A stretch of 64,000 bases of DNA, taken from contig NZ_JAAIKB010000003.1 of NCBI RefSeq assembly GCF_011040385.1, forward strand, positions 124,001 through 188,000. The letters are read 5' to 3'. The notes below the pieces were generated by a model, which was given only the letters and a program-made list of their open reading frames with translations, had not been told where the DNA came from and did no database searches. A program made the position numbers and the translations under genes. The stretch comes from Falsiroseomonas algicola (GTDB taxonomy: Bacteria; Pseudomonadota; Alphaproteobacteria; Acetobacterales; Acetobacteraceae). This document shows positions 1 through 64,000 of the stretch, one piece after another; position 1 is the first letter of the stretch; every line of letters starts with the position of its first letter.

Positions 1-234
1 CTGCCCATTTTCATCCAGGCGGCCCGCATCATCGCGGGCCGCGTCGTCGTCGAGGGCCTGGCGCAGGGACCAAATGATGGGAATTGCTGCCCGTCGGTGC
101 CCGTACGGGTCCGGCTGGCGCCTGACGCTGCAGGCTGGGCGTTGGTGTTGGCCGCGCCCCACCCGCGACGGCGCCGCCCGGCAACCCCACCAGCCATCTC
201 ACGTTCCGATGCCGAAACCCGGAGCGTGCCATGA
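1..234 (+). CDS. C-terminal part of a secreted conserved protein with a CCPS motif (5' partial)
   Basis: The first reading frame is open from base 1 to a TGA at 232-234. The translation contains GPNDGNCCPSVPVRVRLA, with the Asp-x-x-CysCys-Pro-Ser pattern seen near the C terminus of LppP/LprE-like exported proteins, where a beta strand follows. The stop overlaps the start of the next gene as ATGA, which supports a real gene in this frame. The N terminus lies outside the window, so signal peptide and length cannot be judged. The function of the family is not known to me. The Pro/Arg-rich last 20 residues look disordered. The call rests on one motif and the overlap. Confidence 0.45.
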   Translation: MPIFIQAARIIAGRVVVEGLAQGPNDGNCCPSVPVRVRLAPDAAGWALVLAAPHPRRRRPATPPAISRSDAETRSVP

Positions 235-548
235 CCCATCGCCTTCTCCTCGTCGCCCTGTTCGTCCCAGGCCTGGCCCTTGCCCAGCCCGTCGCGCCGC
301 CGCAGGCGGGCGGGCCGCCGCCCGGGCGGGTGGAGGAGATCGGGCGGGATGCCGGCCCGGCGCGCCAGCCCCCGCAGACCGACAGCCCCCAGGCGGTGAA
401 CCGCGGCACGGATGGATCGGCGGTCGGGCTCGACCAGCCCGCCGGCACCGGCACCACGCCGCAGGGATTCCTGGGGGAGAGCACCTCCGGCGCCCGGGAT
501 CCGGCCACGCCGCCGGCCGGCGCGCCGCCGCAATCGCGCCCGGAGTGA
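231..548 (+). CDS. Small secreted proline-rich protein of unknown function
   Basis: A 105-residue protein. The N terminus (MTHRLLLVALFVPGLALAQ) is a convincing Sec signal peptide with probable cleavage after ALA. The rest is rich in Pro, Gly, Ala and Gln with no predicted fold and no cysteine, so it should be a disordered periplasmic or surface peptide. The ATG overlaps the stop of the upstream frame and has GGAG about 7 nt before it. I recognise no family. The alternative is chance opening in GC-rich DNA, but a signal peptide plus RBS plus overlap makes a gene more likely. Confidence 0.5.
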   Translation: MTHRLLLVALFVPGLALAQPVAPPQAGGPPPGRVEEIGRDAGPARQPPQTDSPQAVNRGTDGSAVGLDQPAGTGTTPQGFLGESTSGARDPATPPAGAPPQSRPE

Positions 549-553
549 CGCCT

Positions 554-610
554 GCCGTTGCGGCGTTGACATGATCGGGCGTGCGACGCCAGCATTGCCG
601 CAACGGCAAT
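554..610 (+). promoter_or_regulatory. Perfect -35 hexamer flanked by two related palindromes (candidate promoter/operator)
   Basis: GCCG-TTG-CGGC lies at 554-564 and ATTGCCG-CAA-CGGCAAT at 594-610, centres 43 bp apart. Together they also form a 12-bp perfect inverted repeat (553-564 with 597-608). A perfect TTGACA sits between them at 566-571; the best -10 candidate (about 589-595) is weak. The arrangement precedes the GTG of the next gene at 626. It may be an operator pair around a promoter, or a hairpin ending the upstream gene. This is pattern reading only. Confidence 0.35.
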
Positions 611-625
611 CGGGGGTTGCAGTCT

Positions 626-1333
626 GTGCGTCGCTTCGTGCTGCTGATGGCTCTGCTGATGCTGCCGTCCCTGGTTCAGGCGCAGGCGCCAGGATCAGTG
701 GTGGAGGGTAGCCTCTCCCTGGGCCCCAAGGTCCTGCCCCTGCCGGCCGGGCCGTGGCGGGTGCTTCACCTCGGTGTCGGTGATGGGCGCACCAGCGACC
801 TGCTTGTCCCGACGAGGTTTCACCGGGCCGTCCTGGTGCAGGAACGCGGGGGACGCGCCGCGGCGGTCATCGTCGCGCAGGCGGCGCAGGAAGTCGGGGT
901 CTTCTGGGAACCGCATGGCGTCTGCTTCAACGAAGGTGCCTTGGCACGGCATGTCGTCTCCGCCGTGCGGGCTGCGTTGGATTGCCGCGGCCTGGTCGTG
1001 CTGGCCGCCAGAAGGCAGCCGGGGCAGGCCGGTTATCTGGACGCGCTCTACGACGAAGGGCAGCGTCGGCCGGGCTGGCTGCCGCCCTACTGGATCAGCA
1101 GCCAGTTCGTGATCAGCGAGACGATGCACTACCTGAACGTGGAGTATCGCATGGTGCCACCCGCCTTTGCGCCGGGGACGACGGGCGGCACGACCCTGGC
1201 CGAGGGCTCCCGCGTTCCGGTCCCGCAAGCCCTCATCCAGCAGCTGGATGCCTGGGGCGCGCAGGCCCGGTCGGAACTCCGTCGTGGCCTCTATGGCCGC
1301 CAGCCCGCGGCGCCGCTGCCTTCGCTCTTCTGA
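626..1333 (+). CDS. Secreted protein of unknown function
   Basis: A 235-residue protein starting at GTG 626. This start is chosen because GGGGG lies about 9 nt upstream and because the first residues VRRFVLLMALLMLPSLVQAQA then form a clean Sec signal peptide; a longer frame from 581 would put 15 polar residues before it. The mature part alternates short strands and helices, contains two cysteines (in the GVCFNEG and ALDCRGL stretches) and a Tyr/Trp-rich segment near residues 145-175 (PPYWISSQFV). I do not recognise the family. A palindrome pair and a TTGACA element lie just upstream, and lrgB converges on its 3' end. Confidence 0.6.
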   Translation: MRRFVLLMALLMLPSLVQAQAPGSVVEGSLSLGPKVLPLPAGPWRVLHLGVGDGRTSDLLVPTRFHRAVLVQERGGRAAAVIVAQAAQEVGVFWEPHGVCFNEGALARHVVSAVRAALDCRGLVVLAARRQPGQAGYLDALYDEGQRRPGWLPPYWISSQFVISETMHYLNVEYRMVPPAFAPGTTGGTTLAEGSRVPVPQALIQQLDAWGAQARSELRRGLYGRQPAAPLPSLF

Positions 1334-1336
1334 CGC

Positions 1337-2056
1337 CTACTGCGCGAGGAGACCCCACAGCAGCGGCAGCAGCAGTGCCGTCGCCAGCGCGTTCAGCCCC
1401 ATCGCGAGCCCGCTGAAGGCGCCGGCGGTGGCGTTGACGCTCAGCGCCCGCGCCGTGCCGATGCCGTGCGAGGCGGTGCCGATGGCGATGCCGCGCGCCC
1501 GCCAGTCCCTGACGCCCGCCCAGTCCAGCACCACCGGGCCGAGCGCCGCGCCGACGATGCCGGACAGGATGACCACCACGGCCGTCAGGCTCGGCAGGCC
1601 GCCGATGCGCTCCGCGATGCCCATGGCGACGGGGGTGGTGACGGATCGCGGCGCCAGGCTCGCTACCACCTCCGGCGCCGCGTCGAGCGCCAGCGCGATG
1701 CCGATGCCCGCGAGAGCCGCGAAGGCGCCGCCCAGGATGATGGAGGCCGTGGCCGCCAGCGCCGATCGCCGGACGAGGGCGAATTGGCGATAGAGCGGCA
1801 CGGCCAGCGCCACGGTGGCCGGACCCAGCAGGAAATGGACGAACTGCGCGCCGCTGAAATAGGCGCGGTAGTCGATCCCCGCCGCCAGCAGCCCGCCGGC
1901 CAGCAACACGACGGCGATCAGCACCGGGTTCGCCAGCGGATGGCGCCCGCACCAGGCATGCACCCGCAGCGCCGCCAGCCAGGCCAGCAGCGTCGCCGTC
2001 AGGGCGGCGAGCGGTTCCTGCGCCAGGTAGACCCAGATCTCCGCCAGCGGCGTCAC
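1337..2056 (-). CDS. LrgB/CidB family membrane protein
   Basis: A 239-residue, six- to seven-segment membrane protein of the LrgB family, partner of the holin-like LrgA/CidA. Members are linked to control of murein hydrolase activity and, in plants and some bacteria, to glycolate or pyruvate export. Family signatures seen are SVTTPVAMGIAERIGG (about 148-163) and ASHGIGTARAL (about 196-206). Length matches the usual 230-240 residues. Translation starts at a GTG that overlaps the stop of lrgA by GTGA, so the two are coupled. The last gene of a three-gene minus-strand operon. Confidence 0.88.
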   Translation of the reverse strand: MTPLAEIWVYLAQEPLAALTATLLAWLAALRVHAWCGRHPLANPVLIAVVLLAGGLLAAGIDYRAYFSGAQFVHFLLGPATVALAVPLYRQFALVRRSALAATASIILGGAFAALAGIGIALALDAAPEVVASLAPRSVTTPVAMGIAERIGGLPSLTAVVVILSGIVGAALGPVVLDWAGVRDWRARGIAIGTASHGIGTARALSVNATAGAFSGLAMGLNALATALLLPLLWGLLAQ

Positions 2057-2418
2057 GGGTCGTCCTTCGGCAGCAGCGCTTCCTTTGGAAGCAAGGCTTG
2101 GGCGATCCGCCCCGTTGCGGCGATGGCGGCCAGCGTGCCGGCCAGGATGGCGAGCGACAGCGGCGCCCAGTCCCGCGCCAGCACGGGCAGGAACAGCACC
2201 ACGCCGACGCCAGCCGGCACGAAGAGCAGCCCGAGATTGCCGAGCAGCGCATCCGCCGTGCCGCCCAGCGTCTCGGGTGCCGGCTTTCGCCGGGCCAGAA
2301 GGGCCATGAACAGGATCACCATGCCGATGACCGGCCCAGGCACGGGCAGGTGCAGCGCGCGCGTCAGGATCTCACCGGCGAGCTGGCAGACCAGCAGGGC
2401 GGTGATCGCGCCGATCAT
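2053..2418 (-). CDS. LrgA/CidA family holin-like protein
   Basis: A 121-residue protein with four hydrophobic segments and the LrgA core LPVPGPVIGMVILFMAL (about 23-39). LrgA/CidA proteins resemble phage holins and act with LrgB in the inner membrane. The gene starts 10 nt after the upstream TPR gene and its stop overlaps the lrgB start, so TPR-lrgA-lrgB should form one transcript. The C-terminal tail ends in a charged LLPKEALLPKDDP stretch. The transported compound cannot be told from sequence. Confidence 0.88.
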   Translation of the reverse strand: MIGAITALLVCQLAGEILTRALHLPVPGPVIGMVILFMALLARRKPAPETLGGTADALLGNLGLLFVPAGVGVVLFLPVLARDWAPLSLAILAGTLAAIAATGRIAQALLPKEALLPKDDP

Positions 2419-2428
2419 GGGAGGGGGG

Positions 2429-3262
2429 TCAACGGCGGAAGGGCCCGGCCTCGTTCAGCGCGAGGTTCTGCGCCGCCAGGTCGGCCGTCGGGCTGTCGGG
2501 CGACAGCTCGATCGCCCGCTCCCAATCCTCCCGCGCCCCGGCGCTGTCGCCGCGGAGCTGGCGGATGATCCCGCGTTCCAGCAGCGCCTCCGCGTAGTTG
2601 GGATCGAGGGCCAGGGCCCGGTCGATGTCCCGCGCCGCATTCTCCACGCGGTCGAGGTGCCGCCAGGCGGCGGCGCGGAAGACCAGCGCCTCGGTCCGCT
2701 CGGCGTCCAGCACCAGCGCGCGGTCCAGATCCTCCAGCGCCTCCCGGTAGCGGGAGAGGGAGCCGAGCGTCACGGCGCGGTCCGTCAGCAGGTCGGGATC
2801 ATCGGGGGAGAGGGTCAGGGCCAGCGTCGCCGCGGCATAGGCGCGCCCGGCATCGCCCGCCATCAGCCAGGCCTGGGTCGCCTGGGCGAAGACGGCGGCG
2901 CGGGCGGCGCTGCCGGCGCGGGAGGCGCGGGCCAATGCCTCCAGCTGACGTGCCGCCTGCGCGGGCTCGCCCATCGCCAGGATCGTGATGGCCAGGCAAT
3001 GGCGCGCACCCTCTCCGCCGCCCTCGGCCTCCCAGGCTTCGGCGAAGGCGCGGGCTTCCACCGCATCGGTGCGGGCCAGCATCATGCAGCGCTCGCTGCG
3101 CGGGCTGCCATCCAGCCGCGGGGGCTCCGGCGGCGTGGGCAGAACCTCCTCGGCGGTCAGGGCAGGGGAGGGCATGACCACGACCCAGGCGAATCCACCC
3201 AGCGCCGCCAGCGCGGCGGCGGCGAAGGCGCCGAGGAGCATGGTGCGGGCGGGGCGTCGCAT
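2429..3262 (-). CDS. Membrane-anchored tetratricopeptide repeat protein
   Basis: A 277-residue protein with a short basic N terminus and one hydrophobic anchor (about 8-30), so the repeats should face the periplasm. Helical repeats occupy the rest; the clearest TPR units are near 165-265, with repeated ALxxLDRALxLDP-type phrases. Such proteins are scaffolds, not enzymes. It is first in an operon with lrgA and lrgB (10-nt gap). A TATAGG element at 3270-3275 on this strand lies so close to the ATG that the transcript may have almost no leader. The partner protein is unknown. Confidence 0.75.
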   Translation of the reverse strand: MRRPARTMLLGAFAAAALAALGGFAWVVVMPSPALTAEEVLPTPPEPPRLDGSPRSERCMMLARTDAVEARAFAEAWEAEGGGEGARHCLAITILAMGEPAQAARQLEALARASRAGSAARAAVFAQATQAWLMAGDAGRAYAAATLALTLSPDDPDLLTDRAVTLGSLSRYREALEDLDRALVLDAERTEALVFRAAAWRHLDRVENAARDIDRALALDPNYAEALLERGIIRQLRGDSAGAREDWERAIELSPDSPTADLAAQNLALNEAGPFRR

Positions 3263-3299
3263 GGGGTGATCCTATACCACCTTGCGCGGCACGGGAATC

Positions 3300-3321
3300 G
3301 CCGGCGGAGAAGCCCGCCGGC
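3300..3321 (-). terminator. Hairpin after the Bug gene, without U-tract
   Basis: GCCGGCGG and CCGCCGGC form an 8-bp perfect stem around a 6-nt loop, about 20 nt beyond the stop of the minus-strand Bug gene. There is no run of T after it on either strand, so termination is weak or the hairpin protects the 3' end. Confidence 0.3.
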
Positions 3322-3340
3322 ACGCAACCTCGGGTAGCTC

Positions 3341-4309
3341 TCAGTCGGAGATGATCCGGTGCTCCCGCACGACCTTCCCCCAGCGCTCGTATTCACTGGC
3401 GACGAAGGCGCCGAATTCCGCGGGCGCCATGGCGCGGGGCGTCATGCCGATGCCGGCCAGGCGTTCCCGTACGCCCGGATCGGCGAGTGTGGCGGCCAGG
3501 TCCGCGTTGATCCGCGCGACGATCGCGTCCGGCGTCCGAGCCGGCGCCAGCACGCCCACCCAGCTATCCGCGGCAAAGCCCGGGAAGCCCTGCTCCGCCA
3601 CGGTCGGCACCGTGGGGTGCACCGGGGAGCGGTCGGCGCCGGACAGCGCGATGCCCCGCAGCGACCCCGCCGCGACATGCGGCCCGACCGCGACGGTGGA
3701 GGTGATGACCAGCGGCACCTGCCCGCCCAGCGCCGCCTGCACGGCGGGCCCGCCGCCGCGGAAGGGCACATGGGTGAAGCGCGCGCCGCTCAAGGTGGAA
3801 AGCTGCGCCATCATCAGGTGGCCGGTCGAGCCGTTGCCGATGGTGCCGAAATGCGGGCCTTCGCCCACGCGCCCCGCGGCGATGACGTCGGCCAGCGTCC
3901 GGAAGGGCGCGGAGGGATGCGCCGCCATCAGCACCGGCGCGCCGCCGATGAAGCCGACCGGCGCGAAATCCGCCAGCGTGTCGAAGGGCATGCGCGGGAC
4001 CATGTGCGGGTTCACCGCATGGGTGGAGAGCGCGAAGAGCAGCGTGTGGCCATCCGGCGCGCTGCGCACCACGGCCTCCGCCCCGATCAGGCCGGAGGCG
4101 CCGCCGCGATTCTCGACCACGACCTGCCGGCCGAGCTTGTCGGACAGGACGGGGGCGATGAGGCGCGCCACCGTGTCCACCGTGCCGCCGGGCGGGAAGT
4201 TCACCACGGCGCGGATCGGCCGGTCCTGCGGGAAACCCTGCGCGCGCGCGGCCAGCGGCAGGGCCAGGCTGGCCCCGGCCAGGGCAAGGGCGTGGCGGCG
4301 GCTAAGCAT
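3341..4309 (-). CDS. Bug (TctC) family periplasmic solute-binding protein
   Basis: A 322-residue exported binding protein. The signal peptide (MLSRRHALALAGASLALPLAARAQG) carries a twin-Arg-like start but is compatible with Sec. The Bug signature is clear: VENRGGASGLIGAEAVV (about 66-82) followed by PDGHTLL, then GNGSTGHL near 155. Bug proteins bind carboxylates or related small molecules for tripartite tricarboxylate transporters or for sensing. No permease lies beside it; TctA/TctB are 15 kb away, so a partnership is only possible. An AGGAAAC ribosome-binding site precedes the ATG. Divergent from the SDR gene. Confidence 0.9.
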   Translation of the reverse strand: MLSRRHALALAGASLALPLAARAQGFPQDRPIRAVVNFPPGGTVDTVARLIAPVLSDKLGRQVVVENRGGASGLIGAEAVVRSAPDGHTLLFALSTHAVNPHMVPRMPFDTLADFAPVGFIGGAPVLMAAHPSAPFRTLADVIAAGRVGEGPHFGTIGNGSTGHLMMAQLSTLSGARFTHVPFRGGGPAVQAALGGQVPLVITSTVAVGPHVAAGSLRGIALSGADRSPVHPTVPTVAEQGFPGFAADSWVGVLAPARTPDAIVARINADLAATLADPGVRERLAGIGMTPRAMAPAEFGAFVASEYERWGKVVREHRIISD

Positions 4310-4428
4310 GCGGACGTTTCCTGTCTTGCTTGTAATGACTGACCATGGCGGAACGATCAGCCGGGGCGCAACCCCTTTGCGGCCGGCCGGCTTGGGCGCA
4401 CATCAGGGCCGGTGACCGGGGGGATGGC

Positions 4429-5283
4429 ATGACGGATCGGCTGGTGGTGGCGGGGCTGGGCTACAGCGGCGGCGCGATTGCGCAGGAGTCGCTGGCTGCC
4501 GGATTCGTGGTGACGGGGACCGCGCGGGACCCTGCCCGCGCCGCGCCGCCACCGGGTGTCGTCATGGTGCCTTTCGCAGCGGCCGCGGCTGCCATCCGCG
4601 AGGCCACGCACCTCGTCGTCACGGCCGCGCCGGGCGAGACCGGCGACCCGGTGCTTGCCGCCCATGCGGCGGCGATCGCGGCGGCGCCAGCGCTGCGCTG
4701 GATCGGCTACCTCTCCACCACTGGCGTCTATGGCGACCGCGGCGGCGCCGCGGTGGATGAGGCGACGCCGCCCGCGCCCGGCCAGGACCGATCGAAGCGA
4801 CGGCTCGAGGCGGAGCAGGCCTGGCGCGCGGCGGCGGGCGGGCGGGCGCTGGACCTTTTCCGGGTGGGCGGCATCTACGGGCCCGGCCGGTCTTCGCTGG
4901 ACGAACTCCGCGCCGGCACCGCGCGGCGGGTGGTGAAGGCGGGCCACGCCTTCAGCCGTATCCACCGGGACGACATCGCGCTGGCTGTCGTCGCGGCGGC
5001 TGTGCGGCCGGATGGGGTGCGGGTGCTGCACCTCGTGGATGACGAACCGGCGCCCTCGGCCGATGTGGTGGCGGAAGCCGCGCGGCTGCTGGGCGTGGAA
5101 CCGCCGCCCGCGCTGCCCTTCGAGGAGGCGGCGCCGCGCATGTCCCCCATGGCGCTGTCCTTCTGGTCGGAGAACCGCGTGGTGACGAATGCAGCCACCA
5201 AGGCTGCGCTCGGCATCGCCTGGCGCTGCCCGACCTACCGGGAGGGGCTGGCGAGGATCCTGGCGGCGGAAAAGGCGGGGTAG
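4429..5283 (+). CDS. YeeZ-like NAD(P)-dependent epimerase/dehydratase (extended SDR)
   Basis: A 284-residue Rossmann protein. The N-terminal GLGYSGG (residues 8-14) is the dinucleotide-binding loop and YLSTTGVYGD (about 97-106) matches the strand-4 region of E. coli YeeZ-type proteins; GIYGPGR follows near 150. A Tyr-x3-Lys pair is not obvious, as in YeeZ, so the reaction is uncertain. The ATG at 4429 is preferred over an in-frame ATG at 4345 because the Rossmann fold begins directly after it and GGGGG precedes it. The 3' end overlaps the convergent phosphotransferase gene by 49 nt. Confidence 0.8.
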   Translation: MTDRLVVAGLGYSGGAIAQESLAAGFVVTGTARDPARAAPPPGVVMVPFAAAAAAIREATHLVVTAAPGETGDPVLAAHAAAIAAAPALRWIGYLSTTGVYGDRGGAAVDEATPPAPGQDRSKRRLEAEQAWRAAAGGRALDLFRVGGIYGPGRSSLDELRAGTARRVVKAGHAFSRIHRDDIALAVVAAAVRPDGVRVLHLVDDEPAPSADVVAEAARLLGVEPPPALPFEEAAPRMSPMALSFWSENRVVTNAATKAALGIAWRCPTYREGLARILAAEKAG

Positions 5284-6245
5284 GGCGCCAGCGGCGACGA
5301 TTCCCGCCACCAGCCGCGCAGTATCGAGGCGATGGCCCGTGCCGGCTGAGCCAGGGCCGTGCTGCCGGCGGCCACCGTCTCGGCATCGTGCAGCAGCCGC
5401 GATCGGCGCGGCGCGATCCCCCAGGTCGAATCCTCCGCCATCGCCAGCCTCAGCAGCCAGCCGAGCCGGCGCAGGAACCACACGGCGCAGGCGGCCTGCA
5501 TGCCGGCTTCGAAGCGGAAATCGTCGGCCGCCTCCGGCAGGGCCGGCGCCAGCGCCCGGCGATAGGCCGCTTCGACCCGTGCGACGATCGCGGCCGGCAC
5601 GGTGCCGGCGCACCAGCAGGTCGGGAAACCCATGCGGAGATAGGCCACATCCATCAGGCAGAAGCCGCTTCCGCTGCGTTCGAAGTCGATCAGGCGCGCG
5701 GTGCCGGCGGCCAGCAGGACGTTGTCCGGGCAGGGATCGTGATGCACCCAGCTTCGGAACGGGCCGGGCTGCGCCGAGACCAGCGCCGCGACGGCGGGGC
5801 GGGGCAGCGCGGCATCGATGGCAGTCGGCAGCGCGCCGAGGTCGAGGTGAAGCGGGCAGGGCAGCGCCTGGTGGCCCCGCGTCGCACCATGAACCGTGCC
5901 GAGTGCATGCGCCCAGGCCAGGAGCGCCGCTTCCGCCGCGCCGGCGTTGTCGCCCAGCAGGGGCGCCACCATCGACCCCGCGGGACCGACATCCTCCATG
6001 ACCAGCAGCTTCGCCTCGGCGCAGCGCGCCACCAGGCGAGGCAGGCCGGGCAGGCCGAGGCTCGCTTCCTCCCGCGCAAATCGATCTTCTGCATCGGCGC
6101 CCAGGATGCGCTTGGCGATCAGCCCGCCCGGCAGGCGCAGGAGGAGGTTGCGGCGGCCGGGCTGGCTCAGCGGCTCGAACCCCCCGGGATCATGGCCCAG
6201 CAGCCGGGCTGCGATGCCGGCCGCTGCCGCCGCCTCGTCGCTCAC
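5235..6245 (-). CDS. Aminoglycoside phosphotransferase (APH) family kinase
   Basis: A 336-residue kinase-like protein. The catalytic loop HHDPCPDN (about 168-175) gives the Brenner His-x-Asp-x4-Asn motif, and IDFE about 15 residues later gives the metal-binding Asp. The ATP-binding Lys is probably in LIAKRIL near residue 40. APH-fold enzymes phosphorylate choline, homoserine, sugars or drugs; the substrate is not evident and nothing suggests resistance. The start is the GTG at 6245, which overlaps the stop of the alpha/beta hydrolase by GTGA. Last gene of a three-gene operon. Confidence 0.78.
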   Translation of the reverse strand: MSDEAAAAAGIAARLLGHDPGGFEPLSQPGRRNLLLRLPGGLIAKRILGADAEDRFAREEASLGLPGLPRLVARCAEAKLLVMEDVGPAGSMVAPLLGDNAGAAEAALLAWAHALGTVHGATRGHQALPCPLHLDLGALPTAIDAALPRPAVAALVSAQPGPFRSWVHHDPCPDNVLLAAGTARLIDFERSGSGFCLMDVAYLRMGFPTCWCAGTVPAAIVARVEAAYRRALAPALPEAADDFRFEAGMQAACAVWFLRRLGWLLRLAMAEDSTWGIAPRRSRLLHDAETVAAGSTALAQPARAIASILRGWWRESSPLAPYPAFSAARILASPSR

Positions 6246-6976
6246 GCGATCAGGCTGTCCAGCGTCTCCGCCAGCAGGCGGAGGTCCTCCGGCCGGGAGA
6301 GGCGGTGGTCGCCATCCTTGACGAGGGTGACGCGGGCATCGCCCTGGACCAGCGCGTCCAGGATCCGCAGCGCGTGGCGCCAGGGCACGTCGGGGTCCGC
6401 CATGCCCTGCAGGATGCGGACGGGGCAGGGCAGGTCGATCGGGGTGTCGAGCACCGATTGGCGCTTGCCGTCCTCGATCAGCGCCCGAGTCACCGGCGTC
6501 GGTTCGCCATACTGGCTCGGCAGCTGGATCATGCCGTCCCGCGTCAGCGCCTGCCGGGCTTCCGGGGGAAGCGCGGGCCAGAGCAGCTTGTCGGTGAAGT
6601 CCGGCGCGGGCGCGATGCCGATGAGGCCCGCGAGCCGCGCCGCCCGCTGGCGGGCGATCAGCAGCGCGATCCAGCCGCCCATGGAGGAGCCGACCAGGAT
6701 CTGCGGGCCCTCGGTCAGCGCATCGAACAGCGCCAGCGCATCGGCGGCCCATTGGCCGATGGTGCCATCCTCGAACCGGCCATCGCTTTCCCCATGCCCG
6801 GAATAGTCCAGCCGCAGGAAGGCCTGGCCGCGGGCCGCGCAATGGTCGCGCAGGAAGATCGCCTTCGAGCCCTGCATGTCGCTGCGGAAGCCCGGCAGGA
6901 AGACCACGCCGGGGCCGCGACCGGGCAGCCGCGCCCAGGCGAGGCGCCCGTCGAGGCGGCCCATCTCTTCGTTCAC
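6242..6976 (-). CDS. Alpha/beta hydrolase (ABHD10-like serine esterase)
   Basis: A 244-residue alpha/beta hydrolase. Motifs in order: PGVVFLPGFRSDMQGSKA (oxyanion region, about 21-38), DYSGHGES (about 57), the nucleophile elbow GSSMGGW (about 95-101), an acidic residue in QGMADPDVPW and the catalytic His in KDGDHRLSR near the C terminus. This arrangement resembles ABHD10-type acyl esterases. The GTG at 6976 is chosen because it overlaps the FAH-family stop by GTGA; an upstream ATG at 7042 would lie inside that gene. Both neighbours are translationally coupled. Confidence 0.8.
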   Translation of the reverse strand: MNEEMGRLDGRLAWARLPGRGPGVVFLPGFRSDMQGSKAIFLRDHCAARGQAFLRLDYSGHGESDGRFEDGTIGQWAADALALFDALTEGPQILVGSSMGGWIALLIARQRAARLAGLIGIAPAPDFTDKLLWPALPPEARQALTRDGMIQLPSQYGEPTPVTRALIEDGKRQSVLDTPIDLPCPVRILQGMADPDVPWRHALRILDALVQGDARVTLVKDGDHRLSRPEDLRLLAETLDSLIA

Positions 6977-8133
6977 CGCGGCAGGCCCCGCCGCGCCAGG
7001 TTCGCCATCAGCGCGCCGATGCCGAAGGTCCAGGGCGGGCATTCATCGGTGCGGTCGACCTCATTCTCCAGCGCGCCGAGGCGGGGCGAGGCGATGCGCA
7101 CCACGTCGCCGGGATGGTGCGTGAAGCCCATGCCCGGCGCGCCCCGATCCTTGGTCGGCGAGAAGGGCGTGCCGAGGAACAGCACCGCGCCATCGGGATA
7201 CTGGTGGTGCGGGCCGATCATCTGCCCGACGACATCGGCGGGATCGCGGCTGATCGACCCGACGCGGCCGGATTCCGACAGCTCGAACCCATCCTTGCCG
7301 GTGATGGTCAGCGTGATCTCCGCCTGGCGCACATCCTCCAGCGTGAAACCCGCATCGAACAGCCGGATCATCGGGCCGAGCGCGCAGGACGCGTTATTGT
7401 CCTTGGCGCGGCCGAGCAGCAGGGCGGAGCGCCCTTCCACGTCGCGCAGGTTGACGTCATTGCCGAGCGTCGCGCCGACGATCTTCCCGCGCCCGTTCAC
7501 CACCATCACCGCTTCCGGTTCCGGATTCGACCAGTGGCTGATCGGGTGCACGCCGACCTTGGCGCCGTGGCCCACGGCGGAGAGCACGGGCGACTTGGTG
7601 AAGATCTCCGCATCCGCGCCGATGCCGACTTCCAGGTACTGGCTCCACCATCCCTTGGCGACCAGCGCCGCCTTCACGGCCATGGCCTCCGGGCTGCCGG
7701 GGATGAGGTTCTGCAGATCGTCGCCGATGATGGCGCGGACCTCGCCACGCACGGCATCGGCCTGGGACGCATCGCCGCGGCAGCGTTCCTCGATGACGCG
7801 TTCCAGCATGGAGCGGACATAGGTGACGCCGGCGGCCTTGATGGCCTGCAGGTCGATGGGGGCGATGATCCAGGGTTTTCCGGAATCGCGCGCGCCATGC
7901 CGTGCATTGGCCAATGCGGCGGGGAGGTCCAGCGCCGCGGGCACGCCCTGGGCGCGGATGGCGGCGACGGGATCGTCGCTGTTGAGCCAGGCGCTGGCGG
8001 TGCCGAAGGCGGGCGTCATGTCGAAGGCCGCGCCACCTTGCAGGGCGAAGACCGAAGGCCCCTCCGGCGTCTGGACCCGCAGCGCGAAGGCGCCGTCCTT
8101 CCAGTCGTCAGGCAGGCTGTCTGGCGTCGTCAT
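6973..8133 (-). CDS. Fumarylacetoacetate hydrolase (FAH) family protein
   Basis: A 386-residue member of the FAH superfamily, long form. The C-terminal half has the family core: SNPEPEAVMVVNGRGKIVG (about 196-214), GNDVNLRDVEGRSALLLG and AKDNNASCALGP, with Glu and Asp residues expected to hold a divalent metal. Enzymes of this length often act on 2-keto-3-deoxy sugar acids or beta-diketones. The substrate here is not determined. First gene of a minus-strand operon with an esterase and a kinase; a divergent sugar ABC importer starts 181 nt away, which would fit sugar-acid catabolism. Confidence 0.82.
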   Translation of the reverse strand: MTTPDSLPDDWKDGAFALRVQTPEGPSVFALQGGAAFDMTPAFGTASAWLNSDDPVAAIRAQGVPAALDLPAALANARHGARDSGKPWIIAPIDLQAIKAAGVTYVRSMLERVIEERCRGDASQADAVRGEVRAIIGDDLQNLIPGSPEAMAVKAALVAKGWWSQYLEVGIGADAEIFTKSPVLSAVGHGAKVGVHPISHWSNPEPEAVMVVNGRGKIVGATLGNDVNLRDVEGRSALLLGRAKDNNASCALGPMIRLFDAGFTLEDVRQAEITLTITGKDGFELSESGRVGSISRDPADVVGQMIGPHHQYPDGAVLFLGTPFSPTKDRGAPGMGFTHHPGDVVRIASPRLGALENEVDRTDECPPWTFGIGALMANLARRGLPR

Positions 8134-8314
8134 GGCGTGCGGCTCTCCCTTTGGACGCGAAGCCTAGCGGCATCGGCGCGATGCGGAAGGGGGAGGGGAA
8201 TGCAATCGGATGCCGAACCGACCCCGCGCCGTGACGGCGGGGCTTGCCGAGGGACGCCATTTCGGCGGAGCATCCGCGCCGCACAGGCCGCTTCGAGCCT
8301 TGGGGAGGGAAACC

Positions 8315-9652
8315 ATGACCATGTTGACGCGGCGCGGCGCGCTGCTGGGTGGCGCGGGGCTGCTGGCATCGCCGGCGCTGGTGAGCCGGGTGGATGCCCA
8401 AGGGGCCTTCAACTGGCGCCGCTTCGCCGGAGAGCGGATCGAGGTGAGCCTGACGGCCAACCCCCGCAGCCAGATCCTGATCCAGAACCAGCGGGAGTTC
8501 GAGGAACTGACGGGCATCCGCGTCGGGTCCGAGGCCATCCCGGAACAGCAGCACCGGCAGAAATTCGTCATCGAATTCGCCTCCGGCCGCCCTTCCTTCG
8601 ACGTCATCGGCATCAGCCTGCACGTCAACAAGCGCCAGGTCGGCCGCGCGCGCTGGACGGCGGATCTGAAGCCGCTGATCGCCGATGCGTCCATGACCGC
8701 GCCGGATTTCGATTTCGCCGATTATGGCGCCGGCGCGGTGGCCTATTCGACCCAGGCCGATGGCCGCATGGATACGCTGCCGGAATTCACGGACTACTTC
8801 ATCCTCTACTACAACAAGGAGATCTTCCAGCGCGCCGGCGTGGCCGTGCCGACGACCTATGACGAGATGTATGAGACGGCCCGTCGCCTGACCGATGCGC
8901 GGGCGGGCCAGGCGGGCTTCGTCGGCCGCGGCGTGCGCAACGCCAATGTCGTGCTCTACACCAGCTTCCTGCTCGGCACCCAGCAGCGGGACTGCACGGA
9001 TGCCAACCAGCGCCTGCTGACCGACACGCCGGATGCCATCGCGGCCGGGGAGTACTACAAGAAGATCCTGCGCGATTGCGCGCCGCAGGGTGTCGCCGGC
9101 TTCAACTGGAACGAGGCACAGACGAGCTTCGCGCAAGGGCGCGCCGCCATGTGGCTGGATGGCGTCGGCTTCGCGGCGCCGCTCGAGGATCCGACGCGGT
9201 CCCGCGTGGCGGGCAAGGTCGGCTATGCCGTCGTGCCGCGCGGCGCGGCGCGCCATCATTGCGCGCTGTTCGGCACCGGGCTCGGCATCAGCGCCGCGTC
9301 CAACGAACGCAAGCGCGGCGCCGCCTGGCTCTACCTCCAATGGGCGACGAACAAGCGGAACCAGCTCCGCTTCCTCACCTCCGGCGCCGGCGCCCCGGCG
9401 CGCCAGAGCCCCTATCGCGACGAGGAGGCGATCCGGTCCAGCCGCTTCGGCCGCGACTATTTCGAGACGCTGATCGCGAGTTCGCGGATCGCGCATCCCG
9501 GCCTGCCGGAAATCGTGCCCGTCACGGAATTCCGCGACACGCTGGGCACCGCGCTGACCAACACGATCGGCGGCGCCGATGTGGCGACCGAACTCCGCCG
9601 CGCCACGGAAGCCTTCCGGCCCATCCTCGAACAGTCCGAGCGCGCGACCTGA
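8315..9652 (+). CDS. Sugar ABC transporter substrate-binding protein (family 1)
   Basis: A 445-residue exported protein with signal peptide (MLTRRGALLGGAGLLASPAL, cleavage after VDAQ). The ITGIRVGSEAIPEQQ-like N lobe, the YYNKEIFQRAGV segment (about 168) and the GAAWLYLQWATN segment (about 330) are typical of MalE/UgpB-type proteins. The start at 8315 is taken because GGGAGGG lies a few nt upstream and the signal peptide begins there. The stop overlaps the permease ATG. Likely ligands are a sugar, polyol or sugar derivative. The ATP-binding subunit is not in the window. Confidence 0.88.
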   Translation: MTMLTRRGALLGGAGLLASPALVSRVDAQGAFNWRRFAGERIEVSLTANPRSQILIQNQREFEELTGIRVGSEAIPEQQHRQKFVIEFASGRPSFDVIGISLHVNKRQVGRARWTADLKPLIADASMTAPDFDFADYGAGAVAYSTQADGRMDTLPEFTDYFILYYNKEIFQRAGVAVPTTYDEMYETARRLTDARAGQAGFVGRGVRNANVVLYTSFLLGTQQRDCTDANQRLLTDTPDAIAAGEYYKKILRDCAPQGVAGFNWNEAQTSFAQGRAAMWLDGVGFAAPLEDPTRSRVAGKVGYAVVPRGAARHHCALFGTGLGISAASNERKRGAAWLYLQWATNKRNQLRFLTSGAGAPARQSPYRDEEAIRSSRFGRDYFETLIASSRIAHPGLPEIVPVTEFRDTLGTALTNTIGGADVATELRRATEAFRPILEQSERAT

Positions 9653-10590
9653 TGTCTGGCGGCACCACCACGGGGGATGCGGCGGCGCTTTCGGGTGCGG
9701 CCGCGGACAGGGCGCGCCGCAAGCGCGCCTATGCCCGGCACTACTGGCCCTTCGTCGTCCCCGCCGCCATCGTGGTGGTCGCCGTCATCGTGTTTCCCTG
9801 GATCTTCACGCTGTGGATGAGCGTGAACGAATGGAAGCTGGGCTCCGGCCGCAGCTTCGTGGGCTTCGCGAACTACGAGAGGCTGTGGGGCGACGAACGC
9901 TTCCATGCCTCGATCTGGCGAACGCTGTATTTCACCGCGCTGGCCGTGGTGATCCCGGTGGTGCTGGGCACCGCGGCCGCCATCGTCTTCCACCGGCGCT
10001 TCCCGCTGCGCGGCCTGGCGCGGACCATTTTCATCCTGCCGATGATGGCGACACCCGTCGCCGTCGCGCTGGTCTGGACCATGATGTTCCACCCGCAGCT
10101 CGGCGTGCTGAACTGGATCCTGTCCCAGTTCGGCATCCCGCCCAGCCTCTGGGTCTATGATGCCTCCACCGTGATCCCGACGCTGGTGATGGTGGAGGTC
10201 TGGCACTGGACGCCGCTGGTCATGCTGCTGGTGCTGGGCGGCCTGGCGTCGCTGCCCGTCGATCCCTATGAGGCCGCGAAGATCGATGGCGCGACGGGCT
10301 GGCAGGCCTTCCGCTTCATCACCCTGCCGCTGCTGGCACCCTTCCTGATGGTGGCGATCATCATCCGCACCATCGATGCGCTGAAGGCCTTCGACACGAT
10401 CTACGTGATCACCCAGGGCGGGCCCGGGACGGCCAGCGAGACGATCAACATCTTCCTCTATCTCAACGCCTTCGCCTACTACAACATGGGCTATGCCAGC
10501 GCCGTGGTGGTGGTGTTCTTCGCCCTCATCATCGGGCTTGCGCTGCTGCTGCTCTGGTCGCGCGAACGCTTCAAGGATGCGGCGCGATGA
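9652..10590 (+). CDS. Sugar ABC transporter permease (MalF type)
   Basis: A 312-residue inner-membrane permease with six predicted segments after a charged N-terminal tail of about 30 residues. The EAA motif, EAAKIDGATGWQAFRFITLP (about 205-224), is the docking site for the ATPase. The start overlaps the binding-protein stop (ATGA) and the stop overlaps the next permease start (ATGA), so the three genes are one coupled unit. Confidence 0.9.
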   Translation: MSGGTTTGDAAALSGAAADRARRKRAYARHYWPFVVPAAIVVVAVIVFPWIFTLWMSVNEWKLGSGRSFVGFANYERLWGDERFHASIWRTLYFTALAVVIPVVLGTAAAIVFHRRFPLRGLARTIFILPMMATPVAVALVWTMMFHPQLGVLNWILSQFGIPPSLWVYDASTVIPTLVMVEVWHWTPLVMLLVLGGLASLPVDPYEAAKIDGATGWQAFRFITLPLLAPFLMVAIIIRTIDALKAFDTIYVITQGGPGTASETINIFLYLNAFAYYNMGYASAVVVVFFALIIGLALLLLWSRERFKDAAR

Positions 10591-11435
10591 GCGGCACGAC
10601 GATGCGCGCCAGGCCATGGAAGCGGCGGCTGGAGAGCCTTGGCTTCGGGCTCGCCGTCTTCGCGCTGGTCTCGCCGGCGGCGCTGGTCTTCCTCTGGATG
10701 CTGTCGCTGTCCCTGAAGAACGAGGTGGACAACACCGCCTTCCCGCCGGTCTTCATCCCGAACCCGCCGACGCTCGACAATTTCCGTGCGGTGTTCGAAC
10801 GCAACGACTTCCTGCTGCAGGCCTGGAACAGCATCGTCGTCAGCTTCGGCGCGACGGGCATCGCGCTGGCCGTCGGCATCCCCGCGGGCTATGGCATCGC
10901 CAAGATGCGCGCCACCAAGGCGGCGGTGCTGATCCTGATCGCCCGCATCACGCCGGGGCTGTCCTACCTCATCCCGCTGTTCCTGCTGTTCCAGTGGATC
11001 GGGCTGACGGGCACGCTCTGGCCGATCCTGATCACGCACCTGGTGCTCACGGTGCCGATCGCGGTCTGGGTGATGATCGGCTTCTTCGAGGGCCTGCCGG
11101 GCGAGCTGGAGGAGGCGGCGCTGGTCGATGGCGCCACCATCTGGCAGGCCTTCCGCCACGTGGCATTGCCGCTGGCGCGGCCCGGCATCACGGTGGCGAC
11201 CATCCTCGCCTTCATCTTTTCCTGGAACAACTTCATCTTCGCCATGGTGCTGGCGGGGCGGGAGACGCGGACGCTGCCCGTCGCGGTCAACAACATGCTG
11301 ACCTTCGAGCAGATCAGCTGGGGCCCGCTATCGGCCGCCGCGCTGCTGGTGACGGCGCCGGTGCTGATCCTGACCCTGGTCGCGCAGAAGCAGATCGTGG
11401 CGGGGCTGACCCAGGGCGGCGTGAAGGGCGGCTGA
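10587..11435 (+). CDS. Sugar ABC transporter permease (MalG type)
   Basis: A 282-residue permease with six predicted membrane segments and the EAA loop EEAALVDGATIWQAFRHVAL (about 174-193). The PPTLDNFRAVFE segment before the second membrane helix is typical of MalG-type subunits. It pairs with the upstream MalF-type permease. No ATPase gene follows; a shared MsmK/UgpC-like ATPase encoded elsewhere would be needed. The next gene, an oxygenase, begins 24 nt downstream and may be co-transcribed. Confidence 0.9.
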   Translation: MSGTTMRARPWKRRLESLGFGLAVFALVSPAALVFLWMLSLSLKNEVDNTAFPPVFIPNPPTLDNFRAVFERNDFLLQAWNSIVVSFGATGIALAVGIPAGYGIAKMRATKAAVLILIARITPGLSYLIPLFLLFQWIGLTGTLWPILITHLVLTVPIAVWVMIGFFEGLPGELEEAALVDGATIWQAFRHVALPLARPGITVATILAFIFSWNNFIFAMVLAGRETRTLPVAVNNMLTFEQISWGPLSAAALLVTAPVLILTLVAQKQIVAGLTQGGVKGG

Positions 11436-11458
11436 CAGCGCGGCGCGGCCGCGCCACC

Positions 11459-12424
11459 ATGCCGGGCATGAGCGACATCGTCCCCGTCATCGACGTCTCC
11501 GGCCTCCGCAGCCCCGATCCCTCCGCGCGCCAGGCGGTGGCCGCGCAACTCGGCGCGGCCTGCCGCGGCCCGGGCTTCTTCCTGGTCACAGGCCACGGCA
11601 TCCCCGAAGCGACCACGGCGGACCTTTTCGCTGCGGCGCGCGCCCTCTTCGCGCTGCCGGGGGCGGCGAAGCAGGCCATGTCCATCCGCCGCTCGCCGCA
11701 CAACCGCGGCTATGTCGGCCTGTCGGAGGAACAGCTCGATCCCTCGAAGCCGGCCGATCGGAAGGAGGCCTTCAATGTCGGGCTGGAGATGGCGCCCGAC
11801 GACCCGGAGATCCGGGCCGGCGTGCCCTTCCGCGGCGTGAATCTCTGGCCCGAGGGGCAGCCCGCGCTCCGCACCGCCATCCTCGCCCATTTCGACGCGG
11901 CCTGGGCGCTGGGCCGCCTGCTGCATCGCGGCTTCGCGCTGGACCTCGGCATCCCCGAGGATTTCTTCGAGGACAAGCTGGACCGGCCGCTGGCGACGCT
12001 CCGCCTGCTGCATTACCCCGAGGCCGGCGGGCCGGACGCGCCGCTCGGCGCCGGGGAGCACACGGATTATGGCTGCGTCACCGTGCTGGCGACCGATGGC
12101 GTGGCGGGGTTGCAGGTGAAGCGACGCGGTGGCGGGTGGGAGGAGGTGCCGAGCCTGCCCGGCGCCTTCGTCTGCAACATCGGGGACTGCCTGATGCGCT
12201 GGACGAACGACCTCTACGCCTCCACCCCGCACCGCGTCCGCGCGCCGGTGGCGGAACGCTACTCCGCCGCCTTCTTCCTGGATCCCAACCCCGATGCGGT
12301 GGTGGCGGTGCTGCCGGGGTGCACGGGCCCGGGGAACCCGCCCCGGTATGCGCCCGTGACCGGGGCCGCCTACCTCCGCGCGAAGCTGGACGAGACCTAC
12401 GCGCATCGGCGCGAAGCCGGCTGA
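11459..12424 (+). CDS. 2-oxoglutarate/Fe(II) oxygenase, isopenicillin-N-synthase family
   Basis: A 321-residue oxygenase. The DIOX_N domain is at the start (VIDVSGLRS ... RGPGFFLVTGHGIP, about 9-45). The iron ligands are His and Asp in GEHTDYG (about 201-203) and His in TPHRVRAP (about 257); RYSAAFF gives the Arg-x-Ser pair that binds 2-oxoglutarate. Family members hydroxylate or desaturate small molecules. Position after a sugar importer suggests catabolism of the imported compound, but the substrate is unknown. A second ATG lies three codons in, at 11468. Confidence 0.88.
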   Translation: MPGMSDIVPVIDVSGLRSPDPSARQAVAAQLGAACRGPGFFLVTGHGIPEATTADLFAAARALFALPGAAKQAMSIRRSPHNRGYVGLSEEQLDPSKPADRKEAFNVGLEMAPDDPEIRAGVPFRGVNLWPEGQPALRTAILAHFDAAWALGRLLHRGFALDLGIPEDFFEDKLDRPLATLRLLHYPEAGGPDAPLGAGEHTDYGCVTVLATDGVAGLQVKRRGGGWEEVPSLPGAFVCNIGDCLMRWTNDLYASTPHRVRAPVAERYSAAFFLDPNPDAVVAVLPGCTGPGNPPRYAPVTGAAYLRAKLDETYAHRREAG

Positions 12425-12466
12425 ACCCTTCACGCGCGCGCGCGACGGGGCTAGGTAACGCCCCCG

Positions 12467-13594
12467 ATGGCTCTACCCCCCGCCGTGTTGCAGGTCCTCC
12501 CCGCGCTCGTCACCGGCGGCGTGGAGCGAGGGACGATTGAGATCGCGGAAGCCATCCGCGATGCGGGGCTGCGCGCCATCGTCGCCTCCGCCGGCGGGCC
12601 GATGGTGGAGGAGTTGCGCGCTTTGGGCGCGACCCATGTCGAACTGCCGCTGCGGTCGAAATCGCCCGCCGCCATCTGGCGCAATGCGGCATCGCTGGCG
12701 GCGCTGGCGCGGCAGGAAGGCGTGGCGCTGATCCATGCGCGCTCCCGCGCCCCCGCCTGGTCCGCGCTGCTGGCGGCGCGGCGGACGGGCAGCGCCTTCG
12801 TCACCACCTATCACGGCGCCTATAACGAGGACTTCCCGGGCAAGCGGCTCTACAATTCCGTCATGGCGCGGGGCGATCGCGTCATCGCCGTCAGCCGCTT
12901 CATCGCCGACCTCGTCCGCGAACGCCACGGCGTGCCGGAGGATCGGCTGCGCATCATCCCGCGCGGCGTCGATCCCCGCCGATTCGATCCGGAATCGGTG
13001 CCGCCGGAGCGGGTCATCGCGCTGCGCGCCGCCTGGGGCGCGACGGAGGACCGGCAGGTGGTGCTGTTGCCCGGGCGGCTGACGCGCTGGAAGGGCCAGG
13101 CCGTGCTGATCGAGGCGATGGCCAGGCTCCCTGGCAATACGCTTGCCGTGCTCGCCGGCGGCGGCGGGGAAGGGGAGTACCGCGCAGGGCTGGTGGCGCT
13201 GGCCCGCCAGCACGGCGTCACGGATCGCGTGCGCATCCTGGGCCATGTGGAGGCGATGGGCACCGCCTTGCTGGCGGCCGATGTCGTCGTGCATGCCAGC
13301 ACGGATCCCGAAGCCTTCGGCCGCACGGTGATCGAGGCGCAGGCCATGGGCCGCCCCGTCATCGCCTCCGACCTCGGCGGGCCGCGGGAGACGGTGGAGG
13401 ATGGCGTCACCGGCTGGCGCGTCCCGCCCGGCGATCCCGCCGCGCTGGCCGCGGCGCTGGCGCGCGTGCTGGCGATGCCGGCGCTGGAACGGGCGGGCGT
13501 GGCACGGGCGGGGCGGCAATCGGTGATGGCGCGGCACACCACCGTGGCCATGCAGGCCGCCACCATCGCCGTGTACCGGGAATTGCTCCGATGA
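12467..13594 (+). CDS. Glycosyltransferase family 4 (GT-B)
   Basis: A 375-residue GT-B enzyme. The N-terminal VLPALVTGGVERGTIEIA (about 9-26) is the acceptor-side glycine-rich loop; PGRLTRWKGQAVLIEA (about 203-218) starts the nucleotide-sugar domain; EAFGRTVIEAQAMG (about 283-296) is the E-x7-E motif of retaining GT4 enzymes. Role: transfer of a sugar from a nucleotide donor in surface polysaccharide or LPS core synthesis at the cytoplasmic face. It overlaps the following GT9 gene by ATGA, so both act in the same pathway. Confidence 0.88.
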   Translation: MALPPAVLQVLPALVTGGVERGTIEIAEAIRDAGLRAIVASAGGPMVEELRALGATHVELPLRSKSPAAIWRNAASLAALARQEGVALIHARSRAPAWSALLAARRTGSAFVTTYHGAYNEDFPGKRLYNSVMARGDRVIAVSRFIADLVRERHGVPEDRLRIIPRGVDPRRFDPESVPPERVIALRAAWGATEDRQVVLLPGRLTRWKGQAVLIEAMARLPGNTLAVLAGGGGEGEYRAGLVALARQHGVTDRVRILGHVEAMGTALLAADVVVHASTDPEAFGRTVIEAQAMGRPVIASDLGGPRETVEDGVTGWRVPPGDPAALAAALARVLAMPALERAGVARAGRQSVMARHTTVAMQAATIAVYRELLR

Positions 13595-14508
13595 GCGCGC
13601 CCGTGCTGGTGATCCGCCTGGGTGCGCTCGGCGATTTCGTGCAGTCCTTCGGGCCCTTCGCCGCCATCCGCGCGCACCATCCGGGGCGGCGCATCGTGCT
13701 GCTGACGACGCCGCCCTTCGCGCCGCTCGCCCGCCGCAGCCCCTGGTTCGACGAGGTGTGGGAGGAGGGCCGCCCAGCCTGGACGGACCTGCCCGCCGTG
13801 CTGCGCCTGGCGCGGCGCCTGCGGGGTGCGGGCTTCGACTGGGTCTATGATTTGCAGACCTCCGGCCGATCCTCCCGCTACCGGCTGATGGTGGGGCTTG
13901 GCGCGAAGTGGTCCGGCACGGCCTGGGGCGCGTCCCACCCGCATGCCAATCCGCGGCGGACGGTGATGCACACGCTGGAACGCCAGCGGGACCAGCTGGA
14001 GATGGCGGGCATCCACCAATTCCCGGCCCCCGCGCTGGACTGGCTGGATGCTGACCTTTCGGCCTTCGACCTGCCGCCGCGCTTCGCGCTGATGGTGCCC
14101 GGTGCCTCCCCGCACCGCCCGGGGAAGCGCTGGCCGGCCGATCGCTTCGCGCAATTCGCGGCAGGCTGCGGGCTGCCCTGCCTGGTGCTGGGGGGGAAGT
14201 CGGAGTCCGAACTGGCGGCGCGGATCGTCGCCGCGGTGCCGGCCGCCATCGACCTGTCGGGCCGCACCAGCATCCCGGAGGTCGCGGCGCTGGCACGGCG
14301 GGCGAGCTTCGCGCTCGGCAACGACACCGGGCCCACCCACCTCATCGCCGCGGCCGGCTGCCCGACGCTCGCGCTGTTCGGCGACGAGAGCGACCCGGCG
14401 CTTTGCGCGCCGCGCGGCCCGGCCGTTGCGGTGCTGCGCCACGCGCCCCTTTCCGCCCTGGGGGTGGAGGATGTGCGCGCGGCGATGGCGGGTCTGGTGC
14501 CCCGCTAA
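13591..14508 (+). CDS. Glycosyltransferase family 9 (heptosyltransferase-like)
   Basis: A 305-residue GT9 protein. VLVIRLGALGDFVQSFGP (about 4-21) is the ADP-heptose transferase N-terminal signature, VPGASPHRPGKRWP (about 169-182) starts the second domain and LGNDTGPTHLIAAAGCPT (about 245-262) matches the donor-binding loop. WaaC/WaaF enzymes add heptose to inner-core LPS; the exact sugar here is not proven. Coupled to the upstream GT4; its stop overlaps the 3' end of the convergent NYN gene by 4 nt. Confidence 0.87.
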   Translation: MSAPVLVIRLGALGDFVQSFGPFAAIRAHHPGRRIVLLTTPPFAPLARRSPWFDEVWEEGRPAWTDLPAVLRLARRLRGAGFDWVYDLQTSGRSSRYRLMVGLGAKWSGTAWGASHPHANPRRTVMHTLERQRDQLEMAGIHQFPAPALDWLDADLSAFDLPPRFALMVPGASPHRPGKRWPADRFAQFAAGCGLPCLVLGGKSESELAARIVAAVPAAIDLSGRTSIPEVAALARRASFALGNDTGPTHLIAAAGCPTLALFGDESDPALCAPRGPAVAVLRHAPLSALGVEDVRAAMAGLVPR

Positions 14509-16115
14509 CCGATTCCTGCCTGGGTCCAGTTCCGCAGCGCCTCCTTCTCCGTCTCGCTCAACGGCTCTTCCACCGCGCGCACCGCGGCGACGAGCGTGGC
14601 GTAGAGCCGGCGGGCGTGCTGGGCGGCGGCATCGGGCGCCGGCGCCTCGTTCAGCTTGGCGAAGCCGCGCAGCAGCCAGCGCAACACGGCCGTGACCTCC
14701 CGCGCCGAGACATGGATGCCCTGGCTGGCGCCTTCCGCCGCGATGGCGGTGGCGGCGCCGGGCAGGTCCTGCAGGTCCAGCGGCTGGCGGGCGGCGATGG
14801 CGTTCAACACGAAGCCGATCTCAGCCGGGGCGAAGGCGGGCAGGTCCTGCGCCAGGCCCTTGTTGTCCCGCGTTCCCCAGAGGAGGTCGCGCACCAGCAG
14901 CGCGGCCTCGGCCATCAGCGCCTCGCGGCTTGGCGGCTCCGGCTCCGGCTCCGGCTCGGGCTCCGGTTCGGGCTCCGGTTCGGCCTCGGCTGCCGGCGCC
15001 GGTTCCGCCATGGGCTCGGGGGCGGGGGGCTCGGCGTCCGGCAGCGCCTCCGCGGCCGGGGCCGGCAGCGGCTCCGGCGCTTCCGCAACCACCTCCGGCG
15101 CGGGCGGCTCCTCGGCGCCGGCGGGCACTTCGGGTGGCAGGCCGGGCTGGTCCTCGACGCCTGGCGGCAGGTCTCCCGGCGGCGGGCCGCGTTCGGGGTC
15201 GAAGACCCAGCGGCGGGAGGGCGGGCCGGTCATCAGCAGCCGGGGGTCGCGCGCCTCCTCGATCAGGGCGCCCAGCGTGCCGGCGCCGGCATAGTTGGTG
15301 GCCTTCAGCTGGGGCAGGGTGCGGGTGATCTGGCTGCCCACTTCCGTCATGCGCAGCGCACCGGCCGGGCTGCGGGCCAATGCCTCCCGCAGCCAGGCCA
15401 GGGCATTGGCGCGCAGCGCGCCCAGATCCGGCCCGCGCGCGGCAGGCGGGGCCTCCGCGCGCGGCTCCGGCCGCTGGTAGTCGGGGCGCGGGGCGGTCTG
15501 CTCCACCTGGGCGATGGCGACATTGCCCATGCCGTCATGCGCGAAATCATCCAGGCCGACGACGATGTCGGCGGCGGCCAGGTAGGCGCGCTTGGCGGTG
15601 TTCTGCGCCAGGATGGTGATCCGCCGGTCATGCGCGCGCAGCCGCGCCAGCGCGGGCAGGAAGTCGCTGTCCCCCGACAGGATCACGAATTCATCGAAGG
15701 TGGTCTTGTGGTCCAGCGCGTCCCGGATATCGAGCGCCATCTTCATGTCGGCGCTGTTCTTGAGGTAGGCGACCGGCGGGCAATCCACGATGTCGAAGCC
15801 CGCCTGCACGAAGGCCGCGCGGAATTCCCCGAAATAGGTCCGGTTGCGCAGGTCCCGCTGCTGGCGGTAGCGCGCGACGGCGCGGCCCATCTGGAAATCG
15901 TAATAGCCGCCAGGGTTCAGGTAGCAGCGCCGGATCAGCGTGCGCCGCGTGGTCGGCGCGCCCCCTCCCTCCCGCCCCTCGAGCCAGGCCAGCCAGGCAT
16001 CGGGCCGTTCGCCGAAGGCATAGGCTGCCCGTTCATCCCACCGCAGCAACGCCATGAAGACATTGTCGAAATCAACATAGAGCGCCGCGCGCGGCGGCTT
16101 CTCGACTTCAGCCAT
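14505..16115 (-). CDS. NYN domain (LabA/DUF88) protein with LOTUS-like domain
   Basis: A 536-residue multidomain protein. The NYN/PIN-like nuclease domain spans about 8-190: YVDFDNVF (first acidic site), NSADMKMALDIRDAL, and the SGDSDFLPAL core (about 145-154) supply the acidic metal ligands. Residues about 215-295 resemble an OST-HTH/LOTUS module (LRANALAWLREAL ... SRRWVFDP). Then comes a Pro/Glu-rich linker with an uninterrupted (Glu-Pro)8 run encoded by hexamer repeats, and an alpha-helical C-terminal domain of about 130 residues. NYN plus LOTUS proteins are predicted RNases or RNA-binding regulators. Divergent from thrS. Confidence 0.8.
   Translation of the reverse strand: MAEVEKPPRAALYVDFDNVFMALLRWDERAAYAFGERPDAWLAWLEGREGGGAPTTRRTLIRRCYLNPGGYYDFQMGRAVARYRQQRDLRNRTYFGEFRAAFVQAGFDIVDCPPVAYLKNSADMKMALDIRDALDHKTTFDEFVILSGDSDFLPALARLRAHDRRITILAQNTAKRAYLAAADIVVGLDDFAHDGMGNVAIAQVEQTAPRPDYQRPEPRAEAPPAARGPDLGALRANALAWLREALARSPAGALRMTEVGSQITRTLPQLKATNYAGAGTLGALIEEARDPRLLMTGPPSRRWVFDPERGPPPGDLPPGVEDQPGLPPEVPAGAEEPPAPEVVAEAPEPLPAPAAEALPDAEPPAPEPMAEPAPAAEAEPEPEPEPEPEPEPEPPSREALMAEAALLVRDLLWGTRDNKGLAQDLPAFAPAEIGFVLNAIAARQPLDLQDLPGAATAIAAEGASQGIHVSAREVTAVLRWLLRGFAKLNEAPAPDAAAQHARRLYATLVAAVRAVEEPLSETEKEALRNWTQAGIG
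14935..14982 (-). repeat. Hexanucleotide tandem repeat coding (Glu-Pro)8
   Basis: Eight near-identical 6-bp units (ggctcc with variants ggctcg and ggttcg) encode alternating Glu and Pro on the minus strand, within the linker of the NYN protein. Slippage would change linker length in steps of two residues without a frameshift. Confidence 0.85.
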
Positions 16116-16264
16116 GCGATGGTTCGACTCCGTTAGGCAGGGACCGTGACACAGAAACCCCGGGTTGAGGGATCGAGTGTAACCATAGTGGGCAACCTTG
16201 ACGACGGCGTGCCGGGCTGGCCATGGTCCCGCCCCATTTCACGCCAGTGGAGCCTGCTGCCCCC

Positions 16265-18199
16265 ATGCCCGCGATCACCCTGCCCGACGGTTCCGTCCGC
16301 GCTTTCGACGGGCCCGTGACGGGCACGACGATCGCCGCCGCCATCGGCCCCGGCCTGGCCAAGGCCGCGCTCGCCATGCAGGTGGACGGCACGCTCCGCG
16401 ACCTCAGCCACGAGATCGCCGCCGATGCCGCCGTGCGCTTCGTCACCCGGAAGGACGCCGAGGCGCTGGACCTGATCCGCCACGACACCGCCCATGTGCT
16501 GGCGGAGGCGGTGCAGGAGCTGTTCCCGGGCACCCAGGTGACCATCGGGCCCTCGATCGAGAACGGCTTCTACTACGACTTCTCCCGCAACCAGCCCTTC
16601 ACCACGGAAGACTTCGCCGCGATCGAGGCGAAGATGCGGGAGATCGTCGGCCGCAACGCGCCCTTCCGCCGCCAGGAAGTGAGCCGGGAGGACGCCATCG
16701 CCCTGTTCGAGGGCAAGGGCGAGCGCTTCAAGGTGGAGCTGATCCGCGACCTTCCTGAATCGGAGACGATCAGCCTCTACAGCCAGGGCGACTGGGTCGA
16801 TCTCTGCCGTGGGCCGCACATGCGCGGCACCGGCGATGTCGGCACCGCCTTCAAGCTGATGAAGGTGGCCGGCGCCTATTGGCGCGGCGACCATCGCAAC
16901 CCCGTGCTGTCCCGCATCTACGGCACCGCCTGGCGCGACCAGAAGGAGCTGGATGCCTATCTGCTGCAGCTGGAGGAGGCGGAGAAGCGCGACCACCGCC
17001 GCATCGGCCGGGAGATGGGCCTGTTCCACCTGCAGGAGGAAGCGACCGGCAGCGTCTTCTGGCACCCCAAGGGCTGGCGGCTCTACCGGGTGGTCGAGGA
17101 CTACATGCGCCGCCGGCAGAACGAGGGCGAATACCAGGAGGTGAAGACCCCCCAGGTGCTGGACCGGAAGCTGTGGGAAGCCTCCGGCCACTGGGAGAAC
17201 TATCGCAAGAACATGTTCATGGCGACGGTGGAGGACCAGGACGAGGCGCATCGCCTGCTGGCCCTGAAGCCCATGAACTGCCCCTGCCATGTGCTGATCT
17301 TCAACCAGGGCATCCGCAGCTACCGCGAGCTGCCGCTGCGCATGGCGGAATTCGGCGCCTGCCACCGCTACGAACCCTCAGGCGCGCTGCACGGCATCAT
17401 GCGCGTGCGGGCCTTCACGCAGGACGACGCCCATATCTTCTGCGAGGAGCACCAGATCGCGGATGAGGCGGTGCGCTTCACCGCGCTGCTGTCGCGCATC
17501 TACAAGGATCTGGGCTTCGAGAACTTCCGGGTGAAGTTCAGCGACCGCCCCGAACAGCGGGCCGGCGATGACGGCATCTGGGACCGCGCGGAGGGCGCGC
17601 TGCACGAGGCCTGCCGCAAGGCCGGCGTCGACTATGAGATGAATCCGGGGGAGGGCGCCTTCTACGGCCCGAAGCTGGAATTCGTGCTGCGCGACGCGAT
17701 CGGCCGCGACTGGCAATGCGGCACCTTCCAGGTGGACTTCGTGTTGCCGGAGCGGCTGGACGCGGAATACGTGGCGGAGGACGGGTCGCGGAAGCGCCCC
17801 GTCATGCTGCACCGTGCCATCCTGGGCAGCTTCGAGCGCTTCCTCGGCATCCTGATCGAACAGCATGCGGGTCGCTTCCCGCTCTGGCTCGCGCCGGTGC
17901 AGGTGGTGGTGGCGACCATCGTGGACGACGCCGCCCCCTTCGCGAAGGAGGCGGCGGAAGCGCTGCGCAAGGCCGGGCTGCGGGTGGAACTCGACCTGCG
18001 GAACGAGAAGATCAACCGCAAGGTGCCGGACCACATCGCCCAGCGCGTTCCGGTTCTGGCCGTGGTCGGGCGGCGGGAGGCGGAGGAGGGCAAGCTCGTG
18101 CTGCGCCGCCTGCCGGGGCGCGACCAGGTGGAATTGCCGCTTGCGGAGGCGGTTGCGACCCTGGCGGCGGAGGCGACACCCCCCGATCTGCGCGGCTGA
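16265..18199 (+). CDS. thrS: Threonine--tRNA ligase
   Basis: A 644-residue class II synthetase. Domains in order: TGS (about 1-60), the editing (SAD) domain with [10 protein letters not shown] and [11 protein letters not shown] (about 74-190), the catalytic core with [10 protein letters not shown] (zinc Cys, about 337) and motif 2 in [20 protein letters not shown] (about 368-387), and the anticodon-binding domain from [10 protein letters not shown] (about 544). The ATG at 16265 gives the usual length; an in-frame ATG at 16223 would add 14 residues unlike the family. thrS followed by infC is a conserved bacterial order. Confidence 0.97.
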
Positions 18200-18245
18200 G
18201 GCGGGATTCCGGCACTTTTCCGGGCCTGCCCAATCGGGCGGCGGC

Positions 18246-18274
18246 TTGCACCAGCGCCGCCCACTCGCCATAAC
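18246..18274 (+). promoter_or_regulatory. Candidate sigma-70 promoter for infC
   Basis: TTGCAC (18246-18251) and CATAAC (18269-18274) are separated by 17 bp. Transcription would start near 18281, leaving a leader of about 30 nt before the infC start at 18313. The -35 overlaps the loop of a GC-rich inverted repeat (GGGCGGCG ... CGCCGCCC, about 18236-18262) that may end part of the thrS transcript. Match to consensus is moderate. Confidence 0.35.
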
Positions 18275-18312
18275 AATGAGTCACTAGCCTTGAACATCGA
18301 CAGGAGAGCGCC

Positions 18313-18852
18313 ATAGCCCGTGGTCCAATGCCCGCCCAGATGCCGACGAGAGACGGCCCGCGGGTCAATGAGGATATTCGAGTCCCCCAGGTCCGCCTGA
18401 TCGACCAGGATGGGGAGATGATCGGCGTGATGTCGGCGCGCGAGGCGCTGCTGCGCGCCTACGACGTGGGCCTCGACCTGCTCGAGATCAGCCCGAACGC
18501 CGTCCCGCCGGTCTGCAAGATCCTCGACTACGGCAAGTACAAGTACGAGCAGCAGAAGAAGGCCAACGAGGCGCGCAAGCGCCAGAAGGTCGTCGAGCTG
18601 AAGGAGATCAAGGTCCGTCCGAACATCGACGACCACGACTACGGCGTGAAGATGCGCCAGATGAAGGAATTCATCGGCGAGGGCGACAAGGTGAAGGTCA
18701 CGCTCCGCTTCCGTGGCCGCGAGATGGCGCACCAGGACCTCGGCCTCAAGGTGCTGGACCGCATCCGCACGGAGCTGGCCGAGACGACCAAGGTCGAGCA
18801 GATGCCGCGGCTCGAGAACCGGCAGATGATCATGGTGCTGGCGCCGAAGTAG
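18313..18852 (+). CDS. infC: Translation initiation factor IF-3, AUA start codon
   Basis: A 179-residue IF-3. The N domain ([18 protein letters not shown]) is joined by the Lys-rich linker ([17 protein letters not shown]) to the C domain ([18 protein letters not shown] and [14 protein letters not shown]). IF-3 binds the 30S subunit and rejects non-AUG/GUG/UUG starts. An in-frame ATG lies at 18328, but the strong AGGAGAG at about 18302-18308 is correctly spaced for the ATA at 18313, giving (M)[14 protein letters not shown]. Rare start codons in infC are a known autoregulatory device (AUU in E. coli). A 16-bp terminator follows. Confidence 0.9.
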
Positions 18853-18878
18853 CTGGCGCCAGTCCTTCGACGATACGC

Positions 18879-18920
18879 GGCAAGGCCCGCGCCATCCCTG
18901 GCGCGGGCCTTGCCGTTTCG
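18879..18920. terminator. Strong hairpin terminator between infC and tctA
   Basis: A perfect 16-bp inverted repeat (18879-18894 with 18899-18914, loop TCCC) follows infC and is followed by GTTTCG. The tctA gene converges from the other side, so the hairpin can serve both transcripts. Confidence 0.75.
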
Positions 18921-18967
18921 GGGTCCCCCTCCCGGCGTGGGAGGGGGATGGGATGGCGGCGGCTTCG

Positions 18968-20464
18968 TCACTCCGCTTCCATCGCCTGTTCCTTGCTCTT
19001 GCGCAGGTTGGGCAGCAGCATCATGCCCAGCGCCACCGCCGCCAGCGCCAGAAGCGTCGCGCTGATCGGACGTTCGAAGAAGACGGTCGCGTCGCCCCGG
19101 CTCAGCAGCATGGCGCGGCGCAGATGCTCCTCCATCATCGGCCCCAGGACGAAGCCCAGCAGCAGCGGCGCCGGCTCCATCTTGAGCTTGTTGAAGAGGT
19201 AGCCGATGCCCCCGAAGGCGGCCATCAGGTAGATGTCGAAGACGTTGTTGTTGAGGCTGTAGGAGCCGATGCAGCAGAAGACCAGGATGCCGACATAAAG
19301 GAAGCGGTAGGGCACCCGCAGCAGCATCACCCACAGCCCGATCAGCGGCAGGTTGATGATGAGCAGCATCAGATTGCCGACCCACATGGAGGCGATGAGG
19401 CCCCAGAAAAGCTCGGGCTGCGCCTCCACCATCCGCGGCCCCGGCTGGATGCCCTGGATGATCAGCGCGCCCGTCATCAGCGCCATGACGGCATTGGAGG
19501 GGATGCCGAGCGTCAGCAGCGGGATGAAGCTGGATTGCGCGCCGGCATTGTTGGCGGATTCCGGGCCGGCCAGGCCCTCGATCGCGCCCTTGCCGAACTT
19601 CTCCGGCCGCCGGCTGATCCGCCGTTCCAGCATGTAGGAGCCGAAGGCGGAGAGCGAGGCGCCGCCGCCGGGCAGGATGCCGAGCACGGTGCCGAGGATG
19701 GTGCCACGGACGGCGGCGGGCGCGGCGTAGCGCCATTCCTCCCGCGTCAGCCACAGCTTGCCGTGCTTGGCGACGATGCCCTTGCGGATCTCCGGATTCT
19801 CCAGGTTCACCATGACTTCCGCGATGCCGAAGAGGCCCATGGCGAGGACGACGAAGTTGATGCCGTCCGAGAGTTCCGGCACGCCGAAGGTGAAGCGCTG
19901 CTGGCCGGTCTGCACATCGGTGCCCACCATGCCGAGGGTGAGACCCAGCACCACCATGCCGATCGCCTTGATGATGCCGCCCTGCGCCAGGATGCAGGAG
20001 ACGATGAGGCCGAGCAGCATCAGCGCGAAATAGTCCGGCGGGCCGAAGGACAGCGCGACGGAGGTCAGCAGCGGGCCGGAGGCCGCCACCACCACCGTCG
20101 CCACCGTTCCCGCGAAGAAGGACCCCATGGCCGCGGTGGCCAACGCCGCGCCAGCCCTCCCTTGCTGCGCCATCTGGTAGCCCTCGATGGCGGTGACGAC
20201 GCTGGATATCTCGCCGGGAAGGTTGAGCAGGATGGCGGTGGTCGATCCGCCGTACTGGGAGCCGTAGTAGATGCCGGCCAGCATGATGATGGCGGTGGTG
20301 GCATCCAGCCCGAAGGTAAGGGGCAGGAGCAGGGAGATGGTTGCCGTGGGGCCGAGGCCGGGCAGGACGCCGATGGCCGTGCCGATCATGGCGCCGAGGA
20401 AGGCGAAGGTGAGATTCTGCAGCGTGAGCGCGACGCTGAAGCCGAGGATGAGATTGTCGAGCAT
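18968..20464 (-). CDS. Tripartite tricarboxylate transporter permease, TctA family
   Basis: A 498-residue polytopic membrane protein with about 12 predicted segments. The TctA signature GAMIGTAIGVLPGLGPTATI (about 23-42), the LNLPGEISSV segment (about 94) and NNAGAQSSFIPLLTLGIPS (about 319-337) are clear. With TctB and a TctC/Bug binding protein it imports carboxylates using an ion gradient. The ATG at 20464 is chosen 13 nt after the tctB stop with AGGAAC upstream; a start at 20506 would overlap tctB. No binding-protein gene is adjacent. Confidence 0.93.
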   Translation of the reverse strand: MLDNLILGFSVALTLQNLTFAFLGAMIGTAIGVLPGLGPTATISLLLPLTFGLDATTAIIMLAGIYYGSQYGGSTTAILLNLPGEISSVVTAIEGYQMAQQGRAGAALATAAMGSFFAGTVATVVVAASGPLLTSVALSFGPPDYFALMLLGLIVSCILAQGGIIKAIGMVVLGLTLGMVGTDVQTGQQRFTFGVPELSDGINFVVLAMGLFGIAEVMVNLENPEIRKGIVAKHGKLWLTREEWRYAAPAAVRGTILGTVLGILPGGGASLSAFGSYMLERRISRRPEKFGKGAIEGLAGPESANNAGAQSSFIPLLTLGIPSNAVMALMTGALIIQGIQPGPRMVEAQPELFWGLIASMWVGNLMLLIINLPLIGLWVMLLRVPYRFLYVGILVFCCIGSYSLNNNVFDIYLMAAFGGIGYLFNKLKMEPAPLLLGFVLGPMMEEHLRRAMLLSRGDATVFFERPISATLLALAAVALGMMLLPNLRKSKEQAMEAE

Positions 20465-20477
20465 GGCGGCGCGGTTC

Positions 20478-20762
20478 CTAGAGAATGAGCCAGGCGAGGC
20501 AGCCAAGTGCGCCGACCGTCAGTGCGCCGGCGAAAGGTGACAGCCGGTAGCCCGCCGCCGCATGCAGCAGCGGAACGGCGAGGCCGAGGCCCAGCAGCGG
20601 CCCCAGCAGGTCGATGGCGAGGACGCTGAGGGCGAGCGCGGCGAAAACCAGCGGCGCCCGGCACTCCGCGGCAATGCCGGGTGTTCGCAGCGCGGTGAGG
20701 ATCTGGCGGAGCGAAAGCGGTTCCTGGGCCGGGCTTGGCGGCCAGGGTGGGTGTCTCGGCAT
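20478..20762 (-). CDS. Short TctB-like small subunit of the TTT transporter
   Basis: A 94-residue protein with two or three hydrophobic stretches (APLVFAALALSVLAIDLLGP, LGLAVPLLHAAAG, GALTVGALGCLAWLIL). TctB subunits usually have about 150 residues and four helices, so this one is short. Identification comes from position directly before tctA as much as from sequence. The ATG at 20762 has AAGGAAC about 8 nt upstream; an ATG at 20798 is in frame but has no such site. Confidence 0.6.
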   Translation of the reverse strand: MPRHPPWPPSPAQEPLSLRQILTALRTPGIAAECRAPLVFAALALSVLAIDLLGPLLGLGLAVPLLHAAAGYRLSPFAGALTVGALGCLAWLIL

Positions 20763-21077
20763 GGTGTGTTCCTTCCCGGAGACATCGGTGTCCGCCAAGC
20801 CGAACGAAATGTCAGGTGACGCGGTCGAGAAATCGCGGCAATTTCAAATGCTTATCAGCAATAATCGCGGTTGCGCGTCGAACCGGTAGACGGGCGCGGA
20901 TGGGGCTGAGCTTGACGGTTGGCGCATTCGCGCCTAATGGCGCCGTCCGGTCCGCCCTGGACCTTGTCGGTCGCCCCGCCTGATGCGGGTCGGCTCCGTC
21001 GCTCCGCGAAGGCTCGCGCAGCGGCGCGATTTCGTTTGGGGCGGTCTCAACGGTTTGGCAAGGAAGTTCCCGCCGCG
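20763..21077. other. Divergent intergenic region between tctB and ffh
   Basis: This 315-bp stretch holds no convincing gene. It contains a relatively AT-rich patch at about 20838-20875, probably regulatory for tctBA on the minus strand, and the candidate ffh promoter at 20912-20940. Short open frames crossing it are arginine-rich and typical of chance in GC-rich DNA. No riboswitch or small RNA was recognised. Confidence 0.5.
20912..20940 (+). promoter_or_regulatory. Candidate sigma-70 promoter for ffh-rpsP-rimM-trmD-rplS
   Basis: TTGACG (20912-20917) and TAATGG (20935-20940) with 17-bp spacing. Transcription would begin near 20947 and give a leader of about 130 nt before ffh. The -35 matches five of six consensus bases; the -10 is partial. 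Confidence 0.4.
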
Positions 21078-22463
21078 ATGTTCGAGGCGCTGGGCAACAG
21101 GCTGACAGGGGTTTTCGACAAGCTGCGCCGCCGCGGCGCGCTGACGGATGCCGATGTCCAGGAGGCGCTGCGGGAAGTCCGCGTCGCGCTGCTGGAAGCC
21201 GATGTCGCCCTGCCGGTGGTGAAGGACCTCGTGACCCGCGTGCGCGAGCGCGCTGTGGGGCAGGAGGTCATCCGCTCCGTCTCCCCCGCCCAGCAGGTCA
21301 TCAAGATCGTCAACGATGCGCTGGTCGAGGCGCTGGGCGGTGGCGAGGGCGATGACGGCAAGCGCGGGCTCGACCTGAACGCGCCGTCCCCTGTCCCCAT
21401 CCTGATGGTCGGCCTCCAGGGTTCGGGCAAGACCACCACCTCGGGCAAGATCGCGCTGCGGCTGCGTACGCGGGACCGCAAGAAGGTCCTGCTGGCGTCG
21501 CTCGACGTGCACCGCCCCGCCGCGCAGCTGCAGCTGCAGACGCTGGCCGACCAGGCCGAGGTCACGGGCCTGCCCATCATCGCCGGCCAGACGCCGCGGC
21601 AGATCGCCGAGCGCGCGATGGATGTCGGCCGGCGGGAGCTCTACGACGTCGTCATCCTCGACACCGCCGGCCGTCTCGCGATCGACGAGGCGCTGATGGC
21701 CGAGGTCGCGGAGGTGAAGGCCTTCGTGAAGCCGCATGAGACGCTGCTCGTCGTCGATGCGATGACCGGCCAGGATGCGGTGAACACCGCCAAGGCGTTC
21801 CAGGAGAAGGTCGGCGTCACCGGCATCGTCATGACGCGCGTCGATGGCGATGCGCGCGGCGGCGCGGCGCTGTCCATGCGGGCCGTGACCGGCGCGCCGA
21901 TCAAGCTGCTCGGCGCCGGCGAGAAGCTGGACGCGCTGGAGGATTTCCACCCGGATCGCATCGCCAACCGCATCCTCGGCATGGGCGACATCGTCTCCCT
22001 CGTCGAGCGCGCGGCGGAGACGATCGACCAGGCGGAAGCCGAGAAGCTGGCGAAGAAGATGCAGAAGGGGTCCTTCGACCTCGAGGACTATGCATCCCAG
22101 CTGAAGCAGATCAACAAGATGGGCTCGCTGTCCGGCATCCTCGGGATGCTGCCGGGCGTGGGCAAGATCAAGTCGCAGATCGAGAACGCCAACCTCGACC
22201 AGACCATGCTGAAGCGCCAGGCCGCGATCATCAGCTCGATGACGCCGAAGGAGCGACGCAACCCCGACCTGCTGAAGGCGTCCCGCAAGCGGCGCATCGC
22301 GGCTGGTTCCGGCACCACGGTGCAGGACGTGAACCGCCTGCTGAAGCAGTTCGACGAGATGTCCGCGATGATGAAGCGGATGAACAAGCTCGGCCAGAAG
22401 GGGCTGATGCGTGGGGGCCTTGGGGCCCTCATGCCGGGCCTCGGCAACCGACGACCTTTCTAG
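21078..22463 (+). CDS. ffh: Signal recognition particle protein Ffh
   Basis: A 461-residue SRP54-type GTPase. N domain about 1-90, G domain with the P-loop [13 protein letters not shown] (about 111-123), DTAGRL (about 195) and [14 protein letters not shown] (about 253), then a Met-rich M domain (about 300-461) with the [14 protein letters not shown] loop. It binds 4.5S RNA and targets nascent membrane proteins to FtsY; the RNA gene is not in the window. The start is fixed by [16 protein letters not shown], the usual N terminus. It heads the rpsP-rimM-trmD-rplS cluster. Confidence 0.97.
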
Positions 22464-22486
22464 ACGATCAGGAGAAGGTAACCCTC

Positions 22487-22816
22487 ATGGGTCTCAAGAT
22501 TCGCCTCGCGCGCGCCGGCGCCAAGAAGCGCCCCTACTACCACATCGTGGTGGCGGACAGCCGCAGCCCGCGCGACGGCCGCTTCATCGAGAAGCTGGGC
22601 AGCTACAACCCGATGCTGCCGTCGGACCACGCCGACCGCGTGCGGCTGTTCGCCGAGCGCATCACCTACTGGAAGTCCGTGGGCGCCCTGCCGACGGAGC
22701 GCGTGGCGAAGTTCCTGGGCCATGCCGGCCTGGCGCCGATGCCCGTCTACAACGAGCAGCCGAAGCAGTCCGCGCCGAAGAAGAAGGCGCAGGAACGCGC
22801 CGCGGCCGGCGGCTGA
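22487..22816 (+). CDS. rpsP: 30S ribosomal protein S16
   Basis: A 109-residue S16. The N terminus [20 protein letters not shown] and the [19 protein letters not shown] segment are diagnostic. The last 20 or so residues ([13 protein letters not shown]) form a basic extension common in alphaproteobacteria. AGGAGAAGG lies about 13 nt before the ATG. S16 stabilises the 30S 5' domain. Located 23 nt after ffh and before rimM. Confidence 0.97.
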
Positions 22817-22840
22817 ACGACGCCATAGGTCGATCGGGCG

Positions 22841-23371
22841 ATGCGGGCGCAGCGCGTGCTGGTGGGGGAGATCGGGCGGCCGCATGGCGTGCGCGGGCTC
22901 GTGCGCCTGCACGCCTTCACGGCCGACCCGCGCGCCATCGGCAGCTATGGCCCGCTCACCGATGCCTCGGGCGCCAAGTCCTTCCGCATCACCGCGCTGC
23001 CTGACGGGCTCGGCCGGATCGAAGGTGTCGCGGACCGCGATGCCGCGGCACGGCTGACCGGCACGAAGCTCTATGTGGAGCGTGACCGCCTGCCGCCGCC
23101 CGCCGATCCCGACGAGTTCTACCTGAGCGACCTCGAGGGCCTCGCGGCCGTCGCGGAGGACGGGACGGCGATCGGCACGGTGCGCGCAGTGGAGGATCAC
23201 GGCGCGGGGCCCTTCCTCACCATCGACGGCAGGACGGGCGAGATCCTGCTGCCCTTCACCAAGGCCTGCGTGCCGGTGGTGGATGTGGCGGGCGGGCGTA
23301 TCACCGTGGTGCCGCCGGCGGAGGTGCTGGTGCGGCCCGAGGGCGGCGAAGGGCAGGGGGCGCCGGCATGA
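22841..23371 (+). CDS. rimM: Ribosome maturation factor RimM
   Basis: A 176-residue protein. The N-terminal RimM barrel starts with [20 protein letters not shown] (about 6-25) and the PRC-barrel domain starts at [13 protein letters not shown] (about 90). RimM assists assembly of the 30S head around S19. The ATG at 22841 follows rpsP by 24 nt; the stop overlaps the trmD start by ATGA. The C-terminal tail ([10 protein letters not shown]) is short and polar. Confidence 0.95.
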
Positions 23372-24126
23372 GCTGGCGCGCCACCATCCTGACGCTGTTC
23401 CCGGACATGTTCCCGGGCCCGCTCGGCCTGTCGCTGGCGGGGCGTGCGCTCCGCGAGGGGCGCTGGGCGATCGAGGCGCTGGATATCCGGAGCTTCGCGA
23501 CGGATCGCCACCGCACCGTGGACGACACGCCCTTCGGCGGCGGTGCGGGCATGGTGATGCGCCCCGACGTGCTGGACCTGGCCTGCGAGGCCGCGACCAG
23601 CCGCAACCCTGGCGCGCCGCTGGTCTACCTGACGCCCCGCGGGCGCCGGCTGGACCAGGCGCTGGTGCGGGACCTGGCGGCGGGGCCTGGCGTGACCGTG
23701 CTGTGCGGCCGCTACGAAGGCGTCGACCAGCGCGTCATCGAGGCGCGTCAGATGGTCGAAGTCTCGGCCGGCGATTTCGTGCTTTCCGGCGGCGAACCCG
23801 CCGCGCTGCTGATGCTCGATGCCTGCATCCGGCTGCTGCCGGGTGTCATGGGCGCCGCGGCCTCGGCGGAGGAGGAGAGCCACGGCGCCGAGGGGCTGCT
23901 GGAATATCCCCACTACACGCGGCCCGCCGAATGGCAGGGCCGCAAGGTGCCGGAGGTGCTGCTCTCCGGCCACCATGCAGAGGTCGCGCGCTGGCGGCGC
24001 GCGGAAGCGGAAGCGGCGACGCGGACGCGGCGGCCCGACCTCTGGGAACGCTATCAGACGCGCGCAGGCGCGGAACCCAAACAGGCAAAGGCGGGGCGGC
24101 TGGACGGCCACCCGGCCGCCGCCTAA
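23368..24126 (+). CDS. trmD: tRNA (guanine-N1-)-methyltransferase TrmD
   Basis: A 252-residue SPOUT methyltransferase that makes m1G37 in tRNAs reading CNN codons, from S-adenosylmethionine. Seen: [15 protein letters not shown] (about 6-20), [16 protein letters not shown] (about 52-67) and the knot segment [14 protein letters not shown] (about 112-125). The usual length is 240-260. Coupled to rimM by a 4-nt overlap, and rplS starts 27 nt downstream. Confidence 0.96.
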
Positions 24127-24153
24127 TTGCTTCAGACGGAAGGAACCACCCCG

Positions 24154-24534
24154 ATGAACCTGCTTCAGCAGTTCGAGGCCGCCCAGCAGGCGAAGCTCTC
24201 GGCGACCCGCGAGACCCCGGAATTCGCCGCGGGCGACACGCTCCGCGTCATGGTGAAGGTCGTGGAAGGCGAGCGCATCCGCACCCAGGCCTATGAGGGC
24301 GTCTGCATCGCCCGCAGCAACCGTGGCCTGAACAGCAACTTCACGGTCCGCAAGCTGTCCTACGGCGAGGGCGTGGAGCGCGTCTTCCCGCTGTACAGCC
24401 CGAACGTGGCGGAGATCGTCGTGGTGCGCCGCGGCAAGGTGCGGCGCGCGAAGCTGTATTACCTGCGTGGCCGGACCGGCAAGTCCGCCCGCATCGAGGA
24501 GCGGGCGCGGGCCAAGGTCGAGGCGACCGCCTGA
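24154..24534 (+). CDS. rplS: 50S ribosomal protein L19
   Basis: A 126-residue L19 with the core [20 protein letters not shown] (about 24-43), [12 protein letters not shown] and [16 protein letters not shown]19 sits at the 30S-50S interface. The ATG at 24154 follows GGAAGGAA by about 8 nt; an upstream in-frame ATG at 24127 is rejected because MNLLQQFE is the family start. A strong terminator follows the stop. Confidence 0.97.
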
Positions 24535-24551
24535 GCCTACGCCTAACCGAA

Positions 24552-24583
24552 CGCCCCGGCCCGCCAGGCCGGGGCGCTTTTGT
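24552..24583 (+). terminator. Intrinsic terminator after rplS
   Basis: CGCCCCGGCC (24552-24561) pairs perfectly with GGCCGGGGCG (24567-24576) around a 5-nt loop, followed by CTTTTGT. leuC begins only 17 nt beyond, so leuC must be transcribed by read-through or from a promoter inside rplS or the hairpin region. Confidence 0.8.
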
Positions 24584-24600
24584 CTTGGGGGAAATCGGGA

Positions 24601-26055
24601 ATGTCGGCCACGAAGCCGCGTACGCTGTCAGATTCAAGCCCGCGAACCTTGTTCGACAAGATCTGGGATGCGCATGTCGTCGAGACGCTGCCCGACGGCA
24701 CCGCGGTGCTCTACATCGACAAGCACCTCACGCATGAGGTGACGAGCCCGCAGGCCTTCGAAGGCCTCAGGCTTGCCGGCCGCAAGGTGCGGCGCCCGGA
24801 TGCGACGCTCGCGGTGGTGGACCACAACATCGCGACCGATGCCAGCCGCTACGGCACCATCGAGGATCCCGAGAGCCGCACGCAGGTCGAGACGCTGGAA
24901 GCCAACGTCAAGGCCTTCGGCGTCCCCTACATCCCGCTGACCGACAAGCGCCAGGGCATCGTCCACGTCATCGGTCCGGAGCTCGGCCTCTCGCTCCCCG
25001 GCATGACGATCGTCTGCGGTGACAGCCATACCTCGACGCATGGCGCACTCGGCGCCCTGGCCTTCGGCATCGGCACCTCGGAGGTCGAGCACGTGCTCGC
25101 CACCCAGACGCTGCTGCAGAAGCCCGCCAAGAACATGCGCGTGACGGTCGATGGCAAGCTGCCCGCGGGCTGCACCGCCAAGGACATCGTTCTCGCCATC
25201 ATCGGCAAGATCGGCACCGCCGGCGGCACGGGCCATGTCATCGAATTCGCCGGCGAGGCGATCCGCGCGCTCGACATGGCCGGCCGCATGACGGTCTGCA
25301 ACATGTCGATCGAGGCCGGCGCCCGCGCCGGCATGGTGGCGCCGGACCAGACCACCTTCGACTACGTGAAGGGCCGCCCCTTCGCGCCGAAGGGCGAGGC
25401 CTATGACCGCGCCGTCGCCTGGTGGAAGACGCTCCCCTCCGACGAGGGGGCGGTCTTCGACAAGGAAGTGCGCCTCGATGCCGCGGAGATCATCCCGCAG
25501 ATGACCTGGGGCACCAGCCCCGAGGACGTGCTGCCGGTGACCGGCGTGGTGCCGAACCCCGCCGAGATCGCGGACGAGGCGCGGCGCGCGCAGGTGCAGC
25601 GGATGGTCGAGTATATGGGCCTGACGCCTGGCCAGAAGCTGACCGACCTGAAGGTTGATGTCGTCTTCGTGGGCTCCTGCACCAATAGCCGGATCGAGGA
25701 CATCCGCGTCGTCGCCGACATCGCGAAGGGCCGCAAGGTCGCGCCGCATGTGCGCGCCCTCGTCGTGCCGGGCTCCGGCCTGGTGAAGGAAGCGGCGGAG
25801 GCCGAGGGCCTCGACAAGGTGCTGCTGGAAGCGGGCTTCGAGTGGCGTGAGGCCGGCTGCTCCATGTGCCTCGGCATGAACCCGGACAAGCTGAAGCCCG
25901 GCCAGCGCAGCGCCAGCACCAGCAACCGCAACTTCGAAGGCCGCCAGGGCCCTGGCGGGCGCACCCACCTCGTCTCCCCCGCCATGGCGGCGGCGGCGGC
26001 GATCGCGGGGCATTTCGTCGATGTGCGGGACTTCGCGAAGCAGGAGGGCGTGTGA
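24601..26055 (+). CDS. leuC: 3-isopropylmalate dehydratase large subunit
   Basis: A 484-residue aconitase-superfamily enzyme that, with LeuD, isomerises 2- to 3-isopropylmalate in leucine synthesis. The 4Fe-4S ligands are Cys in [11 protein letters not shown] (about 358) and the pair in [10 protein letters not shown] (about 421 and 424); [14 protein letters not shown] (about 138-151) is the other signature. The ATG at 24601 gives an N terminus ([13 protein letters not shown]) slightly longer than usual. GGGGGAAA precedes it. leuD follows after 1 nt. Confidence 0.96.
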
Positions 26056-26056
26056 G

Positions 26057-26677
26057 ATGAAGGCCTTCACCACGCTGACGGGCATCGCCGCGCCCATGCC
26101 GATGGCGAATGTCGATACCGACAAGATCATCCCCGGCCGCTTCCTCAAGACCATCCAGCGGACGGGCCTCGGCAAGCACCTCTTCGCCAATATGCGCTAC
26201 GAGGATGACGGGGCGGAGAAGCCGGACTTCGTGCTGAACCAGGAGCCCTACCGCAAGGCCGAGATCCTCGTGGCCTACGAGAATTTCGGCTGCGGCTCGT
26301 CCCGCGAGCATGCGCCCTGGGCGCTGCTCGATTTCGGCATCCGCTGCGTCATCGCACCGGACTTCGCGGACATCTTCCACAACAACAGCTTCAAGAACGG
26401 TGTGCTGCCCGTGAAGCTGCCGCGGGAGATCTGCGAGCAGCTGATGGAGGATGCGCGGCTCGGCCCGAATTCCCGCATCACCGTCGATCTGGAACGCCAG
26501 GTGGTGGTGCGTCCCAATGGTGAGGAAATCCCCTTCACCATCGACCCCTTCCGCCGCCACCTGCTGCTGAACGGGCTCGACGATATCGGCCAGACGATGC
26601 AGCACGCGCCCTCCATCGATGGGTTCGAGGCGAAGCAGCGCGCCGCCCAGCCCTGGCTCTACGACGCCGCGCTCTGA
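26057..26677 (+). CDS. leuD: 3-isopropylmalate dehydratase small subunit
   Basis: A 206-residue swivel-domain subunit with [16 protein letters not shown] (about 16-31) and the substrate loop [17 protein letters not shown] (about 74-90). The ATG at 26057 lies directly after the leuC stop; an earlier in-frame start at 26021 would lie inside leuC. Forms the LeuCD heterodimer. A GC-rich hairpin with a T-tract follows it, before leuB. Confidence 0.96.
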
Positions 26678-26681
26678 CACC

Positions 26682-26705
26682 AAGGGGGGCCGGGGCCCCC
26701 CTTTT
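26682..26705 (+). terminator. Hairpin with T-tract between leuD and leuB
   Basis: AAGGGGGG pairs with CCCCCCTT around a CCGGGG centre (inner bases are self-complementary), followed by TT and CC. It is a likely intrinsic terminator or attenuator that lowers leuB transcription from the leuCD promoter; leuB starts 38 nt further on. Confidence 0.55.
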
Positions 26706-26742
26706 CCATTCGCGCATCACCCGCGCCAGCACGAGACGCTCC

Positions 26743-27855
26743 ATGCCCGCCAACAAGAAGCTCCTGATCCTCCCCGGCGACGGGATCGGCCCCGAGGTGA
26801 TGCGCGAAGTGCGCCGCATCATCGACTGGATGGACCGCCGCCGCTCCGTGACCTTCGAGGTGAAGGAAGGCATCGTCGGCGGCGCCGCGCTGGACGCCAC
26901 CGGCAGCCCCTGCCCGGATGAGACGGTGGCCGCGGCCAGCGAGGCGGATGCGGTGCTTTTCGGCTCCGTGGGTGGCCCGAAGTGGGACAGCCTGCCCTTC
27001 GACCAGCGCCCGGAACTCGGCATCCTGCGGCTTCGCAAGGATCTCGGCCTCTTCGCCAATCTCCGCCCCGCCGTGGTGCTCGACCCGCTCGCCGATGCCT
27101 CCGCGCTGCGGCCGGAGCTGGTGAAGGGCCTCGACATCATGATCGTCCGGGAGACGACGGGCGGCATCTATTTCGGCGAGCCCCGCGGCATCCATGTGAA
27201 CGAGCAGGGCAAGCGCGTCGGCATCGACACGGAAGTCTATTCCGAGGACGAGATCGCGCGCGTCGCGCGCGTCGCCTTCGACATCGCCCGCAAGCGCAGC
27301 CGCAAGCTGACCAGCGTGGAGAAGGCGAACGTCATGCAGTCCGGCCGCCTCTGGCGCGCCGTCGTCGGGGAGGTCGGCAAGGCCGAATATCCGGATGTCG
27401 AGCTGCAGCACATGTATGCCGACAATTGCGCGATGCAGCTGGCCAGCCGCCCGAAGCAGTTCGACGTCATCCTGGGCGGCAACCTCTTCGGCGACGTGCT
27501 GTCGGACCTGGCGGCGGCGCTGACGGGCTCGCTCGGCATGCTGCCCTCCGCGACGCTTGGCGCCATGCAGCCCTCCGGCAAGCGGCATGCGCTGTACGAA
27601 CCCATCCATGGCAGCGCGCCGGACATCGCGGGCAAGGGCATCGCCAATCCCTGCGCGCAGATCCTGTCCTTCGCCATGCTGCTGCGCCTGTCCTTCGGCA
27701 TGGATGAGGATGCGCAGCTGATCGAGACGGCGGTGGAGAAGGTGCTGGCCGGTGGCCTGCGCACGGCCGACATCATGTCGCCCGGCCGCGCCCGCGTGGG
27801 CACGACCGTGATGGGCGAGGCGGTGCTGCGGGAGCTCGAAAAGCTCTCGGCGTAA
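26743..27855 (+). CDS. leuB: 3-isopropylmalate dehydrogenase
   Basis: A 370-residue NAD-dependent enzyme that oxidises and decarboxylates 3-isopropylmalate. Seen: [11 protein letters not shown] (about 8-18), [14 protein letters not shown] (about 136-149), and [20 protein letters not shown] (about 243-262) with the Asp residues that bind Mg. The length is normal. The ATG is followed by [15 protein letters not shown], the usual N terminus. Third leucine gene after leuC and leuD; leuA is not in the window. Confidence 0.96.
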
Positions 27856-27883
27856 AATTGGTGACAAGGGGTCGGCAGAGGGG

Positions 27884-27912
27884 TTGCGCCCCCCCGCCGG
27901 CCCCGCTAAATC
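27884..27912 (+). promoter_or_regulatory. Candidate promoter for tRNA-Arg
   Basis: TTGCGC (27884-27889) and TAAATC (27907-27912) are spaced by 17 bp. The predicted start lies a few nt before the mature tRNA 5' end at 27924. Consensus match is moderate, and the position is right. Confidence 0.4.
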
Positions 27913-27923
27913 GCCCCCCGTGC

Positions 27924-28000
27924 GGACCCGTAGCTCAATTGGATAGAGCACCAGACTACGGATCTGGGGGTTAGGAGTTCGAATCTCTTCGGGTCCGCCA
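27924..28000 (+). tRNA. tRNA-Arg (anticodon ACG)
   Basis: A 77-nt cloverleaf. Acceptor stem GGACCCG pairs with CGGGTCC, followed by discriminator G and an encoded CCA. The D arm is GCTC/GAGC, and the anticodon stem CCAGA/TCTGG encloses CTACGGA, giving anticodon ACG (wobble A expected to become inosine; reads CGU, CGC, CGA). The T arm has the TTCGAAT loop. A terminator follows 31 nt later. Confidence 0.97.
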
Positions 28001-28031
28001 TCCGATTACTTGGAAACACCAGTTTCCACCC

Positions 28032-28074
28032 AACGCAGAAGGCCGGGTCATCACTGACCCGGCCTTCTGCGTTT
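28032..28074 (+). terminator. Intrinsic terminator after tRNA-Arg
   Basis: A perfect 19-bp stem (28032-28050 with 28055-28073, loop TCAC) ending in GTTTC. It isolates the tRNA from the P450 operon that begins about 90 nt further on. Confidence 0.8.
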
Positions 28075-28110
28075 CGGGCCCCGCGCGCCCGCAGCCGTCG
28101 CCACCTCGCC

Positions 28111-28138
28111 TGCCGGTTGAGCTATGCCGCAACCGGCA
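28111..28138 (+). promoter_or_regulatory. Inverted repeat directly before the P450 operon
   Basis: TGCCGGTTG (28111-28119) and CAACCGGCA (28130-28138) are perfect 9-bp arms around a 10-nt spacer, 22 nt before the chosen P450 ATG. Placed after the tRNA terminator, it is a good operator candidate for the downstream operon; a hairpin in the leader is the alternative. The right arm resembles the palindromes at 554-610. Confidence 0.35.
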
Positions 28139-28160
28139 TTTGAGGCATTTTGCCGCCGAC

Positions 28161-29522
28161 ATGACCGTCGCCGGCAGCAAGCCCGCCCCTCCCGTCACCC
28201 TCCCTGATGTGCCCGCCCTGCCTGGCGGCGGGCTGCTCGGCCATCTGCGCGCCATGGCGGCGGCGCCCCACAGCTTCCCGGCCGCCGCGCTCCAGGCCCA
28301 TGGCGGCATCATCGGCATCCGGATCGGCCCGCGGCGCGTCGTCGCCATCGGCCGCCCGGACCTGGCGCGGGAGGTGCTGGTGACGCGGGCGGACCGCTAT
28401 CCCCGCGGCCGCATCAACCGGAACCTTGGCGCCGTCATCGGCGACGGGCTGCTGGCAACGGAGGGCGACCTCTGGCGCGCCCGCCGCCGGCGGATGCAAC
28501 CCTCCTTCCGCGCGGACCGGCTCGGCGCCCTGGCCGCCACGACGGATGCGGTGATGGGGGACGCCTTCGCCACCTGGCAGGGCGGCCCGATCGATGCCGG
28601 CGAGGAAGCCGCGCGCATCGCCATCCGCGTCATCGGCGGCGTGCTGCTGTCCCGTCGGATCGAGGAGGGGGAGGGCAGTGCCTTCGTCGCGGCTGTGCAG
28701 GACTGCCTGGCGCAGCTCATGCGCCGGAACTGGTCCCTCATCCGCTGGCCGCTCTGGGTGCCGGTCCCGGTCAACCGCGCCGTCAACGCCACCCGCCGCA
28801 CGCTCGAAGCCTTCCTGGGCGAGGAATTGGACCGTCGCCTCGCTGCGCCGGACGCGCAGCCCGATGACCTGCTGGCGGCGCTGATCCGCGGCCGGCCGGA
28901 CGACCCGCCGCTGCCGCGCCAGGCCCTGCTGAACGAGCTCAAGACCCTCTTCGCCGCGGGGTTCGAGACGACGGCGACGGCGCTGACCTGGCTGATGTAC
29001 ATTCTGGCCCACCATCCCGGCGTCGCGGATGCCCTGCGGGACGAAGCCCTGCCGGTGCTGGGCGACCGCGCCCCCATGCCCGCGGACCTGCCACGCCTGC
29101 CCTATGCCGCGGCGGTGGTGGAGGAGGCGATGCGGCTCTTCCCGCCGGTCTACAATATGGGCCGGGACTGTGCGGCGGATGATGACCTCGGCGGCTTCCG
29201 CATCCGCGCCGGCACCACCGTCGTTGTCTCGATCTTCGCCATCCACCGCAGCCCGGACCTCTGGGAGGCACCGGAGCAGTTCCGCCCGGACCGCTTCCTC
29301 GGCGCCGGCGCTGCCGCCCGGCGCAACCTTCTGCCCTATGCCTGGGGCCGCCACCAATGCATCGGCAACCACTTCGCCGACCTGGAACTGGTGGTGGCGC
29401 TGCTGGCCCTGGTGCGGCGCTACCGGCTGGACCTGGTGGAGGAAGCGCCCGTCGGCCTCCGTGGCCGCACCACCCTGGCGCCGGACCGTCCGATCCTGCT
29501 GCGCCCGGTACCGCTGGCATGA
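28161..29522 (+). CDS. Cytochrome P450
   Basis: A 453-residue soluble P450. The I-helix AAGFETTATAL (about 262-272) carries the oxygen-activating Thr; EEAMRLFPP (about 322-330) contains the ExxR pair; the heme loop YAWGRHQCIG has the thiolate Cys at about 400 but Tyr where Phe is usual in FxxGxxxCxG. Length and the RRRRMQPSF C-helix resemble fatty-acid/terpene-type bacterial P450s. No redox partner is adjacent. An in-frame TTG exists at 28140; ATG 28161 is preferred. The stop overlaps the next ATG (ATGA). First gene of a six-gene operon. Confidence 0.92.
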   Translation: MTVAGSKPAPPVTLPDVPALPGGGLLGHLRAMAAAPHSFPAAALQAHGGIIGIRIGPRRVVAIGRPDLAREVLVTRADRYPRGRINRNLGAVIGDGLLATEGDLWRARRRRMQPSFRADRLGALAATTDAVMGDAFATWQGGPIDAGEEAARIAIRVIGGVLLSRRIEEGEGSAFVAAVQDCLAQLMRRNWSLIRWPLWVPVPVNRAVNATRRTLEAFLGEELDRRLAAPDAQPDDLLAALIRGRPDDPPLPRQALLNELKTLFAAGFETTATALTWLMYILAHHPGVADALRDEALPVLGDRAPMPADLPRLPYAAAVVEEAMRLFPPVYNMGRDCAADDDLGGFRIRAGTTVVVSIFAIHRSPDLWEAPEQFRPDRFLGAGAAARRNLLPYAWGRHQCIGNHFADLELVVALLALVRRYRLDLVEEAPVGLRGRTTLAPDRPILLRPVPLA

Positions 29523-30088
29523 GGATCCTGCCGCCTGGCCTCGCGGGGTTCGAGGTGCTGGACGCCGCCGACTCCGTCGCCGTGCTGGCCTATGAACGCG
29601 CCTTCTACCGCGCCTTCGAACCCATCCGGCCTGCCGGCCTGCTGCGGCGCCTCTGGGAATGGGATGACACGGCCGGGCGTATAGCCGCGCCAGTGCCCTA
29701 TGCCGACCAGGTGGTCTACCTGCTGCGCGATGCGACGGGCGAGGTGCGGCGCGGGCTGGCCGTGAACCTGGCGCTCCGGACCGTGCAGGCGGCGCGCTTC
29801 GGCTTCAGCGTGCCGGCCGCCCCCGGCGTGGCGGAGATGCTGACCTTCTTCGCCGCCGGGCCGCATGACCTGCGCGGCGCGCTCCGCTTCCGCCGCGCCT
29901 GCTACGCCGACCTCCGCGCCCGCGGCTTCCACACGGGCTATGGCACCGCCCGCCGCCGCCCGCTGCCGGCCTATGGCCGCTTCGGGACGGAGGTCGTCGA
30001 GGAACGCTGGATCAACGGCGAGGCCCGTTTCCTGCTGCGCTTCGACCTGGCGGCGGATTTCTCGCGGGGCCAGGGCGGGGGCGCATGA
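29519..30088 (+). CDS. Probable GNAT-fold N-acyltransferase (FeeM/autoinducer-synthase-like)
   Basis: A 189-residue protein. The N-terminal half has a strand-helix start (GFEVLDAADSVAVLAYERAF), then paired strands (DQVVYLLRDATGEVRRGLAV); the C-terminal part (ALRFRRACYADLRARGFHTG then PLPAYGRFGTEVVEE) looks like the helix and final strands of GNAT enzymes, where a line such as 'pLyrrlGF' is common. This resembles acyl-ACP-using members such as FeeM, which make N-acyl amino acids. The assignment is inferred from pattern, without a certain motif. It overlaps the P450 and the adaptor gene by 4 nt on both sides, so it belongs to their pathway. Confidence 0.5.
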   Translation: MRILPPGLAGFEVLDAADSVAVLAYERAFYRAFEPIRPAGLLRRLWEWDDTAGRIAAPVPYADQVVYLLRDATGEVRRGLAVNLALRTVQAARFGFSVPAAPGVAEMLTFFAAGPHDLRGALRFRRACYADLRARGFHTGYGTARRRPLPAYGRFGTEVVEERWINGEARFLLRFDLAADFSRGQGGGA

Positions 30089-31101
30089 GGCGCCGCCTCT
30101 GGCTGCTCGGCCTGATCGTGCTGGCGGCGCCGGCCGCGCTGCTGCTGCCGCGCCCGGATGGTCCCGCGCCGGCGGCCCAATCGCCGGCCGCGCCCGCCTC
30201 GCTGGTGGCGCGCGGACGGATCGAGCCGGAGGGCCGCGTCATCGCCCTCCATGGCCCCTATCGCAGCGTGCTGGGGCGCGTGATGGCGGAGGAGGGGCAG
30301 GCGGTCGCCGCTGGGCAGGTGGTCGCGCTGCTCGACACCCATGCGGCGGCGGAGGCGCAGGTGGGGGCCGCCCGGGCGCGCCTGGCCCTGGCGCAGGCCG
30401 AGGAAGCGCAGGTCGCGGCCCCGGCCAAGCCCGGCGTCATCCTGGCCCAGCGCGCCCTGGTCCGGGCGCGGGAGGCGGAGCTGACCCTGGCGCGCCAGGA
30501 ACACGCCCGCATCGCGACGCTGCGCGCCACCAGCATCGCCGCCCAGGCCACGCTGGAACAGCGCCAGGCGGAGCTGGAACGGGCCGAGGCCGCGCTCCGC
30601 CAGGCGGAGGCCGAACTGCGCGCCCTGAGCGAGGTGCGGGAGGAGGATCGCCGCGCCGCCGCCGCCCGCACCGCCGTGCAGCGGGCCGCGCTGGCGGAGG
30701 CCGAGGCCGAGCTGGCCCGCACCACGATCCGCGCCCCCTTCGCCGGCACCGTGCTGGCGCTGCTCCGCCGGGGCGGGGAGAGCATCGGGGACGAGGGCAT
30801 CCTGCAGATGGCGGCGCTCGACCGGCTGGTGGTGGTGGCCGAGGTGGAGGAGGCGGATGCACCCCGCCTCGCCCCCGGCCAGGCCGCGCGCATCAGCGGC
30901 CGCGTGCTGGCGGCACCGGTGGAGGGCCGGGTGGAGAGCGTCGGCCGCCTGGTCATGCGCCAGCGCCGCATGAGCTCGGATGTGCTGGTCGGCCGCGACG
31001 CCCGCATCGTGGAGGTCACGATCCGCCCGCAGGGTCCGCTGCCGCCGGTGGTGGGGGCGGAGGTGGAGGTGCGCATTCCCCTGGGCACGCCGCGCCCGTG
31101 A
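30085..31101 (+). CDS. HlyD/DevB-type periplasmic adaptor subunit
   Basis: A 338-residue membrane-fusion protein. One N-terminal anchor (RRLWLLGLIVLAAPAALLLP) is followed by VARGRIEPEGRVIAL, the usual DevB opening, a split lipoyl half-motif (SVLGRVMAEEGQAVAAGQVV), a long Ala/Glu-rich coiled-coil hairpin (about 85-205), the second lipoyl half (TTIRAPFAGTVLALL, about 213-227) and a beta-barrel. It should connect the DevC/ATPase pair to a TolC-like outer-membrane channel, which is not encoded here. The stop overlaps the permease start. Confidence 0.88.
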   Translation: MRRRLWLLGLIVLAAPAALLLPRPDGPAPAAQSPAAPASLVARGRIEPEGRVIALHGPYRSVLGRVMAEEGQAVAAGQVVALLDTHAAAEAQVGAARARLALAQAEEAQVAAPAKPGVILAQRALVRAREAELTLARQEHARIATLRATSIAAQATLEQRQAELERAEAALRQAEAELRALSEVREEDRRAAAARTAVQRAALAEAEAELARTTIRAPFAGTVLALLRRGGESIGDEGILQMAALDRLVVVAEVEEADAPRLAPGQAARISGRVLAAPVEGRVESVGRLVMRQRRMSSDVLVGRDARIVEVTIRPQGPLPPVVGAEVEVRIPLGTPRP

Positions 31102-32285
31102 TGGCGCTGGCGCGCTTCGCCGCCCTGCTGGCCTTCCGCCAGCTGCGTCATCGCGCCCTCGCCTCCCTCGCCGCGCTGGCGGGCGTGGCGGTCGCGGTCA
31201 TGCTGATGCTGGTGCAGGTCGGTTTCCGCAACGGGCTCTATGACAGCGCGCTCGCCTTGCCGCGCGCGCTGGCGGCGGACCTCGTGCTGGTCAGCCCGGG
31301 CTACCGGGCGCTCACCTTCTCGCCGCCCTGGTTCCCGCGCGCGGCGCTGCGCGATGCGGCCGGGGTGGCGGGCGTGGCGGAGACCGCCAGCCTCTACGCC
31401 TATAGCAGCCAGGTCCGCAGCCCGGAGACGGGGGCCAACCTCTCCGTCTGGCTGCTCGGCATCGACCCAGCCGCCCGCGTGCTGGATCTGCCGGAGGTGG
31501 TGGCGGCGCAACGCGCGCTCTCGGTGCCGGAGACAGCGCTGCTGGACCGTCTGTCGCGCCAGGAATTCCGCGCCGTGGTGGACCAGGTGACGCGGGAGGG
31601 ACTGGCGCGCCTGCCGATCTACGCGCCGTCGGCGGACCTCGCCCCGGTGGTCACGGTGCGCGGCCTCTTCACCCTCGGTCCTTCCTTCACCATCGACGGC
31701 GCCCTGCTGGTGAGCGACCTGACGCTGCACGCCACGCTTGGCGTGCCGCTCGATCGGGTCTCGATCGGGCTGGTGCGGCTGGAGCCCGGCGCGCGGCCGG
31801 ACGCCGTGGCGGCGGCGATCGCGGCGCGCATCGAGGGCCGCGCGCGGGTGATGACGCGGGCGGCGTATCAGGAGGAGGAGCGGCATTTCTACGCCAGCCG
31901 CACGCCGATCGGCGTCATTTTCAATGTCGGCCTGCTGGTCGGCGTCGCGGTCGGCGTGGTGTTCATCCTTCAGGTGCTGAACGGCCTGGTGGATGCCAAC
32001 CTGCCGGAATATGCGGTGCTGCTGGCGCAGGGCTATCGCCCGGCCTTCCTGGCGGCGGTGGTGGCGCAGGCAGCGGTCGCCATCGCGCTCGTCACCTACC
32101 TGCCGGCACTCGGCCTGGCGCTGGGCGTGACCGGCGCGGCCTCCGGGATCACGCGCCTGCCGATCGGCCTGCATCCCGGCGACATGGCGATGGTGCTGGC
32201 GTTGAGCCTCGGCATGGCAGCGGTCGCGGCGGGACTCGCGATGCTGCGGCTGCGCCGGGCGGACCCGCTGGAGCTCTTCGGATGA
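31101..32285 (+). CDS. DevC-like ABC exporter permease (FtsX/MacB fold)
   Basis: A 394-residue permease with one N-terminal segment (about 20-40), a large periplasmic domain (about 45-270) and three C-terminal segments, the FtsX/MacB topology. LAFRQLRHRALASLAALAGV at the start and the closing RRADPLELFG are typical of DevC. It pairs with the next gene (ATPase) and the preceding adaptor. DevBCA in cyanobacteria exports envelope glycolipids; other family members export acylated small molecules. The start and stop both overlap neighbours. Confidence 0.87.
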   Translation: MALARFAALLAFRQLRHRALASLAALAGVAVAVMLMLVQVGFRNGLYDSALALPRALAADLVLVSPGYRALTFSPPWFPRAALRDAAGVAGVAETASLYAYSSQVRSPETGANLSVWLLGIDPAARVLDLPEVVAAQRALSVPETALLDRLSRQEFRAVVDQVTREGLARLPIYAPSADLAPVVTVRGLFTLGPSFTIDGALLVSDLTLHATLGVPLDRVSIGLVRLEPGARPDAVAAAIAARIEGRARVMTRAAYQEEERHFYASRTPIGVIFNVGLLVGVAVGVVFILQVLNGLVDANLPEYAVLLAQGYRPAFLAAVVAQAAVAIALVTYLPALGLALGVTGAASGITRLPIGLHPGDMAMVLALSLGMAAVAAGLAMLRLRRADPLELFG

Positions 32286-32962
32286 CCGCGCCGCTCGCCG
32301 CGCTGCGCGACATCGGCCATGGCTTCGGCAGCGGGGCGCAGCGCCGCGCCGTGCTGCGAGGCATCACGCTCGACCTCCATGCCGGGGAGTTCGTGGCGCT
32401 CACCGGTCCCTCGGGGTCGGGCAAGACCACGCTGCTGACGCTGCTGGGCGCGCTCCGGGTGCCGGAGGAGGGCGATCTCCGGCTGCTGGGCCAGGATCTG
32501 CGCGGGCTGGATGCGCGGGCGCTCGGCGCGCTCCGCCGCCGCATCGGCTTCGTCTTCCAGCGCCACCATCTGCTGCGGTCGCTGAGCGTGCTGGAGAATG
32601 TGGAGGCCGCGCTGCATGGCCAGCCCGATGCCGACCCGGCGCGGGACCGTGCCGCCGCGCTGGCGATGCTGGAGGCGGTCGGCCTCGGCGGCCGCGGCGC
32701 CGATTCCACCGCGCGCCTGTCGGGCGGCGAACAGCAGCGCGTGGCCGTGGCGCGCGCCCTGGTGCGCCGGCCCGCGCTGGTGCTGGCGGACGAACCGACG
32801 GCCTCGCTCGACGGGCGCAGCGGCCGTGCCGTGGTTTCGCTGTTGGCCGACCTCACACGCGGGCGGGATTGCGCCGTGGTGATGGGAACGCATGACGAGC
32901 GCTGCCTCGATCTCGTGACGCGGCGGCTGCACATGGAAGACGGGGTGCTGAAGCAGGGATGA
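32282..32962 (+). CDS. DevA/LolD-type ABC transporter ATPase
   Basis: A 226-residue nucleotide-binding subunit. Walker A GPSGSGKTTLL (about 41-51), Q-loop in FVFQRHHLLRSL, ABC signature RLSGGEQQRVAVARAL (about 141-156), Walker B LVLADEPT (about 162-169) and the switch His in GTHDE (about 203). Complete, so functional. Overlaps permease and acyltransferase genes by 4 nt each. Confidence 0.93.
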   Translation: MTAPLAALRDIGHGFGSGAQRRAVLRGITLDLHAGEFVALTGPSGSGKTTLLTLLGALRVPEEGDLRLLGQDLRGLDARALGALRRRIGFVFQRHHLLRSLSVLENVEAALHGQPDADPARDRAAALAMLEAVGLGGRGADSTARLSGGEQQRVAVARALVRRPALVLADEPTASLDGRSGRAVVSLLADLTRGRDCAVVMGTHDERCLDLVTRRLHMEDGVLKQG

Positions 32963-33750
32963 CGACGATGCCGGACTTCACCGAACGCCCCTGGCCGCCG
33001 CTGCGCGACCTCATCCTCGGCATGCTGTCGCTGCACCGGCCGCTGACCTTCCACGGCATGATCGAGGCTGATGTCACCCGCATCATGGAGGTGCTCGCGA
33101 AGCGGCGTCGTGCCGACCGCCAGGCCGTGTCGCTGCACGCCGTGCTGGTGGAAGCGGTGGCGGTCGCCGCGGCGCGCAACCCCGCCGTGCTGACCTTCCG
33201 CCACGGGAAGAAGCTGGTGACCTTCCGCGACGCCGATGTGGCGACGGTGGTGGACCGCAAGCAGCCCGACGGCACGCGGCTGCCCATGGGCCTGACGATC
33301 CGCGCGGCGCAGACCAAGGACGTGATGGCGATCCATGAGGAGCTGCGCGGCGCGCTGAAGGGCGATCTGACGGCGACGGAGGAGGTGAAGCGCCGCCGCC
33401 GCCTGCTGCGCCTGCCGAAGCCGCTGCGCGCGCTGGTGTTTCGCCGCATCGCGGCCGACCCGCATTTCCTGCGGCGCGTGCAGGGCACGATCGGGCTGAC
33501 CAGCCTGCAACGGCCCGGGCTCGATTTCCGCATGGTCGCCTTCCCGCCGAACCCCTTCACCGTCTCCGTCGCGGTAGGCGGGATCGAGACGCGGCCTGCG
33601 GTGGCCGGGGGCGCGCCGCGGCGCGTGCTGTCGCTGGGTGGCGCGATGGACCATGCGGTGATCGATGGCGCCGCGCTGGCGCGCTTCTGCATCACGCTGC
33701 AGCAGCGCCTGGCGGATGCGGAGGGGCTGGCCGGGCTGATCGAGGGGTAG
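32959..33750 (+). CDS. Stand-alone 2-oxoacid-dehydrogenase E2/CAT-fold acyltransferase domain protein
   Basis: A 263-residue protein that matches only the catalytic domain of E2 acyltransferases; lipoyl and peripheral-subunit domains are missing. The catalytic motif is DHAVIDGAALARF (about 231-243): the His-x3-Asp-Gly core is kept, but the usual Arg after His is Ala. The N-terminal half has the trimer-forming LHAVLVEAVAVAAARNP pattern. Acting without a lipoyl arm, it should use an acyl-CoA or acyl-ACP, as chloramphenicol acetyltransferase does. Last gene of the P450-exporter operon, overlapping the ATPase by 4 nt. Confidence 0.78.
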   Translation: MTTMPDFTERPWPPLRDLILGMLSLHRPLTFHGMIEADVTRIMEVLAKRRRADRQAVSLHAVLVEAVAVAAARNPAVLTFRHGKKLVTFRDADVATVVDRKQPDGTRLPMGLTIRAAQTKDVMAIHEELRGALKGDLTATEEVKRRRRLLRLPKPLRALVFRRIAADPHFLRRVQGTIGLTSLQRPGLDFRMVAFPPNPFTVSVAVGGIETRPAVAGGAPRRVLSLGGAMDHAVIDGAALARFCITLQQRLADAEGLAGLIEG

Positions 33751-33762
33751 CGCCGACCCGCG

Positions 33763-34449
33763 CTATGCCGGCACGCCCGGGTGCTTCATCAGCCCGCCAT
33801 GGCGCCCGGCCACATGCTCGAACAGCGCACGGTCCTCCCGCGTCACCGCCAGCAGCAATTCGCAGGTCGCGCTGTCCAGGTTGATGCGGCCCTGGCCGGC
33901 GGTCACGTTCTCCCGCTCCACCCGCCCCGGAACCACGCCGAGCCAGCGATGCAGCGTGGCGGAGACGTCGTTCACCCGCGCGCTGGTGCCGACCAGGGCG
34001 TAGCAGCCCTCCAGGATCGGGATCGCCTCCTTGGCGGAGGCGGCGCCGGTGAGCTGCCGGCAGGCTTCGCCGGCCAGGGCCTCGGCGGAATCGCGGATGA
34101 ATTCGGCGAAGCCGCGGTCGCGGAACTCGGCATGCAGCGGGTGGTCGGGCCAGGTGGCCATGTAGTTGAAGGCGGAAACCAGCCGCGCCACGGGGTCCCG
34201 CAGCAGCGTCACGAAGCGCGCATCGGGGCGGGCGCGTTCCAGCGCTTCGTTCACCGTCACATGGCCGCTCACCAGCGCGCAGCCCGCCACCTGGTCGGGC
34301 GTCATGGCCAGGAAGGCGGCGCGTTCGGCCTCGTCGCCGATGCGCAGCACGCTCTCGGGGGGCAGGGCGCGGACCAGCGCCGCGTGCAGCGCGAAGCCGC
34401 CGGTCTTGGGCAGGTGGATGAAGACCACCTGCGGCTGCGAGGTCACCAT
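33763..34449 (-). CDS. Sulfotransferase family protein (PAPS-dependent)
   Basis: A 228-residue P-loop protein. VVFIHLPKTGGFALH (about 8-22) is the 5'-phosphosulfate loop and FVTLLRDPVARLVSAFNYM (about 78-96) the 3'-phosphate-binding segment, as in carbohydrate and heparan-type sulfotransferases. Short for the family but with both PAPS sites. The ATG overlaps the upstream stop by one base (TGATG). The acceptor may be a surface polysaccharide, given the BcsB-like neighbour; this is inference. It converges on the P450 operon. Confidence 0.75.
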   Translation of the reverse strand: MVTSQPQVVFIHLPKTGGFALHAALVRALPPESVLRIGDEAERAAFLAMTPDQVAGCALVSGHVTVNEALERARPDARFVTLLRDPVARLVSAFNYMATWPDHPLHAEFRDRGFAEFIRDSAEALAGEACRQLTGAASAKEAIPILEGCYALVGTSARVNDVSATLHRWLGVVPGRVERENVTAGQGRINLDSATCELLLAVTREDRALFEHVAGRHGGLMKHPGVPA

Positions 34450-36431
34450 CAGGCCTCCACCCCCCGCCGTGGCCGAAGGAAGGCATAGACCACCAGCGCG
34501 AAACCCAGCACCCAGAGCACCGCCAGCACCCAGGGCCGCCAGACGAGGATCGCCGATCGCTCGGCCGGCGCCGCCACGGCGGGAAGGGTCGCGACCGCGG
34601 GTGTCGTCGCGGGGGCCTCCGCATAGGCCAGCCGGACCTCCGGCGCCGGTGCCTGGCTGGACCAGGCGAGGGCCACGCCCTGGCCATCCAGCAGCGCCAC
34701 GTCGCCCCGTTCCAGCCGGGGTGCGGCCGCGGGCAGGGCGGGCATCAGCGTCGGCAGGCGCAGCCAGAGGCCGGGCTGGCCACCCTCCGCCGTCACCAGC
34801 TGGGCCGCGATCAGGCGCTGCACGCCCTCGAGATCCAGCAGCGGGCGGCCATCACGGTCCGACAGGGTCAGCCGCCCCGCATCGAAGCGAAGGGCGGGCT
34901 GGCTGCCCGCGGGCGGTTCCGCCGTAACGGCGATGAAGGGGCCCGTGGGGCGCGGGGGCGCCGCACCCTCCCGCAGCGTCACCGTGACGGGGGCGGTTGC
35001 CGGGACCAGGCTGCGCAGCAGCCACAGCACGGGGTTCAGCGCCTCCGCCACCGGCCCGCCATCGGGCGAGTCCAGGATCACCTCCACCCCGCCGGCGAAG
35101 CGGCCGGGCAGGGCGAGGAAGTCACGGGCCGGAGCCGGCGGGGCGAGGCGCAGCATGCTGTCCGGCATCAGCTGCGCGAGGCCGCCGGCGGCGGGGCGCT
35201 GCAGCGTCACCACCAGCCGGTTGTCGAGCCGCAGCAGCGCGGGCGGCACCGGCAGGCTGAGCCGCGCCGGGCCCTCCGCCGGCAGTGCCGCGCTGCCCAG
35301 CATGGTGTCATTCAGCGTGGCGGTCGCGACACTCCAGCCACCGGCATCGGGCGTGAGGGTGAAGGCGAGGTCGATGGCCTGCGGCAGCCCGCCACCCGGC
35401 AGGTCGCGCAGGGAGAACTCCACCGCCCAGCCCGGCGTCGCGCCTTCCTGCGGCAGGGTGGCGCCGCGCAGCGCGGAGAAGGGCAGGGCGGTCGCCGCCG
35501 CATCCGGCGCGCGGGCATCCCGCACGGACAGCGTCGTGGCTGCCGCCGCGTCCCGCCAGGGGCCATCCAGCAGCCCCGCGGCCTGTTCGGGCTGCGGCCC
35601 ACCCAGCGCCAGCGCCGGCATGCCATCGAGGTCCAGCACCGCCGCGCCGGCAGGGCCGAGCCCCACCACCACGGCGCCGGTCGTCCAGAGCGGCTGTCCC
35701 CCAGGCCCGCGCCCGATCGAGGGCGGCGCGCCGGAGCCGATCCGCACCTCCCGCCCCGAACCCGCCAGCGCCAGGCCGATGCGCAGCGCCGCCGCGGCCT
35801 CGGCGGGCGGCAGCGGGCCGGGCCGGGTCAGGATCCGCGTCTCCCGCGGCAGCAGCCGGAACAGGGTGGCGACGGAGGGCGCGGCGCCGTCGGGCAGCAG
35901 CAGTGCCAGGTGGCTGTCGGCGCGCAGCGTCGCCAGCGCGCCGCCACCCTGGTCCACCAGCCGCAGCCCGAGCCGCAGCGCCGTGCCGTCCCGCGCCAGA
36001 TCCTCGGCCGGGATGGGCAGGTCGAGGGTGAGCCGCGTCTCGCCTTCCGCGAAGGCGCGGCTGGCGAGCACCCGGCCATTGGCCCAGACCTCCACCGCCT
36101 GGCGGCCGGCGAAGGGGGCGACGAGGTCGAAGGCGAAGCTGGCGCGGGCCGCGAGGCCGGGGATGTCCCGCGGCAGCGCGAAGGCCACTTCCCGCCCGGC
36201 GGTGCCGAAGGCGAGACCGGCCTCCAGCCCCAGCTCATCCAGCCCGACATGGCGTTCCAGCGGCGGCGGCGCGACCGGGGTGGGCGGCGGCAGCGGCTGG
36301 GCGGCCACCGGCGGCCGGGCTGCCGGGCGGGCGGGGCGCTGCTGCGCCGCCGCCGACAGCGGCAGCAGCGTCAGCGCGGCAAGGACCAGGCAGCGACCGG
36401 CGGCATGGGCAGTGGGGCGATGGGGTCGCAC
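34449..36431 (-). CDS. BcsB-like periplasmic protein with C-terminal membrane anchor
   Basis: A 660-residue exported protein. The GTG at 36431 (GAGG about 5 nt upstream) gives a clean signal peptide (RCLVLAALTLLPLSAAAQQ); an ATG at 36485 would add 18 residues. After a Pro-rich linker come repeated beta-rich domains with phrases such as AVEVWANGRVLASRAF and TATLNDTMLGSAALP, like the jelly-roll domains of the cellulose synthase subunit BcsB, and a single C-terminal helix (WVLAVLWVLGFALVVYAFL) with a basic tail. No bcsA is nearby, so it may serve another synthase. Family call is by architecture. Confidence 0.5.
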   Translation of the reverse strand: MRPHRPTAHAAGRCLVLAALTLLPLSAAAQQRPARPAARPPVAAQPLPPPTPVAPPPLERHVGLDELGLEAGLAFGTAGREVAFALPRDIPGLAARASFAFDLVAPFAGRQAVEVWANGRVLASRAFAEGETRLTLDLPIPAEDLARDGTALRLGLRLVDQGGGALATLRADSHLALLLPDGAAPSVATLFRLLPRETRILTRPGPLPPAEAAAALRIGLALAGSGREVRIGSGAPPSIGRGPGGQPLWTTGAVVVGLGPAGAAVLDLDGMPALALGGPQPEQAAGLLDGPWRDAAAATTLSVRDARAPDAAATALPFSALRGATLPQEGATPGWAVEFSLRDLPGGGLPQAIDLAFTLTPDAGGWSVATATLNDTMLGSAALPAEGPARLSLPVPPALLRLDNRLVVTLQRPAAGGLAQLMPDSMLRLAPPAPARDFLALPGRFAGGVEVILDSPDGGPVAEALNPVLWLLRSLVPATAPVTVTLREGAAPPRPTGPFIAVTAEPPAGSQPALRFDAGRLTLSDRDGRPLLDLEGVQRLIAAQLVTAEGGQPGLWLRLPTLMPALPAAAPRLERGDVALLDGQGVALAWSSQAPAPEVRLAYAEAPATTPAVATLPAVAAPAERSAILVWRPWVLAVLWVLGFALVVYAFLRPRRGVEA

Positions 36432-36508
36432 GGGTCCTCGGACAGGTCGCGGGCAGTCGGCGGGGAGGGGATGACAGTATCCCACCCGCCCGGCGCCGGC
36501 GGCAAGGT

Positions 36509-37609
36509 TCAGTAGCCGCGATGCTGCTCCGCCAGCAGCGGGAAGGCAGAATGCACATGCGGCACCACCAGCGGCGCCACCGGGTGCAGCATGCTGCGGT
36601 CGGCGGCCGCGAAGCTGGTGGCGCCAAGCAGGCCGAGGCAGGTCTGCACCTCATCCTCCAGCAGTTCCAGCACGCGCCGCACGCCATCCTGCCCGGCCGC
36701 GGCCAGGCCGTAGCAGTAGAGGCGCCCGATGCCGACCAGCTCCGCGCCCAGGATGATCGCCTTCACCAGGTCGGTGCCGCGGCTGATGCCACCGTCCATC
36801 CAGACCCGCGCGCGGCCTCCCACGGCCTCCACCACCTCGGGCAGCACGGCCAGCGATCCGCGCCCGTGATCGAGCTGCCGCCCGCCATGGTTGGAGACGT
36901 AGACGACATCGATGCCGTGCTCGACCGCCATCGCCGCATCTTCCCCGGTGCCGATTCCTTTCAGGATCAGCTTCACGCCGGGATGCGCGGCGCGGACGCG
37001 GGCGATGTCCGCCCAGGAGAGCGCGGCCTGGTGGTTCATCCCCTCGCTGCGCGCCCGCCAATGCTTGACGAAGCGCTTGGCGATGTCGCGTTCGCGGCGG
37101 CTGTAATGGGCGGTGTCGACCGTGATGGCGAAGGCGTCGTAGCCGGCATCCATCGCGCGCTTGATGTGGCTGTCGATGAACTCCGGCCCGCCGCGGACAT
37201 AGAGCTGGAAGATCTTCGGCCCGTCCGGATTGGCCTGCGCCGATCCCTCCAGCCCCGGCTCCGTCACGCTGCTGACGATGATCGGCACGCCGAAGGCCGC
37301 CGCCGCGCGCCCGGCCGTCGCGGCGCCGCCCGGGTCGAAGCTGTCGAGTGAGCCCACCGGGGCGAGGGCAATGGGCAGCCGGATGCGCTGCTTGCCGAGG
37401 AAATCGCCGGAGCAATCCACCGTGCTGACATCCCGCAGCACCCGCGGCCGGAAGGCCCAGGCATCCAGCGAGGCGCGGTTGCGCTGCATGGTCGTCTCGG
37501 TCTCGGTCGCGCCGACCAGGTAGTCCCAGATATTGGCGTTGAGCCGCAGCTTCGCCGCCTTCACCAGTTCATGCAGCGTCTGGAACCGTTCCTGACCTTC
37601 GGCCGACAT
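36509..37609 (-). CDS. FMN-dependent alpha-hydroxy-acid oxidizing protein
   Basis: A 366-residue TIM-barrel flavoprotein of the lactate/mandelate/glycolate oxidase family. Seen: LPIALAPVGSLDSFDPGG (FMN site, about 78-95), the catalytic His in VSNHGGRQLDHGRGSL (about 242-257), the LILKGIGTGEDA Lys (about 219) and WMDGGISRGTDLVKAIILGA. It oxidises an L-alpha-hydroxy acid to the keto acid; electron acceptor and substrate are not evident. It lies alone between the glycogen operon and the BcsB-like gene, 54 nt after the glgX-malQ stop. Confidence 0.9.
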   Translation of the reverse strand: MSAEGQERFQTLHELVKAAKLRLNANIWDYLVGATETETTMQRNRASLDAWAFRPRVLRDVSTVDCSGDFLGKQRIRLPIALAPVGSLDSFDPGGAATAGRAAAAFGVPIIVSSVTEPGLEGSAQANPDGPKIFQLYVRGGPEFIDSHIKRAMDAGYDAFAITVDTAHYSRRERDIAKRFVKHWRARSEGMNHQAALSWADIARVRAAHPGVKLILKGIGTGEDAAMAVEHGIDVVYVSNHGGRQLDHGRGSLAVLPEVVEAVGGRARVWMDGGISRGTDLVKAIILGAELVGIGRLYCYGLAAAGQDGVRRVLELLEDEVQTCLGLLGATSFAAADRSMLHPVAPLVVPHVHSAFPLLAEQHRGY

Positions 37610-37663
37610 CGCGCATCGTCTCCCCCGTGAAGGGGGCAGTCTGCAACGCGACTGCGCCGCGGC

Positions 37664-40600
37664 CTAGCCGGGGCGGACGCCACGCAGGGTTGCGAGGATC
37701 GCCTGCGCGCGCGGCAGCGCCATCAGCGCCTCCGCGCCCACGGGCAGGCGCCGTCGCCAGTTCGGCCTCTCGCGGTCCGTCCCGGGCAGGTTCACCGCGA
37801 TGGTCTCCCCCGCCAGGTCCTCCGCCTGCACGAGCATGAGGGCGGAGGGCGTGCGCGCCACCAGGGCGTGGATGGCGGCGGCCAGCGCATCATCCATCGG
37901 CTGGTCCGGGCCCGCGCCGTCGGGCAGCAGCCCCTCCGCGTCCAGCAGGGCGCAGAGCGCCTCCCGCTCCGCGGCCCGGGTGGCGCGTTCGGCCGCGGGG
38001 TCGGCGAGCAGCGCCAGCGCCTCCCGCTCATCCAGGTCGGCGCCGCTCCAGAACCCCGCCAGCGTCGCCAGATCGTGGGTCGCGACGCAGGCGGCAGCGC
38101 GGGGCGGGTAGTGGGCGGGCGGACGGAAGCCCGTGCCCTCCTTCTCGAACCACAGCACGCGGTAGGAGAGGATGCCGGCGGATTGCAGCGCCTCCCCGAT
38201 TCCTGCCGGCACGGTGCCGAGATCCTCGCCCACCACCAGGCAGCGGGCGCGGGTGCTTTCCAGCGCGAGCTGGCCCAGCATCTCCTCGAAGGGATAGGCG
38301 AGGTAGGCGCCATCGCCGCCGCGCGCCCCGTCCGGCACCAGGAACAGCCGGCGCAGCCCGAGCACATGGTCCACGCGCAGCGCCGCGGCGTGGCGCATAT
38401 TCGCCCGGATCAGCCCCGCGAAGGCGGCGTGGCCGGTCTCCATGGCGTGGCGCGGGTCGGGCGGCGGCAGGGCCCAGACCTGGCCCTCCGCGCTGAAGGG
38501 GTCGGGCGGGGCACCCACGGAGAAGCCGGGCAGGAAGCGGCCATCGCCGGACCAGATCTCCGCGCCATCCGGCGCGGCGCCCACGGCCAGGTCCCGGTAG
38601 AGCCCGGCGCCCGCGCGCCCGGCTGCCGCCAGCTGATCATCGGCCAGGCGCTGGCAGAAGGCGGCGAAATCGATAGCATCCGCATGGCGCGCGGCGAAGT
38701 CGGCGACGCCGCTGTCGTCACCATGCCGCAGCCCGGCGGGCCAGCGGCGCGAGTCGCTGTGGCCCTCGGCCTCCGCGATCGCCGTCCAGGTGCAGAAGCG
38801 CGCCAGGGCCGAGCCGGGCAGGGGGAGGTCGCCGCGCGGCGAAGCCTCCCACGCCGCGCGCAGCACCGCGCGCTTGGCGGCCCAGACGGCGGCGTGGTCC
38901 ACGCTCTCGCCCCGCGCCAGCGCGGCGAAGATCTCGGCGTCGCCACCGGGAAGACCAGCGACGTCGATGAAGATGGGGTCGAGGAAGCGGCGGTCGCTGG
39001 GGTGGTAGGGGCTGGCCCGGCTGCGATCGGTGGGGATCAGCGCATGCGGCGGGCTGAGGCCGAGGAAGCTGGCGCCCTGCTCGGCCGCGGCGCGGGCCAA
39101 CGCGGCCACGGCGGAGAAGTCCCCGATCCCCTGGTCGGCCGCCCCTCGCAGCGCGTAGATCTGGGCTGCGATGCCGAAGCGCGGCCGGTCCAGCAGCGGC
39201 GGCAGGAAGCAGCGCGGGGGCGCGATGGTGATCAGGCAGCGCGACTCCGGCGCGGCCTCATCGAACAGCAGGTGCCGGCCTTCCGGCAGCGGCGGCAGCG
39301 CCACCAGCCGCTCGGCGGCCGCGCTGCCATCGGCGCGGATGAGGCGCCTCGTCTCCCCGTCGCCAGGCGCCACGGCCACCCGATGCTCGCTGCCATCCTC
39401 GCAGGCGATGCGCAGCATCACGGGCCGGTCGGCCAGCGCCATGGGCAAAGGCTGGCCTGGCCACAGCGTGACGGAAGGCGGCAGCGCCCGGGGGCGCGAC
39501 AGGCGGGCGAGGCTGTCCCGCATCGCCGCGCGGTTCCCGGCCGACAGCCCGAGTGCGCCCAGCAGCGCCTGCAGGGTCTCCACCGGCACCTCATGCCGCT
39601 GGCCGGAGATCTCGTGCCAGATCGGGTCGATCCCTGCCTCGCGCGCGAGATGGGCGAGCAGCGCGGGATCATCGGCCGGCGAGCGCGCGAGGATCGCCTC
39701 CTCCGCCAGCAGCAGCACGGCGCGTGCCGGCAGCGTCTCCGGCACCTCCGTCGCGTCCGGCGCGCTGCTGTCCACCAGCAGCCGCCAGGCGCGACCAGGG
39801 CGGGAAGGGGGCAGCGTGAAGGGCGCGGCATCGCCCGCATTCAGCGCCACCAGGCAGCGATCGGCGCCGGTCTGCAGCAGCGCGACCAGCGCGCGGCAGT
39901 CATGGTCTTCCCAGCGATCCATCGCCGCGCCATCCGGCCGCAGCCAGGCGACATCCGCGACGCCATCCGCATCCGCCACACCGGTCAGCGGCGCCGTCGC
40001 GTGCAAGGCGGGATGCGCCAGCCGCGCGGCCACCAGCCGGCGCGTGAACGCTGCCAGCCCCGCATCGGCGCCCGCCCAGTCGAACCAGCTCAGCGCGCTG
40101 TCCTGCGCATAGGCGTTGTTGTTGCCGCCCTGGCTGCGCCCGGCCTCGTCGCCCATCGAGAGCATCGGCGTGCCCCGCGCCAGCAGCAGCGTTGCCAGCA
40201 GCGCGCGCGCATCGGCCTGGCGGCGCGCCCGGATGGCGGGATCGTCGCTCGGCCCCTCCGCGCCATTGTTCCACGACTTGTTGTCGTCCGTGCCGTCGCG
40301 GTTGTCCTCGCCATTGGCGTGGTTGCGCTTGGCGGTGAAGCTCACGAGGTCCGCCAGCGTGAAGCCATCATGCGCCGTGACGAAATTGACGCTGTCCGCC
40401 AGCGAACGCTCGCGGAAGGTATCGGCGGACCCCGCGAGGCGCGTGGCCAGCGCGCCCACCATGCCGCTATCGCCCCGCCAGAAGCGGCGCACATCGTCGC
40501 GGAAGCGGTCGTTCCACTCCCCCCAGCCCGGCGGGAATTGTCCCAGGCGGTAGCCGTCATGGCCGATATCCCAGGGCTCCGCGATGATCAGCAGGTCGCG

Positions 40601-41683
40601 CAGCGCCGGGTCCTGGCGCATCGCCTGGATCATCGGCGCATCAGCGTCGAAGCCGTGGTCGCGCCGGGCCAGCGTCGTCGCCAGGTCCAGCCGGAAGCCG
40701 TCGAGCCCCGCCTGTTCCGCCCAATGCCGCAGCGCATCCATCGCCAGCCGCAGCCCCCAGTGGCGGTCGAGCGCCAGCGCATGGCCGCAGCCCGTGTCAT
40801 TGGCGTAGCGGCGCCGGTCATCGCCCCGCAGCCGGTAGAAATCGGCGTTGCCGAGGCCCTTCAGCGACAGCGTCGGGCCGAGTTCGTCACCCTCCCCGGT
40901 GTGGTTCAGCACCACATCCAGCACCACGGCGATGCCGGCGTCCTGCAGCGCGGCGACGGCGTCCCGCACCTCCGCCATGCCGCCCGGCGCCAGGCCGGGA
41001 TCGGGGGCCAGCAGCGCGGCCGGGTTGTAGCCCCAGTAATTAGCCAGGCCGAGCGGCGGAAGGTGCCTCTCATCCACCCAGGCCGCCGCCGGCAGCAGCT
41101 CCACGCAGGTCACGCCGAGGCCGCGGAGATGCGCGATCGCCGCGGGATGGGCGAGGCCCGCGAAGGTGCCGCGCAGCACCTCCGGGATCGCGGGATGCGT
41201 CGCCGTGAAGCCCTTCACGTGAAGCTCGTAGATCACCTGCGGCCCGCGCGGTGCATGGCGGCGGATGGGCGGCAGCGGCGGCGCCAGCACCGCCTTCGGC
41301 AGGAAGGGCGCGCTATCCGCGGCATCCGGCGCATCGCCGGTGTCGAACAGCGCCGGCGCCAGGGCGAAGCGGCGATCGATCTGCCGCGCCCAGGGATCGA
41401 CGAGGAGCTTGGCCGGGTTGAACCGGTGGCCGTTCCAGGGCTCGAAGGCCCCCTCCACGCGCAGCCCGTAGCGCGTGCCGGCGGCGATGCCCTCGACATG
41501 GCCGTGATGCACGGCGCCGTGCCGGCCAGGGAGGCGAATGCGGGCGATCTCGCGGTCCTGCGCGTCGAAGACGCAGACGAAGACCGCGGAGGCACCCGGC
41601 GCCGGCCAGGCGAAGTTCGCCCCGGTCTCGTCCAGCGTCGCGCCGAGCGGCTCGTGCGAACCCTCGGTTGCCTCAGCGCGCAT
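37664..41683 (-). CDS. glgX: Fusion of glycogen debranching enzyme GlgX and 4-alpha-glucanotransferase MalQ
   Basis: A 1339-residue two-enzyme protein. Residues about 1-665 are GlgX: a CBM48 start (GANFAWPAPGASAVFVCVFD), then the GH13 barrel with DGFRLDLATTL (nucleophile Asp, about 331), IAEPWDIG (acid Glu, about 367) and FVTAHDGFTL (about 440). Residues about 670-1339 are MalQ (GH77): ALRVDHVLGLRR (about 1103), VVGEDLGTVP (about 1149) and VATHDLATLAGFW (about 1203). Both catalytic triads are intact. The ATG at 41683 overlaps the glgA stop. The fusion would pass maltooligosaccharides from debranching to glucan transfer. Last gene of the glg operon. Confidence 0.92.
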   Translation of the reverse strand: MRAEATEGSHEPLGATLDETGANFAWPAPGASAVFVCVFDAQDREIARIRLPGRHGAVHHGHVEGIAAGTRYGLRVEGAFEPWNGHRFNPAKLLVDPWARQIDRRFALAPALFDTGDAPDAADSAPFLPKAVLAPPLPPIRRHAPRGPQVIYELHVKGFTATHPAIPEVLRGTFAGLAHPAAIAHLRGLGVTCVELLPAAAWVDERHLPPLGLANYWGYNPAALLAPDPGLAPGGMAEVRDAVAALQDAGIAVVLDVVLNHTGEGDELGPTLSLKGLGNADFYRLRGDDRRRYANDTGCGHALALDRHWGLRLAMDALRHWAEQAGLDGFRLDLATTLARRDHGFDADAPMIQAMRQDPALRDLLIIAEPWDIGHDGYRLGQFPPGWGEWNDRFRDDVRRFWRGDSGMVGALATRLAGSADTFRERSLADSVNFVTAHDGFTLADLVSFTAKRNHANGEDNRDGTDDNKSWNNGAEGPSDDPAIRARRQADARALLATLLLARGTPMLSMGDEAGRSQGGNNNAYAQDSALSWFDWAGADAGLAAFTRRLVAARLAHPALHATAPLTGVADADGVADVAWLRPDGAAMDRWEDHDCRALVALLQTGADRCLVALNAGDAAPFTLPPSRPGRAWRLLVDSSAPDATEVPETLPARAVLLLAEEAILARSPADDPALLAHLAREAGIDPIWHEISGQRHEVPVETLQALLGALGLSAGNRAAMRDSLARLSRPRALPPSVTLWPGQPLPMALADRPVMLRIACEDGSEHRVAVAPGDGETRRLIRADGSAAAERLVALPPLPEGRHLLFDEAAPESRCLITIAPPRCFLPPLLDRPRFGIAAQIYALRGAADQGIGDFSAVAALARAAAEQGASFLGLSPPHALIPTDRSRASPYHPSDRRFLDPIFIDVAGLPGGDAEIFAALARGESVDHAAVWAAKRAVLRAAWEASPRGDLPLPGSALARFCTWTAIAEAEGHSDSRRWPAGLRHGDDSGVADFAARHADAIDFAAFCQRLADDQLAAAGRAGAGLYRDLAVGAAPDGAEIWSGDGRFLPGFSVGAPPDPFSAEGQVWALPPPDPRHAMETGHAAFAGLIRANMRHAAALRVDHVLGLRRLFLVPDGARGGDGAYLAYPFEEMLGQLALESTRARCLVVGEDLGTVPAGIGEALQSAGILSYRVLWFEKEGTGFRPPAHYPPRAAACVATHDLATLAGFWSGADLDEREALALLADPAAERATRAAEREALCALLDAEGLLPDGAGPDQPMDDALAAAIHALVARTPSALMLVQAEDLAGETIAVNLPGTDRERPNWRRRLPVGAEALMALPRAQAILATLRGVRPG

Positions 41684-43115
41684 CGGCGATGGCGTCGCGG
41701 TACAGGGCCACGTAGCGCCTGGCCGACCGGGTCCAGGACACGTCGGTGGCCAGCGCATTCGCCTGCAGCCGCGCAAAGGCCTTGCGGTCCCGCCACAGCC
41801 CCGCCATGCGCCAGACCGCGGCTTCCAGCATCTCCCGCTGCACGGGCGCGAAATGCAGGCCGGTGCCGAGGCCCTGCGCCAGCGCCATCTCATTGGCGTC
41901 CACGACGGTATCCGTCAGCCCCCCGACATGCGCCACCAGGGGCACCGCGCCGTAGCGCAGCGCGCAGAGCTGCGCGAGGCCGCAGGGCTCGAAGCGGCTC
42001 GGCACCAGCACGACATCGGCGCCGCCATAGATCAGCCGCGCAAGCCCCTCGTCATAGCCGATCTCCGCGCCGATCCGGCCGGGATGCGCCCAGGCGGCGC
42101 CGCGCGCGCCATCCTCGATCCAGCGTTCCCCGGTGCCGAGCAGCGCCAGCTGCGCACCGCAGCCGAGGATGGAGGGGATGGCGCCCAGGATCAGGTCCAC
42201 GCCCTTCTGCCAGGTGAGGCGCCCGACGAAGCCCAGCAGCAGCGCGTCCGGGTTTTCCTCCAGCCCCAGGCGCCGTTGCAGCGCCGCCTTGTTCGCCGCG
42301 CGGCCCGCAAGCTTCGTCGCGCTGAAATTGGCGGCGAGGTGCCGGTCCTTCGCCGGGTCCCATTCGACGGTGTCGATGCCGTTGAGGATGCCGGAGACCG
42401 CGCCCGCGCGGCCGCGCAGCAGCCCGTCCAGCCCCATCCCGGCCTCCGGCGTACGGATTTCCGCGGCATAGGTGGGGGAGACGGTGGTGATGCGGTCGGC
42501 ATACCAAAGCCCGGCCTTCAGGAAGCCGAGCGCGCCGAAATACTCCAGCCCCTCCACCGACAGCGCCTGCGGCGGCAGGCCAAGACGCGGAAAGAGATCG
42601 AGCGGGAATTTGCCCTGGAACGCCAGGTTGTGGACGGTGAAGACGGAGGGCACGCGCTTCGCGCCGAAGCGGAGATAGGCCGGCGCCAGCCCGGCCTGCC
42701 AGTCATGCGCATGCACCACATCGAAGTTCAGCCCGCGCATCCCGCCCGTCGCGAGCAGGGAGGCGATGGCGCCGAGTGCCGCGAAGCGGAGCCCGTTGTC
42801 GCCCCACTCCCCGCCATCGGCGGCGAGGTACGGATTGCCCGCGCGGGCGTAGAGATGCGGCGCATCGATGGCGATGATGTCGAGCCCCGCGGCTTCTCCC
42901 CGCTGCAGCCGCGCAGGCCCGCCGAAGAGGTCATCGATCCGTCGCAGCGCCCGCCCGCCGCCGAGCGCCGCCATCACGGCGGGATAGCCCGGCAGCAGCG
43001 TGGTCACCTTCACGCCTTCCGCCGCCAGCGCCGCCGGCAGCGCGCCGGCGACATCGGCGAGGCCGCCGGTCTTGATCAGCGGCACGCATTCCGAGGCGAC
43101 GGAGAGGATCTTCAC
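41673..43115 (-). CDS. glgA: Glycogen synthase (ADP-glucose)
   Basis: A 480-residue GT5 enzyme. [13 protein letters not shown] (about 15-27) binds ADP-glucose; [13 protein letters not shown] (about 158) and the second-domain start [14 protein letters not shown] (about 293-306) are family marks, as is [20 protein letters not shown] (about 374-393). It extends alpha-1,4-glucan from ADP-glucose. The ATG overlaps the glgC stop by 4 nt and its stop overlaps the fusion gene start by 11 nt. Confidence 0.96.
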
Positions 43116-44383
43116 GACGCCAGGCGATCCAGCATCGCCTGGGTGATGAGGCAGATGCCCTTCTCCGTCCGGCGGAAGCGGCGCGCATCCTCCTCGGGAT
43201 CCTCGCCGACCACCATGCCCTCGGGGATCTTCACGCCGCGATCGACGACGACATTCGTGAGCCGCGCGCCGCGCCCGACATCGACATAGGGCAGGATCAC
43301 CGCGCCATCGATCTTCGCGTAGCTGTGCAGGTGCACGCCGGTGAACATCAGCGACTTCCGCGCAATGGCGCCGGAGACGATGCAGCCGCCCGAGACGAGG
43401 GAGGTGATGGCCTCGCCACGGCGCCCGTCCAGGTCGTGCACGAACTTCGCCGGCGGCGTCACCTCGGCGTAGGTCCAGATCGGCCAGTCGCGGTCATAGA
43501 GGTCGAGTTCCGGCACCACGTCCGTCAGGTCGATATTGGCCTCCCAATAGGCATCGACGGTCCCGACATCCCGCCAATAGGGCTTGGATTCAGCGCGAGA
43601 CCGCACGCAGGACCGTTCGAAGCGATGCGCCACGGCCTTACCGTGCTTGACCAGGTAGGGAATGATGTCGTGGCCGAAATCGCGCTGGGAATTCGGGTCC
43701 GCCGCGTCGCGCCGCAATTGGTCGAAGAGGAACTTCGTCTCGAAGACGTAGATTCCCATGGAGGCGAGGGCCAGGTCCTCACGCCCCGGGATCCCGGGCG
43801 GGTCCTTGGGCTTCTCCAGGAAATCGACGATCCGTGCATCCTGGTCCACATGCATGACGCCGAAGCCGCGCGCGTCGAGGCGTGGCACGGCGATGCAGCC
43901 CACCGTGACATCGGCGCCGCTCTCCACATGCTGCTGCAGCATGTGCTCGTAATCCTGCTTGTAGATGTGGTCGCCTGCCAGGATCACCATGTGGCGCGGG
44001 GCCAGATCCTCGATGATGTCGATGTTCTGGTACACGGCATCGGCGGTGCCGAGATACCAGTTCGCGCCATCGCCGCGCTGGCTCGCGGGCAGGATGTCGA
44101 AGGTCTCGTTCCGCTCCGGCCGCAGGAAGTTCCAGCCGCGCTGCAGGTGGCGGATCAGGCTGTGCGCCTTGTATTGCGTGGCGACGGCCAGGCGTCGGAT
44201 GCCGGAATTCATGGCATTCGACAGCGCGAAGTCGATGATGCGCGACTTGCCGCCGAAATAGACCGCGGGCTTGGCCCGGCGGTCCGTGAGTTCCATGAGG
44301 CGCGAGCCCCGCCCGCCCGCCAGCACGAAGGCCATCGCCGTCCTCGCCAGCGGGGCACTCGCCTGGGTCCTGCTATTCGGCAT
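43112..44383 (-). CDS. glgC: Glucose-1-phosphate adenylyltransferase
   Basis: A 423-residue ADP-glucose pyrophosphorylase, the control point of glycogen synthesis. [20 protein letters not shown] (about 17-36) is the nucleotide loop, GTADAVYQN and [14 protein letters not shown] follow, and the C-terminal left-handed beta-helix starts near [13 protein letters not shown]. Residues for allosteric activation cannot be judged by eye. The ATG at 44383 overlaps the glgB stop; longer upstream frames are Arg-rich and lie inside glgB. Confidence 0.96.
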
Positions 44384-46616
44384 CGCTCTCCCCTTTCTCG
44401 TCCTCCGGCGCCTCTTCCTCGGGCGCCGGACCCTCCGCCACCAGCCAGATGGTGCCGAGCGGCGGCACCGTAACCGTCGCGGAAGCAGGAAAGCCCTGGA
44501 AGGCCAGACGTTCCGCGACGACGCCACCGAGATTGCCGACGCCCGATCCGCCATACTCCGCGGCGTCGGTATTCAGCACCTCCCGCCAAACCCCGGCACG
44601 CGGCAGGCCGAAGCGCAGCCCGACATGCGGCACCGGCGTCATGTTGCAGATCATCGCCACCGGCGCGCCACCCTCTCCGTCAAAACGGAGCCAGGAAAAG
44701 ATCGATCGCGCCTCGTCATCCGCATCGATCCAGCGAAACCCCTCGGGCTCTGCATCCCTGGCGTGCAGCGCGGGCATCGACCGGTACAGCAGGTTGAGAT
44801 CGCGGACGAGCCGCTGCACGCCCTGGTGGGGGGCGAATTGCAGCAGCCACCAGTCGATCTCCCGCGCCTCCGACCATTCCCGCCACTGCGCGATCTCACC
44901 GCCCATGAACAGCAGCTTCTTGCCGGGATGCGCCCACATCATCGCGTAATAGGCGCGGAGCGTCGCGAAGCGCTGCCAGTCGTCGCCGGGCAGGCGCCCG
45001 AGCAGCGATCCCTTGCCGTGCACGACCTCGTCATGGCTGAGCGGCAGCACGAAATCCTCGGAGAAGGCGTACATCATCCCGAAGGTGATAAGCTTGTGGT
45101 GCCAGCGCCGGTGGATGGGATCGATCGCCACGTAGCGCAGCGTGTCGTTCATCCAGCCCATGTTCCACTTGTAGCGGAAGCCGAGCCCGCCCTTGGACGC
45201 GGGGCGGGAAACACCGGGCCAGGACGTCGCCTCCTCCGCGACCATGATGGCGCCGGGATGCTCCTCCTCCACCAGCGCATTCACCTGACGGAGGAACGCG
45301 ACGGCTTCGGGATTCTCCGTCCCGCCCTCCTTGTTCGGCGTCCACTCGCCCGGCGCGCGGCCGTGGTCGAGATGCACCATGGTGGAGACGGCATCGACGC
45401 GCAGCCCGTCCGCGTGGAACTCCTCCATCCAGTAGAGCGCGTTGGAGGCAAGGAAGGCCGCGACCTCCCGCCGTCCATAGTCGAAGACGGCCGTGCCCCA
45501 GGCGCGATGGAAGCCGCGCAGGGGATCGGGATGTTCGTAGAGCGTGCCGCCATCGAAGCGTGCCAGCCCATGCGCATCCTTCGGGAAATGCGCCGGCACC
45601 CAGTCCAGCAGCACGCCGATGCCCTGGGCGTGGCAGGCCGCGATGAAGCGCTTCAGACCCTCGGGGTCGCCGAGCCGCGCGGTCGGCGCATGCAGGCCGA
45701 TCGGCTGGTAGCCCCAGCTTTCGTCCAGCGGATGCTCCATCACCGGCATCAGCTCGATATGCGTGAAGCCCATCCAGGCGACATGCGGGATGAGGGAGGC
45801 GATGAGGTCATCCCAGTCGTAGAAGCGCTGGTCGGGATGCCGGCGCCATGACGGCGCATGAACCTCATAGATCGAGATCGGCGCGCGGCGCGATTGCGTC
45901 CCCGGCCGCGCGGCGACGAAATCCGCATCGTCCCACGCGAAGGGTGCGTCCGCCGGCACCAGCGACGCGGTCGAAGGGCGCATTTCCGCCGCGCGGCCGA
46001 AAGGGTCCGCCTTCAGCGGCTGCACCACGCCGTCGCGCGACAGGATCTCGTATTTGTAGGGCGTGCCGGCGCCGAGGCCGGGGATGAACAGCTCCCACAC
46101 CCCGCTGTCCACGCGCTTGCGCATGGGATGGCGCCGGCCATCCCAGCCGTTGAAGGCGCCGACGACGGAAACGCGCGCCGCATTCGGCGCCCAGACCGCG
46201 AACCGCGTGCCGTCCACGCCCTCATGCAGGGTGTGGTGCGCACCCAGCCGCTGGTGCAGCCGCCGATGCGTGCCTTCCAGCATCAGGTGGTCGTCGAGGG
46301 GGCCGAGCGTCTCCCCGAAGCGGTAGGGATCCTCGAACTCCCACGCGCCGCCATGGCGCTCGGCCCGCAGCCGGTAGCCGAAGGGCAGCGCCCGGCCGGG
46401 CAGCAACCCCTCGAAACACGCACCGTCGCGGCGGGGCAGGGGGGTGGCCGCGCTGCCATCCGCCGGCACCACCCACAGCGCCTCCACATCCGGCACCAGC
46501 GCGCGGATCACGAGGCCGCCCGGCGCCGCATGCGGGCCCAGCACGGCGAAGGGGTCGCCATGGCGCGCGGCGAGCAGGGCCTCCACGGCCCCCGGCGGCG
46601 CGCGCCAGGCCTCCAT
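44373..46616 (-). CDS. glgB: 1,4-alpha-glucan branching enzyme
   Basis: A 747-residue GH13 enzyme. An N-terminal CBM48-like region is followed by the barrel with [17 protein letters not shown] (nucleophile Asp), [12 protein letters not shown] (acid Glu) and [16 protein letters not shown]. It makes alpha-1,6 branches. The ATG at 46616 is used; a GTG at 46622 overlaps the glgP stop (GTGA) and is an equal alternative. The tail ([18 protein letters not shown]) is acidic and disordered. Confidence 0.95.
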
Positions 46617-46618
46617 GC

Positions 46619-49099
46619 TCACCGCTTCACCGGGACGTTCCAGATCTCCTGCGCATATTCGGCGATGGTGCGGTCGGAGGAGAACCAGCCCATGCTGGCG
46701 GTATTGATCACCGCCGACTTCCACCACGCCTCCGGGTTCCGCCAGCGTTCCGCGACCGCGCGCTGCGCGTCGTAGTAGCTGTCGAAATCCGCGGTCACGA
46801 GGAAGTAGTCGCTGCCACGGAGGTCGCGCACCAGGTCACGATACCGCGTGGGATCGTCGGGGGAGAAGACGCCGGCCTCGATCTGCTCCAGCGCCTCCTG
46901 CAGGCGGCGGGACTGGTCGACGGCACGCTGGCCCTGCCAGCCCTCCCGCCGGCGCTTCTCCACCTCCGGCGTCGTCAGGCCGAAGATGAAGATGTTCTCG
47001 TCCCCGACATGCTCCTTGATCTCGACATTGGCGCCGTCCAGCGTGCCGATGGTCAAGGCGCCATTCAGCGCGAACTTCATGTTGCCGGTGCCGGACGCCT
47101 CCATCCCCGCGGTGCTGATCTGCTCCGACAAATCGGCCGCCGGCACGATCATCTCCGCGAGGGAGACGTTGTAGTTCGGCAGGAACACCACCTTCAGCAG
47201 GTTGCGCACGGTGGGGTCGCTGTTGATCACGCGCGCCACGTCATGCGCCAGCTTGATGATGAGCTTGGCGCGGTGGTAGCTGGCCGCCGCCTTGCCGGCC
47301 ATGATCTTGACCCGCGGCGTCCAGTCCTTGGTCGGCTGGCTGCGGATCTCGTCATAGAGGGCCACGGCTTCCAGCACGTTCAGCAGCTGGCGCTTGTATT
47401 CGTGGATGCGCTTGATCTGCACGTCGAAGATGGCGTCGGGGTCGAGCCGCAGCTGGAAGCGGTCCCGCACCAGCGCCGCCAGCGCCTGCTTGTTGGCGCG
47501 CTTCACTGCCGCGAATTTCTCCTGGAAGGCCTTGTCGCCGGCGAGCGGCTTCAGCTTCACCAACGCCCCGGCATCGTCCAGCACCTCCGGCCCCACGGCG
47601 TCCACCAGCAGGGAGGTCAGGCCCGGGTTGCACTGCTGCAGCCAGCGCCGGAAGGTGATGCCGTTGGTCTTGTTGGTCAGGCGATCCGGGAAGAGCCGGT
47701 GGAAATCCGCGAAGACCGTCTGCTTCAGCAGGTCCGAATGCAGGGCGGAAACGCCGTTCACCTTGTGCGATCCGACCACCGCCAGGTGCCCCATGCGCAC
47801 GCGGCGGCCATGCCCTTCCTCGATCAGGGAGACGGAGGAGAGCAGACGACCGTCGCCGGGGTATTGCAGCCGCACGCTGTCCAGGTGGAAGGCGTTGACC
47901 AGGTAGATCAGCTGCATGTGCCGCGGCAGCAGGCGTTCCATCAGCGGCACCGGCCAGCTTTCCAGGGCCTCCGGCAGCAGCGTGTGGTTGGTGTAGCTGA
48001 TCGTCTTCTGCGTAATCGGCCAGGCCTCGTCCCAGGGGATGTCGTGCAGGTCGACCAGGATGCGCAGCAGCTCCGCCACCACGATGGCGGGGTGCGTGTC
48101 GTTCAGCTGGATGGAGACGCGGTCGGGCAGGGAGCGCAGATCGCCATAGACCCGCAGATGCCGCCGGATGAGGTCCTGCAGCGCGGCGGAGGAGAAGAAG
48201 TATTCCTGCCGCAGCCGCAATTCCTGCCCCGAGGCGCTTTCGTCCGAGGGGTAGAGCAGCTTGGAGATGCTCTCCGCCTTCACCTTGTTCGCCAGCGCAC
48301 CGACATGGTCGCCGGAGTTGAAGGCATCGAGCCGCAGCGGATCCATGGCGCGGGCGGACCACAGCCGCAGCGTGTTCACATGCGCGCCGCGCCAGCCGAC
48401 GATCGGCGTGTCATAGGCCACCGCCTGCACCGTCTCGCTCGGCTTCCACACATGCTTCACGCGGGCTTCGCTGATCGTCACGGCTTCCACCGTGCCGCCG
48501 AAGCCGATCTCATGCGCGATCTCGGGCCGGGCGAATTCCCAGGGGTTGCCGTCGTTCAGCCAGTCCTCGGGGTATTCGCGCTGCCAGCCATCGCGGATGA
48601 TCTGGCGGAACAGCCCGTGATCGTAGCGGATGCCATAGCCGAAGGCGGGGATGGAGAGCGTCGCCATGCTTTCCATGAAGCAGGCCGCGAGCCGCCCGAG
48701 GCCGCCATTCCCCAGCGCCGCATCGGGCTCCGCGATGCGCAGCTTCTCGAGATCCACGCCGAGCGGTTCCAGCGCATCCCGCAGCGTGTCGAGCAGGTTC
48801 AGGTTGCTGACATTGTCGCGCAGCAGCCGGCCGATGAGGAACTCCAGGCTGAGGTAGTAGACCTGCTTCGCGCCGGACTGGTAGGTGGCGCGCGTCAGGT
48901 CGATCCAGCGATCGACGATGCGGTCGCGCACCGCCAGCGCGGTGGCGATGAACCAGTCGCGGTCCCGCGCGCCGAGGCGGCTCTTGCCCAGGTCATAGGT
49001 CAGCTTCTGCAGGATCGCCCCGCGCAGCGCGGCGGCATCGGCGCTTTCCCCGGGCTTGGCCATGATGGGGGGTGCGCTCGACGTCGTCGGGGTGTCCAT
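46619..49099 (-). CDS. glgP: Glycogen/maltodextrin phosphorylase
   Basis: An 826-residue GT35 enzyme that releases glucose-1-phosphate from glucan chains. DAALGNGGLGRLAACFMESM (about 105-124) and the pyridoxal-phosphate site EASGTGNMKFALNG, with the Lys in the NMKF segment at about 650, are intact. The ATG at 49099 has AAGGAG upstream; the longer frame begins with non-family residues. The regulatory phosphorylation region of animal enzymes is absent, as usual in bacteria. It starts the contiguous glg block, 134 nt after glk. Confidence 0.95.
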   Translation of the reverse strand: MDTPTTSSAPPIMAKPGESADAAALRGAILQKLTYDLGKSRLGARDRDWFIATALAVRDRIVDRWIDLTRATYQSGAKQVYYLSLEFLIGRLLRDNVSNLNLLDTLRDALEPLGVDLEKLRIAEPDAALGNGGLGRLAACFMESMATLSIPAFGYGIRYDHGLFRQIIRDGWQREYPEDWLNDGNPWEFARPEIAHEIGFGGTVEAVTISEARVKHVWKPSETVQAVAYDTPIVGWRGAHVNTLRLWSARAMDPLRLDAFNSGDHVGALANKVKAESISKLLYPSDESASGQELRLRQEYFFSSAALQDLIRRHLRVYGDLRSLPDRVSIQLNDTHPAIVVAELLRILVDLHDIPWDEAWPITQKTISYTNHTLLPEALESWPVPLMERLLPRHMQLIYLVNAFHLDSVRLQYPGDGRLLSSVSLIEEGHGRRVRMGHLAVVGSHKVNGVSALHSDLLKQTVFADFHRLFPDRLTNKTNGITFRRWLQQCNPGLTSLLVDAVGPEVLDDAGALVKLKPLAGDKAFQEKFAAVKRANKQALAALVRDRFQLRLDPDAIFDVQIKRIHEYKRQLLNVLEAVALYDEIRSQPTKDWTPRVKIMAGKAAASYHRAKLIIKLAHDVARVINSDPTVRNLLKVVFLPNYNVSLAEMIVPAADLSEQISTAGMEASGTGNMKFALNGALTIGTLDGANVEIKEHVGDENIFIFGLTTPEVEKRRREGWQGQRAVDQSRRLQEALEQIEAGVFSPDDPTRYRDLVRDLRGSDYFLVTADFDSYYDAQRAVAERWRNPEAWWKSAVINTASMGWFSSDRTIAEYAQEIWNVPVKR

Positions 49100-49156
49100 G
49101 GGCGGGTGGCTCCTTCCTGGGTGCCGATAGGCGATGGTCGTCCCAACGCGCTGCGA

Positions 49157-49170
49157 TGCAACAATTTGCA
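49157..49170. promoter_or_regulatory. LacI-type operator-like palindrome upstream of glgP
   Basis: TGCAA-CAAT-TTGCA lies 58 nt before the glgP start, in the only sizeable gap of the glk-glg operon. LacI/GalR-family operators often have TGCAA/TTGCA-like arms around a central CG; here the centre is different. It may be where glycogen breakdown is regulated. No regulator gene is nearby. Confidence 0.3.
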
Positions 49171-49233
49171 TGGGCTTGCGCCGAGATCAAAGCACAGGAA
49201 TAGCGGCGGGGTGGTTAGTTGATTGCGACTGCC

Positions 49234-50172
49234 CTATTCCGCCGCGGCAATGGCCGCCAGGCCCGGGAAGGCCGGCGCGGGATGCGTGACGATGGCGAGC
49301 GGCACGCCAGCCATCCAGCCGGCCATCGGGGCCTTGTCCTCGAAGCGGGCGCGGAACGCCGCGCGGTCCAGCGTGGCGGCCAGGCGCGGCATGATGCCGC
49401 CGGCGAGGAAAACGCCGCCGCGCGCCCCCCAGGCCAGGGCGACATCGCCCGCGAAGCCCGCGAGCAGCATGAGGAAATGGCGCATCGCCTCCGCCGCCAC
49501 CGGGCATTCTTCGGCGGCCCCCACGACCGCGGCGGCATCCCGTTCCGGCACCGCAGCGCCATGCAGCGCCGCCACCACGGCGTGCAGATTGGCGATACCG
49601 CGACCCGAAAGCGCTTCCTCCGCCCCCGCGCGGCCGCAGCGGGCGCGGAGCCCCGCCACCACCGCATCCTCCACCGCATCGGTCGGTGCCAGGCCGATAT
49701 GGCCGCCCTCCGTCGGCACCACCTGCGGGCCGGCGGCGGTCGGCACCAGGGCCGCGCAGCCGAGGCCGGTGCCCGGGCCCAGGACCAGCATGGGCGCGGA
49801 GGGGTCCGCCACGCCGGCGCCGATCGCCACCAGGTCCGTCGGTGGCAGGTGGGGCAGGGCATGCGCCAGGGCCTGGAAATCATTCACCAGCCGGGCCCGG
49901 CGGACCCCGAAATGGGCGGCGATCGCCGCCTCCTCGAACCGCCAGGGCGCATTGGTCAGCCGCGCCGTGCCGCCCGAAACAGGGCCCGCGACCGCCAGCA
50001 CGGCGGCATCGATCATCTGGCCCGGCGCCAGCCGTTCCAGTGCCGCCGCCATCGCGGCTTCCGGCGTCGGGAAGCGGGAGACGGGCAGGATCACGGGCGG
50101 GCCGATCCGGTCCTCCGCCAGCAGGGCGAAGCGGGCGTTGGTGCCGCCGATATCGGCCAGCAGCGCCCTCAT
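49234..50172 (-). CDS. glk: Glucokinase
   Basis: A 312-residue hexokinase-fold enzyme of the bacterial Glk family. LLADIGGTNARFALL (about 4-18) is the phosphate-1 loop, AVAGPVSGGTARLTNAPW (about 62-79) and LVNDFQALAHAL (about 95-106, with the catalytic Asp) follow, and VLGPGTGLGCAALVP (about 131-145) is the second phosphate loop. It makes glucose-6-phosphate from glucose. It sits upstream of glgP on the same strand, so free glucose from debranching can return to the hexose-phosphate pool. Confidence 0.93.
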   Translation of the reverse strand: MRALLADIGGTNARFALLAEDRIGPPVILPVSRFPTPEAAMAAALERLAPGQMIDAAVLAVAGPVSGGTARLTNAPWRFEEAAIAAHFGVRRARLVNDFQALAHALPHLPPTDLVAIGAGVADPSAPMLVLGPGTGLGCAALVPTAAGPQVVPTEGGHIGLAPTDAVEDAVVAGLRARCGRAGAEEALSGRGIANLHAVVAALHGAAVPERDAAAVVGAAEECPVAAEAMRHFLMLLAGFAGDVALAWGARGGVFLAGGIMPRLAATLDRAAFRARFEDKAPMAGWMAGVPLAIVTHPAPAFPGLAAIAAAE

Positions 50173-50182
50173 GCCGCAGCCT

Positions 50183-50500
50183 TCAGCGCGGCTTCTGAGC
50201 CAGGATGAAGGCCGCGAGGTCCTGCGCCTGCCGCGCCGTCAGCCCGTGGTCCGGCATGTTGGCATGGGGCTGGCGGACATAGGTGGCGATGGTGCCTGCC
50301 GTGACGTCCGGCCGCGCCGCGATGGCGGAAAAGGGCGGAGATCGCGGGTTCCGGCCAGCGGGCGCGCGGGCCGAGATGGTGTGGCAGTTGCTGCAGACCT
50401 GCCGCGCCAGCCACTCGCCGCGCTCCGCTGCTTCGTCGGCATGCGCCGCCGCGGGCAGCGCCGCGATCACCGCCAGCAGAAGCAGGCGCATCGGTCTCAT
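50183..50500 (-). CDS. Small periplasmic c-type cytochrome
   Basis: A 105-residue class I cytochrome c. A signal peptide (MRPMRLLLLAVIAALPAAAHA) is followed by the heme motif CSNCH (about 36-40), with the distal Met probably in HANMPDHG (about 79-86). One heme. It may carry electrons from a periplasmic dehydrogenase. It ends 10 nt before glk on the same strand, but a link with glycogen metabolism is not expected. Confidence 0.85.
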   Translation of the reverse strand: MRPMRLLLLAVIAALPAAAHADEAAERGEWLARQVCSNCHTISARAPAGRNPRSPPFSAIAARPDVTAGTIATYVRQPHANMPDHGLTARQAQDLAAFILAQKPR

Positions 50501-50584
50501 CCTGGTCTCCTTCCCGGATCATCCGGGACGACTCCAGGCTAGGCGCTGCCGATACGATGCTCATTGCGCCGGATCAATCCCTGC

Positions 50585-51337
50585 TCAGTAGGTGGCGCGG
50601 CCGCCCGAGATGTCGAAGACCGCGCCGGTGGAGAAGCTGCAATCCGCCGTGCAGAGCCAGCAGATCAGCGCCGCGATCTCCTCCACCTCCACGAAGCGGC
50701 CCATGGGGATCTTGGACAGCATGAAGGCGATGTGGGCTTCCGTCATCTGGTTGAAGATGTCGGTCTTGGCGGCCGCGGGGCAGACGCAGTTCACCAGCAC
50801 GTTCTTCGTCGCCAGCTCCTTCGCCAGCGACTTGGTATAGCCGATGAGGCCCGCCTTGCTGGCGGAGTAATGCGCCGCGTTGGGGTTGCCTTCCTTGCCG
50901 GCGACGGAGGCGACATTGACCACGCGCCCCCAGCCATTGGCGATGAGGTGCGGCACCACCGCGCTGGCCACGATGAAGGGCGCGTTGAGGTTCACGTCGA
51001 TCACGCGGCGCCACTGCGCCACGGGGATCTCCCAGGACGGCATGTTGCCGCCGGTGATGCCGGCATTGTTGACCAGCAGGTCCACCTTGCCATGCGCCGC
51101 GACCGTCCGCCGCGTGGCCTCCGCCACCGCGGCCTCATCCGCCAGGTCCAGCACCTCCGCCGTCACATTGCCATCGGCGGCCAGCGCGGCGCGGCTTTCC
51201 TCGGCCTTGGCGGGGTCCATGTCCCAGATGGAGACGCTGGCGCCGGACTGCACCATGCGCCGCGCCACCGCGAGGCCGATGCCCCGCGCGCCGCCCGTGA
51301 CGATGCCGACGCGGCCCTGGAGATCGAGCTTGTTCAT
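50585..51337 (-). CDS. SDR family oxidoreductase (FabG-like)
   Basis: A 250-residue classical SDR. TGGARGIGLAVA (about 13-24) binds the cofactor, DLLVNNAGITGG (about 85-96) follows, and YSASKAGLIGYTKSLA (about 152-167) holds the catalytic Tyr and Lys. Asp after the second strand (SIWDMD) suggests NAD preference. The C terminus SGGRATY is usual. Resembles sugar or hydroxy-acid dehydrogenases. Located 12 nt after a second SDR gene, probably co-transcribed. Confidence 0.88.
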   Translation of the reverse strand: MNKLDLQGRVGIVTGGARGIGLAVARRMVQSGASVSIWDMDPAKAEESRAALAADGNVTAEVLDLADEAAVAEATRRTVAAHGKVDLLVNNAGITGGNMPSWEIPVAQWRRVIDVNLNAPFIVASAVVPHLIANGWGRVVNVASVAGKEGNPNAAHYSASKAGLIGYTKSLAKELATKNVLVNCVCPAAAKTDIFNQMTEAHIAFMLSKIPMGRFVEVEEIAALICWLCTADCSFSTGAVFDISGGRATY

Positions 51338-51349
51338 CGCGCGTGCTCC

Positions 51350-52093
51350 TCAGCCACGGCCGACGAAGGGCATCTTCGTGGCCATGATGGTCATGGTCAG
51401 GACGTTGGTCGCCAGCGGCCAGGCCGCCATCTGCGCCACCGCCTGGCCGACATGGTCCACATCCATCAGCGGTTCCGCCTTGATGGACCAGTCCGCCTGC
51501 GGCACGCCGCGCGCCATGCGTTCCGCCATGGGCGTCGCGGCATTGCCGATGTCGATCTGCCCGACCGCGATGTCGAAGCGGCGGCCATCGAGGTTCATGG
51601 ACTTGGTCAGCCCCGTCACCGCATGCTTGGTGGAGGTATAGGGCGCGCTGCCGGGCCGCGGCGCATGGGCGCTGATGGAGCCGTTGTTGATGATGCGGCC
51701 GCCCTGCGGGGACTGCTTCGCCATCATCTTGAACGCCGCATGGGCGCACAGGAACACGCCGTTGAGGTTGACGTTCACCACCTTGAACCACTGCTCCGCC
51801 GTCAGCTCCTCGAACGGCGTGCCGGGCACGTTGTTCCCGGCATTGTTGAACAGCAGGTCCAGCCGGCCGAATTCCTTCTCGATCGTGGCGAAGGCGGCGT
51901 CGATCTGTGACGGCTCGGTGACGTCGGCGGGGACGACCAGGGTCTTGCCCTTGCAGAGCCCCGCCGTCTCCTCCAGCGCGTCGCGCCGGCGGCCGAGCAG
52001 GGCCACGGTCCAGCCATCCGCCGCCAGCGCGATGGAGGCGGCGCGTCCCACGCCCGATCCGGCGCCGGTCACGAGCGCATATTTCTGGGCCAT
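51350..52093 (-). CDS. SDR family oxidoreductase
   Basis: A 247-residue SDR with [15 protein letters not shown] (about 8-22), [18 protein letters not shown] and the [14 protein letters not shown] catalytic segment (about 151-164). Arg-Arg after the second strand (ALLGRRRD) suggests NADPH. The ATG at 52093 has AGGGGGAAA upstream; a longer frame exists but begins in the divergent promoter region. First of two SDR genes in tandem; substrates unknown. Confidence 0.87.
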
Positions 52094-52271
52094 GATGGTT
52101 TCCCCCTGGGATGTTTCGGCGCGCAGGGTGGATCGCCCGGCCCCTTCATGTCCACCCAGGCCAGGCCTGGCGGGCTCCGCCTGACCCCCATGCTGCGCTG
52201 CGGCCTTGCGGCGCGGGGCATTCCGATGGGATAGCAAAGATTACCGTCTCCCCGCCGGACAAAATCGCCCC

Positions 52272-55200
52272 ATGAGCATCCACGCCGCGCTGACGCACCG
52301 GACAACCTACAGCTACGACCGGCTGGTCGGCATGTCCCCGCAGTTGATCCGGCTGCGCCCGGCACCCCATTGCCGGACCCCCATCCTCTCCTACTCGCTC
52401 GACATCCAGCCGAAGCCGCATTTCCTCAACTGGGTGCAGGACCCCCAGGGCAACTTCATCGCCCGCGTCGTCTTCCCCGACCGCGTCCGCAAGTTCGAGG
52501 TGACGGTCGATCTCCTCGCCGATTTGGCGACGATCAACCCCTTCGACTTCTTCGTGGAGCCGCAGGCCGAGGCCTTCCCCTTCGAGTACGATCCCGTGCT
52601 GGCGCAGGAACTCGCCCCCTTCCGCCGGGTGGACGCCCCGGGCCCGCTGCTGGAGGCCTATCTCAAGGACATCCCGCGCACCGCGCCCAACACGGTCAAC
52701 TACCTGGTCGACCTGAACCAGAGGCTCTCCACCGAGATCGGCTACATCGTGCGCATGGAGCCCGGGGTCTGGACGCCGGAGGAGGTGCTGGGGAACCGCA
52801 AGGGCTCCTGCCGCGACTCGGGCTGGCTGCTGGTGCAGATCCTGCGGCACCTCGGTTTCGCCGCGCGCTTCGTCTCGGGCTACCTGATCCAGCTCGTGCC
52901 CGACGTGAAGTCCGTGACAGGCCCGGTCGGCACCTCCGTCGACTTCACCGACCTCCATGCCTGGTGCGAGGTCTATGTGCCCGGTGCGGGCTGGATCGGC
53001 CTCGACCCGACCTCCGGCCTGCTGGCCGGGGAGGGGCATATCCCACTGGCCGCGACGCCGGAACCTGCCTCCGCCGCCCCCATCACCGGCGGCGTGGACA
53101 AGGCGGAGACGGAGTTCGGCTTCCACATGGAAGTCCGGCGCGTCGAGGAGACGCCCCGCGTCACCAAGCCCTATACCGAGGAAGCCTGGGCCAGGATCGC
53201 CGCCCTCGGCGCGAAGGTCGATGAGGCGCTGATCGCCGGTGATGTGCGGCTCACGGTCGGCGGGGAGCCCACCTTCGTGGCGGAGGCCGATCGCGACGGG
53301 GCGGAATGGAACACGGCGGCGCTCGGCCCGACCAAGCGCGCCTATGCCGGCCGGCTGCTGCGGCGCCTCGCGCCTCTCTGGGCGCCCGGCGCGGCGCTGA
53401 CCTATGCGCAGGGCAAGTGGTATCCGGGGGAGCAGCTGCCGCGCTGGGGCCTCTACTGCCATTGGCGCGCGGATGGGGAGCCGGTCTGGACCGATCCCGC
53501 GCTGCTGGCCAGCGACGACGACAAGGGCGATGCCACGGCGCAGGATGCCGCCGAGTTCGCGACCGTGCTGGCCAGCCATCTTGGCATCGACCCGACGCTC
53601 CGCATCCCGGCCTATGAGGACATCCACTACTACCTCTGGCGGGAGAAGAAGCTGCCCGCCAATGTCCTGGCCGAGGATGCCAAGCTGCGCGACCCCATGG
53701 AGCGCGCGCGGCTCGCGAAGCTGTTCGGCCAGGGGCTGAATGCGGAGGTCGGCAGCGTGCTGCCGCTGCGCCGCTGGGGGGAGGGCGCGGCCCGTGCCTG
53801 GGAATCCGGCACCTGGGCGCTGCGGGAAGGGGAGCTGTTCCTCATCCCCGGCGACAGCCCCATCGGCTACCGCCTGCCGCTGGACAGCCTGCCCTGGGCG
53901 AGCGAGGAGGCGATCGAGGCCGAGCCGGAGCCCGATCCCTTCACCCGCCGCGAAAAGCTGCGCCCGCGCCGCGACCTGCCGGAGGGCCGCGCCCGCATCG
54001 TCGAGCAGCCCTCGCCCGAGCCGGGGCGGGAGGAGCCGGGCGTGGTGCGCACCGCGCTCTGCGTGGAGGCCCGCAACGGGCTGATCCACTGCTTCCTGCC
54101 GCCGCTGACCTTGGGCGATGACTGGCTGGACCTGGTCGCGGCCATCGAGGCGACGGCGCGCGACACGGGGCGCAAGGTCTTCCTCGAGGGCTATCTCGCG
54201 CCCTCCGACCCCCGCCTGCTGCATTTCTCCGTCACGCCCGACCCCGGCGTGATCGAGGTGAACATCCACCCGGCGACCGGCTGGCAGGACCTCAGCACCC
54301 GCACCGAACAGCTCTACGAGGAAGCCCGCCAGGTCGGGCTGGATTCGCAGAAGTTCATGCTGGATGGCCGGCATGTCGGCACCGGCGGCGGCAACCACAT
54401 GGTCATGGGCGCGGCGGAGGTGGCGGACAGCCCCTTCCTGCGGCGGCCGGACCTGCTGAAGTCGCTCGTCGGCTTCTGGCACAATCATCCGAGCCTCTCC
54501 TACCTCTTCAGCGGCATGTTCATCGGCCCCACCAGCCAGCATCCCCGCGTGGACGAGGCGCGCGGCGATGCGGTGCATGAGCTGGAGACGGCACTCGCCC
54601 AGGTGCCGCCGCCGGGGACGCAGACGCCGCCCTGGATGGTGGACCGCATCTTCCGCAACCTGCTGGTGGACATGACCGGCAACACCCACCGGACGGAGTT
54701 CTGCATCGACAAGATGTATGACCCCTCCGGCCCCTCCGGCCGGCGCGGCCTGGTGGAGTTCCGGGGCTTCGAGATGCCGCCGCATTGGCGCATGTCGCTG
54801 GCGCAGCAGGTGCTGCTCCGCAGCCTGGTCGCCGGCTTCTGGCAGCGCCCCTATGAGCGGCGCCTCATCAAGTGGGGCACGCGGCTGCATGACGATTTCA
54901 TGCTGGAACACTATTGCCGGCAGGATTTCGGTGACGTGCTTGAGGAACTATCGGGCCTCGGCTTCCAGCTGGACCCCGCATGGTTCGCGCCCCATTTCGA
55001 GTTCCGCTTCCCCAAGGTCGGCACGATTGCGGTGCGCGGCATGGAGCTTGAGCTGCGCAACGCGCTGGAACCCTGGCATGTGCTGGGCGAGGAAGCCTCC
55101 GCCGGCGGCACCACGCGCTATGTCGACAGCAGCGTGGAGCGGCTGCAGGCGCGCGTCACGGGCTGGGTGGAGGAACGCTTCACCCTCGCCTGCAACGGCG

Positions 55201-55550
55201 TCGCCGTGCCGCTGCAGCCCACGGGGACCGAAGGCGAATACGTCGCCGGCGTGCGCTTCAAGGCCTGGGACCCGCCCTCCGCCCTGCATCCCACCATCCG
55301 CGCCCAGGCGCCGCTGACCTTCGATGTCTATGACGGCTGGACGGGCCGGTCGCTCGGTGGCTGCACGCATCACGTGGCGCATCCCGGCGGGCGCAACTAC
55401 CAGACCTTCCCGGTCAATGCGAACGAGGCCGAGGCGCGGCGCCGCGCGCTCTTCCTGCCCATCGGCCATACCCCCGGCCCGATGGCGCCGCCGCAAATCG
55501 TCACCAGCCGCGCCACGCCGCGCACCCTCGACCTGAGGCGCGCCAGCTGA
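52272..55550 (+). CDS. Transglutaminase-DUF2126 protein (predicted COOH-NH2 ligase fusion)
   Basis: A 1092-residue protein. The N-terminal transglutaminase-like unit starts with ALTHRTTYSYDRLVGMSPQL (about 4-23); its triad is Cys in RKGSCRDSGWLL (about 179), His in DLHAWCEVYVP and Asp in GLDPTSG. The remaining 800 residues are DUF2126 (from LTVGGEPTFVAEADRD), which comparative genomics by Aravind and colleagues groups with amidoligase-type enzymes. Conserved stretches include GGGNHMVMGAAEV and WHNHPSLSYLFSGMF. The ATG at 52272 is the family start. Predicted role: forming or processing peptide bonds with the next two genes. Confidence 0.88.
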   Translation: MSIHAALTHRTTYSYDRLVGMSPQLIRLRPAPHCRTPILSYSLDIQPKPHFLNWVQDPQGNFIARVVFPDRVRKFEVTVDLLADLATINPFDFFVEPQAEAFPFEYDPVLAQELAPFRRVDAPGPLLEAYLKDIPRTAPNTVNYLVDLNQRLSTEIGYIVRMEPGVWTPEEVLGNRKGSCRDSGWLLVQILRHLGFAARFVSGYLIQLVPDVKSVTGPVGTSVDFTDLHAWCEVYVPGAGWIGLDPTSGLLAGEGHIPLAATPEPASAAPITGGVDKAETEFGFHMEVRRVEETPRVTKPYTEEAWARIAALGAKVDEALIAGDVRLTVGGEPTFVAEADRDGAEWNTAALGPTKRAYAGRLLRRLAPLWAPGAALTYAQGKWYPGEQLPRWGLYCHWRADGEPVWTDPALLASDDDKGDATAQDAAEFATVLASHLGIDPTLRIPAYEDIHYYLWREKKLPANVLAEDAKLRDPMERARLAKLFGQGLNAEVGSVLPLRRWGEGAARAWESGTWALREGELFLIPGDSPIGYRLPLDSLPWASEEAIEAEPEPDPFTRREKLRPRRDLPEGRARIVEQPSPEPGREEPGVVRTALCVEARNGLIHCFLPPLTLGDDWLDLVAAIEATARDTGRKVFLEGYLAPSDPRLLHFSVTPDPGVIEVNIHPATGWQDLSTRTEQLYEEARQVGLDSQKFMLDGRHVGTGGGNHMVMGAAEVADSPFLRRPDLLKSLVGFWHNHPSLSYLFSGMFIGPTSQHPRVDEARGDAVHELETALAQVPPPGTQTPPWMVDRIFRNLLVDMTGNTHRTEFCIDKMYDPSGPSGRRGLVEFRGFEMPPHWRMSLAQQVLLRSLVAGFWQRPYERRLIKWGTRLHDDFMLEHYCRQDFGDVLEELSGLGFQLDPAWFAPHFEFRFPKVGTIAVRGMELELRNALEPWHVLGEEASAGGTTRYVDSSVERLQARVTGWVEERFTLACNGVAVPLQPTGTEGEYVAGVRFKAWDPPSALHPTIRAQAPLTFDVYDGWTGRSLGGCTHHVAHPGGRNYQTFPVNANEAEARRRALFLPIGHTPGPMAPPQIVTSRATPRTLDLRRAS

Positions 55551-55612
55551 CCCACCTGGCGGCGCCGGCGGGTGAAGCCCCGCTCCGGCTGGAGGATGCC
55601 CAGCTGGACGAG

Positions 55613-58063
55613 ATGGTGGATGGCCGCGGCCGCGTGCGCCCGCATTGGCGCGGGCTGCTCGGCGCCTATTCCTCCCTCGGCTACCCCGCCGTGGCGGAGC
55701 GCGCCCGTCGCCTGGACCGCGCCTTCGAGGAGGAGGGCGTGGCGACGGTGCTGGCCGCGGATGCCAGCGGCGGCGGCCCGCGATCCCGCCGCCCCTGGCG
55801 CTGCGACCCCGTGCCCCTGATCCTGCGGGCGGAGGAGTTCGAGGCGCTGGAAGGCGGCCTTGCCCAGCGCGCGCGACTGCTCGCCGCCATGCTGGACGAC
55901 CTCTACGGCCCGCAGGCGCTGCTGCGGGAAGGCGTGCTGCCGGCGGCGCTGGTGGCGGGCAACCCGCATTTCCTCCGCCCCTGCCGCGCCCCCGCGCCGC
56001 AGCCCTTCCCGCGGCTGATGTTCTACGGGGCCGACCTGCTGCGCGGCCCGGATGGCGAATGGCGCGTGGTGGCGGATCGCTGCGGCGGCGCCAATGGCGT
56101 GGGCTTCGCGGCGGAGAACCGCGCGCTGCTGGCCCGCGTGCTGCCGGAAGCCTTCCGCGCCGTGCAGGTGCGGCCGCTGCGCCCCTTCTTCGATGCCTGG
56201 CTCGACGGGCTGCAGAACCTGGCGCCGCCCGGCGTGGACAATCCCCGCATGGCGCTGCTGACGCCGGGCGCCAAGCAGGAGACCTGGCTGGAGCACCTGC
56301 TGCTGTCGCGTGAACTCGGCCTGGAACTGGTGGAGCCCGGCGACCTCACGGTGCGGGACGGCCAGGTCTTCCTGAAGACGCTGCGCGGGCTGCGCCGCAT
56401 CGACGTCATCCTCCGCCGCATCAAGGGGGAGCAGTCGGACCCGCTGGAATTCAATGCGGGATGGGGCGTGCCGGGGCTGATGCAGGTGCTGCGCGCCGGG
56501 GCCGTGCGCCTCGTGAACGCGCCGGGCTCCATGCTGGTGGAGGCGCCCGGCGCCGCCCCCTACCTCCCCGCCTGCGCGCGGTTCCTGCTGGGGGAGACGC
56601 TCTCGCTCGGCGCGCTGGAAACGCTGTGGCTGGGCGACGAGGAGTCGCGCCGCATCGTGCAGGCGGACCCCGATGCCTGGCGGCTGCGCTCCGCCTTCGA
56701 TCCCGCGCAGCCCGTGGCGCTCGGGGCGCTCGACGTCTTCTCGGGTCGCGGCACGACGCCGCCCTGGATGGTGGCGGCGACGCGACCCATGGCGCCCTCC
56801 GGTGCGCCGCGGCTGATGGGGGAGAGGCTGGACCCCGCCCCTGTGGTGCTGCGCATGTTCCTCGCGCGCGATGCCGGCGGCGCCTGGCGCGCCATGCCGG
56901 GGGGCCTCGCGCATGTGCTGGAAGGCGGGGGCGCGGAGCCGCAGCGCATCGCCGGGCCGCCCCCGCGCCGCGGCGCCGCCAAGGATGTCTGGGTGCTGGC
57001 GGAGGATGGGGGCGACATCCTCGGCCCCGCCGCGCCGCGCGTGGCGACGCTGCCGATCCGCCGCTCCTCCGGCGAATTGCCGTCCCGCGTCGCGGATGAC
57101 CTCTACTGGCTCGGCCGCTACCTGGAACGGCTGGAAGCCAATGCCCGGCTGACCCGCGCGCTGCTGGCGCGGCTGCTGCGCGGCGCCGCCCTGCCGCGCG
57201 AACTGGCCGAGATCCGCGCCCTGACGCGCTGCCTGCATGCCTCGGGCATCCTGGATGCGGAAGCGGCGGCGAGCCCCGCGGATGGCACCAGCCTGCCGCG
57301 CGCGCTCCTGGCCGCCGCCAGCCCCGCCGGCGCGCTGACCACGCTGCTGGAGATGGTGGAACGCCCCCAGGCCGCGGTGCGGGACCGGCTGACGCATGAC
57401 ATGTGGGCCGCCTTCGCGCAGTTGAGCCAGGAAGGCCGCGCCCGGCTCGCCGCCGGCACTACGGGGCTGGATGCGCTGGTGGAGGCGATGGGCGCCATCA
57501 TCCGCGCCTGCACGGGCCTGTCAGGCATCGCGGCGGAGAACATGGTGCGCGGCGGCGCCTGGATGTTCCTCGACCTCGGACGGCGGATCGAGCGCGCCAC
57601 CACCACCGCGCGCAACCTGGCCCATGCGCTGGACCAGCCGCCGCGCCGGATGGAGGCCGGGCTTCGCCTCGCGCTCGAGATCTGCGACAGCGCACTGACC
57701 TACCGCGCCCGCTACCTCGCCACCGTGCAGCCCGCGCCGGTGCTGGACCTGGTGCTGGCCGATCCCGGCAATCCCCGCGCGCTCGGCTTCCAGCTTAATG
57801 CGGTGAAGGACCGCCTGGCGGAGATCGGCGGCGCCGATGATGCGCTGGCCGCGACCGCCTCCGTCCTCGCCGCCCGGCCGCAGCGGCTGGTGGATGAGGT
57901 GCTGATGGAGGTGGACCGCGACGCCGCCGCCGCCCGCCTGCCCGATGCCCTGCTGGCGCTGGAGCATGAGACCGCGGCGCTGTCCGACGCCGTCGCGCGG
58001 CGCTATGTCAGCCATGTCCGCGCCCGCGCGCTGGACGAGGACGAGACGGGGGGAGCGGCATGA
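55613..58063 (+). CDS. Circularly permuted ATP-grasp and alpha-E domain fusion protein
   Basis: An 816-residue protein. The N-terminal half is a type 2 circularly permuted ATP-grasp (DGRGRVRPHWRGL at 3-15; YGADLLRGPDGEWRVVADR near 136-154; DVILRRIKGEQSDPLEF near 264), an amide-bond ligase fold. From about 475 (SRVADDLYWLGRYLERLEAN) the alpha-E helical domain follows, with DLGRRIERATTTARNL near 658. These are usually adjacent or fused and go with transglutaminases. The 62-nt gap to the previous gene includes an in-frame CTG at 55547; homologs may begin a few residues earlier than ATG 55613. Confidence 0.85.
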   Translation: MVDGRGRVRPHWRGLLGAYSSLGYPAVAERARRLDRAFEEEGVATVLAADASGGGPRSRRPWRCDPVPLILRAEEFEALEGGLAQRARLLAAMLDDLYGPQALLREGVLPAALVAGNPHFLRPCRAPAPQPFPRLMFYGADLLRGPDGEWRVVADRCGGANGVGFAAENRALLARVLPEAFRAVQVRPLRPFFDAWLDGLQNLAPPGVDNPRMALLTPGAKQETWLEHLLLSRELGLELVEPGDLTVRDGQVFLKTLRGLRRIDVILRRIKGEQSDPLEFNAGWGVPGLMQVLRAGAVRLVNAPGSMLVEAPGAAPYLPACARFLLGETLSLGALETLWLGDEESRRIVQADPDAWRLRSAFDPAQPVALGALDVFSGRGTTPPWMVAATRPMAPSGAPRLMGERLDPAPVVLRMFLARDAGGAWRAMPGGLAHVLEGGGAEPQRIAGPPPRRGAAKDVWVLAEDGGDILGPAAPRVATLPIRRSSGELPSRVADDLYWLGRYLERLEANARLTRALLARLLRGAALPRELAEIRALTRCLHASGILDAEAAASPADGTSLPRALLAAASPAGALTTLLEMVERPQAAVRDRLTHDMWAAFAQLSQEGRARLAAGTTGLDALVEAMGAIIRACTGLSGIAAENMVRGGAWMFLDLGRRIERATTTARNLAHALDQPPRRMEAGLRLALEICDSALTYRARYLATVQPAPVLDLVLADPGNPRALGFQLNAVKDRLAEIGGADDALAATASVLAARPQRLVDEVLMEVDRDAAAARLPDALLALEHETAALSDAVARRYVSHVRARALDEDETGGAA

Positions 58064-58224
58064 AACGACTGGGCGATCGCGATGCCCCCCGGCCGCGTCT
58101 CGCGGCCGAGGCCGCGAATGCGGCCCGCCGGTTGTCCGGCGAGCCTGGCGCGCGGAGCGCGCGCCCGGCGCCTGAGGGCAGAAAAGCAATGCCAAGCGGT
58201 CGCCGAAGGCGGCGCTTGGCATGA
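58060..58224 (+). CDS. Small basic ORF between alpha-E and transglutaminase genes
   Basis: A 54-codon frame with ATGA overlaps at both ends: its ATG overlaps the stop of the ATP-grasp/alpha-E gene, and its TGA overlaps the ATG of the next transglutaminase. The product is Arg-rich (MKRLGDRDAPRPRL at the start, SGRRRRRLA at the end) and has no recognisable fold. It may be a coupling peptide instead of a working protein, because a stable hairpin at its end covers the downstream start codon. The alternative is a structured intergenic repeat that is open by chance. Confidence 0.35.
   Translation: MKRLGDRDAPRPRLAAEAANAARRLSGEPGARSARPAPEGRKAMPSGRRRRRLA
58189..58222 (+). repeat. Hairpin over the transglutaminase start codon
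   Basis: ATGCCAAGCG (58189-58198) and CGCTTGGCAT (58213-58222) are perfect 10-bp arms; CGCC/GGCG adds a second stem around a GAA loop. The right arm contains the first two bases of the ATG at 58221. In mRNA this would hide the start until a ribosome translating the 54-codon frame opens it. It could also be a dispersed palindromic repeat. Confidence 0.6.
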
Positions 58225-59108
58225 CGCGATACGCGCTGCGGCACCACACGGCGTACAGCTATGGCAGGGCGGTGGACCTGGCGTCCCACCTGCTGCACCT
58301 GACGCCGCGCGCGGTGCCCGGCCAGCGCGTGGAGGCCGCCGCGCTGCACGTGGCCCCAGAATTCGGCTACCGCGTCGATGGCCACGACCATTTCGGCAAC
58401 GGCGTCACCTGGCTGTTCCTGGAAGCCCCGCACGCTGCCTTCGAGGTGACGCTGGAAGCGACCGTCGATGTCGCCTTCGCGCCGCCGCCGCCCGATGCCG
58501 CGACGCCGCCCTGGGAAGCCGTGCGCGATGCCGCGATGCGGCCGGAGGGGTGGGAGGCCGCGGAGTTCGCGCTGCCCTCCGCCCTGGCGCCGGCCGATCG
58601 CGCGGCGGGGCTCTATGCCGCGCGATCCTTCCCGGCGGGGCTGCCGGTGCTGGCGGGGCTGCGCGACCTCTGCGCCCGCATCAGGCGGGACTTCGCCTTC
58701 AAGCCGGGCGTCACCACCATCTCGACGCCGGTGGCGACCGTGCTCGCGCTGCGCGCCGGCGTCTGCCAGGACTTCGCGCATCTGATGATCGCGGGGCTGC
58801 GGGCCCTCGGCCTGCCCGCGCGCTACACCAGCGGCTATGTCCGCACGCGCCCGCCGCCCGGCCAGAAGCGGCGCCAGGGGGCGGACCAGTCGCATGCCTG
58901 GGTCGGCTGCTGGCTCGGCCCCGCGCAGGGCTGGGTGGACCTCGACCCCACCAACGACCTGGTGGTGTCGGATGAGCACCTGCTGCTGGGCTGGGGGCGG
59001 GACTATGCCGATGTCAGCCCGGTCAAGGGCATCCTGCTCGGCGGCGGGCGGCAGGGGCTGGAGGTCAGCGTCGATCTCGTGCCCGTGGATGAGGAGCAGG
59101 TCGCGTGA
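58221..59108 (+). CDS. Transglutaminase-like protein with bacterial N-terminal region
   Basis: A 295-residue protein. The bacterial transglutaminase N-terminal region (MTRYALRHHTAYSYGRAVDL) is followed by a papain-like core with Cys in AGVCQDFAHLMIAGLRALGL (about 178), His in QSHAWVGCWLG (about 224) and Asp in WVDLDPTN (about 240). All three triad residues are present. Such stand-alone proteins go with DUF2126 and ATP-grasp/alpha-E proteins as predicted peptidases or amide exchangers. The stop overlaps the EEP gene by ATGA. Confidence 0.88.
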   Translation: MTRYALRHHTAYSYGRAVDLASHLLHLTPRAVPGQRVEAAALHVAPEFGYRVDGHDHFGNGVTWLFLEAPHAAFEVTLEATVDVAFAPPPPDAATPPWEAVRDAAMRPEGWEAAEFALPSALAPADRAAGLYAARSFPAGLPVLAGLRDLCARIRRDFAFKPGVTTISTPVATVLALRAGVCQDFAHLMIAGLRALGLPARYTSGYVRTRPPPGQKRRQGADQSHAWVGCWLGPAQGWVDLDPTNDLVVSDEHLLLGWGRDYADVSPVKGILLGGGRQGLEVSVDLVPVDEEQVA

Positions 59109-59992
59109 CCATCACCTTCGCCACCTACAACATCCAGTACGGCAAGGGGCAGGACGGCGCCTACGACCTGGAGCGCATCGCGCGGGAGGTGGAGGCCGCC
59201 GACGTCATCGCGCTGCAGGAGGTGGCGACCGGCTTCGCGCGCAACGATTTCGTCGACCAGGCGGCCTGGTTCGCCGAAAGGCTCGATCGCTACGCCGTCT
59301 ACGGCGCGCCCTATGACGTCGATGCCAGCTACCGCGATGCCGCGACGGGGCGCGTGGTGAATCGCCGCCGGCGCTTCGGCAATGCGGTGCTCTCCCGCTG
59401 GCCGATCCGATCGACGCGGACGCTGGTGCTGCCCTTCAACCCGCCGGCGCGGGACCAGGACATCCAGCGCTGCGCGGTGGAGGCGGTGCTGGACCTCCCC
59501 GGCGGGCCGATCCGCGTCTATTCGCTGCACCTCTCCCACCTCACGCCCGGCACGCGGACCCCGCAGGTGGAGGCGCTGAAGGCGATGGTCGCCAGCGCGC
59601 CGCGGGACGGCATGGCCTGGGCCAATGAGCGCAACACCGACCCGACCTGGGCCGAGGGCTGGGCGGAGCCCGCGCCGCCCGAGCCCTGCATCCTGTTCGG
59701 CGACTTCAATTTGCGCCCTTCCGACCCGGAATATCCGCTGCTGGTCGGCGACCTCGGCCTTTCGGGGCCGCGCGTGCCGCTGCGCGGGCAGTTCGTCGAT
59801 GCCTGGGTGCAAGCGGGCCATGCGGAGCGCACGGGCTGCACGCTGGCCGAATGGAAGGGAGAGCCGGGCGGGCGGATCGACTATGCCTTCCTCCACCCGA
59901 TGCTCGCCCCTGCGCTGCAACGCGCCTGGATCGGCGATGATGCGACGGGCAGCGACCACTACCCCTTCTTCATCGAGATGGCGCTCGGCTGA
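59105..59992 (+). CDS. Endonuclease/exonuclease/phosphatase (EEP) family hydrolase
   Basis: A 295-residue EEP-fold protein, Mg-dependent phosphoesterase family. ATYNIQYGKG (about 6-15), DVIALQEVA (about 33-41, metal Glu), YSLHLSHLTPGT (about 140), GDFNLRPSD (about 199-207) and GSDHYPFFIEM (about 282-292, catalytic Asp-His) are in order. Possible substrates are nucleic acid, phospholipid or inositol phosphate. Its 4-nt overlap with the transglutaminase gene ties it to that cluster. The last seven codons and stop are repeated just downstream. Confidence 0.83.
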   Translation: MTITFATYNIQYGKGQDGAYDLERIAREVEAADVIALQEVATGFARNDFVDQAAWFAERLDRYAVYGAPYDVDASYRDAATGRVVNRRRRFGNAVLSRWPIRSTRTLVLPFNPPARDQDIQRCAVEAVLDLPGGPIRVYSLHLSHLTPGTRTPQVEALKAMVASAPRDGMAWANERNTDPTWAEGWAEPAPPEPCILFGDFNLRPSDPEYPLLVGDLGLSGPRVPLRGQFVDAWVQAGHAERTGCTLAEWKGEPGGRIDYAFLHPMLAPALQRAWIGDDATGSDHYPFFIEMALG

Positions 59993-60045
59993 CCTTCGGT
60001 ATCGACAGGCGACGCTTGGGCGCCATCGAGATGGCGCTCGGCTGA
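59971..60045 (+). repeat. 22-bp direct repeat of the EEP gene end
   Basis: The 22 bases at 59971-59992, which encode IEMALG and the stop, recur exactly at 60024-60045, 53 bp downstream in the intergenic region. This looks like a recent local duplication. A recombination between copies would leave the gene intact and delete 53 bp. Confidence 0.85.
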
Positions 60046-60149
60046 GCCTCCGGTCGCGGCGTCCTCCTGACAACGGAACGCGCCTGTTGAAGCCCGGCCG
60101 CCGGACGCGATAAGCAGGAAGGGGGAACGGCAACCGGGGGTGGTGGGCC

Positions 60150-61142
60150 ATGCATCCGCTGGACTGGTCGCGGCGCGACGCGGAACTGGCGCTGGCCGCC
60201 ATGAAGGCGGTCTTCACCCTCTACGGCAAGCGGGACCTCGCGCCGATCCATGCCGAGTTCCTGCTGGCCATGCGCGATGCCGTCTTCCGTCAGCCTGAGC
60301 TCGATCCGCTGGCGGTGCGGCCGGTCGGGCCCGGCGAATTCGCGGCGCTGGTGCCGGTGACGGAGCATCGCGAGCGCGCGCTCGAATACCTCACCATCGT
60401 CCCCTATGTGGACGTGGACATCGAGCCCGCGAAGGCGGAGCTGGTGCGGGAATATTTCGCCTTCGTCGGCCGCGGCAGCGATGCGCTGAAATTCCTCGAC
60501 AACATCGCGCACCAGCATGTGCGCGCCAGCCAGTTCTGCATCGCGCGAAAGCTGCTGCCGAAGCTGCTGCCCGGCGGGCCGGTGACGCAGGTGGCGCGCG
60601 CCATCCGCATGCTGCGGGAGAACCGGGGAGACGCCGCCAAGGCCGCGCGCTTCCAGGCGCTGGGCCGGCTGCCGGAACGCACGCTCGGCAATGTCTTCTA
60701 CCGCTTCCACCGCGCCCGCGGCTTCGCCCTGCCCGGGGAGCCCGGCTGCATGCCGGAGGATCTGCTGGCGCTGCACGACATCACCCACATGCTGTCGGGC
60801 TACAACACCGACGCGAACGGCGAGATCTGCGCCAATGCCTTCGCCGGCGGCTCCATGCCGAAGCATGCGCTGATGATCGCCGTGACGGGACTGCTGTCCT
60901 TCCACAACAAGGGCGGGCTGGACCAGAGCGGGAAGTACGCGGCCTCCACCGGCAACCTCAACCCGCGCGAATTCGCCAACGCCTTCCAGCGCGGCATGGA
61001 GAGCACCTGCCTGGTCGGCTGGGACTACCATCGGGACTGGGAGACGAGCGTCGATGAATTGCGCGCCCGCTTCAGGATCCGCGACGCCGCCGACATCTGG
61101 GACGACCCGCCGAGCGAGGAGGCCATGGCCCTGATGGCGTGA
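60150..61142 (+). CDS. Coq4-family-like metalloprotein
   Basis: A 330-residue protein. The stretch HDITHMLSGYNTDANGE (about 209-225) matches the Coq4 pattern His-Asp-x2-His-x11-Glu exactly, a predicted zinc site, followed by AGGSMPKHALMIA. Coq4 acts in ubiquinone biosynthesis, where it organises the complex and is reported to take part in ring C1 decarboxylation. This protein is longer than usual (about 220-270) and no ubiquinone gene is adjacent, so a different reaction is possible. ATG 60150 has no strong Shine-Dalgarno; GGGGG at about 60136 is 10 nt upstream. Confidence 0.6.
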   Translation: MHPLDWSRRDAELALAAMKAVFTLYGKRDLAPIHAEFLLAMRDAVFRQPELDPLAVRPVGPGEFAALVPVTEHRERALEYLTIVPYVDVDIEPAKAELVREYFAFVGRGSDALKFLDNIAHQHVRASQFCIARKLLPKLLPGGPVTQVARAIRMLRENRGDAAKAARFQALGRLPERTLGNVFYRFHRARGFALPGEPGCMPEDLLALHDITHMLSGYNTDANGEICANAFAGGSMPKHALMIAVTGLLSFHNKGGLDQSGKYAASTGNLNPREFANAFQRGMESTCLVGWDYHRDWETSVDELRARFRIRDAADIWDDPPSEEAMALMA

Positions 61143-61205
61143 TCGCCACCCTCCCTTGACCGGTGTCGCCAGCGGGGCGGAAGCTGGTTGTCAAGGAAGT
61201 TGGGG

Positions 61206-62798
61206 ATGGAAACGATGCTGCCTGGTTCACGCGCCGCGCTGGCGGCGCTGCTGGCGATCGGCATGGCGCAGGGCGCTGCCGCGCAGCCTCGCCAGGCCGT
61301 GCATCCCGGCACGCCCCAGCCGGATTGCGAGCGGATGGTGGGCTTCGACCGCAACGTCGTGATGCCGGGCTACCGGGCGGAGGAAGGCGGCCAGGCCGTC
61401 TGCATCCCCTTCATGCCGACCGCCCAGTTCACGCCGCCGGGGTATCGCGGCGACTTCCATGCCGATGAGTTCACGGATGCACGCATCCGCGCGCGCTACG
61501 TCGCCTGCCAGGCGGATGCCGGCTGCCTTGCCGCTGCGCGGGCTGGCGCCACCACCTTCACCTCCGCGGAGCGGCGCCGCACCGGCACGGTGGATGCGAG
61601 TGGCCTGGTGGACCCGCAGGGCGCGGTCGATCTTCGTGCCATCCGCCGCCCCGCCTTCTTCGCCCGCTGGCAGGAGCCGATCGCTGCGGCCGAGTCCCGC
61701 ACCTTCACGGTGGAGTTCACCGTGCCGCGGGACAGCTATGAGCGCCTGCACCTGAACCGGCACGATCCCATCAGGCTGCGCGGCTGGTACCTGGAGGGGC
61801 AGGGGATCGAGGTGGGCGCGGGGCGTCGCCGTGCCCTCGTCATGCTCAACAATGGCGGCGGCAACGAGATCACCGGCATCGACGACCCCGAGGCGAATGG
61901 CGTCACGCGCAACGCTCAGGGCGCCTTCGTGCCCGATGCCGCCGCCGCCACGCGGTCCGAACAGCCGGGCATGCGGCACTGGCGCGGCTTCGCCGCCGCG
62001 CTGAACGCGGCGGGCTTCGACGTGCTGGTCAGCGACCGCCGCGGCAACGGCATCTCCGGCGGCGTGTCCGGCTTCAACACGGCGGAACAGGCGCGCGACA
62101 TCTGGCGGCAATTGCAGCAGCTGGAGACGGGGGATGGCCTCAGGATGCTGACCCCTGACGGCCAGCTGCTGGAAGGCCGCGCCGCCGGCGGCCGGCTGCT
62201 GGCCGGCATGGGGGCGGCGGGCATCCCCATCGTCATCGGCGGCTATTCCCGCGGCAGCTACACGACGGCCTGGGCCATGCACCAGAACTTCGTGGAGGAC
62301 TGCAACCGCGACCAGCCCGGCACCGCCTGCGCACCGCCGCGCGGCCAGCCCAACATCCGCGGCGCGATCCTCTATGGCCCGAACGCCGGCGGCCTCGGCT
62401 GGCGGCTCGCGGGCCATGACATGATCGAGGCGGCGCTGCGCACGGAGCGCAACACCACCTACTACCCGGATGGGGAGGTCTATGCCGGCATCGCGCAATG
62501 GCCCGCGCTGATGGTGGTGAAGGGCACCTACGACTACGTGGAGGGCCTGGAAGGCTCCTTCGCCGCCTTCCACCGCGCGCGGGGCCTCAGGGAGATCCAC
62601 CTCTTTCGCGGCCCGCACCAGCTCAACACGCAGGCGCCGGAGGCGATGCGCATCGTGGGCGAACGCATGGTCGCCTTCTCCCGCGCCGCGGTGCTGGGGG
62701 AGCCCGCGGCGCAAGGCTTCCGCGAACCGCGCGACCTGCGCGACGCGGTGCTGGCCTCGACCCCGATCTGGGGCGCGACGACCGGCGCGGTGCCGTGA
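61206..62798 (+). CDS. Secreted alpha/beta hydrolase
   Basis: A 530-residue exported protein with signal peptide (SRAALAALLAIGMAQGAAAQ). After an N-terminal region of about 150 residues containing four cysteines, likely paired, comes an alpha/beta-hydrolase part: ALVMLNNGGGNEIT (oxyanion region, about 213), VLVSDRRGNGIS, nucleophile elbow GGYSRGSY (Ser about 347), and a final His in RGPHQLNTQ (about 471). ATG 61206 is preferred over 61188, as it has GGGG just upstream. Substrate unknown; periplasmic or extracellular esterase or lactonase is plausible. Confidence 0.72.
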   Translation: METMLPGSRAALAALLAIGMAQGAAAQPRQAVHPGTPQPDCERMVGFDRNVVMPGYRAEEGGQAVCIPFMPTAQFTPPGYRGDFHADEFTDARIRARYVACQADAGCLAAARAGATTFTSAERRRTGTVDASGLVDPQGAVDLRAIRRPAFFARWQEPIAAAESRTFTVEFTVPRDSYERLHLNRHDPIRLRGWYLEGQGIEVGAGRRRALVMLNNGGGNEITGIDDPEANGVTRNAQGAFVPDAAAATRSEQPGMRHWRGFAAALNAAGFDVLVSDRRGNGISGGVSGFNTAEQARDIWRQLQQLETGDGLRMLTPDGQLLEGRAAGGRLLAGMGAAGIPIVIGGYSRGSYTTAWAMHQNFVEDCNRDQPGTACAPPRGQPNIRGAILYGPNAGGLGWRLAGHDMIEAALRTERNTTYYPDGEVYAGIAQWPALMVVKGTYDYVEGLEGSFAAFHRARGLREIHLFRGPHQLNTQAPEAMRIVGERMVAFSRAAVLGEPAAQGFREPRDLRDAVLASTPIWGATTGAVP

Positions 62799-62854
62799 CT
62801 TGAGCGGGAGTTCCGGCCGGGCGTAGCGTGGCGCCGGTCAGCGGAGGATCGCCC

Positions 62855-63667
62855 ATGAAGATCGGCCTCGTCGGTGCCACCCAGGCCGCGGTGGCGGGGC
62901 TCGGCGCCCCCCGCGAACTCGCCGCCATCGCGGCGCCGGGGACGGAGATCCAGGCCTTCCCGACGCGCATGCCGGTCTTCGCGCATACGCCCCTGGAATT
63001 CGCCATGCAGGCGCTGAACACGGTGGAGGCGGGCGTCGCGGCCGCGGCCGCGGGCTGCGACGCGCTGGTGATCAATTCCTTCTCCGACTACGGGATCGCC
63101 GCGCTGAAGGCCGCGGTGGACATCCCCGTGGTGGGGGCGGCGGAGGCGACGCTGCGCTTCGTCGGCACGCTCGGCCCGCGCTTCGCGATCGTCACGGTCT
63201 GGCCGCCCTCGCTCGACTACATGCCGCGCCAGGTGATGCGGGAGGCGGGGGCGGAGGGTGGCTGCGTCCGCATCCGGCATGTGGGGGCGGAGGAGGTGGT
63301 GGCGGGCAGCGCGCGGCCGGATGGCTATGTCAGCGCGCTGCAGAATGGGCAGGGCGACATCCTGGCCCGTATCCAGGCCGCCTGCGACGCGGCGGTGGCG
63401 GAGGATGCGGTGGATGCCATCATCCTCGGCTGCACCTGCATGTCCCCGATCGCGGATCGGCTGAGGGCGGCGGTGCCAATCCTGAACCCGCTGGGCGTGG
63501 CGCTGAAGGTGGCGGAGATGCAGGCGGTGCTCGGCCTGCGTCCGGTGGCGACGGCGCCTCGGCGGCTGCAATCCCTGGCCCGGCTGTCGCAGATGGTGGC
63601 CGCTGGCGCGACGCTGGGAACGGATGGCGACTGTGCCGTCTGCGCGGTGGCCGCCGCTGCCGAATAG
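62855..63667 (+). CDS. Asp/Glu racemase superfamily protein with a single catalytic Cys
   Basis: A 270-residue protein of the Asp/Glu/hydantoin racemase fold, a two-domain pseudo-symmetric enzyme. The second-domain cysteine is present in DAIILGCTCMSPI (Cys193 and Cys195), but the first-domain position, usually Cys in an 'ACFGDPG'-like loop, is Ser75 in INSFSDYG. Racemases need both; arylmalonate decarboxylase and some isomerases use one. GGAGG lies 10 nt before the ATG at 62855. The C-terminal 30 residues (DGDCAVCAVAAAAE) are unusual for the fold. Confidence 0.78.
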   Translation: MKIGLVGATQAAVAGLGAPRELAAIAAPGTEIQAFPTRMPVFAHTPLEFAMQALNTVEAGVAAAAAGCDALVINSFSDYGIAALKAAVDIPVVGAAEATLRFVGTLGPRFAIVTVWPPSLDYMPRQVMREAGAEGGCVRIRHVGAEEVVAGSARPDGYVSALQNGQGDILARIQAACDAAVAEDAVDAIILGCTCMSPIADRLRAAVPILNPLGVALKVAEMQAVLGLRPVATAPRRLQSLARLSQMVAAGATLGTDGDCAVCAVAAAAE

Positions 63668-63858
63668 CGGGCGGCAGTGGCCTTTTAGTCACTAAGCCCT
63701 TTTAGCCGGTTCTGCCGATTATGGGCGTTTAGCACCGATTTTCGAGGGCGGCGGCGAAGGTGCCAGGGGGCAGGGCGGGCTGGATGCAGTGCAGGCGCAG
63801 GATGGCCGGAACATAGAGCGAACATAAGGCGCGCTGCAAGTGTTTTCTCCGCGGCCGA
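63668..63858. other. Convergent intergenic region with AT-rich stretch
   Basis: This 191-bp gap between two convergent genes is less GC-rich than its surroundings, with two CTTTTAG copies (about 63683 and 63697) and the LexA-type site at 63809-63823. No gene or clear hairpin terminator was found. Short frames that overlap the LexA-type site on the minus strand do not look coding. Confidence 0.5.
63809..63823. promoter_or_regulatory. LexA-box-like direct repeat GAAC-N7-GAAC
   Basis: GAAC ATAGAGC GAAC matches the alphaproteobacterial SOS box (GTTC-N7-GTTC on the other strand). No start codon of a recognised gene lies next to it; the racemase and the DUF1289 gene both end toward it. It could drive an unannotated transcript, or be a chance match. 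Confidence 0.4.
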
Positions 63859-64000
63859 TCAGCCCTCGGCCCCGCCGCGCCCCAGGGCGGAGAGCCGCGC
63901 CGCGGCTAGGCCGATGATCGCCCGCCGGGCTGCGGCATCGGCCGTCGGCCAGGCCTCGATCTCGGCCAGGGTCCGTCCGCAGCCATCGCAAAGGCCAAGA
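63859..64000 (-). CDS. DUF1289 protein, C-terminal part (5' partial)
   Basis: On the minus strand a frame enters from the right end and stops at TGA 63859-63861. The translation begins LGLCDGCGRTLAEIEAW, which matches the Cys-rich core of DUF1289 proteins (C-x2-C-G-R-T followed by E-I-xx-W), then AARRAIIGLAAARLSALG. These are small, often zinc-binding-looking proteins of unknown role, common in Proteobacteria. The start, and probably the first cysteines, lie beyond the window. Confidence 0.75.
   Translation of the reverse strand, partial: LGLCDGCGRTLAEIEAWPTADAAARRAIIGLAAARLSALGRGGAEG

Follow-up and report, generated by a model that had tools for sequence, protein, structure and literature searches.

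Six genes of the window, the whole stretch of 64,000 nucleotides analyzed here, form one tight operon that is gained or lost as a discrete block within the host genus, and three of the encoded enzymes, a cytochrome P450, a LuxI/FeeM-like acyltransferase and an E2-like acyltransferase, make up a core that recurs in a distant phylum. Giving equal weight to its being right or wrong, we propose that this cassette makes an N-acyl amino compound, either a signal or an aminolipid, oxidizes it, adds a further acyl group and exports it.

Organization and borders of the operon

The six open reading frames occupy positions 28161-33750 on the + strand of the window, in agreement with an earlier note made on this DNA (Table 1). 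That note had described all five junctions as overlapping, with ATGA or similar sequences, and this holds for 5/5: four are 4-base ATGA-type overlaps, and the DevB and DevC genes share a single base (TGATG, 31099-31103). Overlaps were found in 9 of the 34 other same-strand neighbor pairs of the window, a background count based on the simple gene calls of this analysis after dropping three low-scoring calls. Searches with Pfam and a second profile library detected no carrier protein, thioesterase or TolC among the six operon genes. The gene upstream of the bordering tRNA-Arg(ACG) is presumably LeuB-like, as named from its sequence.

Table 1. Genes of the cassette and its borders, in window coordinates (aa, amino acids)
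Feature	Position	Strand	Basis
tRNA-Arg(ACG), upstream border of the cassette	27924..28000	+	
Cytochrome P450, 453 aa	28161..29522	+	PF00067 and motifs
LuxI/FeeM-like GNAT-fold acyltransferase, 189 aa (P0002), new family, invariant E106	29519..30088	+	Structure model, alignment
DevB-type membrane fusion (adaptor) protein, 338 aa	30085..31101	+	TIGR02971 over cut-off
DevC-like FtsX/MacB-type permease, 394 aa	31101..32285	+	TIGR01185 under cut-off; PF02687, PF12704
DevA/LolD-type ATPase, 226 aa	32282..32962	+	TIGR02982 best match, under cut-off
Lipoyl-less E2/CAT-fold acyltransferase, 263 aa (P0006)	32959..33750	+	PF00198; HxxxDG at H232-G237
Sulfotransferase-like gene, downstream border, convergent to the operon	33763..34449	-	Weak Pfam match below cut-off

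Elsewhere in the window, a 619-aa protein with no hit in Pfam at an E of 0.001 or less is encoded at 34449-36308 (-), with the sulfotransferase-like gene on one side and an FMN-dependent dehydrogenase on the other, and is 50-55% identical to its counterparts in the three stretches from the genus that contain it. Positions 41673-49063 (-) hold glycogen/starch metabolism genes, including a starch synthase and a carbohydrate phosphorylase by Pfam and a gene taken as GlgC-like from its sequence, and 52272-55550 (+) encodes a 1092-aa protein in which a transglutaminase-like domain is fused to a DUF2126 putative amidoligase.

P0002 defines an acyltransferase family with a LuxI/FeeM-like fold

The 189-aa protein had been guessed to be FeeM-like, with a profile search against the GNAT and FeeM families suggested as a check. 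That search was negative: P0002 matched neither the FeeM family (PF21926) nor any other Pfam family at E up to 1, nor any profile of the second library. The GNAT fold rests on a structure model, which matches FeeM (PDB 2g0b) over its full length. The guess therefore stands as regards fold, but the solved folds closest to the model are those of AHL synthases (LasI, RpaI, MesI, BjaI and TofI), which fit it better than FeeM does. FeeM reached a Z of 14.7, tied with the next structure, an ordinary GNAT (14.4). EsaI, although an AHL synthase, came only 40th in the ranking (Z 12.4). The LuxI family (PF00765) was likewise unmatched by P0002, and neither PF00765 nor PF21926 had a match in its genome. 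Because neither family is matched by sequence, the substrate of P0002 could differ from those of FeeM and LuxI.

The family alignment comprised P0002 and 110 of 120 listed homologs, ten near-duplicates having been left out; a further alignment excludes P0007, which is 98% identical. Its 111 members together match 17 Pfam families; Pfam 13444, the OlsB-type family, is not among them, nor is it matched by P0002 at E up to 1. PF21926 is matched by four members at E up to 1, with a best value of 0.03, and a profile comparison of the P0002 and FeeM families gave no meaningful alignment. FeeM-type enzymes possess an active-site Glu, as an excerpt of the literature on them describes (PMC4897644). In the P0002 family, E106 is invariant (111/111), and its putative equivalence to the catalytic Glu95 of FeeM takes its register from a weak LuxI profile alignment; 108 of the 111 rows, chosen by length, entered the LuxI/FeeM profile comparison. 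The same register would place at position 109 the arginine of ExxR, which we take to be the motif of LuxI AHL synthases, and no member has Arg there (T in 81, A in 17, V in 9, S in 3 and N in 1). P0002 thus represents an acyltransferase family that has no Pfam match. From its modeled fold we infer that it may N-acylate an amino acid or amine, with ACP or CoA as the carrier of the fatty acyl group.

This fold bears on the possibility that the product is a diffusible acyl signal, AHL-like or an N-acyl amino acid, tailored by the P450 and the E2-like enzyme and exported by DevBCA. We consider a signal of this kind unlikely: the proximity of AHL synthases among solved folds and the gain and loss of the cassette within the genus speak for it, but the LuxI family score is missed, the ExxR arginine is absent in the weak register and there is no receptor among the six genes, in a neighborhood that is partly annotated.

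The P450 and the E2-like acyltransferase

The P450 of the window matches PF00067 with an E of 2.4e-74 and contains the heme-Cys (YAWGRHQCIG), I-helix (AGFETT) and ExxR (EAMR) motifs. The first two were present in 15/15 module P450s examined, a set outside which those of loci L010 and L022 lie; the ExxR pattern used for module P450s permitted Leu at the last position. On a tree of 15 module P450s and 12 non-module P450s, the latter near-full-length, taken from module-carrying genomes and chosen from listed loci, the module P450s constitute one side of a branch (99/97), with long branches for L014 and L015.

In P0006, PF00198 (E 5.8e-14) is the sole domain above cut-off, and a profile search detected neither lipoyl nor peripheral-subunit-binding domains. 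Together with the structure comparison, in which CAT and a Bacteroides O-acetyltransferase match the model over its residues 5-258, this supports the earlier description of a lipoyl-less E2. A search limited to candidates of at most 1.75 times the query length returned 62 hits, comprising 51 with PF00198 alone, one 144-aa fragment with no domain, and ten with lipoyl domains, which scored 71 bits or less as against 196 or more for the other 52. P0006 and 50 of these 52 were aligned (P0152 and the fragment P0178 were left out), and the lipoyl-less proteins form a separate clade of E2 cores, devoid of carrier domains, that has been recruited beside a P450.

The alignment with CAT and the O-acetyltransferase would also fit the tailoring of an envelope lipid or polysaccharide, in which the E2/CAT-fold enzyme O-acylates a pre-existing glycolipid or polymer, the P450 provides a hydroxylated acyl donor, the GNAT is accessory and DevBCA exports the product. 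The export of heterocyst glycolipids by DevBCA-HgdD in Anabaena, as excerpted from the literature (PMC8277102), is in keeping with such a role. DevBCA lies near only 5 of the 21 GNAT loci described below, and the partner genes found in other lineages point to an amino acceptor; both argue against envelope tailoring, which we regard as rather improbable.

A three-enzyme core across distant lineages

We assembled 21 GNAT loci, 18 from a contig scan with two GNAT peptide patterns and three added later (L048, L049 and L055), a sample that is conditional on the presence of the GNAT gene. The P450 of L007 and the GNAT of L013 were counted from tblastn; the L010 P450, in two pieces, and the L022 GNAT, broken over frames, were scored as present but excluded from the tree. 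In this sample, the P450 gene is adjacent to the GNAT gene in 16 loci and the E2-like gene in 14. The complete core is present in two Roseococcus loci (L010 and L011, as P450-GNAT-E2), in Armatimonadota and in a Ramlibacter, and P450 and GNAT alone in a Phycisphaerales MAG. The GNAT gene occurs without P450, E2-like, DevBCA, SerC-like or PanD genes in five loci (the cyanobacterium-like L017, L018, L020 and L023, and also L055).

Six loci add a SerC-like aminotransferase, always in the order SerC-E2-P450-GNAT: L012, from an unclassified MAG, and L013, L014, L016, L048 and L049, from a single phylum that is Armatimonadota according to the titles of L014 and L016. The four SerC-like proteins scanned all exceeded the PRK05355 cut-off and reached 532-559 of 563 bits for PRK12462. 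Another SerC lies elsewhere in three of four genomes with the operon SerC, which is therefore an extra copy in those three. PanD accompanies the P450 in two loci that have no E2-like gene (L019 and L021). These SerC-like and PanD partners point to an amino acceptor.

Distances among the P450, GNAT and E2-like proteins of ten loci correlate at 0.95-0.965, with 0/5000 permutations as high, although shared ancestry of the hosts adds to these correlations, which may partly mirror species history. The earlier note had proposed to look for co-conservation across Acetobacteraceae. The unit is not peculiar to that family and is rare in it: of 200 genomes examined, the window's own among them, three contain the GNAT gene. 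The gene is sparse in other groups as well, with 5 of 251 genomes in the phylum of L014 and 3 of 349 in the family of L022 (each count including the central genome, and one of the latter three being weak), and 1 of 248 in the class of L021, which is L021's own. Among 398 genomes from the window's phylum, a search for the E2-like protein (E up to 1e-12) detected it in one, again the window's own.

Several neighborhoods merit description in their own right. L017 (CALPNT020000005.1) is titled Bifidobacterium breve, yet its neighboring genes resemble cyanobacterial photosynthesis genes, and the bin is probably mislabeled; neighbors that we take, from their sequences, to be petA- and petC-like are common to L017, L018, L020 and L023. 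In these four loci the GNAT gene is directly upstream of a CoaBC-like flavoprotein (PF02441/PF04127, checked on L020), and in L020 and L023 it is directly downstream of an EcsC-like gene (also checked on L020). In L019 (4487-7627) and L021 (2566-5533), PanD is followed by a GNAT with an extra C-terminal region of about 200 aa and then by the P450; PanD (aspartate decarboxylase) was confirmed on L021, and the C-terminal extension has no Pfam match. A second P450, 30-33% identical to references, is convergent to the module in L013, L048 and L049. The L014 genome contains a further SerC-like gene (L041, 8167-11510), 56% identical, that adjoins a gene for a 734-aa protein whose C-terminus is ATP-grasp-like by eye; the pair is possibly another specialized use of this SerC branch.

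The exporter and the gain and loss of the cassette

The DevB adaptor scored 148 bits with TIGR02971, above the cut-off of 129. DevC had TIGR01185 as its only match in that library (230.5 bits, cut-off 290.35), and the best match of DevA there was TIGR02982 (253.8 bits, cut-off 295.8), neither reaching its cut-off. Among the 21 loci, DevBCA is near the GNAT gene in five, inside the operon in L006-L009 and divergent from the core in L015, from another alphaproteobacterium. In Roseococcus L010 and L011, no DevB or DevC was detected, and the only DevA-like hits were ATPases at 30-39% identity. The exporter is thus a lineage-specific addition to the conserved three-enzyme core. The earlier note had held that the genes form a make-and-export unit, a view against which unlinked P450, exporter and acyltransferase genes in related genomes would count. 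The core enzymes do stay together, and with the exporter they form a cassette within the genus, but most core loci have no DevBCA nearby. The exporter thus does not belong to the conserved unit, and the view is refuted in part; the product of that unit is proposed below.

Within the genus, the GNAT gene is present in the window's genome and in 3 of 14 others, and a DevC ortholog (86% identity or more) in exactly these 4 of 15; the other 11 genomes hold only DevC paralogs, at most 35% identical over nearly full length. Since the two genes have identical distributions, the exporter travels with the cassette there. The leuB-tRNA-Arg region was found in 15/15 genomes. In L079 and L084, which have no cassette, the sulfotransferase-like gene follows tRNA-Arg after about 85 and about 130 bases, leaving a clean empty site; the other 9 of the 11 cassette-free genomes have other genes, no recognized window gene, or an early contig end at this position. 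The claim of a discrete unit is therefore upheld at the level of the genus, as seen in GNAT, DevC and the empty sites.

An exporter that travels with two acyltransferases and a P450 could alternatively serve detoxification or self-protection, the enzymes modifying a foreign compound that DevBCA then pumps out. CAT and some GNATs inactivate drugs, which counts in favor of such a function. Some DevBCA paralogs are drug pumps, as noted in an excerpt on this family (PMC8277102), and we nonetheless judge detoxification to be decidedly improbable. Least probable of all is that the genes are chance neighbors, an unrelated DevBCA pump having been inserted into a P450-GNAT-E2 operon with which it has no substrate in common: the Roseococcus loci, without DevBCA between the genes, would suit this, but in the window and four further genomes of two genera DevBCA separates the GNAT gene from the E2-like gene, at junctions that overlap or almost touch. 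Its DevC is distributed within the genus just as the GNAT is, and DevBCA is divergent from the core in L015.

Proposed product and mechanism

The recurrence of the three-enzyme core in a distant phylum suggests, therefore, that the cassette probably makes a fatty-acyl amino compound. From the fold, motifs, linkage and distribution described above, we infer the donor, acceptor, order of steps and product as follows. The LuxI/FeeM-fold enzyme would use fatty acyl-ACP or acyl-CoA to acylate a small amino acid or amine on its amino group. Oxidation of the acyl chain or head group would fall to the P450, and the E2/CAT-fold enzyme would attach another acyl group, most probably at a hydroxyl. Together with a TolC-type channel whose gene lies outside the operon, DevBCA would deliver the product, an amphiphile, to the outer membrane or release it from the cell. 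In other lineages, the amino acceptor may be supplied by the product of the SerC-like or PanD gene that neighbors the core.

We suggest more tentatively, as a possibility to which we give clearly less credence than to the proposed N-acyl amino product, that the module could lead by a route of its own to aminolipids with two acyl groups or to acyl-amino signals, combining a new N-acyltransferase family of LuxI/FeeM fold with a P450 and an E2 core of the pyruvate dehydrogenase type that acts by itself as an O-acyltransferase. Such a module would be shared between phyla, with head-group suppliers that vary (SerC-like, PanD) and a dedicated DevBCA exporter in some alphaproteobacteria. The earlier note had not recognized the six-gene combination as described, and a search of an open-access library likewise found no description of it. 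The module, in which a LuxI/FeeM-fold enzyme has another acyltransferase as its partner, offers a testable route to a class of acyl-amino compounds.

Comparison with known systems

The exporter resembles the cyanobacterial DevBCA-HgdD system in its devB-devC-devA order and in an adaptor above the family cut-off; it differs in that DevC and DevA fall below theirs, in that the operon has no TolC/HgdD gene and in its host, which presumably is not a heterocyst former. P0006 shares the fold and the HxxxDG motif of dihydrolipoamide acyltransferase (E2) cores and chloramphenicol acetyltransferase, but differs from E2 cores in having no lipoyl or E3-binding domain, in forming a separate clade and in the lack of an E1 or E3 gene in the operon.

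P0002 shares its modeled fold with LuxI-type AHL synthases (PF00765), from which it is set apart by the lack of a family match and, in the weak register, by a position 109 that is not Arg. With FeeM (PF21926, 2g0b) it has the GNAT fold in common, but without a sequence-family match and with a Z tied with that of an ordinary GNAT; in contrast to FeeM, it is partnered with a P450 and an E2/CAT-fold enzyme. According to a review that deals with them, OlsB-type N-acyltransferases correspond to Pfam 13444, they act with an O-acyltransferase in the ornithine- and glycine-lipid pathways, and no further acylation of N-acyl amino acids had been described (PMC11631085). The module resembles these OlsBA/GlsBA pathways in combining an N-acyltransferase with a second acyltransferase; it differs from them in that P0002 has no Pfam match, the second enzyme has an E2/CAT fold and a P450 is included.
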